From IMG/VR virus record IMGVR_UViG_3300020448_000011, positions 1 through 57,231 of that record: DNA of 57,231 nucleotides; one strand, given 5' to 3'. A model generated the notes under the pieces. That model saw nothing but the letters and a program-made list of their open reading frames with translations. It was not told the DNA's origin and did not search any database. Made by a program: the position numbers and the translations under genes. The number at the start of each line of letters is the position of its first letter. Positions within the stretch are counted from its first letter, which is position 1. This document shows positions 1 to 57,231 of the stretch, piece by piece. The stretch comes from a virus.

Positions 1-87
1 ATTTCAATCCAAAAATGTAGATTGGGCAGGTGGTTATCTTTATATAAGATAATCATCTTTTTAATCATTTTTCCGTACGTCACGCAA

Positions 88-303
88 ATGGACTTAAATC
101 AATCCGCACCTATACCGCATTTGAGTTTTAACTCTTATGATGAACTAACCGAACTGTATCAAACAGTCGAGTATATTCCCGAACAAATAGAGGAGGATAT
201 TCCCATATATGGAGCATTAAACACAGAGCAGAAAGCACTTATAAACATCATAGGTAGATTAAAAAGAATACATGATAACTATATAAAGGAGAACATTTTT
301 TAA
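88..303 (+). CDS. Small hypothetical protein at the left edge
   Basis: I do not recognise this protein. From the ATG at 88 it is 71 residues, acidic in the middle and ending in a helical, basic segment (residues about 45-71). The reading frame stays open all the way to base 1, and a TTG at 22 would add 22 mostly hydrophobic residues, so the gene could start earlier or be cut by the window edge. I prefer 88 because it is the first ATG in frame and the upstream stretch reads like AT-rich intergenic sequence, though no clear ribosome binding site precedes it. Its stop at 303 is one base before the next start, and an AAGGAG at 286-291 inside its end could serve that next gene. It belongs to a run of small, closely packed genes that is usual in the accessory parts of T4-like cyanophages. 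Confidence 0.5.
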   Translation: MDLNQSAPIPHLSFNSYDELTELYQTVEYIPEQIEEDIPIYGALNTEQKALINIIGRLKRIHDNYIKENIF

Positions 304-304
304 C

Positions 305-517
305 ATGAGTTGGAACTTAATACAATGGAGTGAACAAACTTCTAACATAATGGCAACTATGACATATAAGGAACTATTAGAGGAACTTAAGCAACTAAAT
401 GAAGAGCAACTTAATAAAAATGTTGCAATATATGATGAACATTTAGATGCAAAATGCTTGGCACATAATAAACTAATTTTCTTTGATAACAACCGCTTTC
501 CCTATATCAAGATATGA
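305..517 (+). CDS. Small hypothetical protein with MTYKELLEEL helix
   Basis: A 70-residue protein. From residue 19 it reads MTYKELLEELKQLNEEQL, followed by a short beta-like stretch (NVAIYDEH). This pattern, a helix and then a strand ending in an acidic turn, recurs in small cyanobacterial and cyanophage proteins of unknown function. The start could be the ATG at 305, 350 or 359. AAGGAG at 286-291 lies 13 bases upstream of 305, a little far but the best site present, while the family-like part begins at 359. It overlaps the next gene by 4 bases (ATGA), suggesting coupled translation. No enzymatic motif is visible and no function can be assigned. Confidence 0.6.
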   Translation: MSWNLIQWSEQTSNIMATMTYKELLEELKQLNEEQLNKNVAIYDEHLDAKCLAHNKLIFFDNNRFPYIKI

Positions 518-780
518 AACCAGACTTTTTAAAAGGAGATTATTACCAGAGTAAAAACGATATAGGTTATATCGATTTTATTTCTAGCGATTATATAACG
601 CTAGTTGTTAGAGAGTTCCCCAGAGACGAAAAAACATCTCATGGTGCAGTTAATGGACTTATTCAAGTGAAGGTTTTGATATTCCCAACAGAGTGGGCAA
701 ATATGACAAAGTTAGACAAACCAAACAGGCATTCCAGGAAGAGCAATAAAAACTCATTAACCTATGACGATTGGACATAA
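514..780 (+). CDS. Small hypothetical phage protein
   Basis: An 88-residue protein starting at the ATGA overlap with the previous gene. It looks like a compact beta-rich domain (residues 5-60: KGDYYQSKNDIGYIDFISSDYITLVVREF) with a polar, basic tail. The opening, in which a short 'KGD' is followed by strands containing YIDF and ITLVV, resembles SH3-barrel-like small phage proteins, but that is inference only. I do not recognise a named family. Tight packing with both neighbours supports it as a real gene. Confidence 0.6.
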   Translation: MKPDFLKGDYYQSKNDIGYIDFISSDYITLVVREFPRDEKTSHGAVNGLIQVKVLIFPTEWANMTKLDKPNRHSRKSNKNSLTYDDWT

Positions 781-786
781 TAAGAC

Positions 787-927
787 ATGCGGAGACATAA
801 CCATTATATCATGAATAAGGATTTTACTCTTGTATGGGTAGCAGTTAAAGAACTGGTTTATTTTGAATGGGATTATGTAAGAAGTCGGGGATATTGGAGA
901 CTAGCGGAGAATAACGAAAATATGTAA
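787..927 (+). CDS. Short hypothetical protein (46 or 38 residues)
   Basis: The ATG at 787 opens a 46-residue frame ending at the TAA at 925-927; an in-frame ATG at 811 would give 38 residues (MNKDFTLVWVAVKELVYFEW and on). The tryptophan- and tyrosine-rich content and its place 7 bases after the preceding stop make it plausible as the last gene of the small-gene run. Neither start has a convincing ribosome binding site: a GGAG lies about 20 bases before 811. No family is recognised, and a chance frame cannot be excluded. Confidence 0.4.
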   Translation: MRRHNHYIMNKDFTLVWVAVKELVYFEWDYVRSRGYWRLAENNENM

Positions 928-1231
928 ATAAATCTTATAGTGTTCTTTATATCTTTAATAGTGTGGAGGAATCGGAGTCTTAGCACGCAACTTACCGATT
1001 GTCAACCCTTTCAGCATATCAACACATTTTTCAGAGAGAGTTGACAGAGTTGGGTTTTTATGGTACACTTAACACTGTAAGGGTTAATAAGAACAACTGT
1101 ACTACACACACAGCACACCACAGAGAGAAACAGACAGGTGTGTGACAGTTGACAAAGTGGCACACAGTACACACACAGAGAGGTAAACACACAGTATAAT
1201 AATAGTATAAACAAACAAAGGACATTTTAAA
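928..1231. other. Non-coding stretch with CA-rich leader
   Basis: About 300 bases without a supportable gene on either strand. It holds a sigma70-like promoter (1041-1069) and then an unusual low-complexity stretch at roughly 1100-1195. That stretch is built mostly from ACACACAG, CACAGAGAG and similar units and would be the 5' leader of the gene at 1232. TTGACA occurs at 1041 and again at 1149. A TATAAT at 1195-1200 has no -35 at a usable distance. I see no tRNA-like cloverleaf. Confidence 0.5.
1041..1069 (+). promoter_or_regulatory. Sigma70-type promoter upstream of the 1232 gene
   Basis: A perfect -35 hexamer TTGACA (1041-1046) is followed after 17 bases by TACACT (1064-1069), which matches 4 of 6 bases of the -10 consensus. 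Transcription would start near 1076 and give a leader of about 155 bases before the ATG at 1232. This form suits early transcription by the host RNA polymerase, as opposed to the ATAAATA late elements seen further right. Confidence 0.55.
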
Positions 1232-1468
1232 ATGAACTTAACACCAGTATTCTCAAACGGAACAGAAGTAGAAACTTCAGAAGCAAGAATCTTTTTTAGT
1301 TACCGTACACCAGTTGCTGCTTATATCTTTGGAAGGGGTTTTGTTAGAACTGATGAATTTTTCAGTGTTACCACTTCACGTCACATCAACAAATGGTTAA
1401 AAGATGGACACACAGATTTACCAGAGTGTGAGACAGTACCACAGGCAGAAATCGAAGCACTTGCCTAG
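1232..1468 (+). CDS. Conserved small cyanophage-type protein
   Basis: A 78-residue protein preceded by AAGGA about ten bases before the ATG. The core (residues about 18-55) contains YRTPVAAY, then an aromatic strand, then FFSVTTSRHINKWL. The 'spurious strand, S-V-T-T-S-x-H-I-x-x-W-L' pattern is familiar from small proteins of phages and cyanobacteria of unknown function (I think the DUF8033 group, not checked). It is monocistronic: a sigma70-type promoter lies upstream, and an intrinsic terminator sits 30 bases after the stop. That isolation suggests separate, probably early, expression. No catalytic residues are evident. Confidence 0.7.
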   Translation: MNLTPVFSNGTEVETSEARIFFSYRTPVAAYIFGRGFVRTDEFFSVTTSRHINKWLKDGHTDLPECETVPQAEIEALA

Positions 1469-1497
1469 TTGACAAACTTCTCACACGGTGCTATAAT
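1469..1497 (+). promoter_or_regulatory. Perfect-consensus sigma70 promoter
   Basis: TTGACA (1469-1474), a 17-base spacer, then TATAAT (1492-1497): both hexamers match the consensus exactly. It begins on the first base after the stop codon of the preceding gene. The expected start site, 6-8 bases after the -10, falls at about 1503-1506, inside the terminator hairpin that follows. It should drive the GC-rich leader and the small genes from 1677 on. Confidence 0.8.
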
Positions 1498-1523
1498 AAG
1501 GGGGTAAACAACCCTCTTTTTTT
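1498..1523 (+). terminator. Intrinsic terminator after the 1232 gene
   Basis: Bases 1498-1505 (AAGGGGGT) pair with 1511-1518 (ACCCTCTT) around a five-base loop AAACA, with one G-U pair, followed by a T run ending at 1523. This is a textbook Rho-independent terminator for transcripts coming from the left. Its left arm overlaps the expected start site of the promoter at 1469-1497, so transcripts begun there would lack most of that arm and should not be stopped. Confidence 0.75.
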
Positions 1524-1606
1524 ATGATCTAGTTGCAGTCTCGCCAGTCTCAATCGCAGTTGCTGAGATCGCAGTCGTGGCGCGGGTTCTCGCGGGTCGG
1601 TGCGCC
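1524..1606 (+). other. GC-rich, possibly structured leader or small RNA
   Basis: This stretch is much richer in G and C than its surroundings and has no credible ORF. It can form two hairpins: TCTCA (1548-1552) with TGAGA (1564-1568), and GGCGC (1579-1583) with GCGCC (1602-1606). It also contains short direct repeats, ATCGCAGT twice (1553-1560 and 1568-1575) and CGCGGGT twice (1581-1587 and 1591-1597). It lies directly downstream of a consensus promoter, so it is either an untranslated leader or the body of a small RNA. Bases 1607-1676 after it are AT-rich with nothing recognisable. Confidence 0.4.
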
Positions 1607-1676
1607 CTAAATATAAAAAAGCAAACTACCCTAACCTACAAAGGTACCCGAAAGCGACCTACATATTATTCGTATT

Positions 1677-1913
1677 ATGATTTCCCTAGAAAATAAAAAA
1701 ATTTCCCAGAAAAAAATGAGACCTCCTATCGATCAAGACCTAAGAACATGGGCACTTCAAACCCTTATCTGGAAGGAAGGTCACTTGGATAGTAAGATGT
1801 ACGCAGTTGCTGATCTCTATATTGGTATAAACAATGCCAAAAATACAGAAGTACTATATACACTATGGAATGGATGGAAATCTAACCACCCCGACACTAA
1901 ATATAAACTATAA
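1677..1913 (+). CDS. Small hypothetical protein, helical
   Basis: A 78-residue frame; the ATG at 1716 (MRPPIDQDLRTWALQTLIWK) is an alternative start that removes a lysine-rich, low-complexity lead, giving 65 residues. Neither start has a clear ribosome binding site. The body is predicted helical and rich in aromatic residues (LRTWALQTLIW, LYTLWNGW), with a polar end. No family is recognised. It stands at the head of a tight group (1677, 1917, 2074, 2285) that could be transcribed from the promoter at 1469-1497. Confidence 0.55.
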   Translation: MISLENKKISQKKMRPPIDQDLRTWALQTLIWKEGHLDSKMYAVADLYIGINNAKNTEVLYTLWNGWKSNHPDTKYKL

Positions 1914-1916
1914 CAT

Positions 1917-2081
1917 ATGTCAAAAAGATTCACCACAAAACTCGACGACGATGATTTTGGTGATCTAGTACTTACAATCCCTTATGAAATATGTGAAGAA
2001 CTTGGTTGGTATCGCGAAACTGAACTAGAATATGATATAATAGATGGAATGATTACTTTTAAAAAATTAGAAGATGAATGA
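1917..2081 (+). CDS. AbrB/MazE-like small DNA-binding protein
   Basis: A 54-residue protein whose whole length fits the swapped-hairpin AbrB/MazE/SpoVT fold. Residues 16-30 read DLVLTIPYEICEELG, the usual strand, 'IP.EI...LG' turn and helix; residues 31-52 give W-x-x-x-T-E-L-E-Y, an 'IIDGMITFKK' hairpin and the end. Members bind DNA as dimers, as antitoxins or as transition-state regulators; no partner toxin is visible next to it, so a transcriptional regulator of the phage or host is the better guess. The start lies 4 bases after the previous stop, and the end overlaps the next gene by 8 bases. The domain fit is good by eye, but the biological target is unknown. Confidence 0.65.
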   Translation: MSKRFTTKLDDDDFGDLVLTIPYEICEELGWYRETELEYDIIDGMITFKKLEDE

Positions 2082-2295
2082 AGACGAACTAGTAACTGCT
2101 CTTAATACTGTTAATGAGTGTTTAAGAGTTATAGGCGAAAGAATACAAGTATTAGAGGAATATGTCTCTGATATGCCTTTACATGTTCATGATAAGTTAC
2201 TTTATAAACCGACTAAGCATGAAAACTACTTAAATATTAAGGAAAACTTCGATCACCTTTATGAAAGGTTAGAAAAACTCGAAAATGGGATGTAA
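2074..2295 (+). CDS. Small coiled-coil protein
   Basis: A 73-residue protein that overlaps both neighbours (8 bases upstream, 11 downstream), a sign of translational coupling. It has two helical segments with heptad-like leucine and isoleucine spacing (residues 5-32 and 55-71, the latter LYERLEKLENG), joined by a short His/Pro-containing link. No family is recognised. Because it is coupled to the large virion-type gene at 2285, it may be a chaperone or assembly partner for that protein, but this is inference from position only. Confidence 0.6.
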   Translation: MNEDELVTALNTVNECLRVIGERIQVLEEYVSDMPLHVHDKLLYKPTKHENYLNIKENFDHLYERLEKLENGM

Positions 2296-4771
2296 AAGAA
2301 AAGATTACTTAGGTAATATTATTACCGATCCTTGTGATGATGCTGATGCATGTCTAAACTACGAACCTCTTCCTAGTGATAGGAGGATTACTTTAACATA
2401 CAGAGAGTATCCTCAGGATATTATACGTCAAGTTGATGCAAATGTACCGAATCGTACTGGTCAAGCAATCATGTACGATAGTATTCGTGTGTGTTTAACT
2501 CAGGGTAATGCTGATTTTGGACAATCTGGGTTTGTTGTTCCTGCAAGTGGTGCTAATTGTGGTAAAGTAACTCGTTCTGCTGTATGTGATTCTGAATGTG
2601 ATGATGGTGCTGTGATAATATACGACTATTTTCCTTCTCAACTATCATTTGATATACAAGCAAGTGATACTTGGTTCTCTTATTTGTATGATACGAGCAA
2701 TAATGCAGGGATTGTCGGAACTCCTGCATTTCATTTAGAGGATGAGGAGAGGGAAGATGACAACGGTGATACGTTTAGCAATACTAACTGCTTCCCTTGC
2801 AGTAATTTTACCTGTACCCCCGCTTCCACAGGTTGTTCTTATACTGTTGAAAGTGATATTGATTACACTGGCGACCCCGATTGCCCACATCCAACCTTAT
2901 TTGGTATTGGTACGAACAGTAATAAGATAGTATTTGAGTATGATACACTGTCTAGCACTATCCCTAACGGTGTTTTAGACCTTTCTGCGTCTTATGATGG
3001 GATAACATATAGCGATGCATGGAATGAAGGAGAGGGAATCGGTATCATTTACGACTCTACACAGAATACTTGGCAAGCAGGAGATGAGGCAGCAGGTACT
3101 TTTAACATCTATGAGTTGAACTCTGGGTCAAAACAGGGTCTAAAGTTGAATGTCAAGATCGAACCGATCATCGACGAGTCGGGATCCACAGTAGCATTCA
3201 CTGGAACGAGGTGGCAAATACAGGAAATCATGAATCCTGGTACAAATTATGCTGTCGACGACGTATTTTCGCTTACCCACGCTCATACACACCCCGACAA
3301 CACGACAACCACGTTCACTTTGAACATCAAAATCACAAGTGTAGGACCTGTCGCAGGTCAATCAGGCACAATTTCCGATGTTTTACGAAGAGGAGACACT
3401 CTAAATGGTCATCAAATCACTCAAGTAGTGCACGGACCGTCTATTGATAGTGATTATGATACTTCAAAGGGTCTTTTTCCTTATCATTTTGCTTATTTGG
3501 ACGGAAATGGAAGTAATTTTACTAAAGATACACAATATACAAGCAACAGAGCACATCAAGTTACAGTAAGAGCAGGTAAAGGAATCGTTGATAGAGGATT
3601 TTTTGGTGGATTATACGAGTTTAGTGAAAAATCAGTTCAATATACTATAGGAACAGTTGATAGAAATGCTCCTGACATCTATAATACGCTAACTCAACCA
3701 TCTACTACCGTAACGATAACTAATGGAAGAGTAACTAATGTAACTATTGATACAGATGGCGGAGGTTCTGGGTGGAATACACTTGGAAGAATACCAGAAT
3801 TGAGTATTACTTCTCCAGTAGGTGCAACTGGAACACCTGCAGAGGTAGAAGGAACGTTTAGTAACGGAGTTTTGACGTCTGTTACAGTCATAAATGGCGG
3901 TAGCGGGTACTCTAGCACAAATCCGCCACAGGTTAGTGTCAGAAATATTCATAAAGTGCTCAATTCCGTAGCACCAAACGCTGCATTTAACGAAAACCGC
4001 GAGTCAAGGACTCTAGAAGTGCTCGATGCGTTCCCAAATATCGGAGATGCGTTCCCAACTTACACTGCAGAAGACCAAAAACGCGATAGAGACGCACTAA
4101 TCGCAAATTCTCAGTATCCTCCTTCACAAAGAGCGTATGAAAACACTGCGGACAGCGTACAATTCAAAACAGACCCCAATAATAAGCGAATCCACAACCT
4201 TCCACAGTCGGCATTTAACTCTGAGGACTTAGAACCTTACAAAAATGCCATGATAAACAAAGAAAACTACTCAAAAATCACAGAATACGATTTTGGGACA
4301 TCTAATGAGGCAAGAGAGTTCAAAAATATGCTAATTAAGTCGCAAAAAGACGCAAATGACAATATTAATGCATATATGAACAGAATTACACAAGATGAAC
4401 CAAATATTGCTAGGTATGATGAGTCATATATTGAAACTGTACAAGGACCTTTCTCAGAGTTACCATATGCGTCTCAATATACTAAATACTTTTTAAGGCA
4501 GTTTCGTCCTGATCCTAGAATTGATACTAATATCACTGTGAATCTTAGTGTTAATGTAGCACAAGAAGGAACGAGTCATTTCAGTTGTTCACAACCTGCT
4601 GCATCAACTAGAAGCGGATCAACTTTTAGTTTTCTTGGTGGAGTACAAGGTCCAGGATGTCAGAATTGGTCAGCATCAGGAAATATGCTTATGTTGAATG
4701 ATTTCACTCAATCAGCACAAACTTTGGCAAAAGCAACTGCTGCTTATGGTAATCCTTATCAAGTAACGTAA
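2285..4771 (+). CDS. Large virion-type protein, Cys-rich N-terminus
   Basis: An 828-residue protein next to the PAAR-like spike gene and upstream of gp25, so probably part of the baseplate hub, spike or a tail appendage. The N-terminal third is unusually rich in cysteine (Cys3, the CDDADAC stretch, then clusters around residues 91-105 and 168-205). The middle is beta-rich. Residues about 480-555 carry two glycine-rich repeat units (VTNVTIDTDGGGSGW and LTSVTVINGGSGYSS) of the kind found in the large gp7-like, gp8 and fibre proteins. A charged helical region follows (about 570-730), and then an Ala/Ser-rich end. I cannot match it to gp5 or gp53 of T4. There is no signal peptide. A patch at about 3160-3330 is richer in G and C than the rest. 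Confidence 0.65.
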   Translation: MGCKRKDYLGNIITDPCDDADACLNYEPLPSDRRITLTYREYPQDIIRQVDANVPNRTGQAIMYDSIRVCLTQGNADFGQSGFVVPASGANCGKVTRSAVCDSECDDGAVIIYDYFPSQLSFDIQASDTWFSYLYDTSNNAGIVGTPAFHLEDEEREDDNGDTFSNTNCFPCSNFTCTPASTGCSYTVESDIDYTGDPDCPHPTLFGIGTNSNKIVFEYDTLSSTIPNGVLDLSASYDGITYSDAWNEGEGIGIIYDSTQNTWQAGDEAAGTFNIYELNSGSKQGLKLNVKIEPIIDESGSTVAFTGTRWQIQEIMNPGTNYAVDDVFSLTHAHTHPDNTTTTFTLNIKITSVGPVAGQSGTISDVLRRGDTLNGHQITQVVHGPSIDSDYDTSKGLFPYHFAYLDGNGSNFTKDTQYTSNRAHQVTVRAGKGIVDRGFFGGLYEFSEKSVQYTIGTVDRNAPDIYNTLTQPSTTVTITNGRVTNVTIDTDGGGSGWNTLGRIPELSITSPVGATGTPAEVEGTFSNGVLTSVTVINGGSGYSSTNPPQVSVRNIHKVLNSVAPNAAFNENRESRTLEVLDAFPNIGDAFPTYTAEDQKRDRDALIANSQYPPSQRAYENTADSVQFKTDPNNKRIHNLPQSAFNSEDLEPYKNAMINKENYSKITEYDFGTSNEAREFKNMLIKSQKDANDNINAYMNRITQDEPNIARYDESYIETVQGPFSELPYASQYTKYFLRQFRPDPRIDTNITVNLSVNVAQEGTSHFSCSQPAASTRSGSTFSFLGGVQGPGCQNWSASGNMLMLNDFTQSAQTLAKATAAYGNPYQVT

Positions 4772-5343
4772 TGGCAAGCGGACATCAAGCGTGTGCACTC
4801 TTTACAGGAACGTGTAGCGGACACGGAAGGGGTAATGGTGTGACTTGGCAACCTGGTCCAGGTGGCGGATTTGTTAGTCCTTGCCCACATGCACCATTAC
4901 AAGAGACGATTGTTCATAAGAGAGTGCCATTTGTTAATAGTTTTGCAACATGGCCACCTCATCCTCAAAGACCTAGGAATCCTCAGTCAGGTGGAAACGA
5001 TCCTTTTAACAGAACTGTAATAGTAAATGACTTAATACCTATTATTGATCAAGATGACTTAATAACTCATCCTACTCGAACGAGATTTACTACAATATCA
5101 ATAGGATTCAAATGTTTGACTGTTAGATCAACTCCTGCATGGCATTGTACAACTGGTGTAGGTGGAAATGGTCGTGAACCCTCTGTTGGACATAATAGAA
5201 GATTGTTTGCAACATGTAAAACAGTTTTTATAGAAGGTAAAAGAGCAGGTAGATTTGCAGACCCGTTTGGAAATAATACTGTACCCTTTGATTGCCTTAG
5301 CGTTGTATCTGGATCAAGTCCTAACGTTTTTATCGGAAGTTGA
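4771..5343 (+). CDS. PAAR-like tail spike tip protein
   Basis: A 190-residue protein whose start overlaps the stop of the preceding gene by one base. It is rich in Gly, Pro, His and Cys, and its C-terminal half ends in the 'VFIEGKRAGRFADPFG' pattern (strand, G-K-x-A-x-x-x-D) typical of PAAR-repeat proteins. These form the sharpened, metal-holding tip of contractile tail spikes (gp5.4 in T4). His and Cys residues in the N-terminal part (GHQACALF, SGHGRG, CPHAP) and in the middle (WHC, VGHNRR, ATCK) could hold a metal ion. Its place before the baseplate wedge genes fits that role. A chance resemblance in a Gly-rich protein is possible, so the family should be confirmed. Confidence 0.65.
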   Translation: MASGHQACALFTGTCSGHGRGNGVTWQPGPGGGFVSPCPHAPLQETIVHKRVPFVNSFATWPPHPQRPRNPQSGGNDPFNRTVIVNDLIPIIDQDDLITHPTRTRFTTISIGFKCLTVRSTPAWHCTTGVGGNGREPSVGHNRRLFATCKTVFIEGKRAGRFADPFGNNTVPFDCLSVVSGSSPNVFIGS

Positions 5344-5350
5344 ATAAATA
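5344..5350 (+). promoter_or_regulatory. T4-type late promoter element
   Basis: ATAAATA lies directly after the stop of the PAAR gene and 20 bases before the ATG at 5371. The T4 late consensus is TATAAATA, read by the sigma-like gp55 with gp33 and gp45; cyanophages use a shortened form. It would start transcription of the wedge operon. Confidence 0.65.
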
Positions 5351-5370
5351 GATTTAGGATCGGAGTAACT

Positions 5371-5484
5371 ATGGTCGTAAAAGTAGACAAAAGCGAAGAG
5401 TTTGTCAAAAGTGGCAAAATCTTGATAAGTGAGTATCCTACCAAAAAGGAAAAGGATGTAAAACCACTTAGCAAATGGCGTTAA
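5371..5484 (+). CDS. 37-residue peptide ahead of gp25
   Basis: A short gene opened by an ATG 8 bases after CGGAG (5360-5364 region), giving a good ribosome binding site. The product is lysine-rich and starts MVVKVDKSEEFVKSGKIL. Its end overlaps the gp25 start by 10 bases, so it is probably translated together with it. No domain can be recognised at this length. A late promoter immediately upstream and tight coupling to gp25 argue that it is expressed, perhaps as a small baseplate or assembly factor. Confidence 0.6.
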   Translation: MVVKVDKSEEFVKSGKILISEYPTKKEKDVKPLSKWR

Positions 5485-5894
5485 AAGACATTGATGGTTC
5501 AGATTTCAAGCGTTCTCGTAGATTCGAGGATGTAAATATCTCATTGCCTAGAAATCCATTTACAAAAGACATATATGGTGTTTCAAATGAGAATGCAATC
5601 AAACAATCCATCAAAAATCTTGTTTTAACCGTTCCAGGCGAGAAACCTTTTCAACCTTTAATAGGTTCTAGAGTAAATGAGTTACTTTTTGAACCACTAG
5701 ACCCATTTATTGCTGATTCTATCAAGGATGAGATAATAAATACCATCAAACAGCATGAACCAAGAGTAGACCTGACTGAAGTGACTGTTTTGCCTGTCTA
5801 TGAGCGAAACCAAATTAATGTATCTGTTGAATATAGGATTGTCGGATTACCCATAGTTGAGAATATCACATTTGTCTTACAGAGACCTGAGTAA
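5475..5894 (+). CDS. gp25: Baseplate wedge subunit gp25
   Basis: A 139-residue protein of the gp25/W family (T4 gp25 has 132 residues). It sits in the baseplate wedge next to gp6 and gp53 and joins the wedge to the sheath. Typical features are the opening LPRNPFTKDIYGVSNENAIK, which positions the chain for gp6, the 'TVPGEKPFQPLIGSRVNELLFEP' helix-turn (residues about 51-75, with the family's 'GE...P..G..I...LFE' signature), and the C-terminal strands. It has no lysozyme active site despite the family's old name. The gene overlaps gp6 by one base (TAATG). Identification is firm from sequence and position. Confidence 0.92.
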   Translation: MALKDIDGSDFKRSRRFEDVNISLPRNPFTKDIYGVSNENAIKQSIKNLVLTVPGEKPFQPLIGSRVNELLFEPLDPFIADSIKDEIINTIKQHEPRVDLTEVTVLPVYERNQINVSVEYRIVGLPIVENITFVLQRPE

Positions 5895-7945
5895 TGCAAC
5901 CAAACAACTTAACAGCACTAGACTTTGAAGATGTCAAAGCAAGTATCAAAGCATATCTAAGAACTCGAAGCGAGTTTACTGATTATGACTTTGATGGATC
6001 AGCATTGTCATATATGATCGACATGTTGGCCTATAATACTTACTATACAGCATTCAATGCTAATATGTCGTTGAACGAGGCATTCCTACCGTCTTCTACT
6101 GTTAGAGATAACGTTATTAATATTGCAAAGTTAATGAACTACACTCCTAAGAGTGTAACTGCAGCGAGAGCATCATTAAAAATCGATATACAGACAACTC
6201 AAGCAAATGGAGTGTATCCTAGCACTGTTACTATAAGAAAAGGTCCAGTTGCGACAGGTGGTAACTATGTTTGGAACATTTTAAGAGACACTACTGTAGA
6301 AGTTAGTCCAACAACAGGTATTGGAACTTTCCCAGACCTTTGTGTGTATGAAGGATCACTTGTTACCTTTTCGTACATTGTAAATACATTCGCAAATCAG
6401 ACATATACCATTCCTTCCGCAGAAGCAGACATCAATACACTTAATGTTAGTGTAAGAGCAAACGAAACAGCAACAGCAGCAGATATCTACAATAGAGTTG
6501 ACACTGTAACTAACCTAGCATCGACTACAAGGGCATTCTTCCTTTCAGAAGGTGAAGATATGCGTTTTAACGTTAGATTTGGTGATGACAGTGTTGGAAG
6601 AGCATTGAAAGACGGAGAAGTCGTAGTTTTAGAATATTTGGTAACTTCTGGTGCTGCAGCAAACGAAGTAAAGTCATTTAACTTCATTGGAACAATAATT
6701 GACTCATTAGGACAATCATATACAGCATCAGCAACCACATTAACAGTAAATCACCGTGCACAACTTGGTAGTGCTGCAGAAAGTATAGAATCAATCAAAT
6801 ATAACGCACCAAGATTTTATTCTTCACAATATAGAGCAGTTACTGCTCAAGACTATGCTTTGATCACTCAAAGGATCTATAGCAATGCAGATTCTGTTGT
6901 TGCTTATGGTGGAGACAGTTTAAACCCTCCAGTTTACGGTAAAGTGTATATTGCAATCAAAACAAAGACTGGATCTCTTCTAAATGACGCTACAAAGAAA
7001 GAAATATCAGCAGACCTTAGGAAATACTCCATGGCGTCGATTGACCCTGTTGTAGTCGATCCTGATAACGTCTACATCTACACAAAAGTGTTTGCACTAT
7101 ACGATACTGGTGCAGGATCTTCATCATCTCAAATTAAAACCAATATTCAGAATGCAATATCACAATGGGCGAGTCAAACACAAATAAACAACTTTAACTC
7201 AACATTTAGAGGTCAAGCATACGAAAAAGCAATCACACTAGCAGATAATGCTATTTCTGACGTTTCTGTTCAAACAACTATTCTAAAATACATCAATCCT
7301 AACAGTAATCAAACCAATACCTATTGTATTAGTACTGGAGGAGAGTTATACAACTCTGCACCTAGTCAGGACGGTAATGAAGCATCTGGTTGTACAAAAG
7401 AACCAGTTATCTTATCTGGTACGTTTAGAACTGCAGATAGACCTGGTGTAGATCAACAATTTGAGGATGATGGTTATGGAAACTTAAAAACTTTCTATAA
7501 TACAGGTAATAAGAAGGTATATACTAATAGTACAGCAGGTACAGTAAACTACATGACAGGTGAAGTCTGTTTCGGACCTATTAACATTATTAGTACAGGA
7601 ACAAGCGTTCCATCATCAGCAGCAGTTAGTATTGTTGATAGTGTAACTGGTGCAGGAAGTGTTATTGATCCAACTCTTCTTCCAGGTGCAACAAATGCTT
7701 CTGATTTACAGATTCCAGTTATAATGATTCCTGCTAACAGTGGTACCATTCCTGCCTCAACACCAGGAACAATTATTAATATTATAAGTCCTGAGGTAAC
7801 AGTATCACCGATTGGTACTACGCCACCTCCAACAATCCCTCTAAATAGTTTGACACCAACGACATTCGATAGTACACCGTCCGTAGTGGAAGTTGCACCG
7901 ATTGATAATAGTGGTGGTCTAAACACATCAGTCTGCTTCTCGTAA
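5894..7945 (+). CDS. gp6: Baseplate wedge subunit gp6
   Basis: A 683-residue protein close in length to T4 gp6 (660). gp6 dimers form the continuous inner ring that ties the six wedges together. The N-terminal region (FEDVKASIKAYLRTRSEFTDYDFDGSALSYMIDMLAYNTYY, residues 11-52) is the standard gp6 opening. The middle has baseplate J-type features: the 'RFYSSQYRAVTAQDY' stretch at about 310-325 and 'VYGKVYIAIK' at 350-360. After about residue 470 the chain is a Ser/Thr/Pro-rich extension that looks like a linker or surface decoration. It follows gp25 with a one-base overlap and precedes gp7 by six bases. Confidence 0.9.
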   Translation: MQPNNLTALDFEDVKASIKAYLRTRSEFTDYDFDGSALSYMIDMLAYNTYYTAFNANMSLNEAFLPSSTVRDNVINIAKLMNYTPKSVTAARASLKIDIQTTQANGVYPSTVTIRKGPVATGGNYVWNILRDTTVEVSPTTGIGTFPDLCVYEGSLVTFSYIVNTFANQTYTIPSAEADINTLNVSVRANETATAADIYNRVDTVTNLASTTRAFFLSEGEDMRFNVRFGDDSVGRALKDGEVVVLEYLVTSGAAANEVKSFNFIGTIIDSLGQSYTASATTLTVNHRAQLGSAAESIESIKYNAPRFYSSQYRAVTAQDYALITQRIYSNADSVVAYGGDSLNPPVYGKVYIAIKTKTGSLLNDATKKEISADLRKYSMASIDPVVVDPDNVYIYTKVFALYDTGAGSSSSQIKTNIQNAISQWASQTQINNFNSTFRGQAYEKAITLADNAISDVSVQTTILKYINPNSNQTNTYCISTGGELYNSAPSQDGNEASGCTKEPVILSGTFRTADRPGVDQQFEDDGYGNLKTFYNTGNKKVYTNSTAGTVNYMTGEVCFGPINIISTGTSVPSSAAVSIVDSVTGAGSVIDPTLLPGATNASDLQIPVIMIPANSGTIPASTPGTIINIISPEVTVSPIGTTPPPTIPLNSLTPTTFDSTPSVVEVAPIDNSGGLNTSVCFS

Positions 7946-7951
7946 CTGTAA

Positions 7952-10900
7952 ATGAACATTAATAAGGTTTCTCAGTCGATTGTTTCACAATCACCCGATT
8001 TTATTGGGTCAGAATACCCCCTGTTCAATAAATTTATTGAATACTATTATAAGTCGCAAGAAAAAACTGGTTTAGGACAAAATATACTTAATAACTTCCT
8101 TCAGTATCTTGATATTGATAAACTTGATATTGGAATACTTGATGGACAAACAACAGTTGTGGAATCTGTCTCCGCAACAGACGATAAGATTGTAGTAGAG
8201 AGCGTAGGTCCTTTCTTAGAAAAGAATGGATCTATTCTCATAGGCGATGAAGTTATATTTTACGAAGACATTGATGCAGCACCATCTATATCTCTTACTC
8301 CAGGTATATCATATGAGCAGGTAAAACTAAAATGGACAACACTTGCTAACTTTATAAACGATTTTGATGGAGTTAAAACACAGTTCCCGCTTACTTCTCA
8401 AGATAGTCCCGTAGCACCTCCAAGTGCTCAACACCTGATTGTATCATTATACGGAAAAATATTAATACCTAATACAGATTATACGGTATCTGGTAACAAG
8501 ATTGTATTTACTACCGCGCCAAGAACTAAGTTACCTGCAGACGGTGCGGAAACAACGTACGTTTATTTCCTTAGTGGTTTCATTGAGAGTACAATTTACG
8601 CATTAGATAACTTATCTGGCGCATTTGGTGATGGGAAGAAACAGTTTACCATAACTCGTAACGGAGTATCATATGAACCGCAGAATGAAGAATATTTAAA
8701 CGTAATCTATGATAATAGACTGCTAGTACCTAAAGTAGACTATTTCATAGACAAGAATCAGTTTATATTTAAAACAGCACCTCTAAATGGGCGTTTCTTA
8801 TCAATACACTCTATAGAAGCACCAATACCTTCATTTGGTAATGGTGCGATTGGATTTGCTCGTGTGAGTGATACAGGAACTCTTACAAGTATATCATCTA
8901 GTGCTATTGGTTCTGGATATCGTTTTGAGTATCCTCCACAGGTCGCTATTAACACAGAGGTAGGTTCTGGTGCTGCTGCTACCGCACTTGTCAACGGTTT
9001 GAAGTCAATCACTCTACTAACAGGAGGAAAGGGTTACAGTACATCTAACCCTCCTATCGTACAAGTACAAGCACCAACTAAATCAGGATCTACTCAAGCA
9101 ACGATTAGCGCGACTGTTGCTAATGGTGCAGTTACGGAACTCACTATTACCAACTCTGGTTCTGGATATACATTTACACCTAGAATTACTTTTATTCAAC
9201 CAGGCGGAGCAAAACTAGGTGCTCCTGTAATCACTAATGGTCAAGTTACTTCTATACCTGTTACTGATGGTGGTTTTGGATATACTACCGCACCTACAGT
9301 GTATATTGATGAACCAACAGGTACAAATCCAATCAGAGCAGCATTACAAGCAAATTTATCTACGGAAGGTAAAGTTACTAGTATTACCGTATTGAATGCG
9401 GGACAAGGATATCATGATGGTGCTCATCAAGGACATGGTGGTGGTGCTGCACCTAGAGTTGCTATAGTTGATCCTGTAGGTGCACAGGTCTTAGAAACAG
9501 TTGTTGACGGAGATGGGCGTGTTATAAGAGTTGATTTACTTAATGGTGGTAGTGGATTTGATGATGTTCCTTCAGTATACATTGTAGACAATAGAACCAA
9601 CGGTGGAACTGGTGCTGCTGCTGTTGCTTCTATTTTCAATGGTCAAATAACTGATATTAACGTAAGTGCATTTGGTAGCGGATACTCTGCTGCTAATCCT
9701 CCTGAGATTGTAATACAATCTCCACCTCAAGCAAAAGCATCTGCTGAAATCGGTCTTAATGAAGTTACTGGTTTTGCTGTTACTGAAAATGGATCAGGAT
9801 ACAGGAAAGCAGCATTTACTGGATGTGCTAGAGCAGCATCTGGTATTACATCATACACGGAAGATGGAAACGCAGTATTTACAAAAGATACTACTGCTGC
9901 AGCAGCATCAATAGGTACTACTGTAAAATGTCTTGACGCATTGTTTGTAAAACGACTATTAGACAAATATACAGAACAATTCTTACCTGATGTTCCAGAA
10001 CTCGACTATTCTAAGATTGATGTAAGAACATCTATTAAAACTGTAAAAGATTTTTATTCATCTAAGGGTACATCTTTCAGTATCGCATATTTGTTTAAAC
10101 TATTATATGGTGAGAGTGTCTCAGTTACATATCCAAAAGATCAAATCATCAAACCATCTGCTGCAACTTGGTCTATTGATACTATTCTTAGAGCAACTAA
10201 AGTTTCTGGAGATGCTGTTAATATAAGAGATGGATTGATTACACAGGACGCAGATATTGCTGATCCTAATGTTCAAGCAGCAAGTGCGTTAGTTGAAAAC
10301 TATATTTCAATCAAAACATCAGATGTAGAGATATTTGAACTTGTTTTATCGGAAGAGACTATTACTGGCACGTTTACCGTACCTTATAAGACAAAACTTG
10401 CTGAACCTCTCAATACAACCGACTCAATCATTACGGTTGACTCTACTGTAGGATGGCCAGAAAGAAACGGTGAGTTTGTTATAGGTTCGGGTTCTAGGAC
10501 AGAACTTGTGCAATATAAGGAAAAATCACTCAACCAGTTTATTGAATGTACACGTTCAGCAAATGGTGTTGTAGAAGATTGGGATTCTGCTACTCAGGTA
10601 TCATCTAACTTTACTGTATTCATCAATAAAGGAACACTACAAGAAGTAGTGATGAACATAGTAGGTATAGTTGATGCACAGCAAACAACACTAACTGATA
10701 CTGGTTCTTACTACCTACCAGGTGACAAACTAACAGTTTCTAAATTAGGTGGTAGTAGTCTTGATCCTCATTTGACTACATGGTTATACAACGTTAAAAA
10801 ATTAATATCAGTTACAGAAATAACATTTGGTGGTGTTAATAATCAGTTCGCTACAGTAACTTGTGCAAATAATCATGGATTACTTGTTGGAGATCAGGTT

Positions 10901-13900
10901 ACAATCTATGGTGCTAACCCAATCATCTATAATGGTACATTCTTAGTTACATCTAGAGATACAAATACCATATTCCAATATCAACTACCTCAACCTGCAA
11001 CTGTAACTCCTCAGGGTAATATTCTTGTATCTGTTGACTTAAACAAAGGTAAGTCTGATAGCACTGCAGTATTCAATGCAATCGGACCATATACAACTAA
11101 CGTACAAAACTCATTCTTCAATACACAGTATGCATATCTAGCATCCACTGGTATACCTAACTATAAGATTGGTCCGTTTCCTGGTTCTGCTCTTTTACCA
11201 GGTAACCAACGTAAGTTAAATCGTTTCCCTATAGTTTCTACAACTATATCAACTAAAAACTCTATAAATCCTGGACCTATTGGTACATGGGTAAATGGTG
11301 TATCAATCTGGTCATATAAGTCAACTAAAAAGAAAACATTTGGTGCTGTTACCAGTGTTAGTATAGCAAATGCAGGATCCGACTATGATGCTGCATCTCC
11401 TCCTGTTTTGACTATCGCAGGTGGTGGAGGAACAGGTGCGACTGCTAGTGTTACTGTTAATGGTTCTGTTAGTGAAATTACAGTCACTAATGGTGGTTCT
11501 GGTTTTATTGCATCTCCTCTAGTATCAATCGTTGGCGGTGGAGGTTCTGGTGCTGCTGCAACTGCTATTATAACAAAAGGTGTTGTATCTAGAATTCTTA
11601 TTAACTCTGGTGGTACTGGATATACTTCACAACCATCTATCACTATTGTTGGTGGCGGTGGTACTGGTGCACAAGCAACTGCATCTGTTCGTGGTCCTAT
11701 TCAAGCAGTCACCGTGGGATCAGGAGGACAATCTTACACATCCACACCTAGTGTTACACTTAGTTCGGGTAGTGGTGCTGTTGCACAGGCTATAGTCAAC
11801 AACGGTAGAATCATATCTATTGCGATTATATCGGCTGGTTCTGGATATACAACTGCACCTGAGATTACCATACAAGGTGAAGGTTTTGGTGCGGTTGCTA
11901 GAGCAACTATAGACACTGATGGAGAAAACGCAGGTAGAGTTACTAGTATTACTATTGTAAACAGAGGTATTAGTTATGTACAGGGAACTACTCTAATCAA
12001 TTTAAACTCAGTTGGTCAAGATGCTTCATTTACTGCTAATGTATTCCAATGGACTTATAACTTACAAAAATCAACAACATTTGATGGTGCTAAAGGTTCT
12101 GTATTTGAAGGATATAATAATCAGTATGGTGGTGAATATGCACACTTGAGTAATCCTCAAACACTTAGATATATTCTTGGTGATAACTTATTTGAAAATA
12201 CAGCAGGTTTAATAAAAGAAAAAGAAGATGGATTACAACACTCTCCTATTGTAGGTTGGGCATTTGATGGTAACCCAATATACGGTCCTTATGCGTATTC
12301 AGATCCTACTGATCAATCATCTTCTATAGCAAAACTCAATACATCATATAGACTTAGAACTAATCTAGTATACGATGTAGATTCTAATCCAAATCCTGTT
12401 AGAGTAGCAGGACCTTTACTAACTGAAGAGGTAGCAGGTAACTTTGTAGAAGACTATGAATATGTTTTTGGTCTAGGTGCACTTGATCAATATAATGGTA
12501 GATTTTGTAAAACACCTGAGTATCCTGATGGTAGATATTGTTACTTTGTTACTATAGATTCTACAGAAGATGGTAATCCACTATTTCCTTATGTATTAGG
12601 ACCTGACTTCAATTCTGTTGTAGATACTTGGAACTTGAGTGCAGATGCCATTCAGCAAAATATTCCTACTGGTGTTGTTAGATATCGTGATCCCTATGAG
12701 AATGTTGATATTGACGTTGAGAGGGCACCAAATGCCTCTACAAACGCTATAACTCTAGAAAATGGTGATGTACTACTATTTGAAGTAGAAGATGAAGATA
12801 GAAGTGGTGTTATTGAACAAGCAGAGATTGATGACCCAGATCAAGTTTTTGAAGAGTCTCCATTACAGTTATTTGATTACTTCCCAACTGTTAAGTTAGA
12901 TTCTAAGGTTGATATTGAAGTTGAGACTACAACTAAGTTTGAGGATGCTTCTGTAACTGGATTTACGGTTGAAAATCCAGGTGTAAACTATCAGGTCAAT
13001 GATAGATTGATATTTGATAATACTGATACTGATGGTAGTGGTGTTTCTGCTCGTGTTTCTAGAATTGCAGGTGAGACAGTAGAAGCATATGGTTTTGAGA
13101 ATATAAGTGGTAATAACTTTGGTAAACTTACCACAGTCAATCCTCACAACCTACAACCAGGTGACAGCGTATTTGTTGACTATACTCCTGTCATGGCAAA
13201 CACTAATAAAACATATGTTGTCAGGCAGTTCAAAGGTATTGAAGAGATAGTAATAAATCAGACTGGATCTGGATATAATACAGATATTCCTCCAACTATT
13301 ATCATTGATGGTAATGGTACTGGTGGTGAGTTGGAAGCAGTTGTAACATCAGTTGGATCTATTGAAAACGTTAATATTATAAACTCAGGTTGGGGATATA
13401 CAAGTAATCCTAGAGTTATCCTTTCACACCCACAGGTATTCAAAAAAGCAGATTACTATATTGCTAAGTTCAGTAATGCACAGTATGTAAAAGTAAATGA
13501 TGTTTATGTAAACTCTGATAAAGAAGTTTATCTCTGTGGAAAAACTAAAGATTCATCAGGTAATGCTGTTGCATTCCTAACAAAACTATCTGCGTCTGGT
13601 GTTAAGGAATGGGATAAAACTTTAGAACTAGTATCTGGTCAAGAAGAGTCTGAGTTTATCAGATTATTTGTTGACGGTCATGATATATGGGTCGTTGGTG
13701 AAAATAAACCAAATAGTTCTATTCTTTCACAATATAATCCAGACATTGTGCTTGCTAAGTATGTTGAGGCATCAAATGGTCTAAGTGCTACTTTATCCTT
13801 CCAAAAAGGATATGCAGGTATATCTGGTTCAACTCGTGCTGATCATATTACATGTATTAAGAAATATTCTGATACTAGATTTATTATTGGTGGTTTTACC

Positions 13901-16900
13901 AATACTAACTCAGGAGCACCTTATGATGCTTTTATTGCTTCTATTGACACTAATGGTAACTTTGCAATCAAGAGAAAACTTGCTTCTCCGAATAAATCTG
14001 AAAAAGTTACTGATCTTCTAATCAATGGAAATGATGTATATGCTTCTTTAGAAGTTGCAGCAAATAATTCTACTACCGATATTGATGTTGCAGTTGCTAA
14101 GATTACTTTTGGTACAACTGCTATTACTGTAGACTGGATTAACCAGTATGCAAATAGTCTATACTCTATGTTAAACTCAAGTATTTCGATTGATGAGTTT
14201 AATGAGATTTATATTACTTGTGGTCTAAGATCTAAAGCAGATAACACAACTAGAGATAGTTGGTGGATTGGTAAGATAGACACTACAGGTGCTCTTATTT
14301 GGAACTACAGATATGTCGCTCCAGGTAGAGAACTCACTATGGCAGCAACATCTGCTATTGACATTTTTGGTGATTTAAACGTAGCATTTACAAGAATAGA
14401 CAATACAAACACATTAACAACTATTGATACAGTTAAGATTGGTTATGATGGTAAAATTAAAAATCATACAACAAATCAATCTACTGCAAATAAGATTGAA
14501 GGACTTACTGTTCATTCTATAGATGTTGATAACTCTGGTGATGTTCATGCTGTAGGTCAGACTCAGTGGAACAGAAATGAGTTCTTGTTCCCATTTACTG
14601 CAGGTTCAACTGCTGATACTACTACCGCATATACATTAACATCTACATCAACTAGTAACTCTATTACATATGCAGATAACGTTGCTAAGATCAATGGATA
14701 TCAAACAGGACAAACATCTTGGACACAAGCAAATCTTCAGATTACTTCTGCTCAACTAGGTACTAAACTTGATAGTGATTTCACTATCGAGATGATGATA
14801 TACAAAGATTCTACTGTAACTTCTGTATCACCTACACAACAAACATTGATTGCTATTGGTGATGCTGAGGTAGCAACTGGTGGTCTTTGGTTATACTACG
14901 ATATATCAGGAGGTAAACTAGAACTTGCCATAACAAATAGTTCTACTAAACTTAACTCCGCATCTGGAGCAGCACAATCTGCATTAAGTAACATGTATGC
15001 TGATAATACATGGCAGTGGATTGGATTAAAGAAAGAAGGAAATGTATATACTGTTTTTGTTAATGGTATACAAGTTATACAGAGCACTATTGCAGGTACA
15101 AGTTTAGGTAGTAAAGATCTTTACATCGGACAGATTCCTGGTAGAAATGGTACAATAGGAAACTTTAGAGCAAATGAACAGGGACAGTTCTTTGTTGATA
15201 ATCTAAGATTAAGAAATAGAGCAGTTACACCAACTGTACCAAGTGATGTTAGTGCATTACCTACAGTAGGTGCATTTGGATTTGCATATAGTTGGACTGA
15301 TACAGCATGGTTTACTACTAATAATAATCGTTATGATCTTATTGATTTTGAAGGATTTGCACTAAAATCTGACAAAAATGCAGATGCATCAAGACTCGGT
15401 GCTATTACCACAGGAACTAATACTAGTATAGGATTTACTAGAACTGCAGTTAGTCCTGTAACTGGTAGTGCACTCACAATACAAAATACTGGTTATACAT
15501 TATCTGAAGCAGGATTCCAATCATTAGACTTTGACGATGCTGCAATAAGCATGAGCGAAGGTACACAGACACTTACATACACACAGGATATATGGAGTTC
15601 TAGAACTGCTACAGTTCCTTCACCTGGATCACAAAAACTTAGTGTATCTGCTGTTGTTAAAGACAGATACTTCTTTAAGGTAACACCAACCATCAAGATT
15701 GATAATGTACAGAAGTTAACTATAAATCAGTCATTCCAGTTTAGTATTGGTACAAAACTACGCCTTAATAATGCAGCAGGTACATTTGTAAATAGCGGTT
15801 ACATTGTTAGAAGAGATCTTGAGAATAATCAGGTATATCTTGCTGTAAACAATAACTCATGGACTGATGACTTAAATACTGGTCAACTTGTTACTGAACA
15901 GTTTAGTGAACAGTCAACTTATGGTATTGTAGGACCTATACCTAATGATATCAATGTCATAGAGGGATATACTTTTGCAACAATCAATAATACAACACCT
16001 GGAACTTTTAATATAGATCTTAATGATTTTAACCTTGATGGCACCACATCAACTGGTTCTGGTAACTTAGATAGTTTTGCCAAGTTTAAAGTATTTGCAA
16101 CTGCAGATTACTCTGTAAGAATTGATGAAGTTTCTGGATCATCAGCATATATTGTTGGATCTGTTGTACAACTAACATCAAGTGATATATCATTCAATGC
16201 TGCATATAGCACAGTACAGATAACAAACCTTACTGGCGTACTCAAGATTACATTAGTTGCAAATCTTGACAAAATTTTACAAGTCACTGCAGTAGCGAAC
16301 AGTGATGAAGTGTATGTAATCACTAACACAAGTCATTATCTCTCAAGAGGAGATATGCTTTACATTGATGGTAACCCTAGCCAGACTGTAGGCAGTGTTG
16401 TGTATGATGAATATGATGGTGCATTCCCTGTAGATAGAGTAATCAGTCCGTTAGAGTTCGTATACAAATTAAAACAGAGTGCGGTAACAAGTCCTGCTAC
16501 ATCAGCATCTGCTGTCAGTGTATTTGTTAAATCACCTGTTTTAAAGATGTTCTATGGACATCAATACATCTTTGACCTTAGTCATTCATCTCTTGTTGGT
16601 GGTAACTTATCATTTGCAAAAGATAGTCTATACAAACTTGAATACTCATTTAACTCTATTGACAGAGTTGGAATACCAGGTTTAACAGGAGAAGGACAAC
16701 CAACTCCATCTGTAACACTTAAAGTTGATGAAAGTATTGTTACTAATATTTCTTATTACTTTGATCCTTCTAGAACTGGATCAGATTCACCTGTTGTTGC
16801 AGGAAGTTACTTAGACGTTGTTGATTCTCCATATAAAGGAAACTTTGAAATTAGTTCTATTGCAGGTGCTACTATCACTCGTGGTGCTGATATTATTAAG

Positions 16901-19900
16901 TATCCTCTACTCAATGAACCAGAAGGTGATGCAGATATTAACCAAACAACTTACGCAACTTCTTCACTAAAAGCAGTTGGATCAATCAGTGATGTTCGTA
17001 TTGTAAATCCAGGTGGTTTCTATACTAGGTTACCTGTTGTAACTAATATTCAATCTACAAGACAAATTGAAAGAGTACAGATTAATAATCCTGGAACTGA
17101 ATATGCAGTTGGAACCTATCAGAGTGTTCCTATTGGTGGTGATGGAGAAGGTGGATTTGTAGAAATTATAGTTGCCGATGGAACTGATGATGCAGGTGTA
17201 ACTATTCCAGGTCAAATAAACACAGTTACAGTTACATCTCCAGGTAAAAATTATACTACAGCAACCATAGACATTGAAGCAATCAGTGGTATATTGGGAT
17301 CTGGTTTGACTGGATCAGGTGCTGAGTTGGTAGTTGTTATACCTCCATTTGGCACAGGTGCATCTATCTTTACTAAAGGTGACAGTGTTGGTAAGATCAA
17401 GAAACTTAAGAATAATAACTTTGGTTATGACTATCCTCATGATTACACATTACGTCCTGAGATTACATTCCCAATCAATGCTCAGTTAACATCTACAAGT
17501 ATACTTGATAGCATTACAGTTACAGATCCAGGTACTGGATATTCACAAGCACCTGCTGTTGTTATTTCTGGAGGTGGTGGTAGTGGTGCTATTGCAGAGG
17601 CAACTATTAAGAATGGTAGATTAGATACCATCATTGTTAAAGATCCAGGTGCAGGTTATTCATCAACTCCTGCAGTCAACTTAAGATCATCATTCAACTA
17701 TGTTGTTAACCTTGATTTAGGATTACTACAGTTTGCTTTCCCACATGGTATCGCAAATGGATCTGAAATAACATTGAATGTTGTTGATACTGGTGAAGGA
17801 ACTGATTATCCATTATCCGCAGGTGCTGTTGGTAGATTGAATGGAAGCACCACTTATTATGCTATTACTGGTGCTGCAAACTCTCTAGAAAGTGATCAGT
17901 TAAAGATTGCTATTACTGCTGCTAACGCAAACTTAGGTGATGCACTATCATTTGTTAACGCAGGTACAGGTCGTCAACAAGTATTAACTGAATCATTTGG
18001 TGGTGCTGCCACAGCAAACGTTATTACATCTACATTCCTAGAGGGTGAACTTGTATATCAAGGTGATTCACTTGATACTTCCACTGCACAAGGTTATGTT
18101 TCAACTAATGCAGGTTGGCAGATAGGACCTAGAGTTCTTAAGATTGTAGATTACACTGGTGTATTTACACAAGGATCAAGAATCACTGGTGTGATTTCTA
18201 AGTCTTCTGGTATCATGTCTGATATTAAAGTTGCTACTGGTGTTCTAGAGATTGGTTCTATTACTAAAACTACTGGTCAATTTATTGATGATGTTGGTAA
18301 ACCATCTGAGATTATTCAAAAGATACAAGATAGTTACTATTATCAAGACTTCTCATACGCTGTTAAATCTGCTGTTTCTATTGGTGAATGGAAAGAGATT
18401 CTAATCAAGAATGTTCATCCTGCATCATTTAAAGTATTTGGTGAGTTAGACCTAAATGATTATGGTTTCATTCCTAATAAAGAAACCGCATTCCAGTTAA
18501 CTAAATCTGTTGAACTTGCTAGAGATGCGATTGTTCCTAATATCCAAAACTTTGCTCTTGTTGAACCTGTTTATTCTGAGTTTAATAATACTGAAGTTCT
18601 ATTCCGTCAAAAACGTCTTACTTCTTCTGAGAACATTCTAACTTCTGTTGTACAGAGATTAGATGATATATCAACTCAGTTTGATGGTGAGAAAATATCA
18701 TTCCCTCTAACTGTTGATGGTAACAACGTTGTTGCTAATGCTAACCAGTTAATGATTGTTCTTAATGGTGTTGTACAAACTCCAGGAACTGCATTTGAAC
18801 TTCAAGGTGATTCTATTGTATTCAGTGAACCACCACAACCTCCTGCAAGTATTAAGTATGTAAACGTTACTATATCTCAAGTTGCAACTAGAAGAATCAA
18901 GTTTGATAATATTAGTGGTATCTTCCCAAGCATAGGTATGGCACTAGTTGGTACAAGTTCTGGTTCAAGATTAACTGTAACATCTGTAGTCGGTAATGAT
19001 ATTTTCGGATTCATGTCACAAGGAACTCTGTTTATTGCAGGTGAACTAGCGACTGTAGGTGCAACTGGATTTGCTGCTAATATTGCTTCTCAAGCATCAG
19101 GTGGATTAAATGATGAGACATCTGGTCAATATTCAATACCTAATATTGGATTATTTGTATTTGGTGAAAATGTTTCTAACTTAACTGGTGACACTGCTAA
19201 AGTTGAACAAATAAACTTAGATGGTGCTACAACACCTCTTGCACAGTTACGTTATACTATTGGTGCTTCAACTACAACCATTGAGATGGTTAAGTACAAG
19301 ACTGACAACTCAACTGCTGATGAACCAGTTGATGCAGGTACATTCGTCGCAACTAAAAATTATCAAGTAGAATCAGAAATATTCTTAGTTAATAGTGTTG
19401 TACAAAATAATGATTCAACAACTCTATCTGTAACTAGAGCACAGAATGGTACAGCAGCAGTATCACATCAAGAAGATAATCCAATATACAGCACTGACAT
19501 CGTAGTTACAGATAAACTAACATTAAGTAAAACTGCAGGTACATATCAGTCTACACCTGGATTATTTGATATTCAGTTAAATGATTATATTGTTGGTGCA
19601 CAATCTGGTGTAGTTGCTTTAGTAACACAGACATCTGCTTATCAAGATCCTACAACTCAAGAGTTTATTGGACAGGTTAATATATCTGAAGGTTCATCAT
19701 TCTTTGGATTACTATTCAACAGAATCACATCTCAGACATATCCAAACGTTGTTCTTGATAACATTTCACAATCACAGATTGGTATAGTAAACTTTACTGA
19801 TAACAATACCGCATTTGATAGTAGTTTCCCTGCTAATGAACAGGTTAATAACTATGTGATTCCTTATGATAATTTAACTGGTACATTCCAAGAGAATGAA

Positions 19901-22900
19901 TATATCCGTAACTATAGAGTTGATTATGGTAATAATAATGGTGACTTTACTGCTACAGAAGGTGCGAGAATTAGAAAACTAACAATCACTGACAGAATAG
20001 GTGATGGTATATTCCAAACTGGTCAAGTTATAAGATCTAGAGATAGTAAAGCAGAAGTTGTTGGTTATAACCAAGCAAGAAATACAATCTATCTTGGTAA
20101 GATTGGTAGATCACAACGTGGTGGATTAGACTTTAACCCTCCAACATGGTATGGTGAAGCACAGATTGATACATCAACTAAGAAGTTTGGTCAAGGATCA
20201 TTATTATTAGGTAGAGCAAATCATACTCATACATTTGTAAGTGGTGTTGCTAACGCAATCCAAGCAGGTAACGGTGCTACATCTACTCATACTGCACAGG
20301 CAGGAACATCATATGATCCTGAGGCAGGAACATTAGTTATCAATATCGGAACTCATAGTTTGACAACAAGCAATACTGTGACTATTGCTGATGGAGGTTT
20401 GACATTTACATGTACTGCTGATAGTAATACAACAAATCATCCATATCCAAGATCTACTGACCCTGCATCTGGTACAGCATTATCAATATCTGCAGTGACC
20501 TCAGATACTATTACAGTCAGTGTTGGTGTTGCACAAGTTACACTAGATTACTTAAATGTAGATTCATCCAGTGACTTTGCATGGGGAACTGCTGCATTTA
20601 CTATAGAACTTTATGTTAAGGCAGCAGCAGCATCTATATCTGGTGTAGCAACTTTACTTGACTTTAGAACAACAGCAAATGATGTAGCAGGTCGTTTATA
20701 TACAAATGGTGGTCAAGTTCGTTATAACGTTAATAACTCTGATCTAGTAACATCTGGTGCTACTGTTCTTGCTACAGATACATGGACACATGTCGTTGTA
20801 CAGAAAACTTCTACTACTGTTAAAATATTCCTAGATGGTGTTGAGAGAGGAACTGGTACAGATAGTCAAAACTATGCTGCCAAACCACTAAGAGTTGGTG
20901 CAGATTATGCAGGAGCAAATGCATTCTTCGGACATATTGATGAACTAAGATTGAGTGCAGAAAGTCGTTATTCTACAATACCATTCACTCCTCAGAATGG
21001 AATGTTCCAAGGTGATGCTAATACAAAATTATTATGGCATTTTGATGGTGCTGATAAACAGGTATTCCTAGAAGACTGGTCTGGTGCACCTGACTTTACT
21101 ATCGATGAATATGTTAATAATGATGCTATCCGTGCAACTGCTAGATTGATTGGTGGTGTACATACATTTGTTTCTGCAACAACTAATGCAATCACTGTAT
21201 CTGGTTCAAATAACTATACACCAACTGCTGCTGATTACGATGCAACAAATGGTCTATTAGAACTTACAATCGGATCTCATAGTCATACAACATCTGATAC
21301 TGTTACGATTGCTGCTAACTCATTAACATTTACATGTACAAAAGATAATAATGCAACAAACCATACTTATCCAAGAGTAACAGATCCTTCTTATGGTAAA
21401 ACCCTTGCTATCACTGCTGTTACAGGAGATACAATCACAGTTAATGTAGGTGTTGCAAGTAGAGGATTTAATCAGAAAACACACAGATATATTAACGCTG
21501 CAGATAATATAATATTAAACTACGATTACATTGCTAGAGAGGCAGTGTATATCATGAAGGAACGTTATCCATTCTTTACTGTTATTGGTGGAGCAGTTAA
21601 CTGTGAAGATGATGTAAGAGATATTCTTAAGGCAATGGTTGAAGATCTTAGAAATGGATCTAACAGTCATAGTTGGGATGCTGCTGCATTATATGTCAAT
21701 AGAACTACTAATCCTATCACATTGTTACATGTATCAGATGATTTGAAAGAATCACTATACACATATGATATAGTAGAGAAGTTAGTAAGATTTGTTATTA
21801 ATAATGAACCATGGTCTACATTAGGTGATCATGGATTGACTCAGAAGTTTGATACTACTATTACTGAATCAAACTATCTTACACAGTCTGTAACTCAGTT
21901 TACTCCATCAACTGCAACTTACAATCCTGCTACTGGTGACATGGTTGTTACTAGCACTGGACATGGATTAACAAGTGATACAAATCTCACTGCATCTAAT
22001 GCAACTTATAATGCTGCTACTGGTATTTTAAATATTACCTCTAACAGTCATAATCTTGCAACTGGTGATAAGATTCAACTCGCTGATAACTCATTGACAT
22101 TTACATGTTCAATGGACAGCAATGCTACAAACCATACCTATCCAAGAGCAAAAGATCCTGCTGCTCAAGGTTGGCAAGAAGTTACAAGAGTTGATGCTAA
22201 TAACTTTACTATTGATGTTGGTAAGTCACCAATAGTAAACTATCAACCAACAACAGGAACAACTTATGATCCTGCTACTGGACTTCTTAAGATGTTCATT
22301 GGTGATCATAACTTAGCAGTTGGCACAAACATTAAGTTGACTGCTAATTCCTTAACATTTACTTGTGATTATAATGGTGATGGTCAGACAACTCAGAAGA
22401 CATATCCAAGAGCAAGTGGTGAAGATGGAACTGCAGGTGGAGCAAGTAATAATACTGGAACTCCTGACGCTGCATACAATACAGCATTAGCAATACTTGC
22501 TGATGGTGTATCATCTACTGCTACAGGTGCATCTTATAATCCTGCTGATGGCGTTTTAGTTATTACTCAAAACTCTCATGGATTTGTTGTAGGTGACAAG
22601 ATCAGGATTGCTGATAACTCACTATCCTTTACTTGTACTAAAGATGGCAACCATGAAACTAAATCATATCCTCGTTCAACAGATCCTTTCTCTGGCAGAT
22701 GGTTAAGGATTACAGCGAAGACAGACAATACATTCACAGTTAATGTTGGTCCTTCTTCTGCTGCTGATCAATATGTTCATACATTCGTATCTGCTTCAGC
22801 AAACGGTATTATCAAGCGAGATAATTCTATCACTGTCAATGTCGGCACCTCTTCGGACACTTCGACACACACATTCGTTTCTGCAACTTCAAATGCAATA

Positions 22901-25900
22901 ATAACAGGAGGTAACTACACACATGCATTCGTTTCTGCTACCACTAATGGCATCACTGTCTCTGGTGATTCTGTATTCCTTGCGGATGGTGCTGTCTCAT
23001 TCACTTGCTCCAAGGATGGTAATCAAAAGATTACAGCATATCCAAGAAAATCTGACCCTGCGTCTAAACAAGTTCTTAAAATCTCTGCCCATACGAACGA
23101 CACGTTCACGATCAACGTCGGCAAGTCTTCTGCTGATGACCAGTACTCTCACACATTCTCTAGTGCGGTAACTAATGGTATAACAAAATCTGAATACTCA
23201 ACACAAGATTGTCAAGATGTACAATCAACAGTAGCAAACCTATTTGATATCATTACTGATACATTGACATTTGCATCACAATCACCTGCTGTAGATCATC
23301 TTGCAACTGTAACTAAATCAGAACCTGCATATGAGTTTGTTGGTGCAACAATAAATGCGTTCTCTGAAGTTCCATTAACAGTTGATTATCATAATGGCAC
23401 AAATGATGTCATATACACAAATCAAATAGATACTGATGCTCGTGGTAGATTCCGTGATGCTGCTAACTTAATTCGTGCAAATAGAAGAGTTATCGTTGAT
23501 AAGGCAGCATATGATATGTTACAAAGATATCCTGCTCTTGCATTGGATATGCCTAGAAATGCTAATGGTACATCTACAGATGGTACATTACGTTGTAAGA
23601 CTGACTTAGGATTAATACTAGACGGATTAGCACAAGATATTGAAGACGGTGGTAATGATGGAATACTTACTGCTGTAGGTTTCTACATTGGTAACAATAG
23701 TGAGTTACGTTATATTCGTTTACAGGTTCATCAGTCTGCTTATGCACATGAAAGATTAGCATTCTATGCTAAACAAGCAGTTACAGGAGATCTAACTTAT
23801 GATAATACTGATGGTATTATTGTTGGTGATTGGGGTATAACAAATGATTCTGGTGGATGTGCTAACGTCAAGACTGCAATCGATACTCTTATTACATTAC
23901 TCAATGATATTATTGCTCCTACTTCTGCTGATTTTAATACTGCTGCTGACAGATTATACTTTAACAGAGAGTACATTAGAGAAGAGATAACTGGTCTAAT
24001 GACCACAGAGTTTACATATCTGTTGAACAATGTACAGTTCCAAGCATTCCAGTTTCCAGGTGGTGCATTAGGTGAATCAGCATTCCAACAATCTCTTGAA
24101 GATATAATCATTGGTGGAATATCTGACTTACAAACTGGTGGTAATGATAGTATTATTTTAGAGATTGAGAAGTTCCTTACTGCTGCTTTAGAATACAACT
24201 ATAGCACTAGTGGAGTTGAGCAGTTATTATTAGCAACAGTTTATGGTGTTGAACAACTTGAAACTATTGGATTGAAAGCAATAGAAAATTTACTATATGG
24301 AACTAATGAAGACACAGGTAGCACAGCAGGTGCATACAGTGCGTTACATACACAGAAAACTGGAGTTCGTGATTCATTATCACTAAGTGATGCTACATCA
24401 GTTAAAAATAGATGGAAAGAATTAATAGAGTTCGCAGTCAATATCCTTTCACCTGCTAGAAAAGTTGGTAGAAGTGCTTCTAAGAATATTCTTTATAATC
24501 AGAACTACTATCTACAAGAAATACAAACACAAACTCTTGCTCAGTTTGGTGCAGGTTCATGGACTTATGATTCATTTGTAACTGATATTGTTGAGGATGT
24601 TATACACGATCTTCAAACAACAAATATTAGAGATAATACAACTGCATATCAAATCACTATTCAAAGTGTAAGTGCAACTGACTTCCAAGTTGGAGAAGTT
24701 GTTAGATCTAATGTTGGAGGATATGCATCTGTATTAGAGTTTGATCCTGATACTAACCTCTTTGTTGTAGGTCCGTTTACAGGAACTGCATGGGTTGCAG
24801 GTAATACATTGACAGGTAAGACATCTGGTGCAACTGCTACTATTTCTAGTGGTGGAGTTGGTTCTGCATATACTTGGTATCTTAATGTTGGAAATACAAG
24901 AACTCTTGCTAATGCTAGAACAATAACATCTACAGTTGCAGGTCAGGTTGCAGGTACAAACCTCTGGACAAATCCAGAAGCATATGCAATCAACTGGACA
25001 CCTACAACTAACGTAACAATAACAGATAACGTTTCAACTCTTGCTCCTGATGAATCACAAACCGCAGAAGATGTAACACCTAATAATGGTCAGAATGGTC
25101 AGCATGAAATCAATAGAGATTACAGTCTAACTGCGTTTGAGACATTTGACTCTGGTACAACTACATTCGATAATAACACAGAAACATTCGATACTGGTGC
25201 TGTTGGATTAGATGAAACTCAAACATTTACATTCTCAGCATTTGCTAAAGAATCTGGGTCACAAGGAATCAGATTCCAAATGCAACTTGATCCAGGTGGT
25301 GCAGGTGAACAAAATGTATTCTTTGACCTTAATCTTACAGATGGTACTACAAGCACAGTCTTTACACCTCAAGGTGGTATTACTGCTCAAGCATTTGGTG
25401 CAATACCTCTTGGAAACGGTTGGTTTAGATGCTTCATTACTGCAACATTCTCCTTTGGATTTACAACTCTAAGATCCAAGTTCATCATTAAGAGTGGAAC
25501 TGGAAGTAGTGTTTGGACTGGTGATGGTTCTACTGGTATTCTTGTTTGGGGTGCTAAACTTACTAAGAATAATCTTGATCCATATCAAGCACAGAGTGGT
25601 AAATTATTCTATGCTGATACTGGATTTAATACTAAGAACTTTATTCTTGACTTACTAGAAACATATATGTTGGCATCTCTTGATGGTACACTTACAACTC
25701 CTGCCACAAACTCTGGTTTCTATTCATTCTATAGTAGCACTGCTGCATCAGACTACACTAAAGATTCTGTTGCTGCAGTCGTCAGATACTTGATAGGCAT
25801 TATTAGAACTCAGTTTACAGATGATACATCATACATACAACTTACAACAAATAGAAATATACAACTTCCAACTAAAGTATTCACTACTGGAAGAACTATA

Positions 25901-27862
25901 CCAGTTGCTATCAAAGGTGGAGCAAATAATGCTGATTATGTTTATGGTTTATTAAGTAACTCATATGCTGAGATTGAGAATATAACTTTAAATGAAGGTT
26001 TAGTTGTTCAAGTTTATTCAAGATTTAGAATAGACGGTAACATCACAGATGGTCCTTACACAATGAATGAAGTTGTTGCTAAACAGGGTGCTCCATCTGT
26101 AACTGGTGTTGTTTACGGATTCTTTGAAGATGAGAACTTTAAGTATCTTGATGTTAAGGTGACTGCAGGTCCTTGGGCAATATCAGATAACGTTGTTGGT
26201 GCAACTAACTCTACCACTGCTCAGATTAGTGCTATTGAAACTCGTGTTCATATCATTGATCTTAAGGGTGACTTTGTTGCTGACATTCCATTCAGAGGTT
26301 ATACATCTGGTGCAACTGCACAACCAACATCATTCTTGAAAGCACAGGCAGCAGTTACCGATAACACAGGTGGTAAACTTACTGTTGACACTGAATCATT
26401 ATTAGGAACATTTGAAACTACTGCTGTTGTATATCCAGAGTCTTCTAGACAATACATCGTGGTAAGTAAGTATGCAGGTCTTGATATTGGTGTTGGTGAT
26501 AGAATTGCATCGAGAGGATATAAGAGATTTGGTATTAATATTATCAGTAATCTTAACAACTTCTCAGTTGGTAATAGACTTTATAAGGTTGTATCTGGTG
26601 TTCAAGATTCTGCCACATACGGTATCATCACTGATGTAGATATTCCAAATAACTATGTTTACATGATTGAGTATCAAGGAACATTTACTCAGGGTGATCA
26701 AATAGGTGATTATGGTTTAGCAGCATCATTCCCAGTTGGATATGCTTCTATATCAACTATAGTTACAACTGCAGGTCAAGGTGCTGCTCTTGTACAAGAC
26801 GTTCGTGTTGATGGTATTAACAAGCGTCTATACTTAAGTGATGTTACAGGATCATTTGGTATCAGAGATGCTATCAAAGGACCTGATTCATACGGTGCTA
26901 TAATATTCTCGCAAGTTGATCTTAAGGCAAGAGTTAAGAGATCATTTAAAGGATTTGATGGAACTACAACAACGTTCCCACTCACTATTACAAACGGTAC
27001 TACATACCTCCCAGATCCCGCAGGACACCTCTTAATATTCATTAATGGTATATTACAACCACCAGGTGCAAGTAACGCATATACAGCGTTCTCCAACCAG
27101 ATTCAGTTTACTGAACCACCAGATTTGGGTGCATCATTTACTGGATTCTATATTGGTAAACTAAGACAGTTAGATGATATCTCATTCGAGTTTGACTCAT
27201 TGAGACAATCATTCAACTTGAAACGTAATGATGTGTTCTACTCCTTGACACTGACTGATGGTGTACAGTCTAGTGTGATAAGACCTGAGAACAATATTAT
27301 TTGTTCACTCAACGGTGTTATCCAAGAACCTGGAGTTGGTTTTGAGATTGTTGGTTCTAGAATCATCTTCTCTGAAGTTCCTAGATTTGGATCAACATTC
27401 GTTGCCTTCTCATACGTTGGTTCTGAAGCAGACGTTGACGCTGCTGAAGTTGTACCACCAATCGAGCCAGGTGACTTTATTGATATACAAGGTGAAACAT
27501 CAGATAGAGAAGTTGCTGTTATTGAATCATCAAACTCTCTAATCACATTTGATTATCTTGGATCTGTATTTGGTCAGAAAGCAACTGCAACTGCAGTTTT
27601 GACATCTGGATTTATTGATCAGGTTCAAGTTACTAACGGTGGTTCTGGATATACAACTAGACCAACTGTTAGAATAGACTCCATCTCAGGATTCGATGGA
27701 AACATCCGTGCACTAGTTGGTGTTGCAGGTGTTGAACTCAGTGCAACTGGTACTGGATATAAGAATCCTGCTATCAATGTTGAGACTACCGTACCTGATG
27801 ACTGGACTGCTCCAGACATATCAACTTACGGAGAGGAGTTGGTAGACCCCGAAACCCCATAA
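7952..27862 (+). CDS. gp7: Giant gp7-like baseplate wedge protein (6,636 aa)
   Basis: By position after gp6 and by its N-terminal pieces this is the gp7-type wedge initiator. T4 gp7 has 1,032 residues, so this is over six times longer. Domains by eye: N-terminal region 1-110; two 'FDG..FPLT...LNG' units (about 130-290); a run of Gly-rich GSGY repeats (307-627); the conserved gp7 helical block with YTEQFLPDVPELDYSKIDVR and FYSSKGTSFS (660-747); more GSGY repeats (1130-1360); a YHYH-like domain (IVGWAFDGNPIYGPY, about 1430-1530); a beta-propeller-like segment (1830-2217); a first LamG-like domain (2250-2427); GSGY units (3008-3247); a second, interrupted LamG (4063-4370); a distinct repeat family (4091-5080); helical modules (4513-4628, 5160-5563); a jelly-roll-like region (5669-5883); and further 'FDG' and GSGY units to the end. 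The frame is uninterrupted. Confidence 0.85.
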   Translation: MNINKVSQSIVSQSPDFIGSEYPLFNKFIEYYYKSQEKTGLGQNILNNFLQYLDIDKLDIGILDGQTTVVESVSATDDKIVVESVGPFLEKNGSILIGDEVIFYEDIDAAPSISLTPGISYEQVKLKWTTLANFINDFDGVKTQFPLTSQDSPVAPPSAQHLIVSLYGKILIPNTDYTVSGNKIVFTTAPRTKLPADGAETTYVYFLSGFIESTIYALDNLSGAFGDGKKQFTITRNGVSYEPQNEEYLNVIYDNRLLVPKVDYFIDKNQFIFKTAPLNGRFLSIHSIEAPIPSFGNGAIGFARVSDTGTLTSISSSAIGSGYRFEYPPQVAINTEVGSGAAATALVNGLKSITLLTGGKGYSTSNPPIVQVQAPTKSGSTQATISATVANGAVTELTITNSGSGYTFTPRITFIQPGGAKLGAPVITNGQVTSIPVTDGGFGYTTAPTVYIDEPTGTNPIRAALQANLSTEGKVTSITVLNAGQGYHDGAHQGHGGGAAPRVAIVDPVGAQVLETVVDGDGRVIRVDLLNGGSGFDDVPSVYIVDNRTNGGTGAAAVASIFNGQITDINVSAFGSGYSAANPPEIVIQSPPQAKASAEIGLNEVTGFAVTENGSGYRKAAFTGCARAASGITSYTEDGNAVFTKDTTAAAASIGTTVKCLDALFVKRLLDKYTEQFLPDVPELDYSKIDVRTSIKTVKDFYSSKGTSFSIAYLFKLLYGESVSVTYPKDQIIKPSAATWSIDTILRATKVSGDAVNIRDGLITQDADIADPNVQAASALVENYISIKTSDVEIFELVLSEETITGTFTVPYKTKLAEPLNTTDSIITVDSTVGWPERNGEFVIGSGSRTELVQYKEKSLNQFIECTRSANGVVEDWDSATQVSSNFTVFINKGTLQEVVMNIVGIVDAQQTTLTDTGSYYLPGDKLTVSKLGGSSLDPHLTTWLYNVKKLISVTEITFGGVNNQFATVTCANNHGLLVGDQVTIYGANPIIYNGTFLVTSRDTNTIFQYQLPQPATVTPQGNILVSVDLNKGKSDSTAVFNAIGPYTTNVQNSFFNTQYAYLASTGIPNYKIGPFPGSALLPGNQRKLNRFPIVSTTISTKNSINPGPIGTWVNGVSIWSYKSTKKKTFGAVTSVSIANAGSDYDAASPPVLTIAGGGGTGATASVTVNGSVSEITVTNGGSGFIASPLVSIVGGGGSGAAATAIITKGVVSRILINSGGTGYTSQPSITIVGGGGTGAQATASVRGPIQAVTVGSGGQSYTSTPSVTLSSGSGAVAQAIVNNGRIISIAIISAGSGYTTAPEITIQGEGFGAVARATIDTDGENAGRVTSITIVNRGISYVQGTTLINLNSVGQDASFTANVFQWTYNLQKSTTFDGAKGSVFEGYNNQYGGEYAHLSNPQTLRYILGDNLFENTAGLIKEKEDGLQHSPIVGWAFDGNPIYGPYAYSDPTDQSSSIAKLNTSYRLRTNLVYDVDSNPNPVRVAGPLLTEEVAGNFVEDYEYVFGLGALDQYNGRFCKTPEYPDGRYCYFVTIDSTEDGNPLFPYVLGPDFNSVVDTWNLSADAIQQNIPTGVVRYRDPYENVDIDVERAPNASTNAITLENGDVLLFEVEDEDRSGVIEQAEIDDPDQVFEESPLQLFDYFPTVKLDSKVDIEVETTTKFEDASVTGFTVENPGVNYQVNDRLIFDNTDTDGSGVSARVSRIAGETVEAYGFENISGNNFGKLTTVNPHNLQPGDSVFVDYTPVMANTNKTYVVRQFKGIEEIVINQTGSGYNTDIPPTIIIDGNGTGGELEAVVTSVGSIENVNIINSGWGYTSNPRVILSHPQVFKKADYYIAKFSNAQYVKVNDVYVNSDKEVYLCGKTKDSSGNAVAFLTKLSASGVKEWDKTLELVSGQEESEFIRLFVDGHDIWVVGENKPNSSILSQYNPDIVLAKYVEASNGLSATLSFQKGYAGISGSTRADHITCIKKYSDTRFIIGGFTNTNSGAPYDAFIASIDTNGNFAIKRKLASPNKSEKVTDLLINGNDVYASLEVAANNSTTDIDVAVAKITFGTTAITVDWINQYANSLYSMLNSSISIDEFNEIYITCGLRSKADNTTRDSWWIGKIDTTGALIWNYRYVAPGRELTMAATSAIDIFGDLNVAFTRIDNTNTLTTIDTVKIGYDGKIKNHTTNQSTANKIEGLTVHSIDVDNSGDVHAVGQTQWNRNEFLFPFTAGSTADTTTAYTLTSTSTSNSITYADNVAKINGYQTGQTSWTQANLQITSAQLGTKLDSDFTIEMMIYKDSTVTSVSPTQQTLIAIGDAEVATGGLWLYYDISGGKLELAITNSSTKLNSASGAAQSALSNMYADNTWQWIGLKKEGNVYTVFVNGIQVIQSTIAGTSLGSKDLYIGQIPGRNGTIGNFRANEQGQFFVDNLRLRNRAVTPTVPSDVSALPTVGAFGFAYSWTDTAWFTTNNNRYDLIDFEGFALKSDKNADASRLGAITTGTNTSIGFTRTAVSPVTGSALTIQNTGYTLSEAGFQSLDFDDAAISMSEGTQTLTYTQDIWSSRTATVPSPGSQKLSVSAVVKDRYFFKVTPTIKIDNVQKLTINQSFQFSIGTKLRLNNAAGTFVNSGYIVRRDLENNQVYLAVNNNSWTDDLNTGQLVTEQFSEQSTYGIVGPIPNDINVIEGYTFATINNTTPGTFNIDLNDFNLDGTTSTGSGNLDSFAKFKVFATADYSVRIDEVSGSSAYIVGSVVQLTSSDISFNAAYSTVQITNLTGVLKITLVANLDKILQVTAVANSDEVYVITNTSHYLSRGDMLYIDGNPSQTVGSVVYDEYDGAFPVDRVISPLEFVYKLKQSAVTSPATSASAVSVFVKSPVLKMFYGHQYIFDLSHSSLVGGNLSFAKDSLYKLEYSFNSIDRVGIPGLTGEGQPTPSVTLKVDESIVTNISYYFDPSRTGSDSPVVAGSYLDVVDSPYKGNFEISSIAGATITRGADIIKYPLLNEPEGDADINQTTYATSSLKAVGSISDVRIVNPGGFYTRLPVVTNIQSTRQIERVQINNPGTEYAVGTYQSVPIGGDGEGGFVEIIVADGTDDAGVTIPGQINTVTVTSPGKNYTTATIDIEAISGILGSGLTGSGAELVVVIPPFGTGASIFTKGDSVGKIKKLKNNNFGYDYPHDYTLRPEITFPINAQLTSTSILDSITVTDPGTGYSQAPAVVISGGGGSGAIAEATIKNGRLDTIIVKDPGAGYSSTPAVNLRSSFNYVVNLDLGLLQFAFPHGIANGSEITLNVVDTGEGTDYPLSAGAVGRLNGSTTYYAITGAANSLESDQLKIAITAANANLGDALSFVNAGTGRQQVLTESFGGAATANVITSTFLEGELVYQGDSLDTSTAQGYVSTNAGWQIGPRVLKIVDYTGVFTQGSRITGVISKSSGIMSDIKVATGVLEIGSITKTTGQFIDDVGKPSEIIQKIQDSYYYQDFSYAVKSAVSIGEWKEILIKNVHPASFKVFGELDLNDYGFIPNKETAFQLTKSVELARDAIVPNIQNFALVEPVYSEFNNTEVLFRQKRLTSSENILTSVVQRLDDISTQFDGEKISFPLTVDGNNVVANANQLMIVLNGVVQTPGTAFELQGDSIVFSEPPQPPASIKYVNVTISQVATRRIKFDNISGIFPSIGMALVGTSSGSRLTVTSVVGNDIFGFMSQGTLFIAGELATVGATGFAANIASQASGGLNDETSGQYSIPNIGLFVFGENVSNLTGDTAKVEQINLDGATTPLAQLRYTIGASTTTIEMVKYKTDNSTADEPVDAGTFVATKNYQVESEIFLVNSVVQNNDSTTLSVTRAQNGTAAVSHQEDNPIYSTDIVVTDKLTLSKTAGTYQSTPGLFDIQLNDYIVGAQSGVVALVTQTSAYQDPTTQEFIGQVNISEGSSFFGLLFNRITSQTYPNVVLDNISQSQIGIVNFTDNNTAFDSSFPANEQVNNYVIPYDNLTGTFQENEYIRNYRVDYGNNNGDFTATEGARIRKLTITDRIGDGIFQTGQVIRSRDSKAEVVGYNQARNTIYLGKIGRSQRGGLDFNPPTWYGEAQIDTSTKKFGQGSLLLGRANHTHTFVSGVANAIQAGNGATSTHTAQAGTSYDPEAGTLVINIGTHSLTTSNTVTIADGGLTFTCTADSNTTNHPYPRSTDPASGTALSISAVTSDTITVSVGVAQVTLDYLNVDSSSDFAWGTAAFTIELYVKAAAASISGVATLLDFRTTANDVAGRLYTNGGQVRYNVNNSDLVTSGATVLATDTWTHVVVQKTSTTVKIFLDGVERGTGTDSQNYAAKPLRVGADYAGANAFFGHIDELRLSAESRYSTIPFTPQNGMFQGDANTKLLWHFDGADKQVFLEDWSGAPDFTIDEYVNNDAIRATARLIGGVHTFVSATTNAITVSGSNNYTPTAADYDATNGLLELTIGSHSHTTSDTVTIAANSLTFTCTKDNNATNHTYPRVTDPSYGKTLAITAVTGDTITVNVGVASRGFNQKTHRYINAADNIILNYDYIAREAVYIMKERYPFFTVIGGAVNCEDDVRDILKAMVEDLRNGSNSHSWDAAALYVNRTTNPITLLHVSDDLKESLYTYDIVEKLVRFVINNEPWSTLGDHGLTQKFDTTITESNYLTQSVTQFTPSTATYNPATGDMVVTSTGHGLTSDTNLTASNATYNAATGILNITSNSHNLATGDKIQLADNSLTFTCSMDSNATNHTYPRAKDPAAQGWQEVTRVDANNFTIDVGKSPIVNYQPTTGTTYDPATGLLKMFIGDHNLAVGTNIKLTANSLTFTCDYNGDGQTTQKTYPRASGEDGTAGGASNNTGTPDAAYNTALAILADGVSSTATGASYNPADGVLVITQNSHGFVVGDKIRIADNSLSFTCTKDGNHETKSYPRSTDPFSGRWLRITAKTDNTFTVNVGPSSAADQYVHTFVSASANGIIKRDNSITVNVGTSSDTSTHTFVSATSNAIITGGNYTHAFVSATTNGITVSGDSVFLADGAVSFTCSKDGNQKITAYPRKSDPASKQVLKISAHTNDTFTINVGKSSADDQYSHTFSSAVTNGITKSEYSTQDCQDVQSTVANLFDIITDTLTFASQSPAVDHLATVTKSEPAYEFVGATINAFSEVPLTVDYHNGTNDVIYTNQIDTDARGRFRDAANLIRANRRVIVDKAAYDMLQRYPALALDMPRNANGTSTDGTLRCKTDLGLILDGLAQDIEDGGNDGILTAVGFYIGNNSELRYIRLQVHQSAYAHERLAFYAKQAVTGDLTYDNTDGIIVGDWGITNDSGGCANVKTAIDTLITLLNDIIAPTSADFNTAADRLYFNREYIREEITGLMTTEFTYLLNNVQFQAFQFPGGALGESAFQQSLEDIIIGGISDLQTGGNDSIILEIEKFLTAALEYNYSTSGVEQLLLATVYGVEQLETIGLKAIENLLYGTNEDTGSTAGAYSALHTQKTGVRDSLSLSDATSVKNRWKELIEFAVNILSPARKVGRSASKNILYNQNYYLQEIQTQTLAQFGAGSWTYDSFVTDIVEDVIHDLQTTNIRDNTTAYQITIQSVSATDFQVGEVVRSNVGGYASVLEFDPDTNLFVVGPFTGTAWVAGNTLTGKTSGATATISSGGVGSAYTWYLNVGNTRTLANARTITSTVAGQVAGTNLWTNPEAYAINWTPTTNVTITDNVSTLAPDESQTAEDVTPNNGQNGQHEINRDYSLTAFETFDSGTTTFDNNTETFDTGAVGLDETQTFTFSAFAKESGSQGIRFQMQLDPGGAGEQNVFFDLNLTDGTTSTVFTPQGGITAQAFGAIPLGNGWFRCFITATFSFGFTTLRSKFIIKSGTGSSVWTGDGSTGILVWGAKLTKNNLDPYQAQSGKLFYADTGFNTKNFILDLLETYMLASLDGTLTTPATNSGFYSFYSSTAASDYTKDSVAAVVRYLIGIIRTQFTDDTSYIQLTTNRNIQLPTKVFTTGRTIPVAIKGGANNADYVYGLLSNSYAEIENITLNEGLVVQVYSRFRIDGNITDGPYTMNEVVAKQGAPSVTGVVYGFFEDENFKYLDVKVTAGPWAISDNVVGATNSTTAQISAIETRVHIIDLKGDFVADIPFRGYTSGATAQPTSFLKAQAAVTDNTGGKLTVDTESLLGTFETTAVVYPESSRQYIVVSKYAGLDIGVGDRIASRGYKRFGINIISNLNNFSVGNRLYKVVSGVQDSATYGIITDVDIPNNYVYMIEYQGTFTQGDQIGDYGLAASFPVGYASISTIVTTAGQGAALVQDVRVDGINKRLYLSDVTGSFGIRDAIKGPDSYGAIIFSQVDLKARVKRSFKGFDGTTTTFPLTITNGTTYLPDPAGHLLIFINGILQPPGASNAYTAFSNQIQFTEPPDLGASFTGFYIGKLRQLDDISFEFDSLRQSFNLKRNDVFYSLTLTDGVQSSVIRPENNIICSLNGVIQEPGVGFEIVGSRIIFSEVPRFGSTFVAFSYVGSEADVDAAEVVPPIEPGDFIDIQGETSDREVAVIESSNSLITFDYLGSVFGQKATATAVLTSGFIDQVQVTNGGSGYTTRPTVRIDSISGFDGNIRALVGVAGVELSATGTGYKNPAINVETTVPDDWTAPDISTYGEELVDPETP
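8873..9830 (+). repeat. GSGY-type coding repeats, cluster A in gp7
   Basis: About seven degenerate units of 35-50 residues with the pattern 'V-T-x-x-x-V-x-x-x-G-S-G-Y-x-x-x-P-x-V-x-I', such as VTELTITNSGSGYTFTPRI and VTSIPVTDGGFGYTTAPTV. They form part of the large wedge protein and probably fold as stacked beta hairpins. Related units recur at 11340-12030, 13225-13440, 16975-17690 and 27600-27790 of the same gene. Confidence 0.7.
11340..12030 (+). repeat. GSGY-type coding repeats, cluster B in gp7
   Basis: Six units close enough that DNA similarity shows too: each combines a 'GGGGTGA(T/Q)A(T/S)' turn with a strand and 'GG(S/T)G(Y/F)', as in VSRILINSGGTGYTSQPSI. The units are more alike than in cluster A, suggesting more recent duplication. 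Confidence 0.7.
20222..23190 (+). repeat. LTFTC...YPR...DP repeat family in gp7
   Basis: Five or six copies of a unit of roughly 75-105 residues. Each has 'YxPxTGxLxxxIGxHxL', then '(T/A)DNSLTFTC', a charged turn, 'YPRxxDP', then 'ITVNVG' and 'HTFVSATTNAI'. Copies begin near 20222, 21160, 21895, 22240, 22525 and 22850. The first copy lies inside a LamG-like domain, and a helical module separates later ones. I do not recognise the family. Confidence 0.65.
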
Positions 27863-27865
27863 ATA
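27859..27865 (+). promoter_or_regulatory. T4-type late promoter element
   Basis: ATAAATA overlaps the stop codon of the gp7-like gene and lies 19 bases before the next ATG at 27885. Same type as the elements at 5344 and 33753. It would allow the downstream virion genes to be made without reading through the 20-kb gene. Confidence 0.65.
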
Positions 27866-27884
27866 ACTAAAAATTGTATCAGCA

Positions 27885-29153
27885 ATGGCCAAGCAAACGA
27901 TAGGTCTTGGATCTGCTGCTAACGACAACACGGGTGATACCCTGAGAGTCGGAGGCGATAAGGTCAATGACAACTTTAATGAAATATATACTGCCCTAGG
28001 AAATGGTACGACACTTACTGTCGATACCACAAACCCTGCTGTGGGACAAGTATTAAGATATAACGGTGCCACATTCCTGCCTTCAGATTACACTAACCTG
28101 ACTGCAGCATTAGATGTAAATGGAAACTCTATAGTTTCTTCAAGTAATGGTAATATAGCGGTAGCAACAAATGGATCAGGAGATTTAACATTATCAGCAG
28201 GTGGCGTAACATCAATATTCAAAGGTACAAAGGCAGCACCAAACGCTGCAGAAAGTGGAACAATTATATTCCCAACATCAATAACATACGATAATGAATA
28301 TAGCACACTAGCAGGAGCACCTGCAGTTGGAACTTATAGAGGTTACTTCTTTACAGTCAGTGGTGATGATAATCCATATGTAAATATGAATATCACTGCA
28401 GGTGGTGTAGGTAACTCTCAAGTAAAACTATTAACTGAAAGATCAAGCATTAATATGCTGTTTGACGTTGATACAACTACAACACCTCCTAATAATGATC
28501 AAGTTTTAAAGTGGAACTCTAGTAGTAGCAAATGGTTACCTGCTGATGATGCTGCAGGTATTGGTAGTATAAACGTATTCGCATCTGTTGCAGGTGACAC
28601 AGGATCTACAACTGCCAACAGTCAGACAGATACACTGACTATTGCAGGTGGTACTAATATTACTACTGCAGTTTCTGGAGACACTGTAACGGTGAACTTC
28701 TCTGGAACTTTGACAACAACACTTGCTGCTCTAACTGATACAAATACAGCAGGTCTAACTCAAGGTGATATGTTGTATTGGTCAGGATCTGAGTGGATTC
28801 CTACTCCTACAACTGGACCTATCATATGGTATGAGATAGGTGCACCTGTAGAGAATGCTAGTAATGACTTCTTGATCAATGGACCTGGTCTTCCTGCAGG
28901 GGAAAACCGTGACCCAACGTTATATGTGCATAGAGGATTTACTTATGCATTTGACAATAGTGTTGAAGGTGGTGGACACCCATTTAGGATTCAATCAACA
29001 CAGGGTTTATCTGGCACACCATATACTACAGGACAAACTGGTAGTATAAGTTCAATCTTATATTGGACTGTACCTTTTGATGCTCCATCAACTCTTTATT
29101 ATCAGTGTACACTCCATGCTGCAATGCAAGGAACTATTAACGTAGTATCATAA
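27885..29153 (+). CDS. Virion protein with C-terminal cupredoxin-like domain
   Basis: A 422-residue protein. The opening IGLGSAANDNTGDTLRVGG with DKVNDNFNEIYTALG is a short N-terminal module common in phage baseplate and fibre proteins, likely an attachment motif. The middle is a Ser/Thr/Gly-rich beta region with two 'LRYNG/LKWNSSSSKWLP' type units. Residues about 315-422 look like a cupredoxin fold: strand, 'FAFDNSVEGGGHPFRI' (His365), 'YWTVPFDAPSTLYYQC' and the C-x2-H-x2-M cluster Cys408, His411, Met414. Those four residues match the ligand set and spacing of type 1 copper proteins such as amicyanin. No ribosome binding site is evident, as for several genes here. The next gene follows after 4 bases. 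The role is probably a baseplate or fibre-attachment protein. Confidence 0.75.
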   Translation: MAKQTIGLGSAANDNTGDTLRVGGDKVNDNFNEIYTALGNGTTLTVDTTNPAVGQVLRYNGATFLPSDYTNLTAALDVNGNSIVSSSNGNIAVATNGSGDLTLSAGGVTSIFKGTKAAPNAAESGTIIFPTSITYDNEYSTLAGAPAVGTYRGYFFTVSGDDNPYVNMNITAGGVGNSQVKLLTERSSINMLFDVDTTTTPPNNDQVLKWNSSSSKWLPADDAAGIGSINVFASVAGDTGSTTANSQTDTLTIAGGTNITTAVSGDTVTVNFSGTLTTTLAALTDTNTAGLTQGDMLYWSGSEWIPTPTTGPIIWYEIGAPVENASNDFLINGPGLPAGENRDPTLYVHRGFTYAFDNSVEGGGHPFRIQSTQGLSGTPYTTGQTGSISSILYWTVPFDAPSTLYYQCTLHAAMQGTINVVS

Positions 29154-29157
29154 CTAA

Positions 29158-32100
29158 ATGGCAAGAGACGTTCCAGGAACAGGCGCAGTCATTGAACCAA
29201 TCTTTGATGAAGTATTTGGAGTTCGTGCTGTAAAAGTATTAAATGGAGGATCAGGTTATAATCAATCTGATCCACCTAGACTTACTGTGACTGGATGTGG
29301 TACACCTGATGTAGAGGCATTATTATATCCAATCATTGATGATGGTGCAGGGCAGATCATCCATGTAAGAGTTTTAAATAGAGGAAGAGGATATGATCCG
29401 TTACGTTTGCAGATCATTCCTGAGCAAGAAACACCAAACGTAGTAAATTCATTTGATTTTAATAGAATATGGCAAGGTCATCCTAACTCAGCAACAACAG
29501 GAACTTTTGCTACATCTGGTACAGTAAAGACTGACAGATTAACAATAGTATCTGATAATCATCCTAAACCATCTCAAATATTTCCAACTGAGTATCAACC
29601 AGGTGGAGCAACTACAATTCTTGATAGAACTTTTAATCAAGAGTTTGTATTTCGTGGTGGTAAAGATGTTCCAAATCCAGGTACAAGATCATTTTCAACT
29701 AATCAAGCAGTTGGTATATTAGCAAATGGTGGTCTATTACACACTGCTGATTGGGGTACAGCAGGTGGTGCACCCACAAACTTACCTATTGATGTTATAA
29801 AATATAACTACATCAAAAATACAAACCTATATGATGCAATATTAGATAATCAAGTATATTATTATCATACAAGTAAAACTCTAGAAGAGTTCAAACTTAC
29901 AAATGGTGTATTTGAATGGGGACTTCAAGAACAGTTTACATGGACTATTAAGACTGAACTTGATAATGTAATGTTACTAGTTGATTCTGTAGATGAAACT
30001 CTAGGTAATGTAGAAGTAGGTAGAATAGTAGATGAGGTGGCAGGGACTGCAAGAGGAACTATTGCGAAGGTTGTTAGAAATAATCTAAATGTTATAACTA
30101 GAATATACTTGAGAGAAACTAGTGGTGGTGCTTTTCAAGATCAAGATCTATGTCTAGGTTCAAATGGATTTAAGTTTCGAGTGGCAAGTGATCCTATCAC
30201 TTTCCCTAATGGTCTGTTTTATATCGAGTTTGGTGCTGATGCACATGAGTTTGGTAATTTTACGCCAGGTCAATACTACCTTGCTCCAGAAAATATTAAA
30301 GTTCAGAAAAACTACCTCATAATATGGGATCAATCAGATAGTTCAAATAGTTCACATCCTATGCAGTTCTCTACAACTGCTGATGGTACACTAAATGGCG
30401 GAACATTATATTACAATAGTACAGGTTCTTCTGCTACTACATCTACTGTTAATATTGCAGTAACGATAGGTGTAGATAGTGTTGCAGGACAATCTACGGG
30501 TGTATATTATTTTGATGGCGTTGAAAAACCTGCCAACTATGCTTTAGTAAGAGGTTCAACTTATATCTTTGATCAGTCAGATAATAGTAACGAAGTATAT
30601 GGTGGAGCAAATCATCCATTAATGTTTAGTACTGGACCTGGTGGAGATCACGGTGGTCATGGTCATTATATGAATGGTGTTACTTATAAGTTGGATGGAT
30701 CTGTTGTTTCTATGGCAGCATATGTTAGCGGATTTAATGCTGCTACAAGTCGCACAGTTACATGGACTGTACCTACCAGTGCACCTTCAACAATGTATTA
30801 TTGGTGTCATTATCATACAGGACAAGGTAATAGTTTCACTGTTACTTCTCCTCCTGCTCATGCTGCAGATTATGAAAATTCATTAAGACCAATATTCATA
30901 ATGAATGCTGATGAGACACAAAAAATATATTATTATTGTGGTAATCATCGTTATATGTCAGGATATTCTGGCGATGAAGGTTACATGATTCTTGATACCT
31001 CAACAGAAGAGGAGGAAGAAGAAGAAAATATGAATACATACTATGTCGAGGATTTTTATGGTACTGCAGCAGCAGGAACATTAGATTATTCTAGACATAC
31101 TGATGGTCACTCCAAGATTATTGGGATGTCCTTTGATGGATATCCAATATACGGACCATGGGGATATAATTCTTCTGGCACAGCAGCAAGGGAAACTTCT
31201 AGTTATAGATTAAGAACTACTGCTGAGTTACAAGGTGCTAGACCGATTGTAAACACTGCAGGTACAGAAACTTATACAGTTACTATTGCAGGTGGTCAGT
31301 TTACATTCAATGGATCATCACCTGAGTTTTTGAATCTGAAAAGAGGAAGAACGTATATATTCAACCAAGACGACGCAAGTAATACAGGGTCGAATCATAT
31401 ACTTATTTCTACGCAAACAGATGGTTGGCATTCAAATAATCCAGTAGTTATTGGTTTAGAATCAGTCTTGTATTCGGGTCAAGGCATATCATATCAGATC
31501 AATGGCAATAACGTTACATATCAACAATATCTGAGTTTATTTAATGGAGCAACAACCAGAGGCATAACATTTACAGTTCCTGTAGATGCACCTAGCGTCC
31601 TATATCTTTTCGGATACATTTCCTCAGGTCTTGGTCTAAGACTTGTTAACGATGGTTATATTCTTGGAGACCTCACATCAGATTACATTTATGATTCTAG
31701 TGTAGGAACTTTAGATGAATATAATGGTAAGTTTGGAGTAACGCCAGAGTATCCTAATGGAACTTATGCATACTATATGACAGAGAATGCTATGGGTATG
31801 CCTACATATCCATATGCCATAGGTCCCAAGTATTATGGCGTTCCTTTGTTTGAAGGAGATACAGTTCCTGCACAACCTACTGTATTCCCATCACTAGCAA
31901 CAGGTGATGTTGTATTAAACCCTAACGGATCAGTATCTTATGTTAAGATGACTGTAAAGGGTGATAACTATTTCGGTACTGCAAAAGCAAAGATTCTTGG
32001 TGGAGAAGGATCTGGTGCATTAGGAACTCCTACAGTTCAAACTGTTACTGGTCTATCTCTACTCAATCAAGGTAGAAGTTATGCAACTCCTCCAACACTC

Positions 32101-33747
32101 ATCTTTGAAGGTGGTGGTGGACAGGGTGCACAAGGTGCTGCTGAGATTGATACACTTGGTAAGGTAACATCTGTTAACATTGTAAATCCAGGTGAGTTTT
32201 ATCAAGAAGAACCTTATATTCTTATATCTGGTGGTGGAGGTATAGGTGCAAAGGCAGAGGCAACTATAGCACAGGGTGCTATCACAGGTATTAATATCAC
32301 CGATCCAGGTGAAGGATATACCTCAGTTCCAAATATTATATTCACAAAACTTGTAAATCTTAAACGTAAAACTAGAGCAAGACAGGCATTTAACTCATCT
32401 GCGATATACCTCACAGGTCTTGTCAAAGATGTTACCGCAAATGATGCAAACATATATGTTGACTCTACAGATGCATATCCTGGATCTGGTCAAGTAATAA
32501 TTAATAAAGAAACGATAACTTATACCTCCAAAACAGCAGGTAGATTTAGTGGTCTAACTCGTGGTGTTAACTTCAACTATGATCAGAGAGTCATACTTGA
32601 TGCTAACCAGAACGATACTACTACTGGCATATCAAACTATAAGTTCAATGTTGGTGACAGAGTTATACGTCGTGTTGAGAGTGCAAATAATAAAGTTGCT
32701 AAAGTATATGACTGGAACTCTTCAACCAGAGAACTTCTTGTTACATTTGAAGTTGATGAACTAGCATTTATCGATGGTGGTAGAGCAGCAACTGAAGATG
32801 CTATCGTTCAGTTTGATGCAGGTGTTGCTGCTTCTTCTGGTGCAGGTATTTTACCACACACTGTTATTGATTCTGTAGGAAATAGTATTACAACATTAAC
32901 AGATCCTATCGGAGTGTTAACAGATAAAGATTTTGAAGATGATGATGAAAACTCTGGAGCAGGAGATGGTATACCTGATCTAATCAATACTAACACAGAC
33001 TTTGCTGGCCAGATTAGTCTTGATGGTGGTATATACAGTTCACTTTATGGTATTGAAGAAACTCAAGGTGGTACAAACACAACTCTATTCCAAGTTGGTG
33101 ATAGCATTAAAGATGGTGATATACCATTTAAGTATGCAACAGTCACCTCTGCAGGTGGATTGAGTGATGGTGCAGCACACAGTGCAGTGATAAATATCAC
33201 ATTAGACATATCAGCAGGTGCAACTACAAACTATCAAACGAATGAAGTTGTAACTGGTGCTATTTCTGGAGTTCAAGCAACCGTTGTTTCGTGGAATAAT
33301 CAAACTGGTGTATTACAAGTCAAAGATATAGTTCCATATAACACAAATAATGTTAACATTGGTATCGGTGGATTACTCTATGAGTTCTCCCAAAATAGCA
33401 GTGTGATTGATTTTATTATTGCAAATCCTGGAACTAACTATACTGGAGTCCCAACAATAGCAATAGAAAATACAGGAGATATACAGGCAACTGGTACTGT
33501 AGTTATGACGACTGCAGGAGACCAAGTTGCATCAATCACCATTAATAATGGAGGGTATGGAATCCCTCAAACAGTAGATGGCACCTACGCTTTACACCCA
33601 ACTGTAACATTTACAAATGCTAGTGGAGATACTACAGGTGCAAATGCTGCAGCACAAGCAGTATTAGGTGGAGAGAATCTTGTAGGTAACGGTGGAGCAA
33701 CTTACAGGATTAAGAGCATTGAATATCTTACAACTGTTCGCTCGTAA
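29158..33747 (+). CDS. Large virion protein with nested cupredoxin-like and YHYH domains
   Basis: A 1,529-residue protein starting with two Gly-rich repeat units ([16 protein letters not shown]). Around residues 380-610 there are two cupredoxin-like domains, one apparently inside the other. The outer starts at [17 protein letters not shown] (His400) and ends with [10 protein letters not shown] (Cys594, His597, Met600); the inner has His486 and CHYH at 550-553. A YHYH-like domain follows ([20 protein letters not shown], from about 650). It seems split by a third cupredoxin-like fold (about 702-835) that has lost its Cys and Met, before its second half [17 protein letters not shown]. After that come GSGY units (about 925-1060), a '[11 protein letters not shown]...TRG' unit (about 1085-1140) and Gly-rich strands to the end. 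It lies between gp7 and gp8 and is presumably a baseplate or peripheral fibre component. Confidence 0.75.
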
Positions 33748-33752
33748 CTACG

Positions 33753-33759
33753 ATAAATA
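33753..33759 (+). promoter_or_regulatory. T4-type late promoter element
   Basis: ATAAATA 25 bases before the gp8 start at 33785. An AGGAGG follows at 33763-33768, 16 bases from the ATG, which is far for a ribosome binding site but is the only strong one there. Confidence 0.65.
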
Positions 33760-33784
33760 AACAGGAGGACAATAGTACCTAACA

Positions 33785-35317
33785 ATGGCAGCCTTATTAA
33801 CGGATCAGTTTAGAATTTTTTCTGCGAAAAAGTTTATTAAAGCATTAGAAGGTCCTGACTCAACTCAATCTGACACAGTTGCAGGTGCAACGAGAGATCG
33901 TTTGTATTTGTTTATTGGTAGACCACAACCGTGGGATAATGAAAATTCACCGCCTCAAGCGGTAGACTCATTCTCTGAGTTCTCAGGTTCATATGACGAC
34001 ATGGTATCGATGAAGCGTGTACTTGCTTCTGATACTGTGCAAGTTTGTCGTAGAATTGACTGGGTATCCCCAGAACAAACTACTGGTGGACTTGGTTTCA
34101 CTTACGACATGTACAGACATGATTATAGTCCCTCCAAAACTGCTGCCTCTGGTGCGACTAAACTTTATGACTCTGACTTCTATGTTGTAAACTCTCAATA
34201 TCAAGTATACAAATGCATCTATAATGGAACATCTCCGTCTGATCCAAATGGTAAACCTTCTACTGTCGAACCTACTGGTACTAGTACTAGCATCATTACT
34301 ACTGGTGATGGGTATCGTTGGAAGTACATGTACACTATTCCAGTTGCAAGCGTTCTTAAGTTTTTCTCGAACGATTACATGCCAGTATTCACCAACACTG
34401 CTGTTCAAACAAACGCAGTATCAGGTGAAGTCGATACTGTTGTTATTAACGCTGCAGGGTCTGGGTACAACAATGGTACTTACGACAACGTAGCAATAAA
34501 CGGTGACGGAACTGGTGGTCGTGTATCAATCGTTGTAGACGGTGGTAAAGTTATCTCTGCTACTGTGACATCTGGTGGTACTGGATACACATTTGGTAAG
34601 ATTACTGTTGATAATATCACTGGTATTGGTACTGGTAGTGGTGGACAAGTTGATGTTATTATGCCTCCTCCTGGTGGGCACGGTGCTGATGCTGTTACTG
34701 AGATCGGTGCATTTAGGGTTATGATCAACGCTAAACTTTCATATGATGAGGGTGCAGGTGACTTCCCTGTTGATAACGACTATCGTCGTATAGGTCTTAT
34801 CACAAACCCACTTAAGTTTGGTACATCGGAACTTATCTCTGACTTGACGATATCTGCTGCTAAAGCGGTTATCTTCTCTCCTACATTCCAAGGTAACTAT
34901 GTTCCAGATGAAATTATTACACAATCACGAGTCGTTGGTGGTACAACAGTTACTGCTAGAGGTCGTGTTATATCATGGAATGCCACAACAAAAGTTTTGA
35001 AATATTATCAGAACTCTGTTGATGGTATATTCCCAGAAGTTACAGGTACACAGAATGAGTTTGATGGTTCTAACGTAGTCAGTGGTGCAACCTCTGGTGC
35101 TGCGGGACAACCTGATGTAAACTTCCCTGCTGTTCCAAACTCTTCTTCTAGAACTATTAACAACACAGAATATGACTTAGGTATGAAGTTTAACAATGGT
35201 TATGCAAAACCAGAAGTTGCTTCAAACTCTGGTGACGTTGTGTACATAGATAATAGAAGATCAATCAGTCGTGCAAACGACCAAGTAGAAGACATCAAAA
35301 TCGTAATCGAGTTCTAA
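33785..35317 (+). CDS. gp8: Baseplate wedge subunit gp8
   Basis: A 510-residue protein of the gp8 type (T4 gp8 has 334 residues), a dimer on the wedge that contacts gp7, gp10 and gp6. The N-terminal 180 residues carry the typical features: FRIFSAKKFIKAL, the 'RDRLYLFIGRPQPW' strand (residues about 38-51), then 'DFYVVNSQYQVYKCIYNG' and 'TGDGYRWKYMYTIP'. An insert of GSGY-type repeats (residues about 218-300) explains most of the extra length, followed by the C-terminal 'RRIGLITNPL' and 'SRTINNTEYDL' region. The gene meets the next with one shared base at 35317. Assignment is firm; the repeat insert is unusual compared with T4. Confidence 0.88.
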   Translation: MAALLTDQFRIFSAKKFIKALEGPDSTQSDTVAGATRDRLYLFIGRPQPWDNENSPPQAVDSFSEFSGSYDDMVSMKRVLASDTVQVCRRIDWVSPEQTTGGLGFTYDMYRHDYSPSKTAASGATKLYDSDFYVVNSQYQVYKCIYNGTSPSDPNGKPSTVEPTGTSTSIITTGDGYRWKYMYTIPVASVLKFFSNDYMPVFTNTAVQTNAVSGEVDTVVINAAGSGYNNGTYDNVAINGDGTGGRVSIVVDGGKVISATVTSGGTGYTFGKITVDNITGIGTGSGGQVDVIMPPPGGHGADAVTEIGAFRVMINAKLSYDEGAGDFPVDNDYRRIGLITNPLKFGTSELISDLTISAAKAVIFSPTFQGNYVPDEIITQSRVVGGTTVTARGRVISWNATTKVLKYYQNSVDGIFPEVTGTQNEFDGSNVVSGATSGAAGQPDVNFPAVPNSSSRTINNTEYDLGMKFNNGYAKPEVASNSGDVVYIDNRRSISRANDQVEDIKIVIEF

Positions 35318-38300
35318 TGGCACAAAATACCAACCTAAACGTCACACCATATTACGACGACTATGATAAAACGAAAAACTTTTATCGAGTGCTATTTCGT
35401 CCTGGATTCCCAATCCAAGCGAGAGAACTTACTACCATGCAGTCTATACTGCAGAATCAGGTAGAGAACGTTGGATCACATCTGTTCAAAGATGGATCAA
35501 TGGTTATTCCTGGTCAGGTTGGTTATGATCTAAATGTTGATGCTATCCAGTTACAAGAATCATTTTTGGGTGCTGATGTAGAGAACTATCGTGCTCAGTT
35601 AAATGATAAGATCATTACTGGTCTTACATCTGGTGTAAAGGCAAAAGTATTATTCAGTATATCAGCAACAGAATCAAATAAAGGTTATATCACACTTTAC
35701 GTTAAGTATATTGAATCAGGTGGTGCACAAAATAATCAAGAAACATTTTCAAATAATGAACAGTTAATAACAGATACAGAAATAACATTTGGTACAACTT
35801 TGATTGAAGTTGGATCACCATTTGCACAACTACTTCCTACTTCTGCGTTACAACAAGGTTCTGTAGCATACATACAGGACGGTGTTTATTTTATCAGAGG
35901 ATTCTTTGTTGATGTACAATATCAATACTTATTATTAGATCAGTATGGAAGCAACCCCTCCTATCGTATCGGACTTGATATTCAAGAATCCATTATTACT
36001 CCAGAGGATGACCTTAGTCTCAACGATAACGCTGCAGGAACATCTAACTATGCTGCTCCTGGTTCTCATAGATTTAGAATCACCACAAGACTAGTTAAGA
36101 AACTACTCACAGACGATGCTGATAAAGACTTCCTAGAACTATTAAGAATCAATAATAGTAAAGTTGAAAAACTTGTTGATAGAAGTGCATATGATGAACT
36201 AGAAAGAACAATAGCAATCAGAACATTTGAAGAGTCTGGTGATTATGTTGTAAAAGATTTTGCTATCACAATGAGAGAAAATCTTGATGATGGTTTTAAT
36301 AATGGTGTGTATGAAGCAGGTACTACAACTTCAAGTGGTGATACTGCTGCAGAGAGATTATATTCAGTAGAGTTCGGACCTGGTACTGCATATGTAAGAG
36401 GATATAGAGTTAAGACATTATCACCAACATATGTTGACTTAGAAAAACCAAGAGACACACAATCAGCACAAAATACTATCATACCATTTGAGATGGGTAA
36501 TGATATTATTGTAACTAACGTTTATGGTTTTCCTAATGCAACTGGATCTACATTAACAAATGCATATCAAACTATCGAACTAAGAGATGATTTTACATCA
36601 TCTGGTGGTAGTCAGGCAGGTAACCTTGTAGGTTTTGCAAGAGTTGCTGCTATGGAGCATACATCAGACGGTGACGATACAACCTTTGGTAATGCTGATG
36701 ACACATATAGAATGAATCTATTTGATGTACAGATGTTTACTGTCATTGAGTTAGCAACTGCACAGACTATAGATTTAGGATCACTATTGGTTGGTCAAAC
36801 ATCTGGTGCTAGAGGATATCTTGTAAATGCTTTGAGTTCTTCTGATCATGCCACATTATATGGTGTAGAGGGAACATTTGTTGTTGGTGAAATGATAATA
36901 GTTGATGGTTTAAACAAAGATACTATTGAAGTTGTACATTCATATTCTTTCTCAGATACAAGACAACTTTTAGCAAGAGATGAAAGTTCAAACACTGTAG
37001 AATTTACTTCTGACATTATACTTAATGATAATGTAGGAGTTCAAGGTTCACAGTTTACTTATGATGCTACAGGTAGTGCAGAAAAAATTACTGGTTTACA
37101 ATCAAACTTTGCTTTAGATCTAAAACCTGGTGACAAAATATTATTCAGTTCAACTAAGTTTGTTACTGTAGATAAAGTTAATCCTGCTAGTTTGACTGGT
37201 AGTCAAAACTCTACTATCTTTGATTATGCTGCACAGACAGTAAATGTAACTCCTGGCGCAGGAAGTGCTGCTCCATCTGCAGGAGATTATACTGCGTTAC
37301 TAAGACAACGTGCTAAGTTGAATAATCTAGATAATGCTGATCTTCTTAGTGCAATGCCTAAGAAATATATTAAGAGTATATCTGATGAATCTATGATTGT
37401 CAGAAGAACATTTGATGCTAGATCAGTTGCTTCAAACTCAATATCAATCACTCTTCCTGCTAACGAGCAGTTCCAATCTATCTCTGATGAAAACTACACA
37501 ATCACAGTTCTTGCAGGTTCAAACTCTACTCATCCAGTTGGAGATCAAATCACTATCAATACTACCAATAGTGGTGCTATTGGTTATACCACGTTCACCT
37601 CTGCTGATAGAACTACTATTCAGATTGAAAACTTAACAAGTATTACTTCTGTTAAAGTTACTGCGACAATATCTAAGAACGTTACAACCAAGAAAACAAA
37701 AGCAGGACAACAGATGTTTGTTATCAAGGTTAACAAAACAATCGAAAACCTTGACAAGCAAAACTATGGTTTAGTATATTCAAACTTATATGGAACTAGA
37801 GTACAAGATAGAGATTTATCTCTCGGACTTGTAGATTCATATAGATTACATGCTGTTTATGAATCACTTGATGATAATGATCCAGTAATACCAAGTGTAA
37901 CTTTGGTAGAACCTACCTTCTTTGCTACAGGAACTATCGTAACAGGTAGAACTTCTAAAGCAAGAGCAAAAGTAGTTGCCTTCAGTTCTGGAACATTGAA
38001 GTTAAGTCTTGTTTATATTAGTGGCACATTATTAGCAGGTGAAACTATTGATGGATTTGATAGTACAAACACTGCAATCAGTGCTATTATTAATGACTCT
38101 GCAGGATCTGTTGTTGCAGGATCAAAAGTTATTACTGACAACTACTTCCTAGAAGTTGCACAAACAAACTTTATGTACGATCAGTCAAAAATTGTTCGTA
38201 AGAAAGGTGTATCAACACCAATCAGAAAACTATTAATGGTTGTTGATTATTATACACACTCTGCAACTGGTGATTACTTTGGTGGTCAATCATATCTTGA

Positions 38301-41300
38301 TACATCTTATGGAGATATTCCATTCTTCGGTGTAAAATATCTTGCAGATTATCTAGACTTTAGACCATCATGTAAAAATCTTTTCAGTGGAACTGGATCT
38401 GTTGCATCTCCTGCATTTGTAAACTGCTCAACATTTGACTTCAAATCAAGAGTATTCAATGTATCAGGTACACCAAATGCTACTGTATTTGATATACCAA
38501 AACTTAATAGTAACTTCCGTGCAGACTTTGATTGGTTCCTACCTAGAATCGATAAAGCATTCTTGACACCTGCAGGTGAGTTCCAATTAGTTAAGGGTAA
38601 ATCATCTGAGTCACCTCAAGAACCTGATGATTTAAAAGATGGTATGCTTTTAGCAACCATGTCACATAAACCATATGGTTTTGATGCAGAATCTGATGTA
38701 GTTATTACTAGATCTGATAATAAACGTTATACTATGAGAGATATTGGTGGTATTGAACGTAGATTAGATCAAGTTGAATACTATACATCACTCAATATGC
38801 TTGAATCTGATACATTCAACACTAAGATTATTGACTCTGATGGTAAAGATAGACTTAAAAATGGATTTATTGTTGATGATTTCTCTGACCATAGTAAATC
38901 TCAGACATCACATGAAGATTTCTCTGCTGCATTATCATTTGCAGACGGTCAAGCACATCCTTCTCACTATACAACTAACGTTCCATTACAAGTTAATACA
39001 ACAGTATCTCAAAACTATCAGCAAACAGGTCCTTGTATAACTCTACCATATTCTGAGTTAACAATCATTAATCAACCATATGCTTCTAGAGTTGAGAACA
39101 TCAACCCATTCAACGTATTTACTTACATTGGACGTGTTGATCTTACTCCTGCATCTGATGACTGGTTAGAAACTCAAAGACTTCCTGCTAATGTTCAGCA
39201 AGTTGAAGGTGATTTCAGAGCAGTATCTTCTGAACTTAGAGTTGATCAAAATGGTTTTGCTCCTATTCAGTGGGGTGCATGGAGAGATCAGTGGACAACA
39301 TCTAGAGTTGTTGCAAGTACAACTACAAGAAATAATTTCTGGTTAGCAGAAGATATCGGTAGATCACCTAGACCTGATGTATGGAGTGGTCGTGGTATGC
39401 GTCGTGTTAATAGAGAAGAAACTATTGCAACTACAACTAGACAAAGAAGATCAGGTATTAGAACAAGAGTTATTCCTAGAATTGATAGACAGTCACTAGG
39501 AGATAGTGTTGTATCTGCTACACAGATTCCTTGGATCAGATCTAGAAACGTTAAAGTTAATGTTGAAAGACTAAAACCAAGAACTCGTTTTTATTCATTC
39601 TTTGATGGTAGAAAAGTTAGTGATTATCATACACCAAAACTAATCGAACTTATTAAAAACCCATCTACTGATGCTCGTACAAACTCTACTCCATTCATTC
39701 CAGGTGAGACTGTAAGAGGTCAAACTAGTGGATGTGTTCTAAAGGTAGCAGCACCTAATGATTTGTATGAGTTTAACCCATATGATGATACAGCAATGCC
39801 TACATCATATGCTTCAACTACAGCAATCTTAAATATCAACACTGATGATCTTGCTACACAAGCAGTCGGTTCTTTCTATGGTAATGTTCAAGTTGGTGAA
39901 GTATTAGTTGCTGACTCTGGTGCAAGAGCAGTTGTTAAAGATCGTAGATTGATATCTGACCGTTTCGGTAAGATGGGTGCATCATTCTTTATACCTCCTG
40001 CATCTGTAGACACTAACCCACGTTGGGCAACTGGAACTAGAACTCTTAGATACTCAACATCTGATAGTGATTCTAGAATAGGTGGTGCAGTATCATCATC
40101 TGCTGAAGCAGAATATGAAGCAAGAGGTACATTGAACAGAGTTCGTGAAAACATTCTTGCTGTTAGAAACGCTGAAGTTGTTCGTGATACAGTTACACAA
40201 GAAAGAAACTTCAATACAATCAGAACTGAAACTAGACAGGTTGGTTGGTATGACCCTCTTGCACAGTCATTTATTTCTGATGAAGAAGGTGGTGTGTTTA
40301 TTACATCTGTAGAAGTTTACTTCAAAACTAAGGATGCTAACATTCCTGTTTCTATGCAGATTAGAACTATGGAAAATGGTTATCCAACAACAAGTATTCT
40401 ACCATTCTCTGATGTAACTAAAGAACCTTCTGATATTCAGTTATCTGAGACTGCTGCAGTTGCAACTAAATTTACATTCAAAGCACCTGTTTATATTCCA
40501 CAATCTATTGAACATTGTTTCGTTCTTCTATCTGACTCTAACACATATACGATTTGGATATCAAGGATGGGTGAGATTGATATTACTGGTGACAGAACTA
40601 TATCTGAACAACCATATGCGGGTGTTCTATTCAAATCACAGAACGCATCAACATGGACTGCTGACCAGTATGAAGATCTTAAGTTTAAAGTTAACAGAGC
40701 AGATTTTGTAAACACTGCTAGTTCTATAGTAACTTTAAATAATGCTCCTCTTGATATTGGTAATGGTGGTAAACTAACTCTAGCACAAGATCCAGTACAA
40801 ACATTCTTACCAGAACAAGATTTACTTCTAAACTCAACTACTCTACCTTATACAGTTGGAGCAAGAATATATCAGAAGACAACTCTTGCACAAGGTACTA
40901 TTGCTAAGAGAACTGATAATGCAGGTGGTGTAATATTAACAGTAAAAGATATTACTGGATCATTCCAAGCAGGTTCTAGCACTGGTGGTGTTATCACTCA
41001 AAGAATCGTCTCATCTAAAACAACTGCAACTATGGTTGTAAGTGGTGCATCTGGTGACTTCACAGTTGGAGAAACAATCACTGGTAACTCTGCTACTGCT
41101 CCTACTGCTGAAGTTGTAACATGGACATCTGGTACAAATACACTAACACTAAGATATGTTTCTACAGACTTTACTGCCTCGACTGAAACAATCACTGGTG
41201 GAACATCAACCGTGACTGCAACTGTAAGTTCCATAACTTATGCAGGTGACGCTGTTGAAGGGGGTGCAGTATCTGATTCATTCCCAACTGCAACTCCAAC

Positions 41301-42543
41301 ATTCTCATCAAGTCAGAGAAAAGTAAGAATAGCACATAGTAATCACTGTATGCATAGTGCTTCTAATAATGTCATCATTACTGGCGTAACATCAGAAGTA
41401 TCTCCAACATACTTGACTGCTGCTATATCAGCAACTGATACTACTGTAAACGTTAACGATGCTTCTGCATTCCACACAACTATTAATGGTAACATAATCA
41501 GTTCAACTGTAAAAGGTTATGCAAGAATCGTTAGTGATGCGGGAACTGAGGTTGTATCTTATACAGCAATATCAAGTGACTTTAAAACTATAACTGTATC
41601 AGAGAGAGGACTAGATGGAACGACTGCAGTATCACACGTTGATGAATCAGTTGTTGAATGTTATAACCTTGATGGTATACCACTAATCGAGATTAACAAA
41701 ACTCATACTGGTATATTAAATCCAACATTAGATAGTTATGAGATTTCTACAAGTTCTATTGCTAGACTTGGTATTAGATCTGGTGGAACAGGTGTTGTGG
41801 CAACACAGAACATTCAGTATGATATCTTAGTTCCTCAGATTGAAAGAATGCTATTACCACAAACAAATGTGACTGCAAGAATCAATGGTATAAGTGGTAC
41901 ATCAATTAATGATGGTCAAACAAGATTGCAAGAATCATTTGCAAATGATGGTATATTCTCTGATATAATATTGAGTGAAGATAATGCATTACTAGCACCT
42001 CAACTCATATGTTCAACGATTAATGAATCATCAGAACTATCTGGTGCAAAATCATTTAGATTGGATCTTACACTAACTAGTGGTAAGACTAATGTATCTC
42101 CAGTTCTTGATACAGATAGAATGTCAATGACAACTGTTATGAATAGGATTAATAATCCTGCTGATCCAAATACTGCGAAACTATCTACTGGTGATTTACA
42201 TGATGCTGTTTATATTACTCGTGCTGCAAACCTTTCAAATCCCTCTGGTGCTATAAAGGTATTATTTGCGGGGTATCGCCCAAGAGACAGTTTCATAAAG
42301 GTACTATATAGAGTACGACCTACTGGATCTACAGATTCTATCGAAACATTTGGATTTGAGTTCTTCCCAGATTCCTCAGCATCCATACCTGCAACTACAG
42401 AAAACATAGTTTTCAAAGACTATGAATATGAAGTTTCTGGATTGAGTTTCGACCAGTACCAAATCAAGATTGTATTTGTTTCACCAAATCAATCTGCCAC
42501 ACCTATTATTGAAGACTTCAGAGCAATCGCTCTTGCTGTATAA
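35317..42543 (+). CDS. DUF4815-type virion structural protein (2,408 aa)
   Basis: A very long baseplate or fibre-network protein. The opening, NVTPYYDDYDKTKNFYRVLF then PIQARELTTMQSILQNQVE (residues 8-50), is the hallmark of the DUF4815 phage structural family. The N-terminal half (to about residue 1,050) contains the conserved 'AYVRGYRVKTLSPTYVDLEKP' and 'VDYYTHSATGDYF' stretches. Around 1,330-1,420 there is an arginine- and tryptophan-rich segment (WGAWRDQW, GRGMRRVNREE). The later part includes 'PLAQSFISDEEGGVFITSVEVYF' (about 1,645), two 'GETITG' units (about 1,915-1,965) and one 'TTVNVNDASAF...RGLDGT' unit (about 2,045-2,105). The last 80 residues form a compact beta region. No enzyme motif is visible. 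It shares its first base with the last base of gp8 and its last base with the next gene. Confidence 0.8.
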   Translation: MAQNTNLNVTPYYDDYDKTKNFYRVLFRPGFPIQARELTTMQSILQNQVENVGSHLFKDGSMVIPGQVGYDLNVDAIQLQESFLGADVENYRAQLNDKIITGLTSGVKAKVLFSISATESNKGYITLYVKYIESGGAQNNQETFSNNEQLITDTEITFGTTLIEVGSPFAQLLPTSALQQGSVAYIQDGVYFIRGFFVDVQYQYLLLDQYGSNPSYRIGLDIQESIITPEDDLSLNDNAAGTSNYAAPGSHRFRITTRLVKKLLTDDADKDFLELLRINNSKVEKLVDRSAYDELERTIAIRTFEESGDYVVKDFAITMRENLDDGFNNGVYEAGTTTSSGDTAAERLYSVEFGPGTAYVRGYRVKTLSPTYVDLEKPRDTQSAQNTIIPFEMGNDIIVTNVYGFPNATGSTLTNAYQTIELRDDFTSSGGSQAGNLVGFARVAAMEHTSDGDDTTFGNADDTYRMNLFDVQMFTVIELATAQTIDLGSLLVGQTSGARGYLVNALSSSDHATLYGVEGTFVVGEMIIVDGLNKDTIEVVHSYSFSDTRQLLARDESSNTVEFTSDIILNDNVGVQGSQFTYDATGSAEKITGLQSNFALDLKPGDKILFSSTKFVTVDKVNPASLTGSQNSTIFDYAAQTVNVTPGAGSAAPSAGDYTALLRQRAKLNNLDNADLLSAMPKKYIKSISDESMIVRRTFDARSVASNSISITLPANEQFQSISDENYTITVLAGSNSTHPVGDQITINTTNSGAIGYTTFTSADRTTIQIENLTSITSVKVTATISKNVTTKKTKAGQQMFVIKVNKTIENLDKQNYGLVYSNLYGTRVQDRDLSLGLVDSYRLHAVYESLDDNDPVIPSVTLVEPTFFATGTIVTGRTSKARAKVVAFSSGTLKLSLVYISGTLLAGETIDGFDSTNTAISAIINDSAGSVVAGSKVITDNYFLEVAQTNFMYDQSKIVRKKGVSTPIRKLLMVVDYYTHSATGDYFGGQSYLDTSYGDIPFFGVKYLADYLDFRPSCKNLFSGTGSVASPAFVNCSTFDFKSRVFNVSGTPNATVFDIPKLNSNFRADFDWFLPRIDKAFLTPAGEFQLVKGKSSESPQEPDDLKDGMLLATMSHKPYGFDAESDVVITRSDNKRYTMRDIGGIERRLDQVEYYTSLNMLESDTFNTKIIDSDGKDRLKNGFIVDDFSDHSKSQTSHEDFSAALSFADGQAHPSHYTTNVPLQVNTTVSQNYQQTGPCITLPYSELTIINQPYASRVENINPFNVFTYIGRVDLTPASDDWLETQRLPANVQQVEGDFRAVSSELRVDQNGFAPIQWGAWRDQWTTSRVVASTTTRNNFWLAEDIGRSPRPDVWSGRGMRRVNREETIATTTRQRRSGIRTRVIPRIDRQSLGDSVVSATQIPWIRSRNVKVNVERLKPRTRFYSFFDGRKVSDYHTPKLIELIKNPSTDARTNSTPFIPGETVRGQTSGCVLKVAAPNDLYEFNPYDDTAMPTSYASTTAILNINTDDLATQAVGSFYGNVQVGEVLVADSGARAVVKDRRLISDRFGKMGASFFIPPASVDTNPRWATGTRTLRYSTSDSDSRIGGAVSSSAEAEYEARGTLNRVRENILAVRNAEVVRDTVTQERNFNTIRTETRQVGWYDPLAQSFISDEEGGVFITSVEVYFKTKDANIPVSMQIRTMENGYPTTSILPFSDVTKEPSDIQLSETAAVATKFTFKAPVYIPQSIEHCFVLLSDSNTYTIWISRMGEIDITGDRTISEQPYAGVLFKSQNASTWTADQYEDLKFKVNRADFVNTASSIVTLNNAPLDIGNGGKLTLAQDPVQTFLPEQDLLLNSTTLPYTVGARIYQKTTLAQGTIAKRTDNAGGVILTVKDITGSFQAGSSTGGVITQRIVSSKTTATMVVSGASGDFTVGETITGNSATAPTAEVVTWTSGTNTLTLRYVSTDFTASTETITGGTSTVTATVSSITYAGDAVEGGAVSDSFPTATPTFSSSQRKVRIAHSNHCMHSASNNVIITGVTSEVSPTYLTAAISATDTTVNVNDASAFHTTINGNIISSTVKGYARIVSDAGTEVVSYTAISSDFKTITVSERGLDGTTAVSHVDESVVECYNLDGIPLIEINKTHTGILNPTLDSYEISTSSIARLGIRSGGTGVVATQNIQYDILVPQIERMLLPQTNVTARINGISGTSINDGQTRLQESFANDGIFSDIILSEDNALLAPQLICSTINESSELSGAKSFRLDLTLTSGKTNVSPVLDTDRMSMTTVMNRINNPADPNTAKLSTGDLHDAVYITRAANLSNPSGAIKVLFAGYRPRDSFIKVLYRVRPTGSTDSIETFGFEFFPDSSASIPATTENIVFKDYEYEVSGLSFDQYQIKIVFVSPNQSATPIIEDFRAIALAV

Positions 42544-42767
42544 TGTATCAACCTGTAAAAGGAAAAGAGAATTGGTTTCGTGATTCACAAAGTGGATCAT
42601 TTGACTGTGCTGATCAAGATACTTACACAAAGTATATGAGAGCACATGCAGCAAAGAAAAAAGCAGAAAAAGATTTTTCTACTTTACAAAAGGAAGTTGA
42701 TGGGTTAAAATCAGATATGAGTGAAATAAAATCTCTCTTACTAACGTTAGTACAAAAAACATCATGA
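42543..42767 (+). CDS. Small coiled-coil protein
   Basis: A 74-residue protein: an N-terminal YQPVKGKENWFRDSQSG stretch that looks like a binding peptide, then a helical region (residues 25-72) with heptad leucines ending in SEIKSLLLTLVQKTS. The motif 'W.RD..S.A..N.D...Y..Y' followed by a coiled coil is common in small cyanophage proteins found between virion genes. Function unknown. It overlaps its neighbours on both sides (1 and 4 bases), so all three are probably co-translated. Confidence 0.7.
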   Translation: MYQPVKGKENWFRDSQSGSFDCADQDTYTKYMRAHAAKKKAEKDFSTLQKEVDGLKSDMSEIKSLLLTLVQKTS

Positions 42768-43003
42768 CAACATCAGCACCTACAGAAACACCTGTAGAAA
42801 AAGTCTCACAAGATGAGATGCTTAAACAGTTCAAAGATCGATACGCATCATTGATTAAAGAGAATCAAGATTTATCAGCAAAGATCAAAGAAAACGAAGT
42901 GACTGCTTTAAAATTACAAGGAGCAATCGAGACTCTAGAGTATTATGGAGCAGCACCAGTACCCGATAAAGTCGAAGACAAAACTCCAGAAACTGCAGAA
43001 TAG
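42764..43003 (+). CDS. Small coiled-coil protein
   Basis: A 79-residue protein starting inside the end of the previous gene (ATGA). Residues about 14-65 form one long amphipathic helix (DEMLKQFKDRYASLIKENQD and on), flanked by Thr/Pro-rich ends. It resembles short coiled-coil factors next to fibre genes, for example assembly chaperones such as T4 gp57A, but the likeness is only structural. It is the last gene before a hairpin terminator, just ahead of the fibre gene. Confidence 0.7.
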   Translation: MTTSAPTETPVEKVSQDEMLKQFKDRYASLIKENQDLSAKIKENEVTALKLQGAIETLEYYGAAPVPDKVEDKTPETAE

Positions 43004-43005
43004 TT

Positions 43006-43029
43006 GAAGGGGGGTCTAGAACCCCCTTC
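43006..43029 (+). terminator. Hairpin terminator before the fibre gene
   Basis: GAAGGGGG (43006-43013) pairs perfectly with CCCCCTTC (43022-43029) around an eight-base loop. The following bases (TTACTATC) are only weakly T-rich, so termination may be partial. It separates the baseplate transcription unit from the fibre gene, which has its own late promoter. Confidence 0.65.
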
Positions 43030-43037
43030 TTACTATC

Positions 43038-43044
43038 ATAAATA
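43038..43044 (+). promoter_or_regulatory. T4-type late promoter element
   Basis: ATAAATA directly after the hairpin and 38 bases before the fibre start at 43083, the longest spacing among the late elements seen here. No Shine-Dalgarno sequence is visible between it and the ATG. Confidence 0.65.
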
Positions 43045-43082
43045 ACTTGGAAGCATAATCCCTATAGAGTTATAACTCAAAA

Positions 43083-46000
43083 ATGGCAAATAGAATTCAG
43101 TTAAGAAGAGGTGGTGCTCAGGAATGGGCGAACTCTAACCCAACCCTTGCACAAGGTGAACTTGGCATCGAACTTGATACTGGTAGGTTCAAGATTGGTG
43201 ACGGTGTAACTGCGTGGAATACTTTGACTTATGAGAGACCTGTTGAATCTACATCTAATACTGCAAATACATTAGTACAAAGGGATGCTGATGGTAACTT
43301 TGCAGCAGGTACGATTACTGCAACTGTCATAGGTAACGCTTCTACTTCTTCACGTCTTGCTTCTACTCGCCAAGTCCAACTTTCTAGTGATGTACTAGGA
43401 ACTGGTGTATTTGATGGATCACAAAACTTAAACTTAGTTTCATCATTAGCACTCCAATCAACATTACCTCACTATGATGGTTCTGCATCTGCTACAGGAA
43501 CCTATACTAAGGTAACAGTCGATGCTAAAGGTAGAATAATAAATGCTGAAAACCCAACAACACTTGCTGCATATGGATTGAATGGAACTGTAGAAGGTTC
43601 ATCTGCACAACCATATGACTTAGACCTTGTTGCAATCGCAGGTCTTACTACTACAGGTTTGATATCAAGAACCTCTGGTGGTGCAATGTCAACCAGAACT
43701 ATTGCAGGAACGTCTGGAAATATATCGGTAAACGACGGTGGTGGTATCAACGGTAACCCAACTATTGATATTATCACAACTGCTGTTACAGCAGGTAACT
43801 ATAATACGGAATCCCTGACATCTGTATCAGGTGCAGGTGGAAGCGGTGAACCCTTTGGTACACCTACAGTTAACGCTGTTAAGTTCACTGTAGATGACCG
43901 TGGTAGACTAACAAGTGCCACAAACGTACCAATCGCTACTGCTGCTGAGGGTAGTAAGTATGCTACCTATAGTGCAGGTACAACTTACGTTAGATATGAC
44001 ATCATTGCTAACGCATCAAAGGTTTATCAAGCAATCCAAGGAATCGCAGCAGGTAGTGGTGCTCCCACTCATACTAGCGGTGACTCTGGCGGGTGGCGAT
44101 ATCTCGCTGCCGAGGCAACAGAGCAGAAAGGACTGGCTTCATTTGCACAGGAAGATTTCGACGTTGACAGCAACGGGCACGTCACGATCTCCGCCTTAGG
44201 AGTAGATAATACACAACTCCAAAACAACAGAATTAGTTTTGCAGACGGAAATACTAAAGAAGATTTTGAGTTAGATCAAGAACTAACCTCAAGCACAGGT
44301 TACCGAGGATTTAACTATCTTAACTACGTTAAAGTAAATAATACATCGGGTAGTCTTCTTTTTGGTGCTAATAATACAGGAGATAGTGGCAATGGTGAAG
44401 TAGATATAAATGTAAAAACATTATTCAGTGATCCAGATTTTATCTTAGATGGTGCTACAGCACAACAGATTGATAAAACTGGTGATGGTGATCTTAACAT
44501 TGAACTAACACAGAATAGTTCATCAGCGAGAAACTTCACTGTTGCTTCTACCAACTCAGGATCTGGTACTAGTACACTAACTCTTACTGCAGAAGACGTT
44601 GTTGATATTGATGCATCTGCTGCTACTGGTAAAGTTCATATTGAAAATGTAAGAGTTCAAACAAACTATATTGGATCAACAGATTCAACATTACACCTTG
44701 ACCCAGGTGATGATAGAGCGATTACAGGGTTAGTACGAGTTCACGGAGATTTTCAAGTAGATGGTACGACGACGACAATTAATTCAACAGTTACAACAGT
44801 GGATGATCCCATCATTACTCTTGGTGGGGATAGTGCTCCTGCTAGTGATGACAATAAAGATCGTGGTGTTGAGTTCAGATATTACGACGATCAAGCAAGA
44901 GTTGGTTTCTTTGGATACGACGACTCCTACACCGACCTCGGAGGACATGTCGGAGGGTTTACATTTTTACACAACGCCACAAATACTTCAGAAGTATTTA
45001 CAGGGACAGCGAGTGGTATAACTGCAGGTAACTTAAAACTTACAACAAACACAAACTCAGTATCTAATACTACTGGAGACTTAGTAGTTGCAGGTGGTGC
45101 AGGTATAGGAGATGATGTTAATATTGGTGGACTATTAGATGTAGATGGCACATTCAGAGCAAACAGCACATCTAGATTTGATGATAATATTGTTTTACAA
45201 GGTGCTTCTAAGACATTACAATTAAACAATGGATCTGGAACTACTAAGATTGAGTTCCAATCTACAACTGGTAATGGTTCTCTTGCAGGTATCTTAGATG
45301 TAACTGGTAACTTCAACGTTAATACTAACAAGTTCAATGTTGTTGCTGCTTCTGGTAACACATCTATTGCAGGTACACTGGGTGTTACAAACATTGCTAC
45401 ATTCTCCAATAATATTGATGCTAACGGTGACGTTGCAATCTCAGGAGATGTACATCTAGAAAGTACAAACGATATCACTACTGCCAAGAACGGAACTACT
45501 GGTGCTTGGGAGATTCAATCAAATGATTATGGTGCACTTAGACTTGATGGTGGTGCATACATTGCAGGATCTGCTCTGGTTGATGGTACGTTACACGTTA
45601 ACGGTCCTCTTGAGATTAAGGATAGTGCAACAGAAACTGAATCTAGATTGAACTGGTTGAGAGTTAGATACAGAGGTCGTTTCGGTGACAGTTATCAAGC
45701 ATCTCCATCTTATGCATCTCATAACTTCTCTACCTTAAAGGCACATGGTGGTGCAGGTATTATGAAATCCCTGTATGTTGGTGCTACTGGATCTAATGAA
45801 AGATTTGCTGTTGGTAAACTCAATAATGGTGATACTGAGAAGTTCACTGTTATTGGTGCAACTGGTAACACAACTATTCAAGGTACGTTACTTGTTGAAG
45901 ATAATGTAAACTTCAATGGCACTCTCGATGTTGATGCAGACTTTGCAGTTAGAAGTGGTACAACAGATAAGTTCTTTGTAGATAACCTAACTGGTAATAC

Positions 46001-49000
46001 TAATATTGAAGGTACACTGACTGCTGATGGTCACACAGAATTAAATAGCACTCTTAATGTCGATAGTAATACAACTCTTGGTGGTACACTGACTGTTGCT
46101 AATAACACAGAAATCAATGGCACCTTAGATGTTGATGCAAACTTTGCAGTCAGATCAGGTACAACTGATAAGATGACTGTTGCTTCTTCTACAGGTAACA
46201 TAGCAACTGATGGTACACTAACAGTTCAAGGTGAAACACAGATCATTGACTCTCTTATTATCAATGCGTCTAATGAAGAGTTTGCAGTTCAGAATGGTTC
46301 TGGAGTAGATAAGTTTACAGTTGATACTGATAACGGTAATACAATAATCCAAGGTCAAGTAACTGTAGCAGGTGCTACTCAAATCAATAATTCTCTAGGA
46401 ACGACTGGTGTAAATACGCTAACTAATAACAGCGATCAAACACTGACAGGATCTTATAGTGCTGATGGTGCTGTAAGACTTACTGGTGGTGCAGGTATCG
46501 GTAAGAATCTTGCTGTAGGGCAAGGATTAAGAGTCTATGGTGGCACTGAACTTACAGGTGCACTAGATCTTAATAATAATGCTGACATATCAGGAACATT
46601 AATAGTCTCTGATCAAACCATTGTTAAGGCAGATAATAAGTTCTTCAAAGTTCAAACTGCTGCAGGTGTTGACAAGTTTACAGTTGACACTGATAATGGT
46701 AATGTCGTATCACAAGGTGAACTAACTGTAGCAGGTGATGCTGCACTTCAGTCTGACCTTGTAGTCACAGGTAACTTAACAGTCAATGGAACAACAACAA
46801 CAGTTAACAGCACAGTCACTACTATCGATGACCCTATTATTACTGTTGGTGGTGACACAGCACCCGCGTCTAACGATGGTAAGGATAGGGGTGTGGAGTT
46901 TCGCTACTACGACGGTTCTGCTAAAATTGGTTTCTTTGGTTTTGATAGATCAACGCAACAGTTCCAGTTTTTAACAAGTGCAAGTAATAACTCAGAGGTA
47001 TTAAGTGGTACCGATGGTGCATTAAGGATTGGATCTCTTAATGTAACTGGTGCAGGTACATCCGTAGATATCGATAATAACTTAAATGTTGATGGCACAG
47101 CAACAGTAGATGGACAGATTATATCTCAAGTATCATCTGGACCTGCTCTTGTTATTCCTACAACTGATAAAATTAATAATCTAAACGCAGACTTACTAGA
47201 TGGTATGACAACTGCGACTGCTGCAACAGTCTCTACAGTTGTAAATCGTGACTCATCTGGTGACTTTGCTGCTAATCAAATCACTGCTGCTAGTGGCACA
47301 GGATCTGGTGCAGGTTTCTTAGGTAACGCATCTACTGCTGATGCATGGAAAACTGCTAGAACATTTACCCTTGCAGGTGTTGTTCAAGGTTCTGTATCTG
47401 TAGATGGTAGTTCTGCTCCAACTATTAACACAACATTTGTTGATGCTGATAGCACTGGTCTTGCTGCTATGTCTGGAACTGGTTATGTTGTAAGGACAGG
47501 AACTGGAACTTATGCACAAAGAACATTTGCTGTTACAGCGTCGTCAGGTATTACACTAACAAATGCTGATGGTGTTTCTGGTGCTACTACAATCAACGTT
47601 GCTTCTGCTGCAAGTAACTCTGCTAATAACCTAGTTTTAAGAGACGCATCTGGTAACTTTGCTGCAGGAACTATTACTGCAAACCTTACTGGTCAGGTAT
47701 CTGACATCTCAAATCATGACACTGGTGATCTTGCTGAAGGATCTAACCTTTACTTCACTAACGAAAGAGTAGATGATAGAATCAATGCTCTTATCACAGC
47801 AAGCACTGGTATTACTAAAGTTTATGATGACACTGCTAATACATATACACTATCCGTAACACAGTCAGATATTAATACTGACAATGTAACTGAGGGATCT
47901 TCAAATCTCTTTACTACTGCTGCAAGAACCAGAACTCACTTCACATATGGTAATGGTATTGCACTCGCAGGATCTGGTGAACTATCTGTAACTCAATCTC
48001 AAATCAATACTGATAATGTAACAGAGGGATCAACTAATCTGTTCACCACTGCTGCACGAACAAGGACACACTTTACTTACGGAACAGGTATCGAGTTGTC
48101 TGGTAGTGGTGGACTTTCTGTTACTCAGGCAGATATCGATACTGATAATGTAACTGAAGGATCAACAAATCTCTTTACAACTGCTGCTAGAACAAGAACT
48201 CACTTCACATATGGCACAGGTATTAAACTTACAACTGCTGATCTAGCAATAGACTTTACAGAGTTTGATACTGATAATATTACAGAAGGTTCAAGCAAAT
48301 TATTCTTTACTAATAGTAGAGCAGACGCAAGAGTTGCTGCTGCAACAGGTGCAAACTTAGATCTATCCAGTAAGTCTACTTCTGATCTTTCTGAAGGAAC
48401 TAATCAATACTATACAGAAGCAAGAGTTCAAGCAAAACTTGACAATGCATTTGAACAATTAAGTGCAATGTTAAATAACCTTGCTTCAGCAACTACACTT
48501 ACACTAGGACTTAGTGGAGATCCAACACCAGGTGCAGTTGTTACAACAGGAGTCAGTGTTGGTGGTGGCGGGGGATTCTCCAATGCAACAGCAGTTGCTA
48601 CATCTGGAGGAACTGGATCTGGATTGACTGTAAATACAACGGTTGATGCTGATGGAAACATTACTGCTGCAGCAGTAAATGCAGGTGGTTCTGACTATCT
48701 GATTACTGACACCGTTACAATCACTAATGCTAATGCAGGTAAAGTATTATCACTTAACTTAGCAACATTGGCAGGTGGATCAAACTATGTCACAGGAACT
48801 GCTCTAGCAACAACTGGAGGTTCTGGATCAGCAAGTTTGGTGGTAAATATTACTGCATCTGCAGGTGCGATCACTAACGTTGTTATCAACGATGGTGGTA
48901 CTGGTTATGTTGCAGGTGAGACAATCACTATTGTTCAACCAACTGGTCTTGATGGATCAAATCCAGGATCAAGCGGTACAGTTAATGTTGCTTCCGTAGC

Positions 49001-49205
49001 AACTAATGCAACTCTAACTCTTACTGACATCACAACGATGGAAGTTGGAGCAACAGTCACTGGTGCTACTTCTGGTACCACAGGTGTTATCACTGCTCTT
49101 GGAACTAACCAAGTCACTGTTGACACTGTTGACGGATTCTTCAAGAAAGGAGAAGTCGTCAGTGCTAATGATGTTTCTACTTTGACAATATCCTCATTCA
49201 GTTAA
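43083..49205 (+). CDS. Long tail fibre protein (2,040 aa)
   Basis: A modular fibre. The N-terminus IQLRRGGAQEWANSNPTLAQ and GELGIELDTGRFKIGDG (residues 4-43) is the beta-prism attachment domain found on many phage fibres and on major tropism determinants. Next come Gly/Ser/Thr-rich repeats, a 'EQKGLASFAQEDF' unit (about 345), and two copies of a long 'TTVDDPIITLGGDSAPAS..DRGVEFRYYD' module (about residues 560-635 and 1,235-1,300). Many 'GNTNIEGTLTADG..ELNSTL' units lie between them. Three near-identical 44-residue repeats (about 1,595-1,720) lead into a short helical piece and Gly-rich strands at the end. There is no obvious S74-type self-cleaving chaperone at the C-terminus. It is probably the proximal or whole long tail fibre; the receptor-binding part cannot be placed with certainty. 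Confidence 0.78.
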   Translation: MANRIQLRRGGAQEWANSNPTLAQGELGIELDTGRFKIGDGVTAWNTLTYERPVESTSNTANTLVQRDADGNFAAGTITATVIGNASTSSRLASTRQVQLSSDVLGTGVFDGSQNLNLVSSLALQSTLPHYDGSASATGTYTKVTVDAKGRIINAENPTTLAAYGLNGTVEGSSAQPYDLDLVAIAGLTTTGLISRTSGGAMSTRTIAGTSGNISVNDGGGINGNPTIDIITTAVTAGNYNTESLTSVSGAGGSGEPFGTPTVNAVKFTVDDRGRLTSATNVPIATAAEGSKYATYSAGTTYVRYDIIANASKVYQAIQGIAAGSGAPTHTSGDSGGWRYLAAEATEQKGLASFAQEDFDVDSNGHVTISALGVDNTQLQNNRISFADGNTKEDFELDQELTSSTGYRGFNYLNYVKVNNTSGSLLFGANNTGDSGNGEVDINVKTLFSDPDFILDGATAQQIDKTGDGDLNIELTQNSSSARNFTVASTNSGSGTSTLTLTAEDVVDIDASAATGKVHIENVRVQTNYIGSTDSTLHLDPGDDRAITGLVRVHGDFQVDGTTTTINSTVTTVDDPIITLGGDSAPASDDNKDRGVEFRYYDDQARVGFFGYDDSYTDLGGHVGGFTFLHNATNTSEVFTGTASGITAGNLKLTTNTNSVSNTTGDLVVAGGAGIGDDVNIGGLLDVDGTFRANSTSRFDDNIVLQGASKTLQLNNGSGTTKIEFQSTTGNGSLAGILDVTGNFNVNTNKFNVVAASGNTSIAGTLGVTNIATFSNNIDANGDVAISGDVHLESTNDITTAKNGTTGAWEIQSNDYGALRLDGGAYIAGSALVDGTLHVNGPLEIKDSATETESRLNWLRVRYRGRFGDSYQASPSYASHNFSTLKAHGGAGIMKSLYVGATGSNERFAVGKLNNGDTEKFTVIGATGNTTIQGTLLVEDNVNFNGTLDVDADFAVRSGTTDKFFVDNLTGNTNIEGTLTADGHTELNSTLNVDSNTTLGGTLTVANNTEINGTLDVDANFAVRSGTTDKMTVASSTGNIATDGTLTVQGETQIIDSLIINASNEEFAVQNGSGVDKFTVDTDNGNTIIQGQVTVAGATQINNSLGTTGVNTLTNNSDQTLTGSYSADGAVRLTGGAGIGKNLAVGQGLRVYGGTELTGALDLNNNADISGTLIVSDQTIVKADNKFFKVQTAAGVDKFTVDTDNGNVVSQGELTVAGDAALQSDLVVTGNLTVNGTTTTVNSTVTTIDDPIITVGGDTAPASNDGKDRGVEFRYYDGSAKIGFFGFDRSTQQFQFLTSASNNSEVLSGTDGALRIGSLNVTGAGTSVDIDNNLNVDGTATVDGQIISQVSSGPALVIPTTDKINNLNADLLDGMTTATAATVSTVVNRDSSGDFAANQITAASGTGSGAGFLGNASTADAWKTARTFTLAGVVQGSVSVDGSSAPTINTTFVDADSTGLAAMSGTGYVVRTGTGTYAQRTFAVTASSGITLTNADGVSGATTINVASAASNSANNLVLRDASGNFAAGTITANLTGQVSDISNHDTGDLAEGSNLYFTNERVDDRINALITASTGITKVYDDTANTYTLSVTQSDINTDNVTEGSSNLFTTAARTRTHFTYGNGIALAGSGELSVTQSQINTDNVTEGSTNLFTTAARTRTHFTYGTGIELSGSGGLSVTQADIDTDNVTEGSTNLFTTAARTRTHFTYGTGIKLTTADLAIDFTEFDTDNITEGSSKLFFTNSRADARVAAATGANLDLSSKSTSDLSEGTNQYYTEARVQAKLDNAFEQLSAMLNNLASATTLTLGLSGDPTPGAVVTTGVSVGGGGGFSNATAVATSGGTGSGLTVNTTVDADGNITAAAVNAGGSDYLITDTVTITNANAGKVLSLNLATLAGGSNYVTGTALATTGGSGSASLVVNITASAGAITNVVINDGGTGYVAGETITIVQPTGLDGSNPGSSGTVNVASVATNATLTLTDITTMEVGATVTGATSGTTGVITALGTNQVTVDTVDGFFKKGEVVSANDVSTLTISSFS
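47863..48235 (+). repeat. Tandem 132-base repeats in the fibre gene
   Basis: Three consecutive copies encode 'I(N/D)TDNVTEGS(S/T)NLF' then 'TTAARTRTHFTYG(N/T)GI', with a 44-residue period and high DNA similarity; a fourth, decayed copy (DTDNITEGSSKLFFTNSRAD) follows. The copies differ at many third codon positions, so they are not brand-new duplicates. Confidence 0.8.
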
Positions 49206-49211
49206 TAAGTT

Positions 49212-50018
49212 ATGTCAGCAACTAGACCCGCAAGTAAAACAGAACTGAAGAACTATGCTCTTCGTAGACTAGGATATCCTACGATAGATATCAACGTTGC
49301 GACTGAACAACTTGATGATTTAGTCGAAGAGGCCATTGACTTTTATCAAGAATACCATTACAATGGTAGTTATAAAACCTTTATGAAAATAGAGGTTACT
49401 GATGCAATTAAAACTGCTGCAACAGGATTTACAACTGTATCAGGAACTCCATGGTCTGAGATGGACAACTATGTCGATCTTCCGCCTGGAACTCTAGGAG
49501 TGAACCATGTATATTCTCAGATCGGTGCTTCTAGTATCGTACCTGGAAATATTTTTAATATTAAGTATCAAATCTTTTTGAATGATATCTATGCTATGAC
49601 GCATGGACACATTCTACATTACTTCCTAACTTCACAATATCTTGAAACTCTTGATTGGGTTACTAACTCACAAAGAGATCGTAGAGTAAGATTCAATGAA
49701 CATCAAGGTAGATTATATCTTGATATGGATTGGGCAGATTTACAAGCAGGTGATTTCATATTAGTTGAAATGTCACTCAGACAAGATCCTGAGACATACA
49801 CTAATATGTACAATGACAACTGGTTGAAAGATTATGTTGAAGCATTATTCCAACAACAGTGGGGAAGAAACCTAAGTAAGTATGATGGCATTCAAATGCT
49901 TGGTGGTGTCACCTTAAATGGTAGACAAATTTTAGAAGATGCTAGTCAGTACAAGACAGATCTTGAAGAAAAACTTCGTACAACATACGAACTTCCACCC
50001 TTAGACTTGATAGGATAA
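49212..50018 (+). CDS. gp13: Neck protein gp13
   Basis: A 268-residue protein (T4 gp13: 309). gp13 and gp14 close the filled head and join it to the tail. The N-terminus, ASKTELKNYALRRLGYPTID followed by 'QLDDLVEEAIDFYQEYHYNG' (residues 7-52), is the family's usual helical start. The middle strands, 'VNHVYSQIG', lead to 'NDWLKDYVEALFQQQWGRNLSKYDGIQMLGGV...GRQI' (about 205-245), the most conserved part. The gene follows the fibre by six bases and precedes gp14 by one. Identification from sequence and from the gp13-14-15-16 order is firm. Confidence 0.9.
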   Translation: MSATRPASKTELKNYALRRLGYPTIDINVATEQLDDLVEEAIDFYQEYHYNGSYKTFMKIEVTDAIKTAATGFTTVSGTPWSEMDNYVDLPPGTLGVNHVYSQIGASSIVPGNIFNIKYQIFLNDIYAMTHGHILHYFLTSQYLETLDWVTNSQRDRRVRFNEHQGRLYLDMDWADLQAGDFILVEMSLRQDPETYTNMYNDNWLKDYVEALFQQQWGRNLSKYDGIQMLGGVTLNGRQILEDASQYKTDLEEKLRTTYELPPLDLIG

Positions 50019-50019
50019 C

Positions 50020-50946
50020 ATGGCAATTTCTAACACACCTGCTCAAGATTACATCCAGTCTGACTATTCTAATAGTGCTCGTTTTAGAGCAATAGGATCA
50101 GCACAAGAACAAAAAACCATTGAAAACCTTATCGTAGAAACCATTGAAATTTATGGGCAAGATATTTACTACGTTCCGAGAACGATTGTCAACAAAGATA
50201 CAGTCTTTGGAGAAGACTCGGATACAAAATTTGAGAGTGCGAAAGCAATTAGAGCATATGTCAATAATGTTGAAGGATGGGAAGGACAAGGCGAGTTACT
50301 TAGCAAATTTGGAGTCCGTATCGAAGACAAGACAACTTTTATATTCTCCCGTGACAAATTTAAAGAACATGTGGACGACTCTACGGTACTCAATGTCGAA
50401 GGAAGACCAAACGAAGGGGACTTAATATGGTTTCCAACAACTAAACATTTATTCCAAATCATGTTTGTAGAGGCAGAGAAACCCTTCTACCAACTAGGAA
50501 AAGGATATGTATGGGAGTGTCAGTGTGAACTATTCGAGTACAGCGACGAGGAGATCGATACTGGTATTACAGATCTAGATGCTATCGAGACTGCGTTTGC
50601 AAATGCGATTACAGTCGGTCTCGTAGCAGGAGGATCTGGTACATTTACAGTAGGTGAAACTATAACTGGTGGCACATCTAATGTCACTGCTGAAGTTAAA
50701 TCATTTGATGCTTCTACTAGAACTTTGATTGTCATAAATCGTTCTGGTACATTCTCAGTTCCTGAGACTATAACTGGTGGTACATCTAGTGCGTCTTGGA
50801 CAACTGCTACATATAATACAATACAGAATACCAACTCAGAGTTTGATCAGAATAACGACTTTGAGACTGCCGATAATGACATCATCGATTTCACAGAAAC
50901 CAACCCATTCGGCACGGTTGGATCTGTTACAGATAGTACAATCTAA
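50020..50946 (+). CDS. gp14: Neck protein gp14 with C-terminal repeat insert
   Basis: A 308-residue protein (T4 gp14: 256). Residues 1-185 hold the family features: 'EQKTIENLIVETIEIYGQDIYYVPRTIVNKD' near the start, the 'FGEDSDTKFESA' segment, and 'GDLIWFPTTKHLFQIMFVE' to 'FYQLGKGYVWECQCELFEYS'. It forms the collar with gp13. Between the core and the C-terminus lie two copies of a 'GTFTVGETITGGTSNVTAEV' unit (about 203-270), a module also seen in the large virion proteins here. The protein then ends in an acidic tail (DNDIIDFTETNPFG), which in neck proteins of this type belongs to the core. One-base overlap with gp15. Confidence 0.9.
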   Translation: MAISNTPAQDYIQSDYSNSARFRAIGSAQEQKTIENLIVETIEIYGQDIYYVPRTIVNKDTVFGEDSDTKFESAKAIRAYVNNVEGWEGQGELLSKFGVRIEDKTTFIFSRDKFKEHVDDSTVLNVEGRPNEGDLIWFPTTKHLFQIMFVEAEKPFYQLGKGYVWECQCELFEYSDEEIDTGITDLDAIETAFANAITVGLVAGGSGTFTVGETITGGTSNVTAEVKSFDASTRTLIVINRSGTFSVPETITGGTSSASWTTATYNTIQNTNSEFDQNNDFETADNDIIDFTETNPFGTVGSVTDSTI

Positions 50947-51977
50947 TGTTAGGAAATTATTCATACCACGAAATATTCAGAAAGACCATTGTTGCTTTTG
51001 GTACTCTATTCAATAATATTGAACTGAGAAGACAAGATGAAGTTATGAAAGTACCTCTTGCCTATGGTCCTAAAGATAAGTTTTTAGCACGTTTGGATCA
51101 GGTGCCTGATCCTACAAACAAACGGGTACAGATTACTTTACCCCGTATAGGATTTGAGATATCAGGTGTATCTTATGATCCTACTAGAAAAGTAGCACCT
51201 ACACAAAAAATAAAAATACCAAGCACATCAACAAAGAACAAACAGATGTTCATGCCTGTGCCATATAATATTAGTTTTGAGTTAGCAATCATATCAAAAA
51301 ATCAGGATGATGGTTTACAAATACTAGAGCAGATATTACCAGTATTTCAACCACATTATAATCTATCAATCAAGTTAGTTCCTTCTATGAATGAGACGAA
51401 GGACGTTCCTATTGTCTTACAAAATATTGATTATGAAGATTCTTATGAGGGAGACTTCGCAACAAGAAGAGCAATCATATACACATTACAGTTTACTGCA
51501 AAGACATTCCTATACGGACCTGTTACAGAACCAAAAATCATCAAAAAAGCATCTGTCGATTACTATACAAGTACCGATACAGCAAAAGCACCAAGAGAGG
51601 TACGTTATCAAACAACACCTACATCCTTACAGGATAGAGATGGAACTGTTGTTACTACTCTTTCTGCTGCTACAGATACAAATGATAATCTAATAGCAGT
51701 TGCTGATGCTAGTGGTATCACTAAGTTTGACAGTATTTACATTGACAATGAACTAATCAGAGTACAAAAAATCTCTGGTAATAATCTTACAGTTCTTAGA
51801 GCATATGAAGGAACTGCTGCTGCAGCACATACTAATGGTTCTAGTGTATTCTTAGTCAATCAAGCAGACGCAGATCTACTTGATTCATTCGATGACTTTG
51901 GTTTCGGTGAACTCAAGGCAGAGTTTACAGATATTAAGAAGAAGAATTTTGTAAGCGGTAATGATGAGGCAATCTAA
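50946..51977 (+). CDS. gp15: Tail sheath terminator gp15
   Basis: A 343-residue protein (T4 gp15: 272), the hexameric ring that caps the sheath and tube and binds the neck. Typical parts are 'YHEIFRKTIVAFGTLFNNIELRR' (residues 7-29), 'VPLAYGPKDKFLARL' (37-51) and 'VQITLPRIGFEISGVSYDPTRK' (61-82). The middle has the 'YNISFELAIISKNQDDGLQI' and 'DYEDSYEGDFATRRAIIYTL' segments. Residues about 232-305 are an added 'NDNLIAVADASGITKFDSIY...YEGTAAAAHTNG' unit found in several virion proteins of this window. The end is acidic. One-base overlaps with both neighbours. Confidence 0.9.
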   Translation: MLGNYSYHEIFRKTIVAFGTLFNNIELRRQDEVMKVPLAYGPKDKFLARLDQVPDPTNKRVQITLPRIGFEISGVSYDPTRKVAPTQKIKIPSTSTKNKQMFMPVPYNISFELAIISKNQDDGLQILEQILPVFQPHYNLSIKLVPSMNETKDVPIVLQNIDYEDSYEGDFATRRAIIYTLQFTAKTFLYGPVTEPKIIKKASVDYYTSTDTAKAPREVRYQTTPTSLQDRDGTVVTTLSAATDTNDNLIAVADASGITKFDSIYIDNELIRVQKISGNNLTVLRAYEGTAAAAHTNGSSVFLVNQADADLLDSFDDFGFGELKAEFTDIKKKNFVSGNDEAI

Positions 51978-52405
51978 TGAGCGATCCATTTGGCGGTTTA
52001 AATGATGCGTTTGGTACAGAACCCTCTGAACTAACAAAGCATGTAGAGAAGGTAAAACCATCTCTTAAAAAATCAGAAACAGAAGATGTAAAAAATGATT
52101 ACGAGGTATCTCGTGCTCAACTACATAATCTTGTGATGAAAGGACAAGAGGCAGTAGATGGTATATTAGAAGTAGCACAAGCATCTGATCATCCTCGTGC
52201 TTATGAGGTGGCAGGGCAACTCATCAAAAATGTGGGAGATGTAGCAGATAAACTTATAGATCTACAAAAGAAAATGAAAGAGTTGGATGATGACGGTAAG
52301 CAAGGTCCGACTAATGTTACTAATGCAATGTTTGTTGGTAGCACAACAGATCTACAAAAAATGTTAAAGCAACAAAGAGAGATAAATAAAAAGGACAAGA
52401 AATAA
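51977..52405 (+). CDS. gp16: Terminase small subunit gp16
   Basis: A 142-residue protein (T4 gp16: 164). The small terminase regulates DNA cutting and packaging by the large subunit gp17. Features: an acidic and lysine-rich N-terminus (residues 1-40), then the conserved helical core 'YEVSRAQLHNLVMKGQEAVDGILEVAQASDHPRAYEVAGQLIKN' (about 41-84), where the 'SDHPRAYEV..QL' stretch is the family signature, then a coiled coil and a basic tail. The gp17 gene does not follow within this window. One-base overlap with gp15. Confidence 0.9.
   Translation: MSDPFGGLNDAFGTEPSELTKHVEKVKPSLKKSETEDVKNDYEVSRAQLHNLVMKGQEAVDGILEVAQASDHPRAYEVAGQLIKNVGDVADKLIDLQKKMKELDDDGKQGPTNVTNAMFVGSTTDLQKMLKQQREINKKDKK
52382..52388 (+). 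promoter_or_regulatory. Possible late promoter element inside the gp16 end
   Basis: ATAAATA lies within the last codons of gp16, 29 bases before the next ATG at 52418. The spacing matches the other late elements, but since it also encodes Ile-Asn-Lys it could be coincidence. Confidence 0.4.
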
Positions 52406-52417
52406 CACGACACGACA

Positions 52418-52957
52418 ATGCCTGTATTAAAAGTATTAAGTACTAACTCTATTTCTGGATCAGCAACAGAATATCAAGTAGTACAAACAGGATACTATAG
52501 AGTGCTTGCAACAGCAGCAGCATCTACAGTATCATTTAATGGTGGACCTGCTATCACACTGGTACAAAATGAAGCAATCCTCCTTAAGTCAGGAGCAAAA
52601 CCTGGTCAAGCAAAAATTGCAAAAGCAACTGATGCGAGTACTGCAGTTTATACACTCGGAAGTAGTTTAGGATTAGTAAGAGACACACACCCATTCTCAG
52701 TTGATGATTTTATAGCAGTAGAAGATAATAGCACAGATCCCGCTATAGATTCCAACTTCTTATCTGCAGGAACAGCAGGTAAAAAAGTTACTGCTGTAAC
52801 AGGTAGTACTATCACAACTGATATTAACTCTAGCAGTGCATCTGCAGATTACACATATGCAAATGCTAACCCCCAAGCGATTGTAAAACGCTGCGTAAAA
52901 ATTACTGCAGGTTCTGGTGCAATCATCGTCGAGGAGATCCAAGTAGTCGGAGGTTAA
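52418..52957 (+). CDS. Hypothetical protein, beta-rich
   Basis: A 179-residue protein with no named family that I recognise. It is rich in Ala, Ser, Thr and Val with regular short strands: 'EYQVVQTGYYRVLATAAAS' early, 'AITLVQNEAILLKSG' in the middle, 'CVKITAGSGAIIVEEIQVVGG' at the end. That looks like a small beta-sandwich, as in capsid decoration or minor virion proteins. Its place right after gp16, with a possible late promoter, supports a late structural product. Its start follows the gp16 stop by 12 bases. Confidence 0.6.
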   Translation: MPVLKVLSTNSISGSATEYQVVQTGYYRVLATAAASTVSFNGGPAITLVQNEAILLKSGAKPGQAKIAKATDASTAVYTLGSSLGLVRDTHPFSVDDFIAVEDNSTDPAIDSNFLSAGTAGKKVTAVTGSTITTDINSSSASADYTYANANPQAIVKRCVKITAGSGAIIVEEIQVVGG

Positions 52958-52958
52958 G

Positions 52959-53630
52959 ATGGGAGTCGTTAACCAAAAGGCAGAAAAAATCGTAAAGGCA
53001 ATGAAACGCAAAAAGAAAAGTTTCAATCGTCTTTACGGTGACGATGCTAAAAGCGTTATGTACGCAACAGCAAACAAACTAGCACAAAAAGAGCAAGTCC
53101 ACAAAGTCATGTACTACAAAGATTTTATTAAATTAGTCGAAGGTAATCCTACCACAAGAATGCTATCAAAGGCAAAGACAAAGACTACTGGAAATATGTC
53201 TGCGGACAGAGGAACTGATGAAAAAGCAAACAGAGCAAAACGTAAGTCTCTTGAAAAAGATTTCAAAAAGAAAGGCATCGGTTACAAGAAAGGTGTTGGT
53301 GAATATAAATATTCCTCAGGTGAAGGTACAGGACGTGAGGTGTCATACCAAACGACTCCTGCAAAGGGAATGTCTAAGAGACGTTTCGGCAAAGTTATGC
53401 GTCGCCTCGGTAGAAAGCACGGTCAAGAATCAGTGATCACTAAGAAGGCAGGTAAACCTGCTAGACTACATGATACTGAATCTAAACAAGGTAAAGCAAG
53501 TAAGTCTTTCACTCTAGGTAAAGCAAAGGCAGGAAAAAATCCTTCTGGTCAAGGAGAAACCTCTGGCACAAAAGTCAGGAAAGGTAAACTAGGTAAAACT
53601 AACAAACCCGCAATGCACTATGGCAAGTAA
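52959..53630 (+). CDS. Very basic modular protein of unknown function
   Basis: A 223-residue, strongly lysine-rich protein. Module 1 (residues about 7-45, AEKIVKAMKRKKKSFNRLYG and DDAKSVMYATANKLAQKE) is a short motif that I recall from many cyanophage proteins. Residues about 75-170 carry a second pattern: 'RGTDEKANRAKRKSLEKDFK', 'GIGYKKGVGEYKYSSGEG', 'GREVSYQTTP', then 'RRLGRKHGQESVI'. In that pattern a helix, a strand, a glycine-rich turn and 'LG++YGQESV' recur together. The last 55 residues are low-complexity Lys/Gly/Ser. It overlaps the next gene by 11 bases. The strong positive charge would suit DNA or RNA contact or packing in the head, but no function is known. Confidence 0.6.
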   Translation: MGVVNQKAEKIVKAMKRKKKSFNRLYGDDAKSVMYATANKLAQKEQVHKVMYYKDFIKLVEGNPTTRMLSKAKTKTTGNMSADRGTDEKANRAKRKSLEKDFKKKGIGYKKGVGEYKYSSGEGTGREVSYQTTPAKGMSKRRFGKVMRRLGRKHGQESVITKKAGKPARLHDTESKQGKASKSFTLGKAKAGKNPSGQGETSGTKVRKGKLGKTNKPAMHYGK

Positions 53631-54468
53631 TGAACTTATCGAAAAGAACAAAAGTGGTGATAGTTCTCTGCACGACTGGTTTTCTAAGAGTAAGTCTTCT
53701 GATGGGAAGCCTGGTTGGGTTCAACTCGGTGGTAAATACGCAGGTAAACCCTGTGCCAAACAACCAGGACAAACCACCAAACCCAAGTGCGGTTCCAGTA
53801 AAATGAAACGCAACCTAAATAAAAAAGAAGAGGATGCTGCGTTCAGACGCAAAAACAAAAAAGATCCCAATCCAGATAGAAAAGGAAAGGCAATCAACGT
53901 GAAAACAGAATCCACAGAAATTACAATGATATCTCTTGATGAAAAATCAGGCACAAAGGATGCTTGTTATCACAAGGTGAAATCCAGATACTCAGTTTGG
54001 CCAAGTGCTTATGCATCAGGTGCACTAGTAAAGTGTAGAAAAGTAGGTGCAAAGAACTGGGGAAACAAATCTAAAAAAGAAGAATACGAAAAGAAAAGTT
54101 TTCAAGACTTCATAGACGAAGGACAGAAGTGTTGGAAAGGTTATGAGAAAAAGGGAACCAAAAAAATGTTTGGTAAGACCTATAATAACTGTGTTAAAAA
54201 AGAGGAGGTAGAGATAGATGAAGGAGCAGCATGGACAAAAAAGTCGGGTAAGTCCTCCTCAGGTGGACTTAACGAAAAAGGAAGGAAAAGTTACGAAAGA
54301 GAAAATCCAGGATCTGACCTTAAAGCACCAAGCAAAAAAGTTGGAAACCCCCGCAGGGCATCCTTCTGTGCTAGAATGAAAGGTATGAAAAAGAAACTAA
54401 CTTCTAAGAAGACTGCATCAGATCCTGATTCAAGAATAAACAAATCACTTCGTGCATGGAACTGTTAA
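53620..54468 (+). CDS. Cys/Lys-rich modular protein (DUF5872- and DUF6321-like)
   Basis: A 282-residue basic protein assembled from four short cysteine-bearing motifs. Residues 16-64: 'LHDWFSKSKSSDGKPGWVQL', then 'GGKYAGKPCAKQPGQTTKPK' and CGSSKM, a DUF5872-like opening. Residues about 109-145: 'KDACYHKVKSRYSVWPSAYA' with 'ALVKCRKVGAKNWG'. Residues about 166-190: 'CWKGYEKKGTKKMFGKTYNN' followed by CVKKEE. Residues 216-282: 'GGLNEKGRKSYERENPGSD', 'RRASFCARMKGMKK' and 'SRINKSLRAWNC', a DUF6321-like end. These modules occur separately in many marine phage proteins. Names were not checked by search. The even number of paired Cys and the Lys/Arg content suggest a small metal- or nucleic-acid-binding assembly, without proof. 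Confidence 0.65.
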   Translation: MASNELIEKNKSGDSSLHDWFSKSKSSDGKPGWVQLGGKYAGKPCAKQPGQTTKPKCGSSKMKRNLNKKEEDAAFRRKNKKDPNPDRKGKAINVKTESTEITMISLDEKSGTKDACYHKVKSRYSVWPSAYASGALVKCRKVGAKNWGNKSKKEEYEKKSFQDFIDEGQKCWKGYEKKGTKKMFGKTYNNCVKKEEVEIDEGAAWTKKSGKSSSGGLNEKGRKSYERENPGSDLKAPSKKVGNPRRASFCARMKGMKKKLTSKKTASDPDSRINKSLRAWNC

Positions 54469-54680
54469 AAGTTTGTGGTGAATGTAATGCAATATGGTTA
54501 GAAGGTCAACTGTACTGGATGACTGGAGAAGCGGGATGCCCACATGACTTAGCAGGTCTTGTGTGTAATGATCTTGATGCTCCAAAATGCATCAATCCAT
54601 GCAAAGGATCCACTAGTGGAATGTCTTGGAAGAACTGGTTAGAGAGTGAGGATCCCCCACATCTGGGTATCGACATATAA
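54456..54680 (+). CDS. Small Cys-rich hypothetical protein
   Basis: A 74-residue protein starting 13 bases inside the previous gene. It holds five cysteines: CGEC at about 7-10, Cys28, Cys37 and the pair in CINPC at 45-49. A pattern such as C-x2-C with later Cys and a His (PHDLAG) suggests a zinc-binding fold, but the spacing matches no classical zinc finger I know. The last 15 residues are acidic. It is the last gene of this transcription unit, followed by an AT-rich hairpin and a late promoter. Confidence 0.6.
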   Translation: MELLKVCGECNAIWLEGQLYWMTGEAGCPHDLAGLVCNDLDAPKCINPCKGSTSGMSWKNWLESEDPPHLGIDI

Positions 54681-54695
54681 GTATATTTACTTATA
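54676..54695 (+). other. AT-rich perfect inverted repeat overlapping a late promoter
   Basis: TATAAGTA (54676-54683) is followed, after the four-base spacer TATT, by its reverse complement TACTTATA (54688-54695). It starts in the stop codon of the preceding gene and overlaps the first half of the late promoter at 54692-54699. There is no T run after it, so it is not a standard terminator. Confidence 0.5.
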
Positions 54696-54699
54696 AATA
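54692..54699 (+). promoter_or_regulatory. Full T4 late promoter element TATAAATA
   Basis: The complete eight-base T4 late consensus, 23 bases before the ATG at 54723. It is the best match in the window and would drive the small membrane peptide, PTOX and probably the genes after them. Confidence 0.75.
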
Positions 54700-54722
54700 A
54701 TATTGAAAGATACGTTATTACC

Positions 54723-54812
54723 ATGAAAGACTTACCCTTAAGATCATCCTGCATCCTGTTCGGAACGGTTGGATTAATGCTATTAGTTTTACCTAGGATT
54801 GCATGGGTATGA
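54723..54812 (+). CDS. 29-residue membrane peptide upstream of PTOX
   Basis: A small gene opened by the first ATG after the late promoter. The product MKDLPLRSSCILFGTVGLML continues to a hydrophobic end with one membrane segment (residues about 9-24) and a positive N-terminal end. Its TGA at 54810-54812 overlaps the PTOX start region (ATG at 54803 and ATGA at 54809), so the two are translationally linked. Size and topology resemble small photosystem or cytochrome b6f subunits, but the sequence matches none I remember (PetG, PetL, PetN, PsbM, PsaM). Confidence 0.55.
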   Translation: MKDLPLRSSCILFGTVGLMLLVLPRIAWV

Positions 54813-55372
54813 GAATATTCAACAGTCTGGTATTAAACTTTACTGTTGCTATATTAGACTTTTTATACAAAGGAAGAGATATACAAAGATTTTGGGTGCT
54901 TGAGGAAATTGCTCGTGCACCCTATTTTGCTTTTATGAGTGTGTTACACTTTCGTGAAAGTATGGGTCTTAGAGGACCAGAACATACCTATCTAATGAAG
55001 GAACATTTTGAACAGACTTTAAATGAAACAGAACATCTTGAAGAAATGGAATCCCGTGGTGGAAACCAGTATTGGATTGATAGAGCGTTTGCCAGACACT
55101 TGGTGTTGCTTTATTACTGGATTATGGTCGTCTATTATGCTATAGATCCAGTGTCAGCATATGATATAAATGAAAAGATTGAATATCATGCAGCACATAC
55201 ATATGAAAAGTACTTGACATATCATCCTGACGATGCTAGGATAGTAGAGATTCGTAACGACGAAGTTCAGCATGCTCAAGAACTTCACGCTGCCATGGAG
55301 AAAATCAATGAAATTACGACCTTCCGAACCAAAACCAACCGAGAATCCAGAGCAACTACTGGCACGTTTTGA
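54803..55372 (+). CDS. ptox: Plastoquinol terminal oxidase (PTOX)
   Basis: A 189-residue di-iron quinol oxidase of the alternative oxidase family, which passes electrons from plastoquinol to oxygen on the thylakoid membrane. All six expected iron ligands are present: Glu34 (in LEEIARAPYFAF), Glu75 and His78 (NETEH), Glu127 (KIEYH), and Glu154 and His157 (DEVQH). Characteristic blocks are 'APYFAFMSVLHFRESMG' and 'EEMESRGGNQYWIDRAFARH'. It is shorter than plant PTOX because it lacks a transit peptide and the long plant insert. In cyanophages PTOX is thought to relieve the electron chain when carbon fixation falls during infection. The start may be 54803 or the ATG at 54809 that overlaps the preceding stop. 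It overlaps the following gene by 65 bases. Confidence 0.93.
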   Translation: MGMRIFNSLVLNFTVAILDFLYKGRDIQRFWVLEEIARAPYFAFMSVLHFRESMGLRGPEHTYLMKEHFEQTLNETEHLEEMESRGGNQYWIDRAFARHLVLLYYWIMVVYYAIDPVSAYDINEKIEYHAAHTYEKYLTYHPDDARIVEIRNDEVQHAQELHAAMEKINEITTFRTKTNRESRATTGTF

Positions 55373-55556
55373 TAAACGTATGAAACAACTAACTGCTAGA
55401 CAGGATGAGTTACAAGAATCTTTTGATGAGTATATAAAACTAGAACAAGATATCTATAGACTTCAAGGATCTGTAGATGCAGTTACCTATATTTCTACTG
55501 GTAAATTACCAGGAGACGGTAACCATGGTGGAATGAAAGATCATAAACCAGAATAA
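55308..55556 (+). CDS. Coiled-coil protein overlapping PTOX
   Basis: An 82-residue protein. The ATG at 55308 is chosen because GGAG at 55297-55300 lies seven bases before it; the upstream in-frame ATG at 55272 has no such site. Residues 12-50 (ENPEQLLARFDKRMKQLTAR and on) form a heptad-spaced helix, followed by 'QGSVDAVTYISTGKLPG', a short segment with a conserved look. The function is unknown. It overlaps the last 65 bases of PTOX in another frame, so expression is probably coupled. Confidence 0.6.
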   Translation: MKLRPSEPKPTENPEQLLARFDKRMKQLTARQDELQESFDEYIKLEQDIYRLQGSVDAVTYISTGKLPGDGNHGGMKDHKPE

Positions 55557-55559
55557 ATA
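55553..55559 (+). promoter_or_regulatory. T4-type late promoter element
   Basis: ATAAATA overlaps the stop codon of the coiled-coil gene and lies 26 bases before the ATG at 55586. It may drive the remaining genes to the right edge. Confidence 0.6.
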
Positions 55560-55585
55560 ATAGCGTAAATGGAGTTGAAACTATC

Positions 55586-55747
55586 ATGTCCCATTATACT
55601 GTAGGTTATCACGACCAAGAAAGACATCACTTTGAAATCTGTGAATATGCAGATAACACATTTGATGCAATACAACATGCTAAGGAAGATGTTCCTTTTC
55701 TGAAAAATCATCCGATGTATATTGATGAAGTACTATTAGAAAAATAA
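55586..55747 (+). CDS. Small hypothetical protein (53 aa)
   Basis: A 53-residue protein opened by the ATG at 55586 after a late-promoter element. It begins MSHYTVGYHDQERHHFEICE and is rich in His, Asp and Glu, with a central helix (FDAIQHAKEDVPFL) and a final strand. The pattern 'Y.V...D......CEYA.....A...A....P....HP..ID' is familiar from small cyanophage proteins of unknown role. It ends 3 bases before the next start. Confidence 0.55.
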   Translation: MSHYTVGYHDQERHHFEICEYADNTFDAIQHAKEDVPFLKNHPMYIDEVLLEK

Positions 55748-55750
55748 ACT

Positions 55751-55939
55751 ATGTGGAAATTTTTTGAATGGGCATGGGATTTACCATGGGATGAAGGCAT
55801 TGCCTTAATGATTTGTTTATTTGTATTCTGGTACGGAAAGAAATGGATAGACCAAAAGTTTGGTACTGATTCCTTTAGTAAGAGACAGAAAAGAGAACTT
55901 AAACAGATTGTCAAAGAAGCAATCGAAGAAACCCACTAA
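55751..55939 (+). CDS. Small membrane protein (62 aa)
   Basis: A 62-residue protein with one hydrophobic segment (residues about 16-27, IALMICLFVFWY) after a Trp-rich N-terminus and before a basic, helical tail (SFSKRQKRELKQIVKEAIEE). That arrangement suggests a single-pass inner-membrane protein with the charged tail in the cytoplasm. Cyanophages often carry such small membrane proteins; function unknown. It ends with TAATG, sharing one base with the next start. Confidence 0.55.
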   Translation: MWKFFEWAWDLPWDEGIALMICLFVFWYGKKWIDQKFGTDSFSKRQKRELKQIVKEAIEETH

Positions 55940-56100
55940 TGGTAGTCTGGAGTGTTGTTATCATGGTTGCAATACTGATCGTAATAGTCTCTTGGTATAT
56001 CTACTATATACTTAGAATGGCATACAAGGAGATGAACGATGGCAGCGATGGAACCACCAAGTCGAAAGAGTTGTTACAACTTCAGAGTAACGGAGATTAA
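55939..56100 (+). CDS. Short membrane protein overlapping the nuclease gene
   Basis: A 53-residue frame from the ATG in TAATG to the TAA at 56098-56100. The N-terminal half (MVVWSVVIMVAILIVIVSWY then IYYILRMAYKEM) is a strong membrane segment; the rest is polar. Its second half runs in a different frame from the first 62 bases of the nuclease gene. That overlap, plus the paired small membrane gene just before it, suggests the two act together. No family can be named. Confidence 0.5.
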   Translation: MVVWSVVIMVAILIVIVSWYIYYILRMAYKEMNDGSDGTTKSKELLQLQSNGD

Positions 56101-56497
56101 TCGTGTTGTTGACGGAGATACTATTGATGTCACCATTGATCTTGGGTTTGATCTATACAAGAAAGAAAGAGTTAGAGTTGCAGGAGTTGATACGCCAGAA
56201 AAAAGGACTCGTGACCTCGAAGAAAAAGCGTTGGGTATTGACGCGACTAACTGGATTAAGGAAAAACTGGAGGGAGCGTTAGATGGAGATGACGAACTTA
56301 CTATACGAACTGAACTTAAAGGCGGGGTTGGTAAGTATGGTCGCTTGCTTGGTTGGTTATATATTGGTGATGAGGAAATATCACTAAACGAAATGATGAT
56401 CACCGAGGGATATGCATGGGCATATGATGGTGGAACTAAACAAAAGAACTTCGATGAACTCCGTGAAATTAGACGTAACTTCGGAACTCTGCTCTAG
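56039..56497 (+). CDS. Thermonuclease-like (SNase) nuclease
   Basis: A 152-residue nuclease of the staphylococcal nuclease family, which cleaves phosphodiester bonds with calcium. The catalytic set is complete by alignment of motifs: Asp27 in VVDGDTIDV, Arg46, Asp51 and Glu54 in RVRVAGVDTPE, and Arg102 in GKYGRLLGW. The C-terminal helix follows 'MITEGYAWAY'. Length fits the bare catalytic domain, and no signal peptide is seen, so it acts inside the host cell, perhaps in nucleotide recycling from host DNA. AAGGAG at 56026-56031, seven bases before the ATG, is one of the best ribosome binding sites in the window. It overlaps the genes on both sides. Confidence 0.88.
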   Translation: MAAMEPPSRKSCYNFRVTEINRVVDGDTIDVTIDLGFDLYKKERVRVAGVDTPEKRTRDLEEKALGIDATNWIKEKLEGALDGDDELTIRTELKGGVGKYGRLLGWLYIGDEEISLNEMMITEGYAWAYDGGTKQKNFDELREIRRNFGTLL

Positions 56498-57140
56498 TCT
56501 AGCATCGCTGATTAGAACTAAGATTTCAAGGTTGCCACATTTAGAAGAACTCTTTTCAGATTATGATGAGATACATGACAACAATGTATCCATCTATAAT
56601 AGAATGTGGGATGCTAGAGGTTTAAGGAAGTTACATATAGAAAGAGCAATAACAAGTAAAGGGATCGAGATACTACACTGTGTATTATTTCCAGATCCAG
56701 AGTTTCCTATTCCTATTTTTGGATGTGATATAGTAGAAGCAGGTGGTAAAGTAACTGCTGCTATAGTTGATGTATCACCAGTATATGAAGTAGATTATAG
56801 TTTAAGTAACTTAAAATATGATTTTAAAAAAGTTAGAAACTTACCAGAGTGGGGTGAGATATTTTCACCTTGGTGTAAGTTTGTAAGATTAGAAGAAGAT
56901 GAGTATGATAAGTTTTTATTAATGTGCAGTGATTACCTAGAGGTATTTTGCCACATAGTTAGAACTGCAGAAAGAGAAACGGAATGGCAAAAGACCATGA
57001 GAAGGTATGATGATCAGTTATGGTACTGTACAGCACAGATGAAAAACAAGAAAACTGAGGCAGTATTATCCCAATGGTTTGATAAATCGTGGGCAACTAA
57101 ATACATACAGAATGTACTATTTGATAAACCCAAATTATGA
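56454..57140 (+). CDS. pcyA: Phycocyanobilin:ferredoxin oxidoreductase (PcyA)
   Basis: A ferredoxin-dependent bilin reductase that turns biliverdin IXalpha into phycocyanobilin by a four-electron reduction. The chain follows cyanobacterial PcyA closely: 'RKLHIERA' , 'ILHCVLFPDPEFPIPIFGCD', 'VTAAIVDVSPVY', 'LPEWGEIFSPWCKFVR' and the closing 'NKKTEAVLSQWF...WATKYIQNVLFD'. The active-site residues of Synechocystis PcyA, Glu76, His88 and Asp105, match Glu63, His75 and Asp92 counted from 56454, with identical spacing. It looks like PcyA and not PebS or PebA. I start at 56454, giving 228 residues; an in-frame ATG at 56412 would add 14. Both overlap the nuclease gene, and neither has a strong ribosome binding site. 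No heme oxygenase gene is in the window. Confidence 0.92.
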   Translation: MNSVKLDVTSELCSSLASLIRTKISRLPHLEELFSDYDEIHDNNVSIYNRMWDARGLRKLHIERAITSKGIEILHCVLFPDPEFPIPIFGCDIVEAGGKVTAAIVDVSPVYEVDYSLSNLKYDFKKVRNLPEWGEIFSPWCKFVRLEEDEYDKFLLMCSDYLEVFCHIVRTAERETEWQKTMRRYDDQLWYCTAQMKNKKTEAVLSQWFDKSWATKYIQNVLFDKPKL

Positions 57141-57231
57141 GAGAGAAAATGATCGCTGCTCTCCTTGCTCATGCTCAAGGAGATATACAGAAGCACAAAA
57201 TGAATGTGGAAGTTTACTTAAACAACCCTGT
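57137..57231 (+). CDS. Start of a small conserved phage gene, cut by the edge
   Basis: The ATG at 57137 overlaps the pcyA stop (ATGA) and runs open to the last base. The visible 31 residues, MREKMIAALLAHAQGDIQKH then KMNVEVYLNNP, form a helix of the type that opens a small conserved cyanophage protein of unknown function. Only the N-terminus is present, so nothing can be said about a function. Confidence 0.6.
   Translation, partial: MREKMIAALLAHAQGDIQKHKMNVEVYLNNP

Follow-up and report, generated by a model that had tools for sequence, protein, structure and literature searches.

The ORF at positions 27885-29153 (plus strand) of the window, i.e. the whole stretch of 57,231 nucleotides that was analysed, belongs to a T4-like cyanophage and encodes its gp9-like baseplate/tail-fibre connector, whose C-terminal domain is predicted, from its sequence and from its modelled fold, to bind copper. 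The joint reading that we favour, with a probability of roughly 0.6, is that of a type 1 copper cupredoxin facing the tail fibres, belonging to a family of virion-surface modules and having a structural or adhesion role. Here we infer copper as the metal, and its loading, from the set of candidate ligands, and surface exposure and a fibre-related role from the location and context of the protein only.

The gp9-like protein and the predicted fold of its C-terminal domain

The 422-aa protein matches over its whole length phrog_677 (E 7.6e-189), labelled 'baseplate wedge tail fiber protein connector', while residues 3-64 match PF07880 (T4_gp9_10_N, E 5.6e-10). Genes for other baseplate wedge proteins, a gp10-like protein, head closure and the sheath are found around it. 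Full-length relatives in GenBank come from Synechococcus and Prochlorococcus myoviruses; conversely, GenBank relatives from Vibrio, Escherichia and Aeromonas phages align only with the first ~40 residues, so the cupredoxin-like C-terminus lies outside the general T4 gp9 plan. Both gp9 and gp10 of T4 were matched by phmmer, the alignment with T4 gp9 being confined to residues 3-62; the C-terminal fibre-binding domain of T4 gp9 was not found in the window protein, since this alignment stops at residue 62. Between a baseplate gene (5894-7945) and the gp9-like gene, a single open frame at 7952-27862 encodes a 6636-aa giant structural protein with many repeated glycine-rich units. Toward the end of the window, positions 56412-57140 hold a bilin-reductase-like gene (phrog_7278, 'ferredoxin oxidoreductase'), probably a bilin reductase of the pcyA/pebS type, as in cyanophages.

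Residues 311-422 (28815-29150, plus strand) were modelled with AlphaFold2 from a 90-row alignment, giving an all-strand beta-sandwich with cupredoxin topology (pLDDT 96.4, pTM 0.88). In the model, using domain numbering, His55 precedes a strand by two residues, while a strand is closed by Cys98, and the loop that follows it holds both His101 and Met104; these predicted positions fit a cupredoxin site. The best Foldseek matches in the PDB are rusticyanin, the three-domain copper nitrite reductase (CuNIR), multicopper oxidases and amicyanin, with E values down to 1.6e-5; all matches with E <= 0.001 are copper cupredoxins, including CuNIR, or multicopper oxidases, and their TM-scores range from 0.38 to 0.56. 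A profile search of PDB sequences also retrieved nearly exclusively CuNIR, plastocyanin, rusticyanin, auracyanin and amicyanin (best E 6e-5). When the ligand His and the ligand loop were masked, the profile recovered no cupredoxins in the PDB; thus, what links the domain to cupredoxins is the ligand loop as regards sequence and the AlphaFold2 model as regards fold. The fold evidence, itself from a model, is largely separate from the motif, though the motif letters were part of the input of both AlphaFold2 and Foldseek.

The cupredoxin-type reading of this region, put forward in the initial annotation, is therefore supported by the predicted fold. The range then assigned to the domain, 28887-29150 (residues 335-422), was correct as to its location, but the modelled domain begins slightly earlier. 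No Pfam or NCBIfam model scores above its cut-off for the domain, and PF00127 (plastocyanin/azurin) has no match in the gp9-like protein or in the whole window; a distant relative of the domain reaches 13.9 bits with PF00127, the cut-off being 21.2.

Candidate ligands in gp9 homologues and in the gp10-like protein

The predicted copper ligands are His365 (28977-28979), Cys408 (29106-29108), His411 (29115-29117) and, in the axial position, Met414 (29124-29126), all on the plus strand. These residues had been named in the initial annotation and their codons are located in the ORF as claimed; likewise, the His-to-Cys distance is 43 and the C-x2-H-x2-M spacing, read directly from the sequence, equals the length of the amicyanin loop. 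The four residues are invariant in 56/56 distinct gp9 orthologue domains, a set gathered with search patterns that do not cover the ligand site, and thus free of motif bias, in which many fold residues are also invariant because the sequences are close to each other. Since the protein has no cysteine besides Cys408 and only three histidines, namely His349, His365 and His411, this invariance makes the ligand set more than a chance assembly. A single cysteine per protein was found in 73 of 80 orthologues, which excludes a disulfide role. A thioester or disulfide function of Cys408 was set aside, as the residue is a lone cysteine and the one preceding it is not conserved in distant members.

More distant phage proteins, twelve of which were read by eye, preserve the His and the C-x2-H-x2-M loop in 11 cases. 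The His is followed by Pro, with the loop intact, in the P-SSM2 tail spike, the P-SCSP2 podovirus, the tail fibre of Pelagibacter phage Baldr and S-TIM66, as well as in Bellamy, Sf-CH5, S-SCSM1, marine virus AG-345-O18, ACG-2014d, S-SSM7 and P-TIM68; the exception is S-SKS1, with C-x4-H-x2-M. Among 250 distinct full-length domains the ligand set is HCHM in 245, HCHQ in 4 and NAQM in 1, counts that are somewhat favourable because some patterns of the distant scans touched the ligands; HCHM retention reaches down to ~30% identity. Each ligand position is kept in 28 of 29 representatives that share less than 60% identity, a level equal to that of the best-conserved columns. Conservation of the four residues in homologues, proposed as a check in the initial annotation, is thus found both in the orthologues and across the wider family. 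The NAQM set belongs to a viral domain (L150:2447-2773) where H, C and H are replaced jointly by N, A and Q and Met is retained.

Further copies of the domain are present in the adjoining gp10-like baseplate wedge protein (29158-33747, plus strand; 1529 aa; phrog_708, 2406 bits), which also carries a YHYH domain (PF14240, E 8.5e-18). All copies are encoded on the plus strand. An outer cupredoxin-like domain is split in two halves: the first, at 30268-30435 (approximate borders), contains the putative ligand His400 (30355-30357), and the second, at 30856-31008, contains C594-x2-H597-x2-M600 (30937-30957). The H, C, H and M of this outer domain show no substitution across the aligned gp10 sequences (24/24). 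Between the halves a nested cupredoxin-like domain (30436-30855, approximate borders, E 7.4e-24) has a candidate site made of H (30613-30615), C (30805-30807), H (30814-30816) and a Gln in place of Met (30823-30825). This insertion of ~140 aa is found in the window and in L003, L005, L006 and L007, and, judging by length, in L022; it is absent from the other 19 aligned gp10 relatives. The nested copy with Gln for Met was seen only in the gp10 of the window and its closest relatives. The AlphaFold2 model of the nested region, built on a shallow alignment, has a pLDDT of 41, so the domain-in-domain reading of gp10 is drawn from sequence comparison only.

A third copy (31246-31635, E 4.3e-9) is fold-like and has no C-x2-H-x2-M loop, which is missing in 21/21 distinct homologous copies that retain the fold signature. 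This loopless copy, set against the invariance of the outer domain, argues that what maintains the ligands is a site rather than the fold. Across the compared sequences the pattern appears to be all-or-none, the ligands being either lost jointly, as in L150 and in the third gp10 copy, or retained complete, which argues in the same direction. The gp10-like protein would thus hold a second complete candidate site and a third, nested one with Gln; neither these two further sites nor the widespread domain family had been noted in the initial annotation.

Distribution, proposed role and alternative explanations

The cupredoxin-like domain was detected in 338 of 50,697 phage records, nearly all aquatic by name. 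Among podo- and myoviruses that infect Prochlorococcus, Synechococcus, Pelagibacter or Methylophilales it is met again in tail fibres, and related phage domains are located in tail fibres and tail spikes; a second branch comprises Pelagibacter and Methylophilales phages as well as additional fibres and virion proteins of cyanophages. Each scan of IMG/VR returned dozens to hundreds of matching contigs, and Foldseek against viral models gave 62 matches at E <= 0.001. Structural matches in BFVD include A0A481Z6J5, A0A481Z7Q7 and A0A481YWX9, 'beta-sandwich proteins' of Pithovirus and Marseillevirus.

In marine plankton genomes the domain occurs in proteins with a lipobox-like start, for example from SAR86, SAR92, OM182 and marine Group II archaea; a lipobox-like start was recognized, by a crude regular expression, in 28 of 85 cellular-genome domains, and some other matches in plankton assemblies are likely phage sequence. 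Lipoprotein-like proteins of this kind from SAR86, marine Group II archaea and SAR92 (L354, L360, L368, L384, L347, L346, L381) sometimes have the domain behind collagen-like repeats, in the archaea, or behind another domain; those tested have no Pfam or NCBIfam coverage. In a quick tree, a phage tail clade that includes gp9 (34 rows, SH-aLRT 97) is placed apart from a mixed clade of phage and cell sequences. These data point to a cupredoxin family of phages and plankton surface lipoproteins that lies outside Pfam and NCBIfam coverage.

The occurrence of His, Cys, His and Met in this order and with this spacing is the type 1 copper set. In the mechanism that we propose, the C-terminal domain of gp9 would bind one copper ion in such a site, with a loop of amicyanin length, and would sit, by analogy with T4 gp9, at that end of the baseplate protein which points outwards, to the fibres. 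The family may represent virion-surface cupredoxin modules of the tail fibres and baseplates of aquatic phages, common also to surface lipoproteins of marine plankton, and a copper-stabilised structural or adhesion module would shape fibre attachment or the receptor-facing surface, rather than act as an electron carrier. The ligands are retained in hundreds of tail proteins from aquatic phages, and also in surface lipoproteins of marine plankton; therefore, these virions probably carry copper on their tails.

The alternative that survives best, albeit rather unlikely, is that the cupredoxin fold has been kept as a receptor- or fibre-binding sandwich, which in the virion would hold either no metal or one other than copper (Zn, Ni). 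The third gp10 copy is indeed a case of the fold persisting without the ligands, and the ligand evidence does not single out copper. However, it is the ligands, beyond the fold, that are kept to ~30% identity and lost jointly, the lone Cys has no other evident role, and the residues conform to the type 1 set also in their order and spacing.

It is harder to credit that a displayed, copper-loaded domain takes advantage of copper uptake by the host or of a copper protein of the host as its partner, as a copper analogue of the iron-based 'Ferrojan/Trojan Horse' proposed for tail fibres. The same domain is found in surface proteins that carry a lipobox, among others in SAR86, SAR92 and marine Group II archaea, it is located in tail fibres of several phage types, and an iron counterpart has been argued for T4 and for marine phages with HxH motifs (PMC11705849); yet the phage tail clade that holds gp9 does not contain any cell-derived row. 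Similarly speculative is a broader proposal, in which the baseplates and tail fibres of aquatic phages would bear type 1 copper domains in arrays (the gp9/gp10 pair described here has up to three candidate sites), in common with the surface cupredoxin lipoproteins of the same plankton, and would engage cells through the bound copper or through mimicry of those lipoproteins, with copper availability setting phage adsorption in the ocean.

Type 1 copper sites are usually electron carriers, and a redox-active centre acting on the host at adsorption might be envisaged, considering that the hosts are photosynthetic and that cyanophages have, among their metabolic genes, petE for a soluble plastocyanin (PMC3037559). 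This is very improbable, however, for a domain that is built into an extracellular structural protein, that occurs also in phages of the non-photosynthetic hosts Pelagibacter and Methylophilales, and for which no redox partner was seen. Finally, chance resemblance of unrelated residues, conceivable for a short motif with three of its four residues within seven positions, can practically be dismissed in view of the invariance in homologues collected without the motif, the predicted cupredoxin fold and the extra complete site or sites in gp10.

If the predicted type 1 copper domains do hold the metal, many virions of cyanophages would be copper particles, cyanophage virions being very abundant in the ocean, and copper loading could then be tested as a variable in adsorption, in the stability of virions and in marine copper speciation. 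To date, discussion of metals on phage tails has centred mainly on iron in HxH motifs. In open-access full text, no paper was found that pairs 'cupredoxin' with 'tail fiber', although automatic database labels may exist, and 'cupredoxin' together with 'cyanophage' returned only work related to Borgs.

Comparison with known systems

The gp9 domain shares with amicyanin, plastocyanin and rusticyanin the order His...Cys-His-Met and a beta-sandwich, which is predicted in gp9 and in which the model has the Cys terminate a strand and the His and Met follow in the next loop. Differently from these blue copper proteins, it is fused to a phage baseplate protein, has a TM-score of ~0.5 at best and no match with PF00127, and its copper is predicted. 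The C-x2-H-x2-M loop is common to amicyanin; the latter is the redox partner of methylamine dehydrogenase, a role that is not expected in a phage. A weak match was also obtained with the At5g54830-like domain PF25489 (E 0.007), which involves the C-terminal half including the C-x2-H-x2-M loop and remains under the curated cut-off (16.8 vs 27 bits).

With T4 gp9 and gp10 (PF07880) the window protein has in common ~60 N-terminal residues and the gene order beside gp10; T4-type, Vibrio and Aeromonas relatives share only this N-terminus and are devoid of the cupredoxin C-terminus.

Other metal-binding proteins are already associated with phages. The plastocyanin gene petE, carried by cyanophages as an auxiliary metabolic gene (PMC3037559), also encodes a copper protein, but a soluble one from a separate gene, and the window has no PF00127 match. 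The HxH iron sites proposed in T4 gp37 and in marine phage fibres (PMC11705849) likewise place a metal on a phage tail protein, but motif, fold and metal differ; no HxH motif is present in the window gp9, which has three His only. The YHYH domain (PF14240), for which a Zn site has been predicted in phage tail proteins (PMC7824862), is found in the adjoining gp10-like protein, as a domain separate from the cupredoxin-like ones and with a different proposed metal site.
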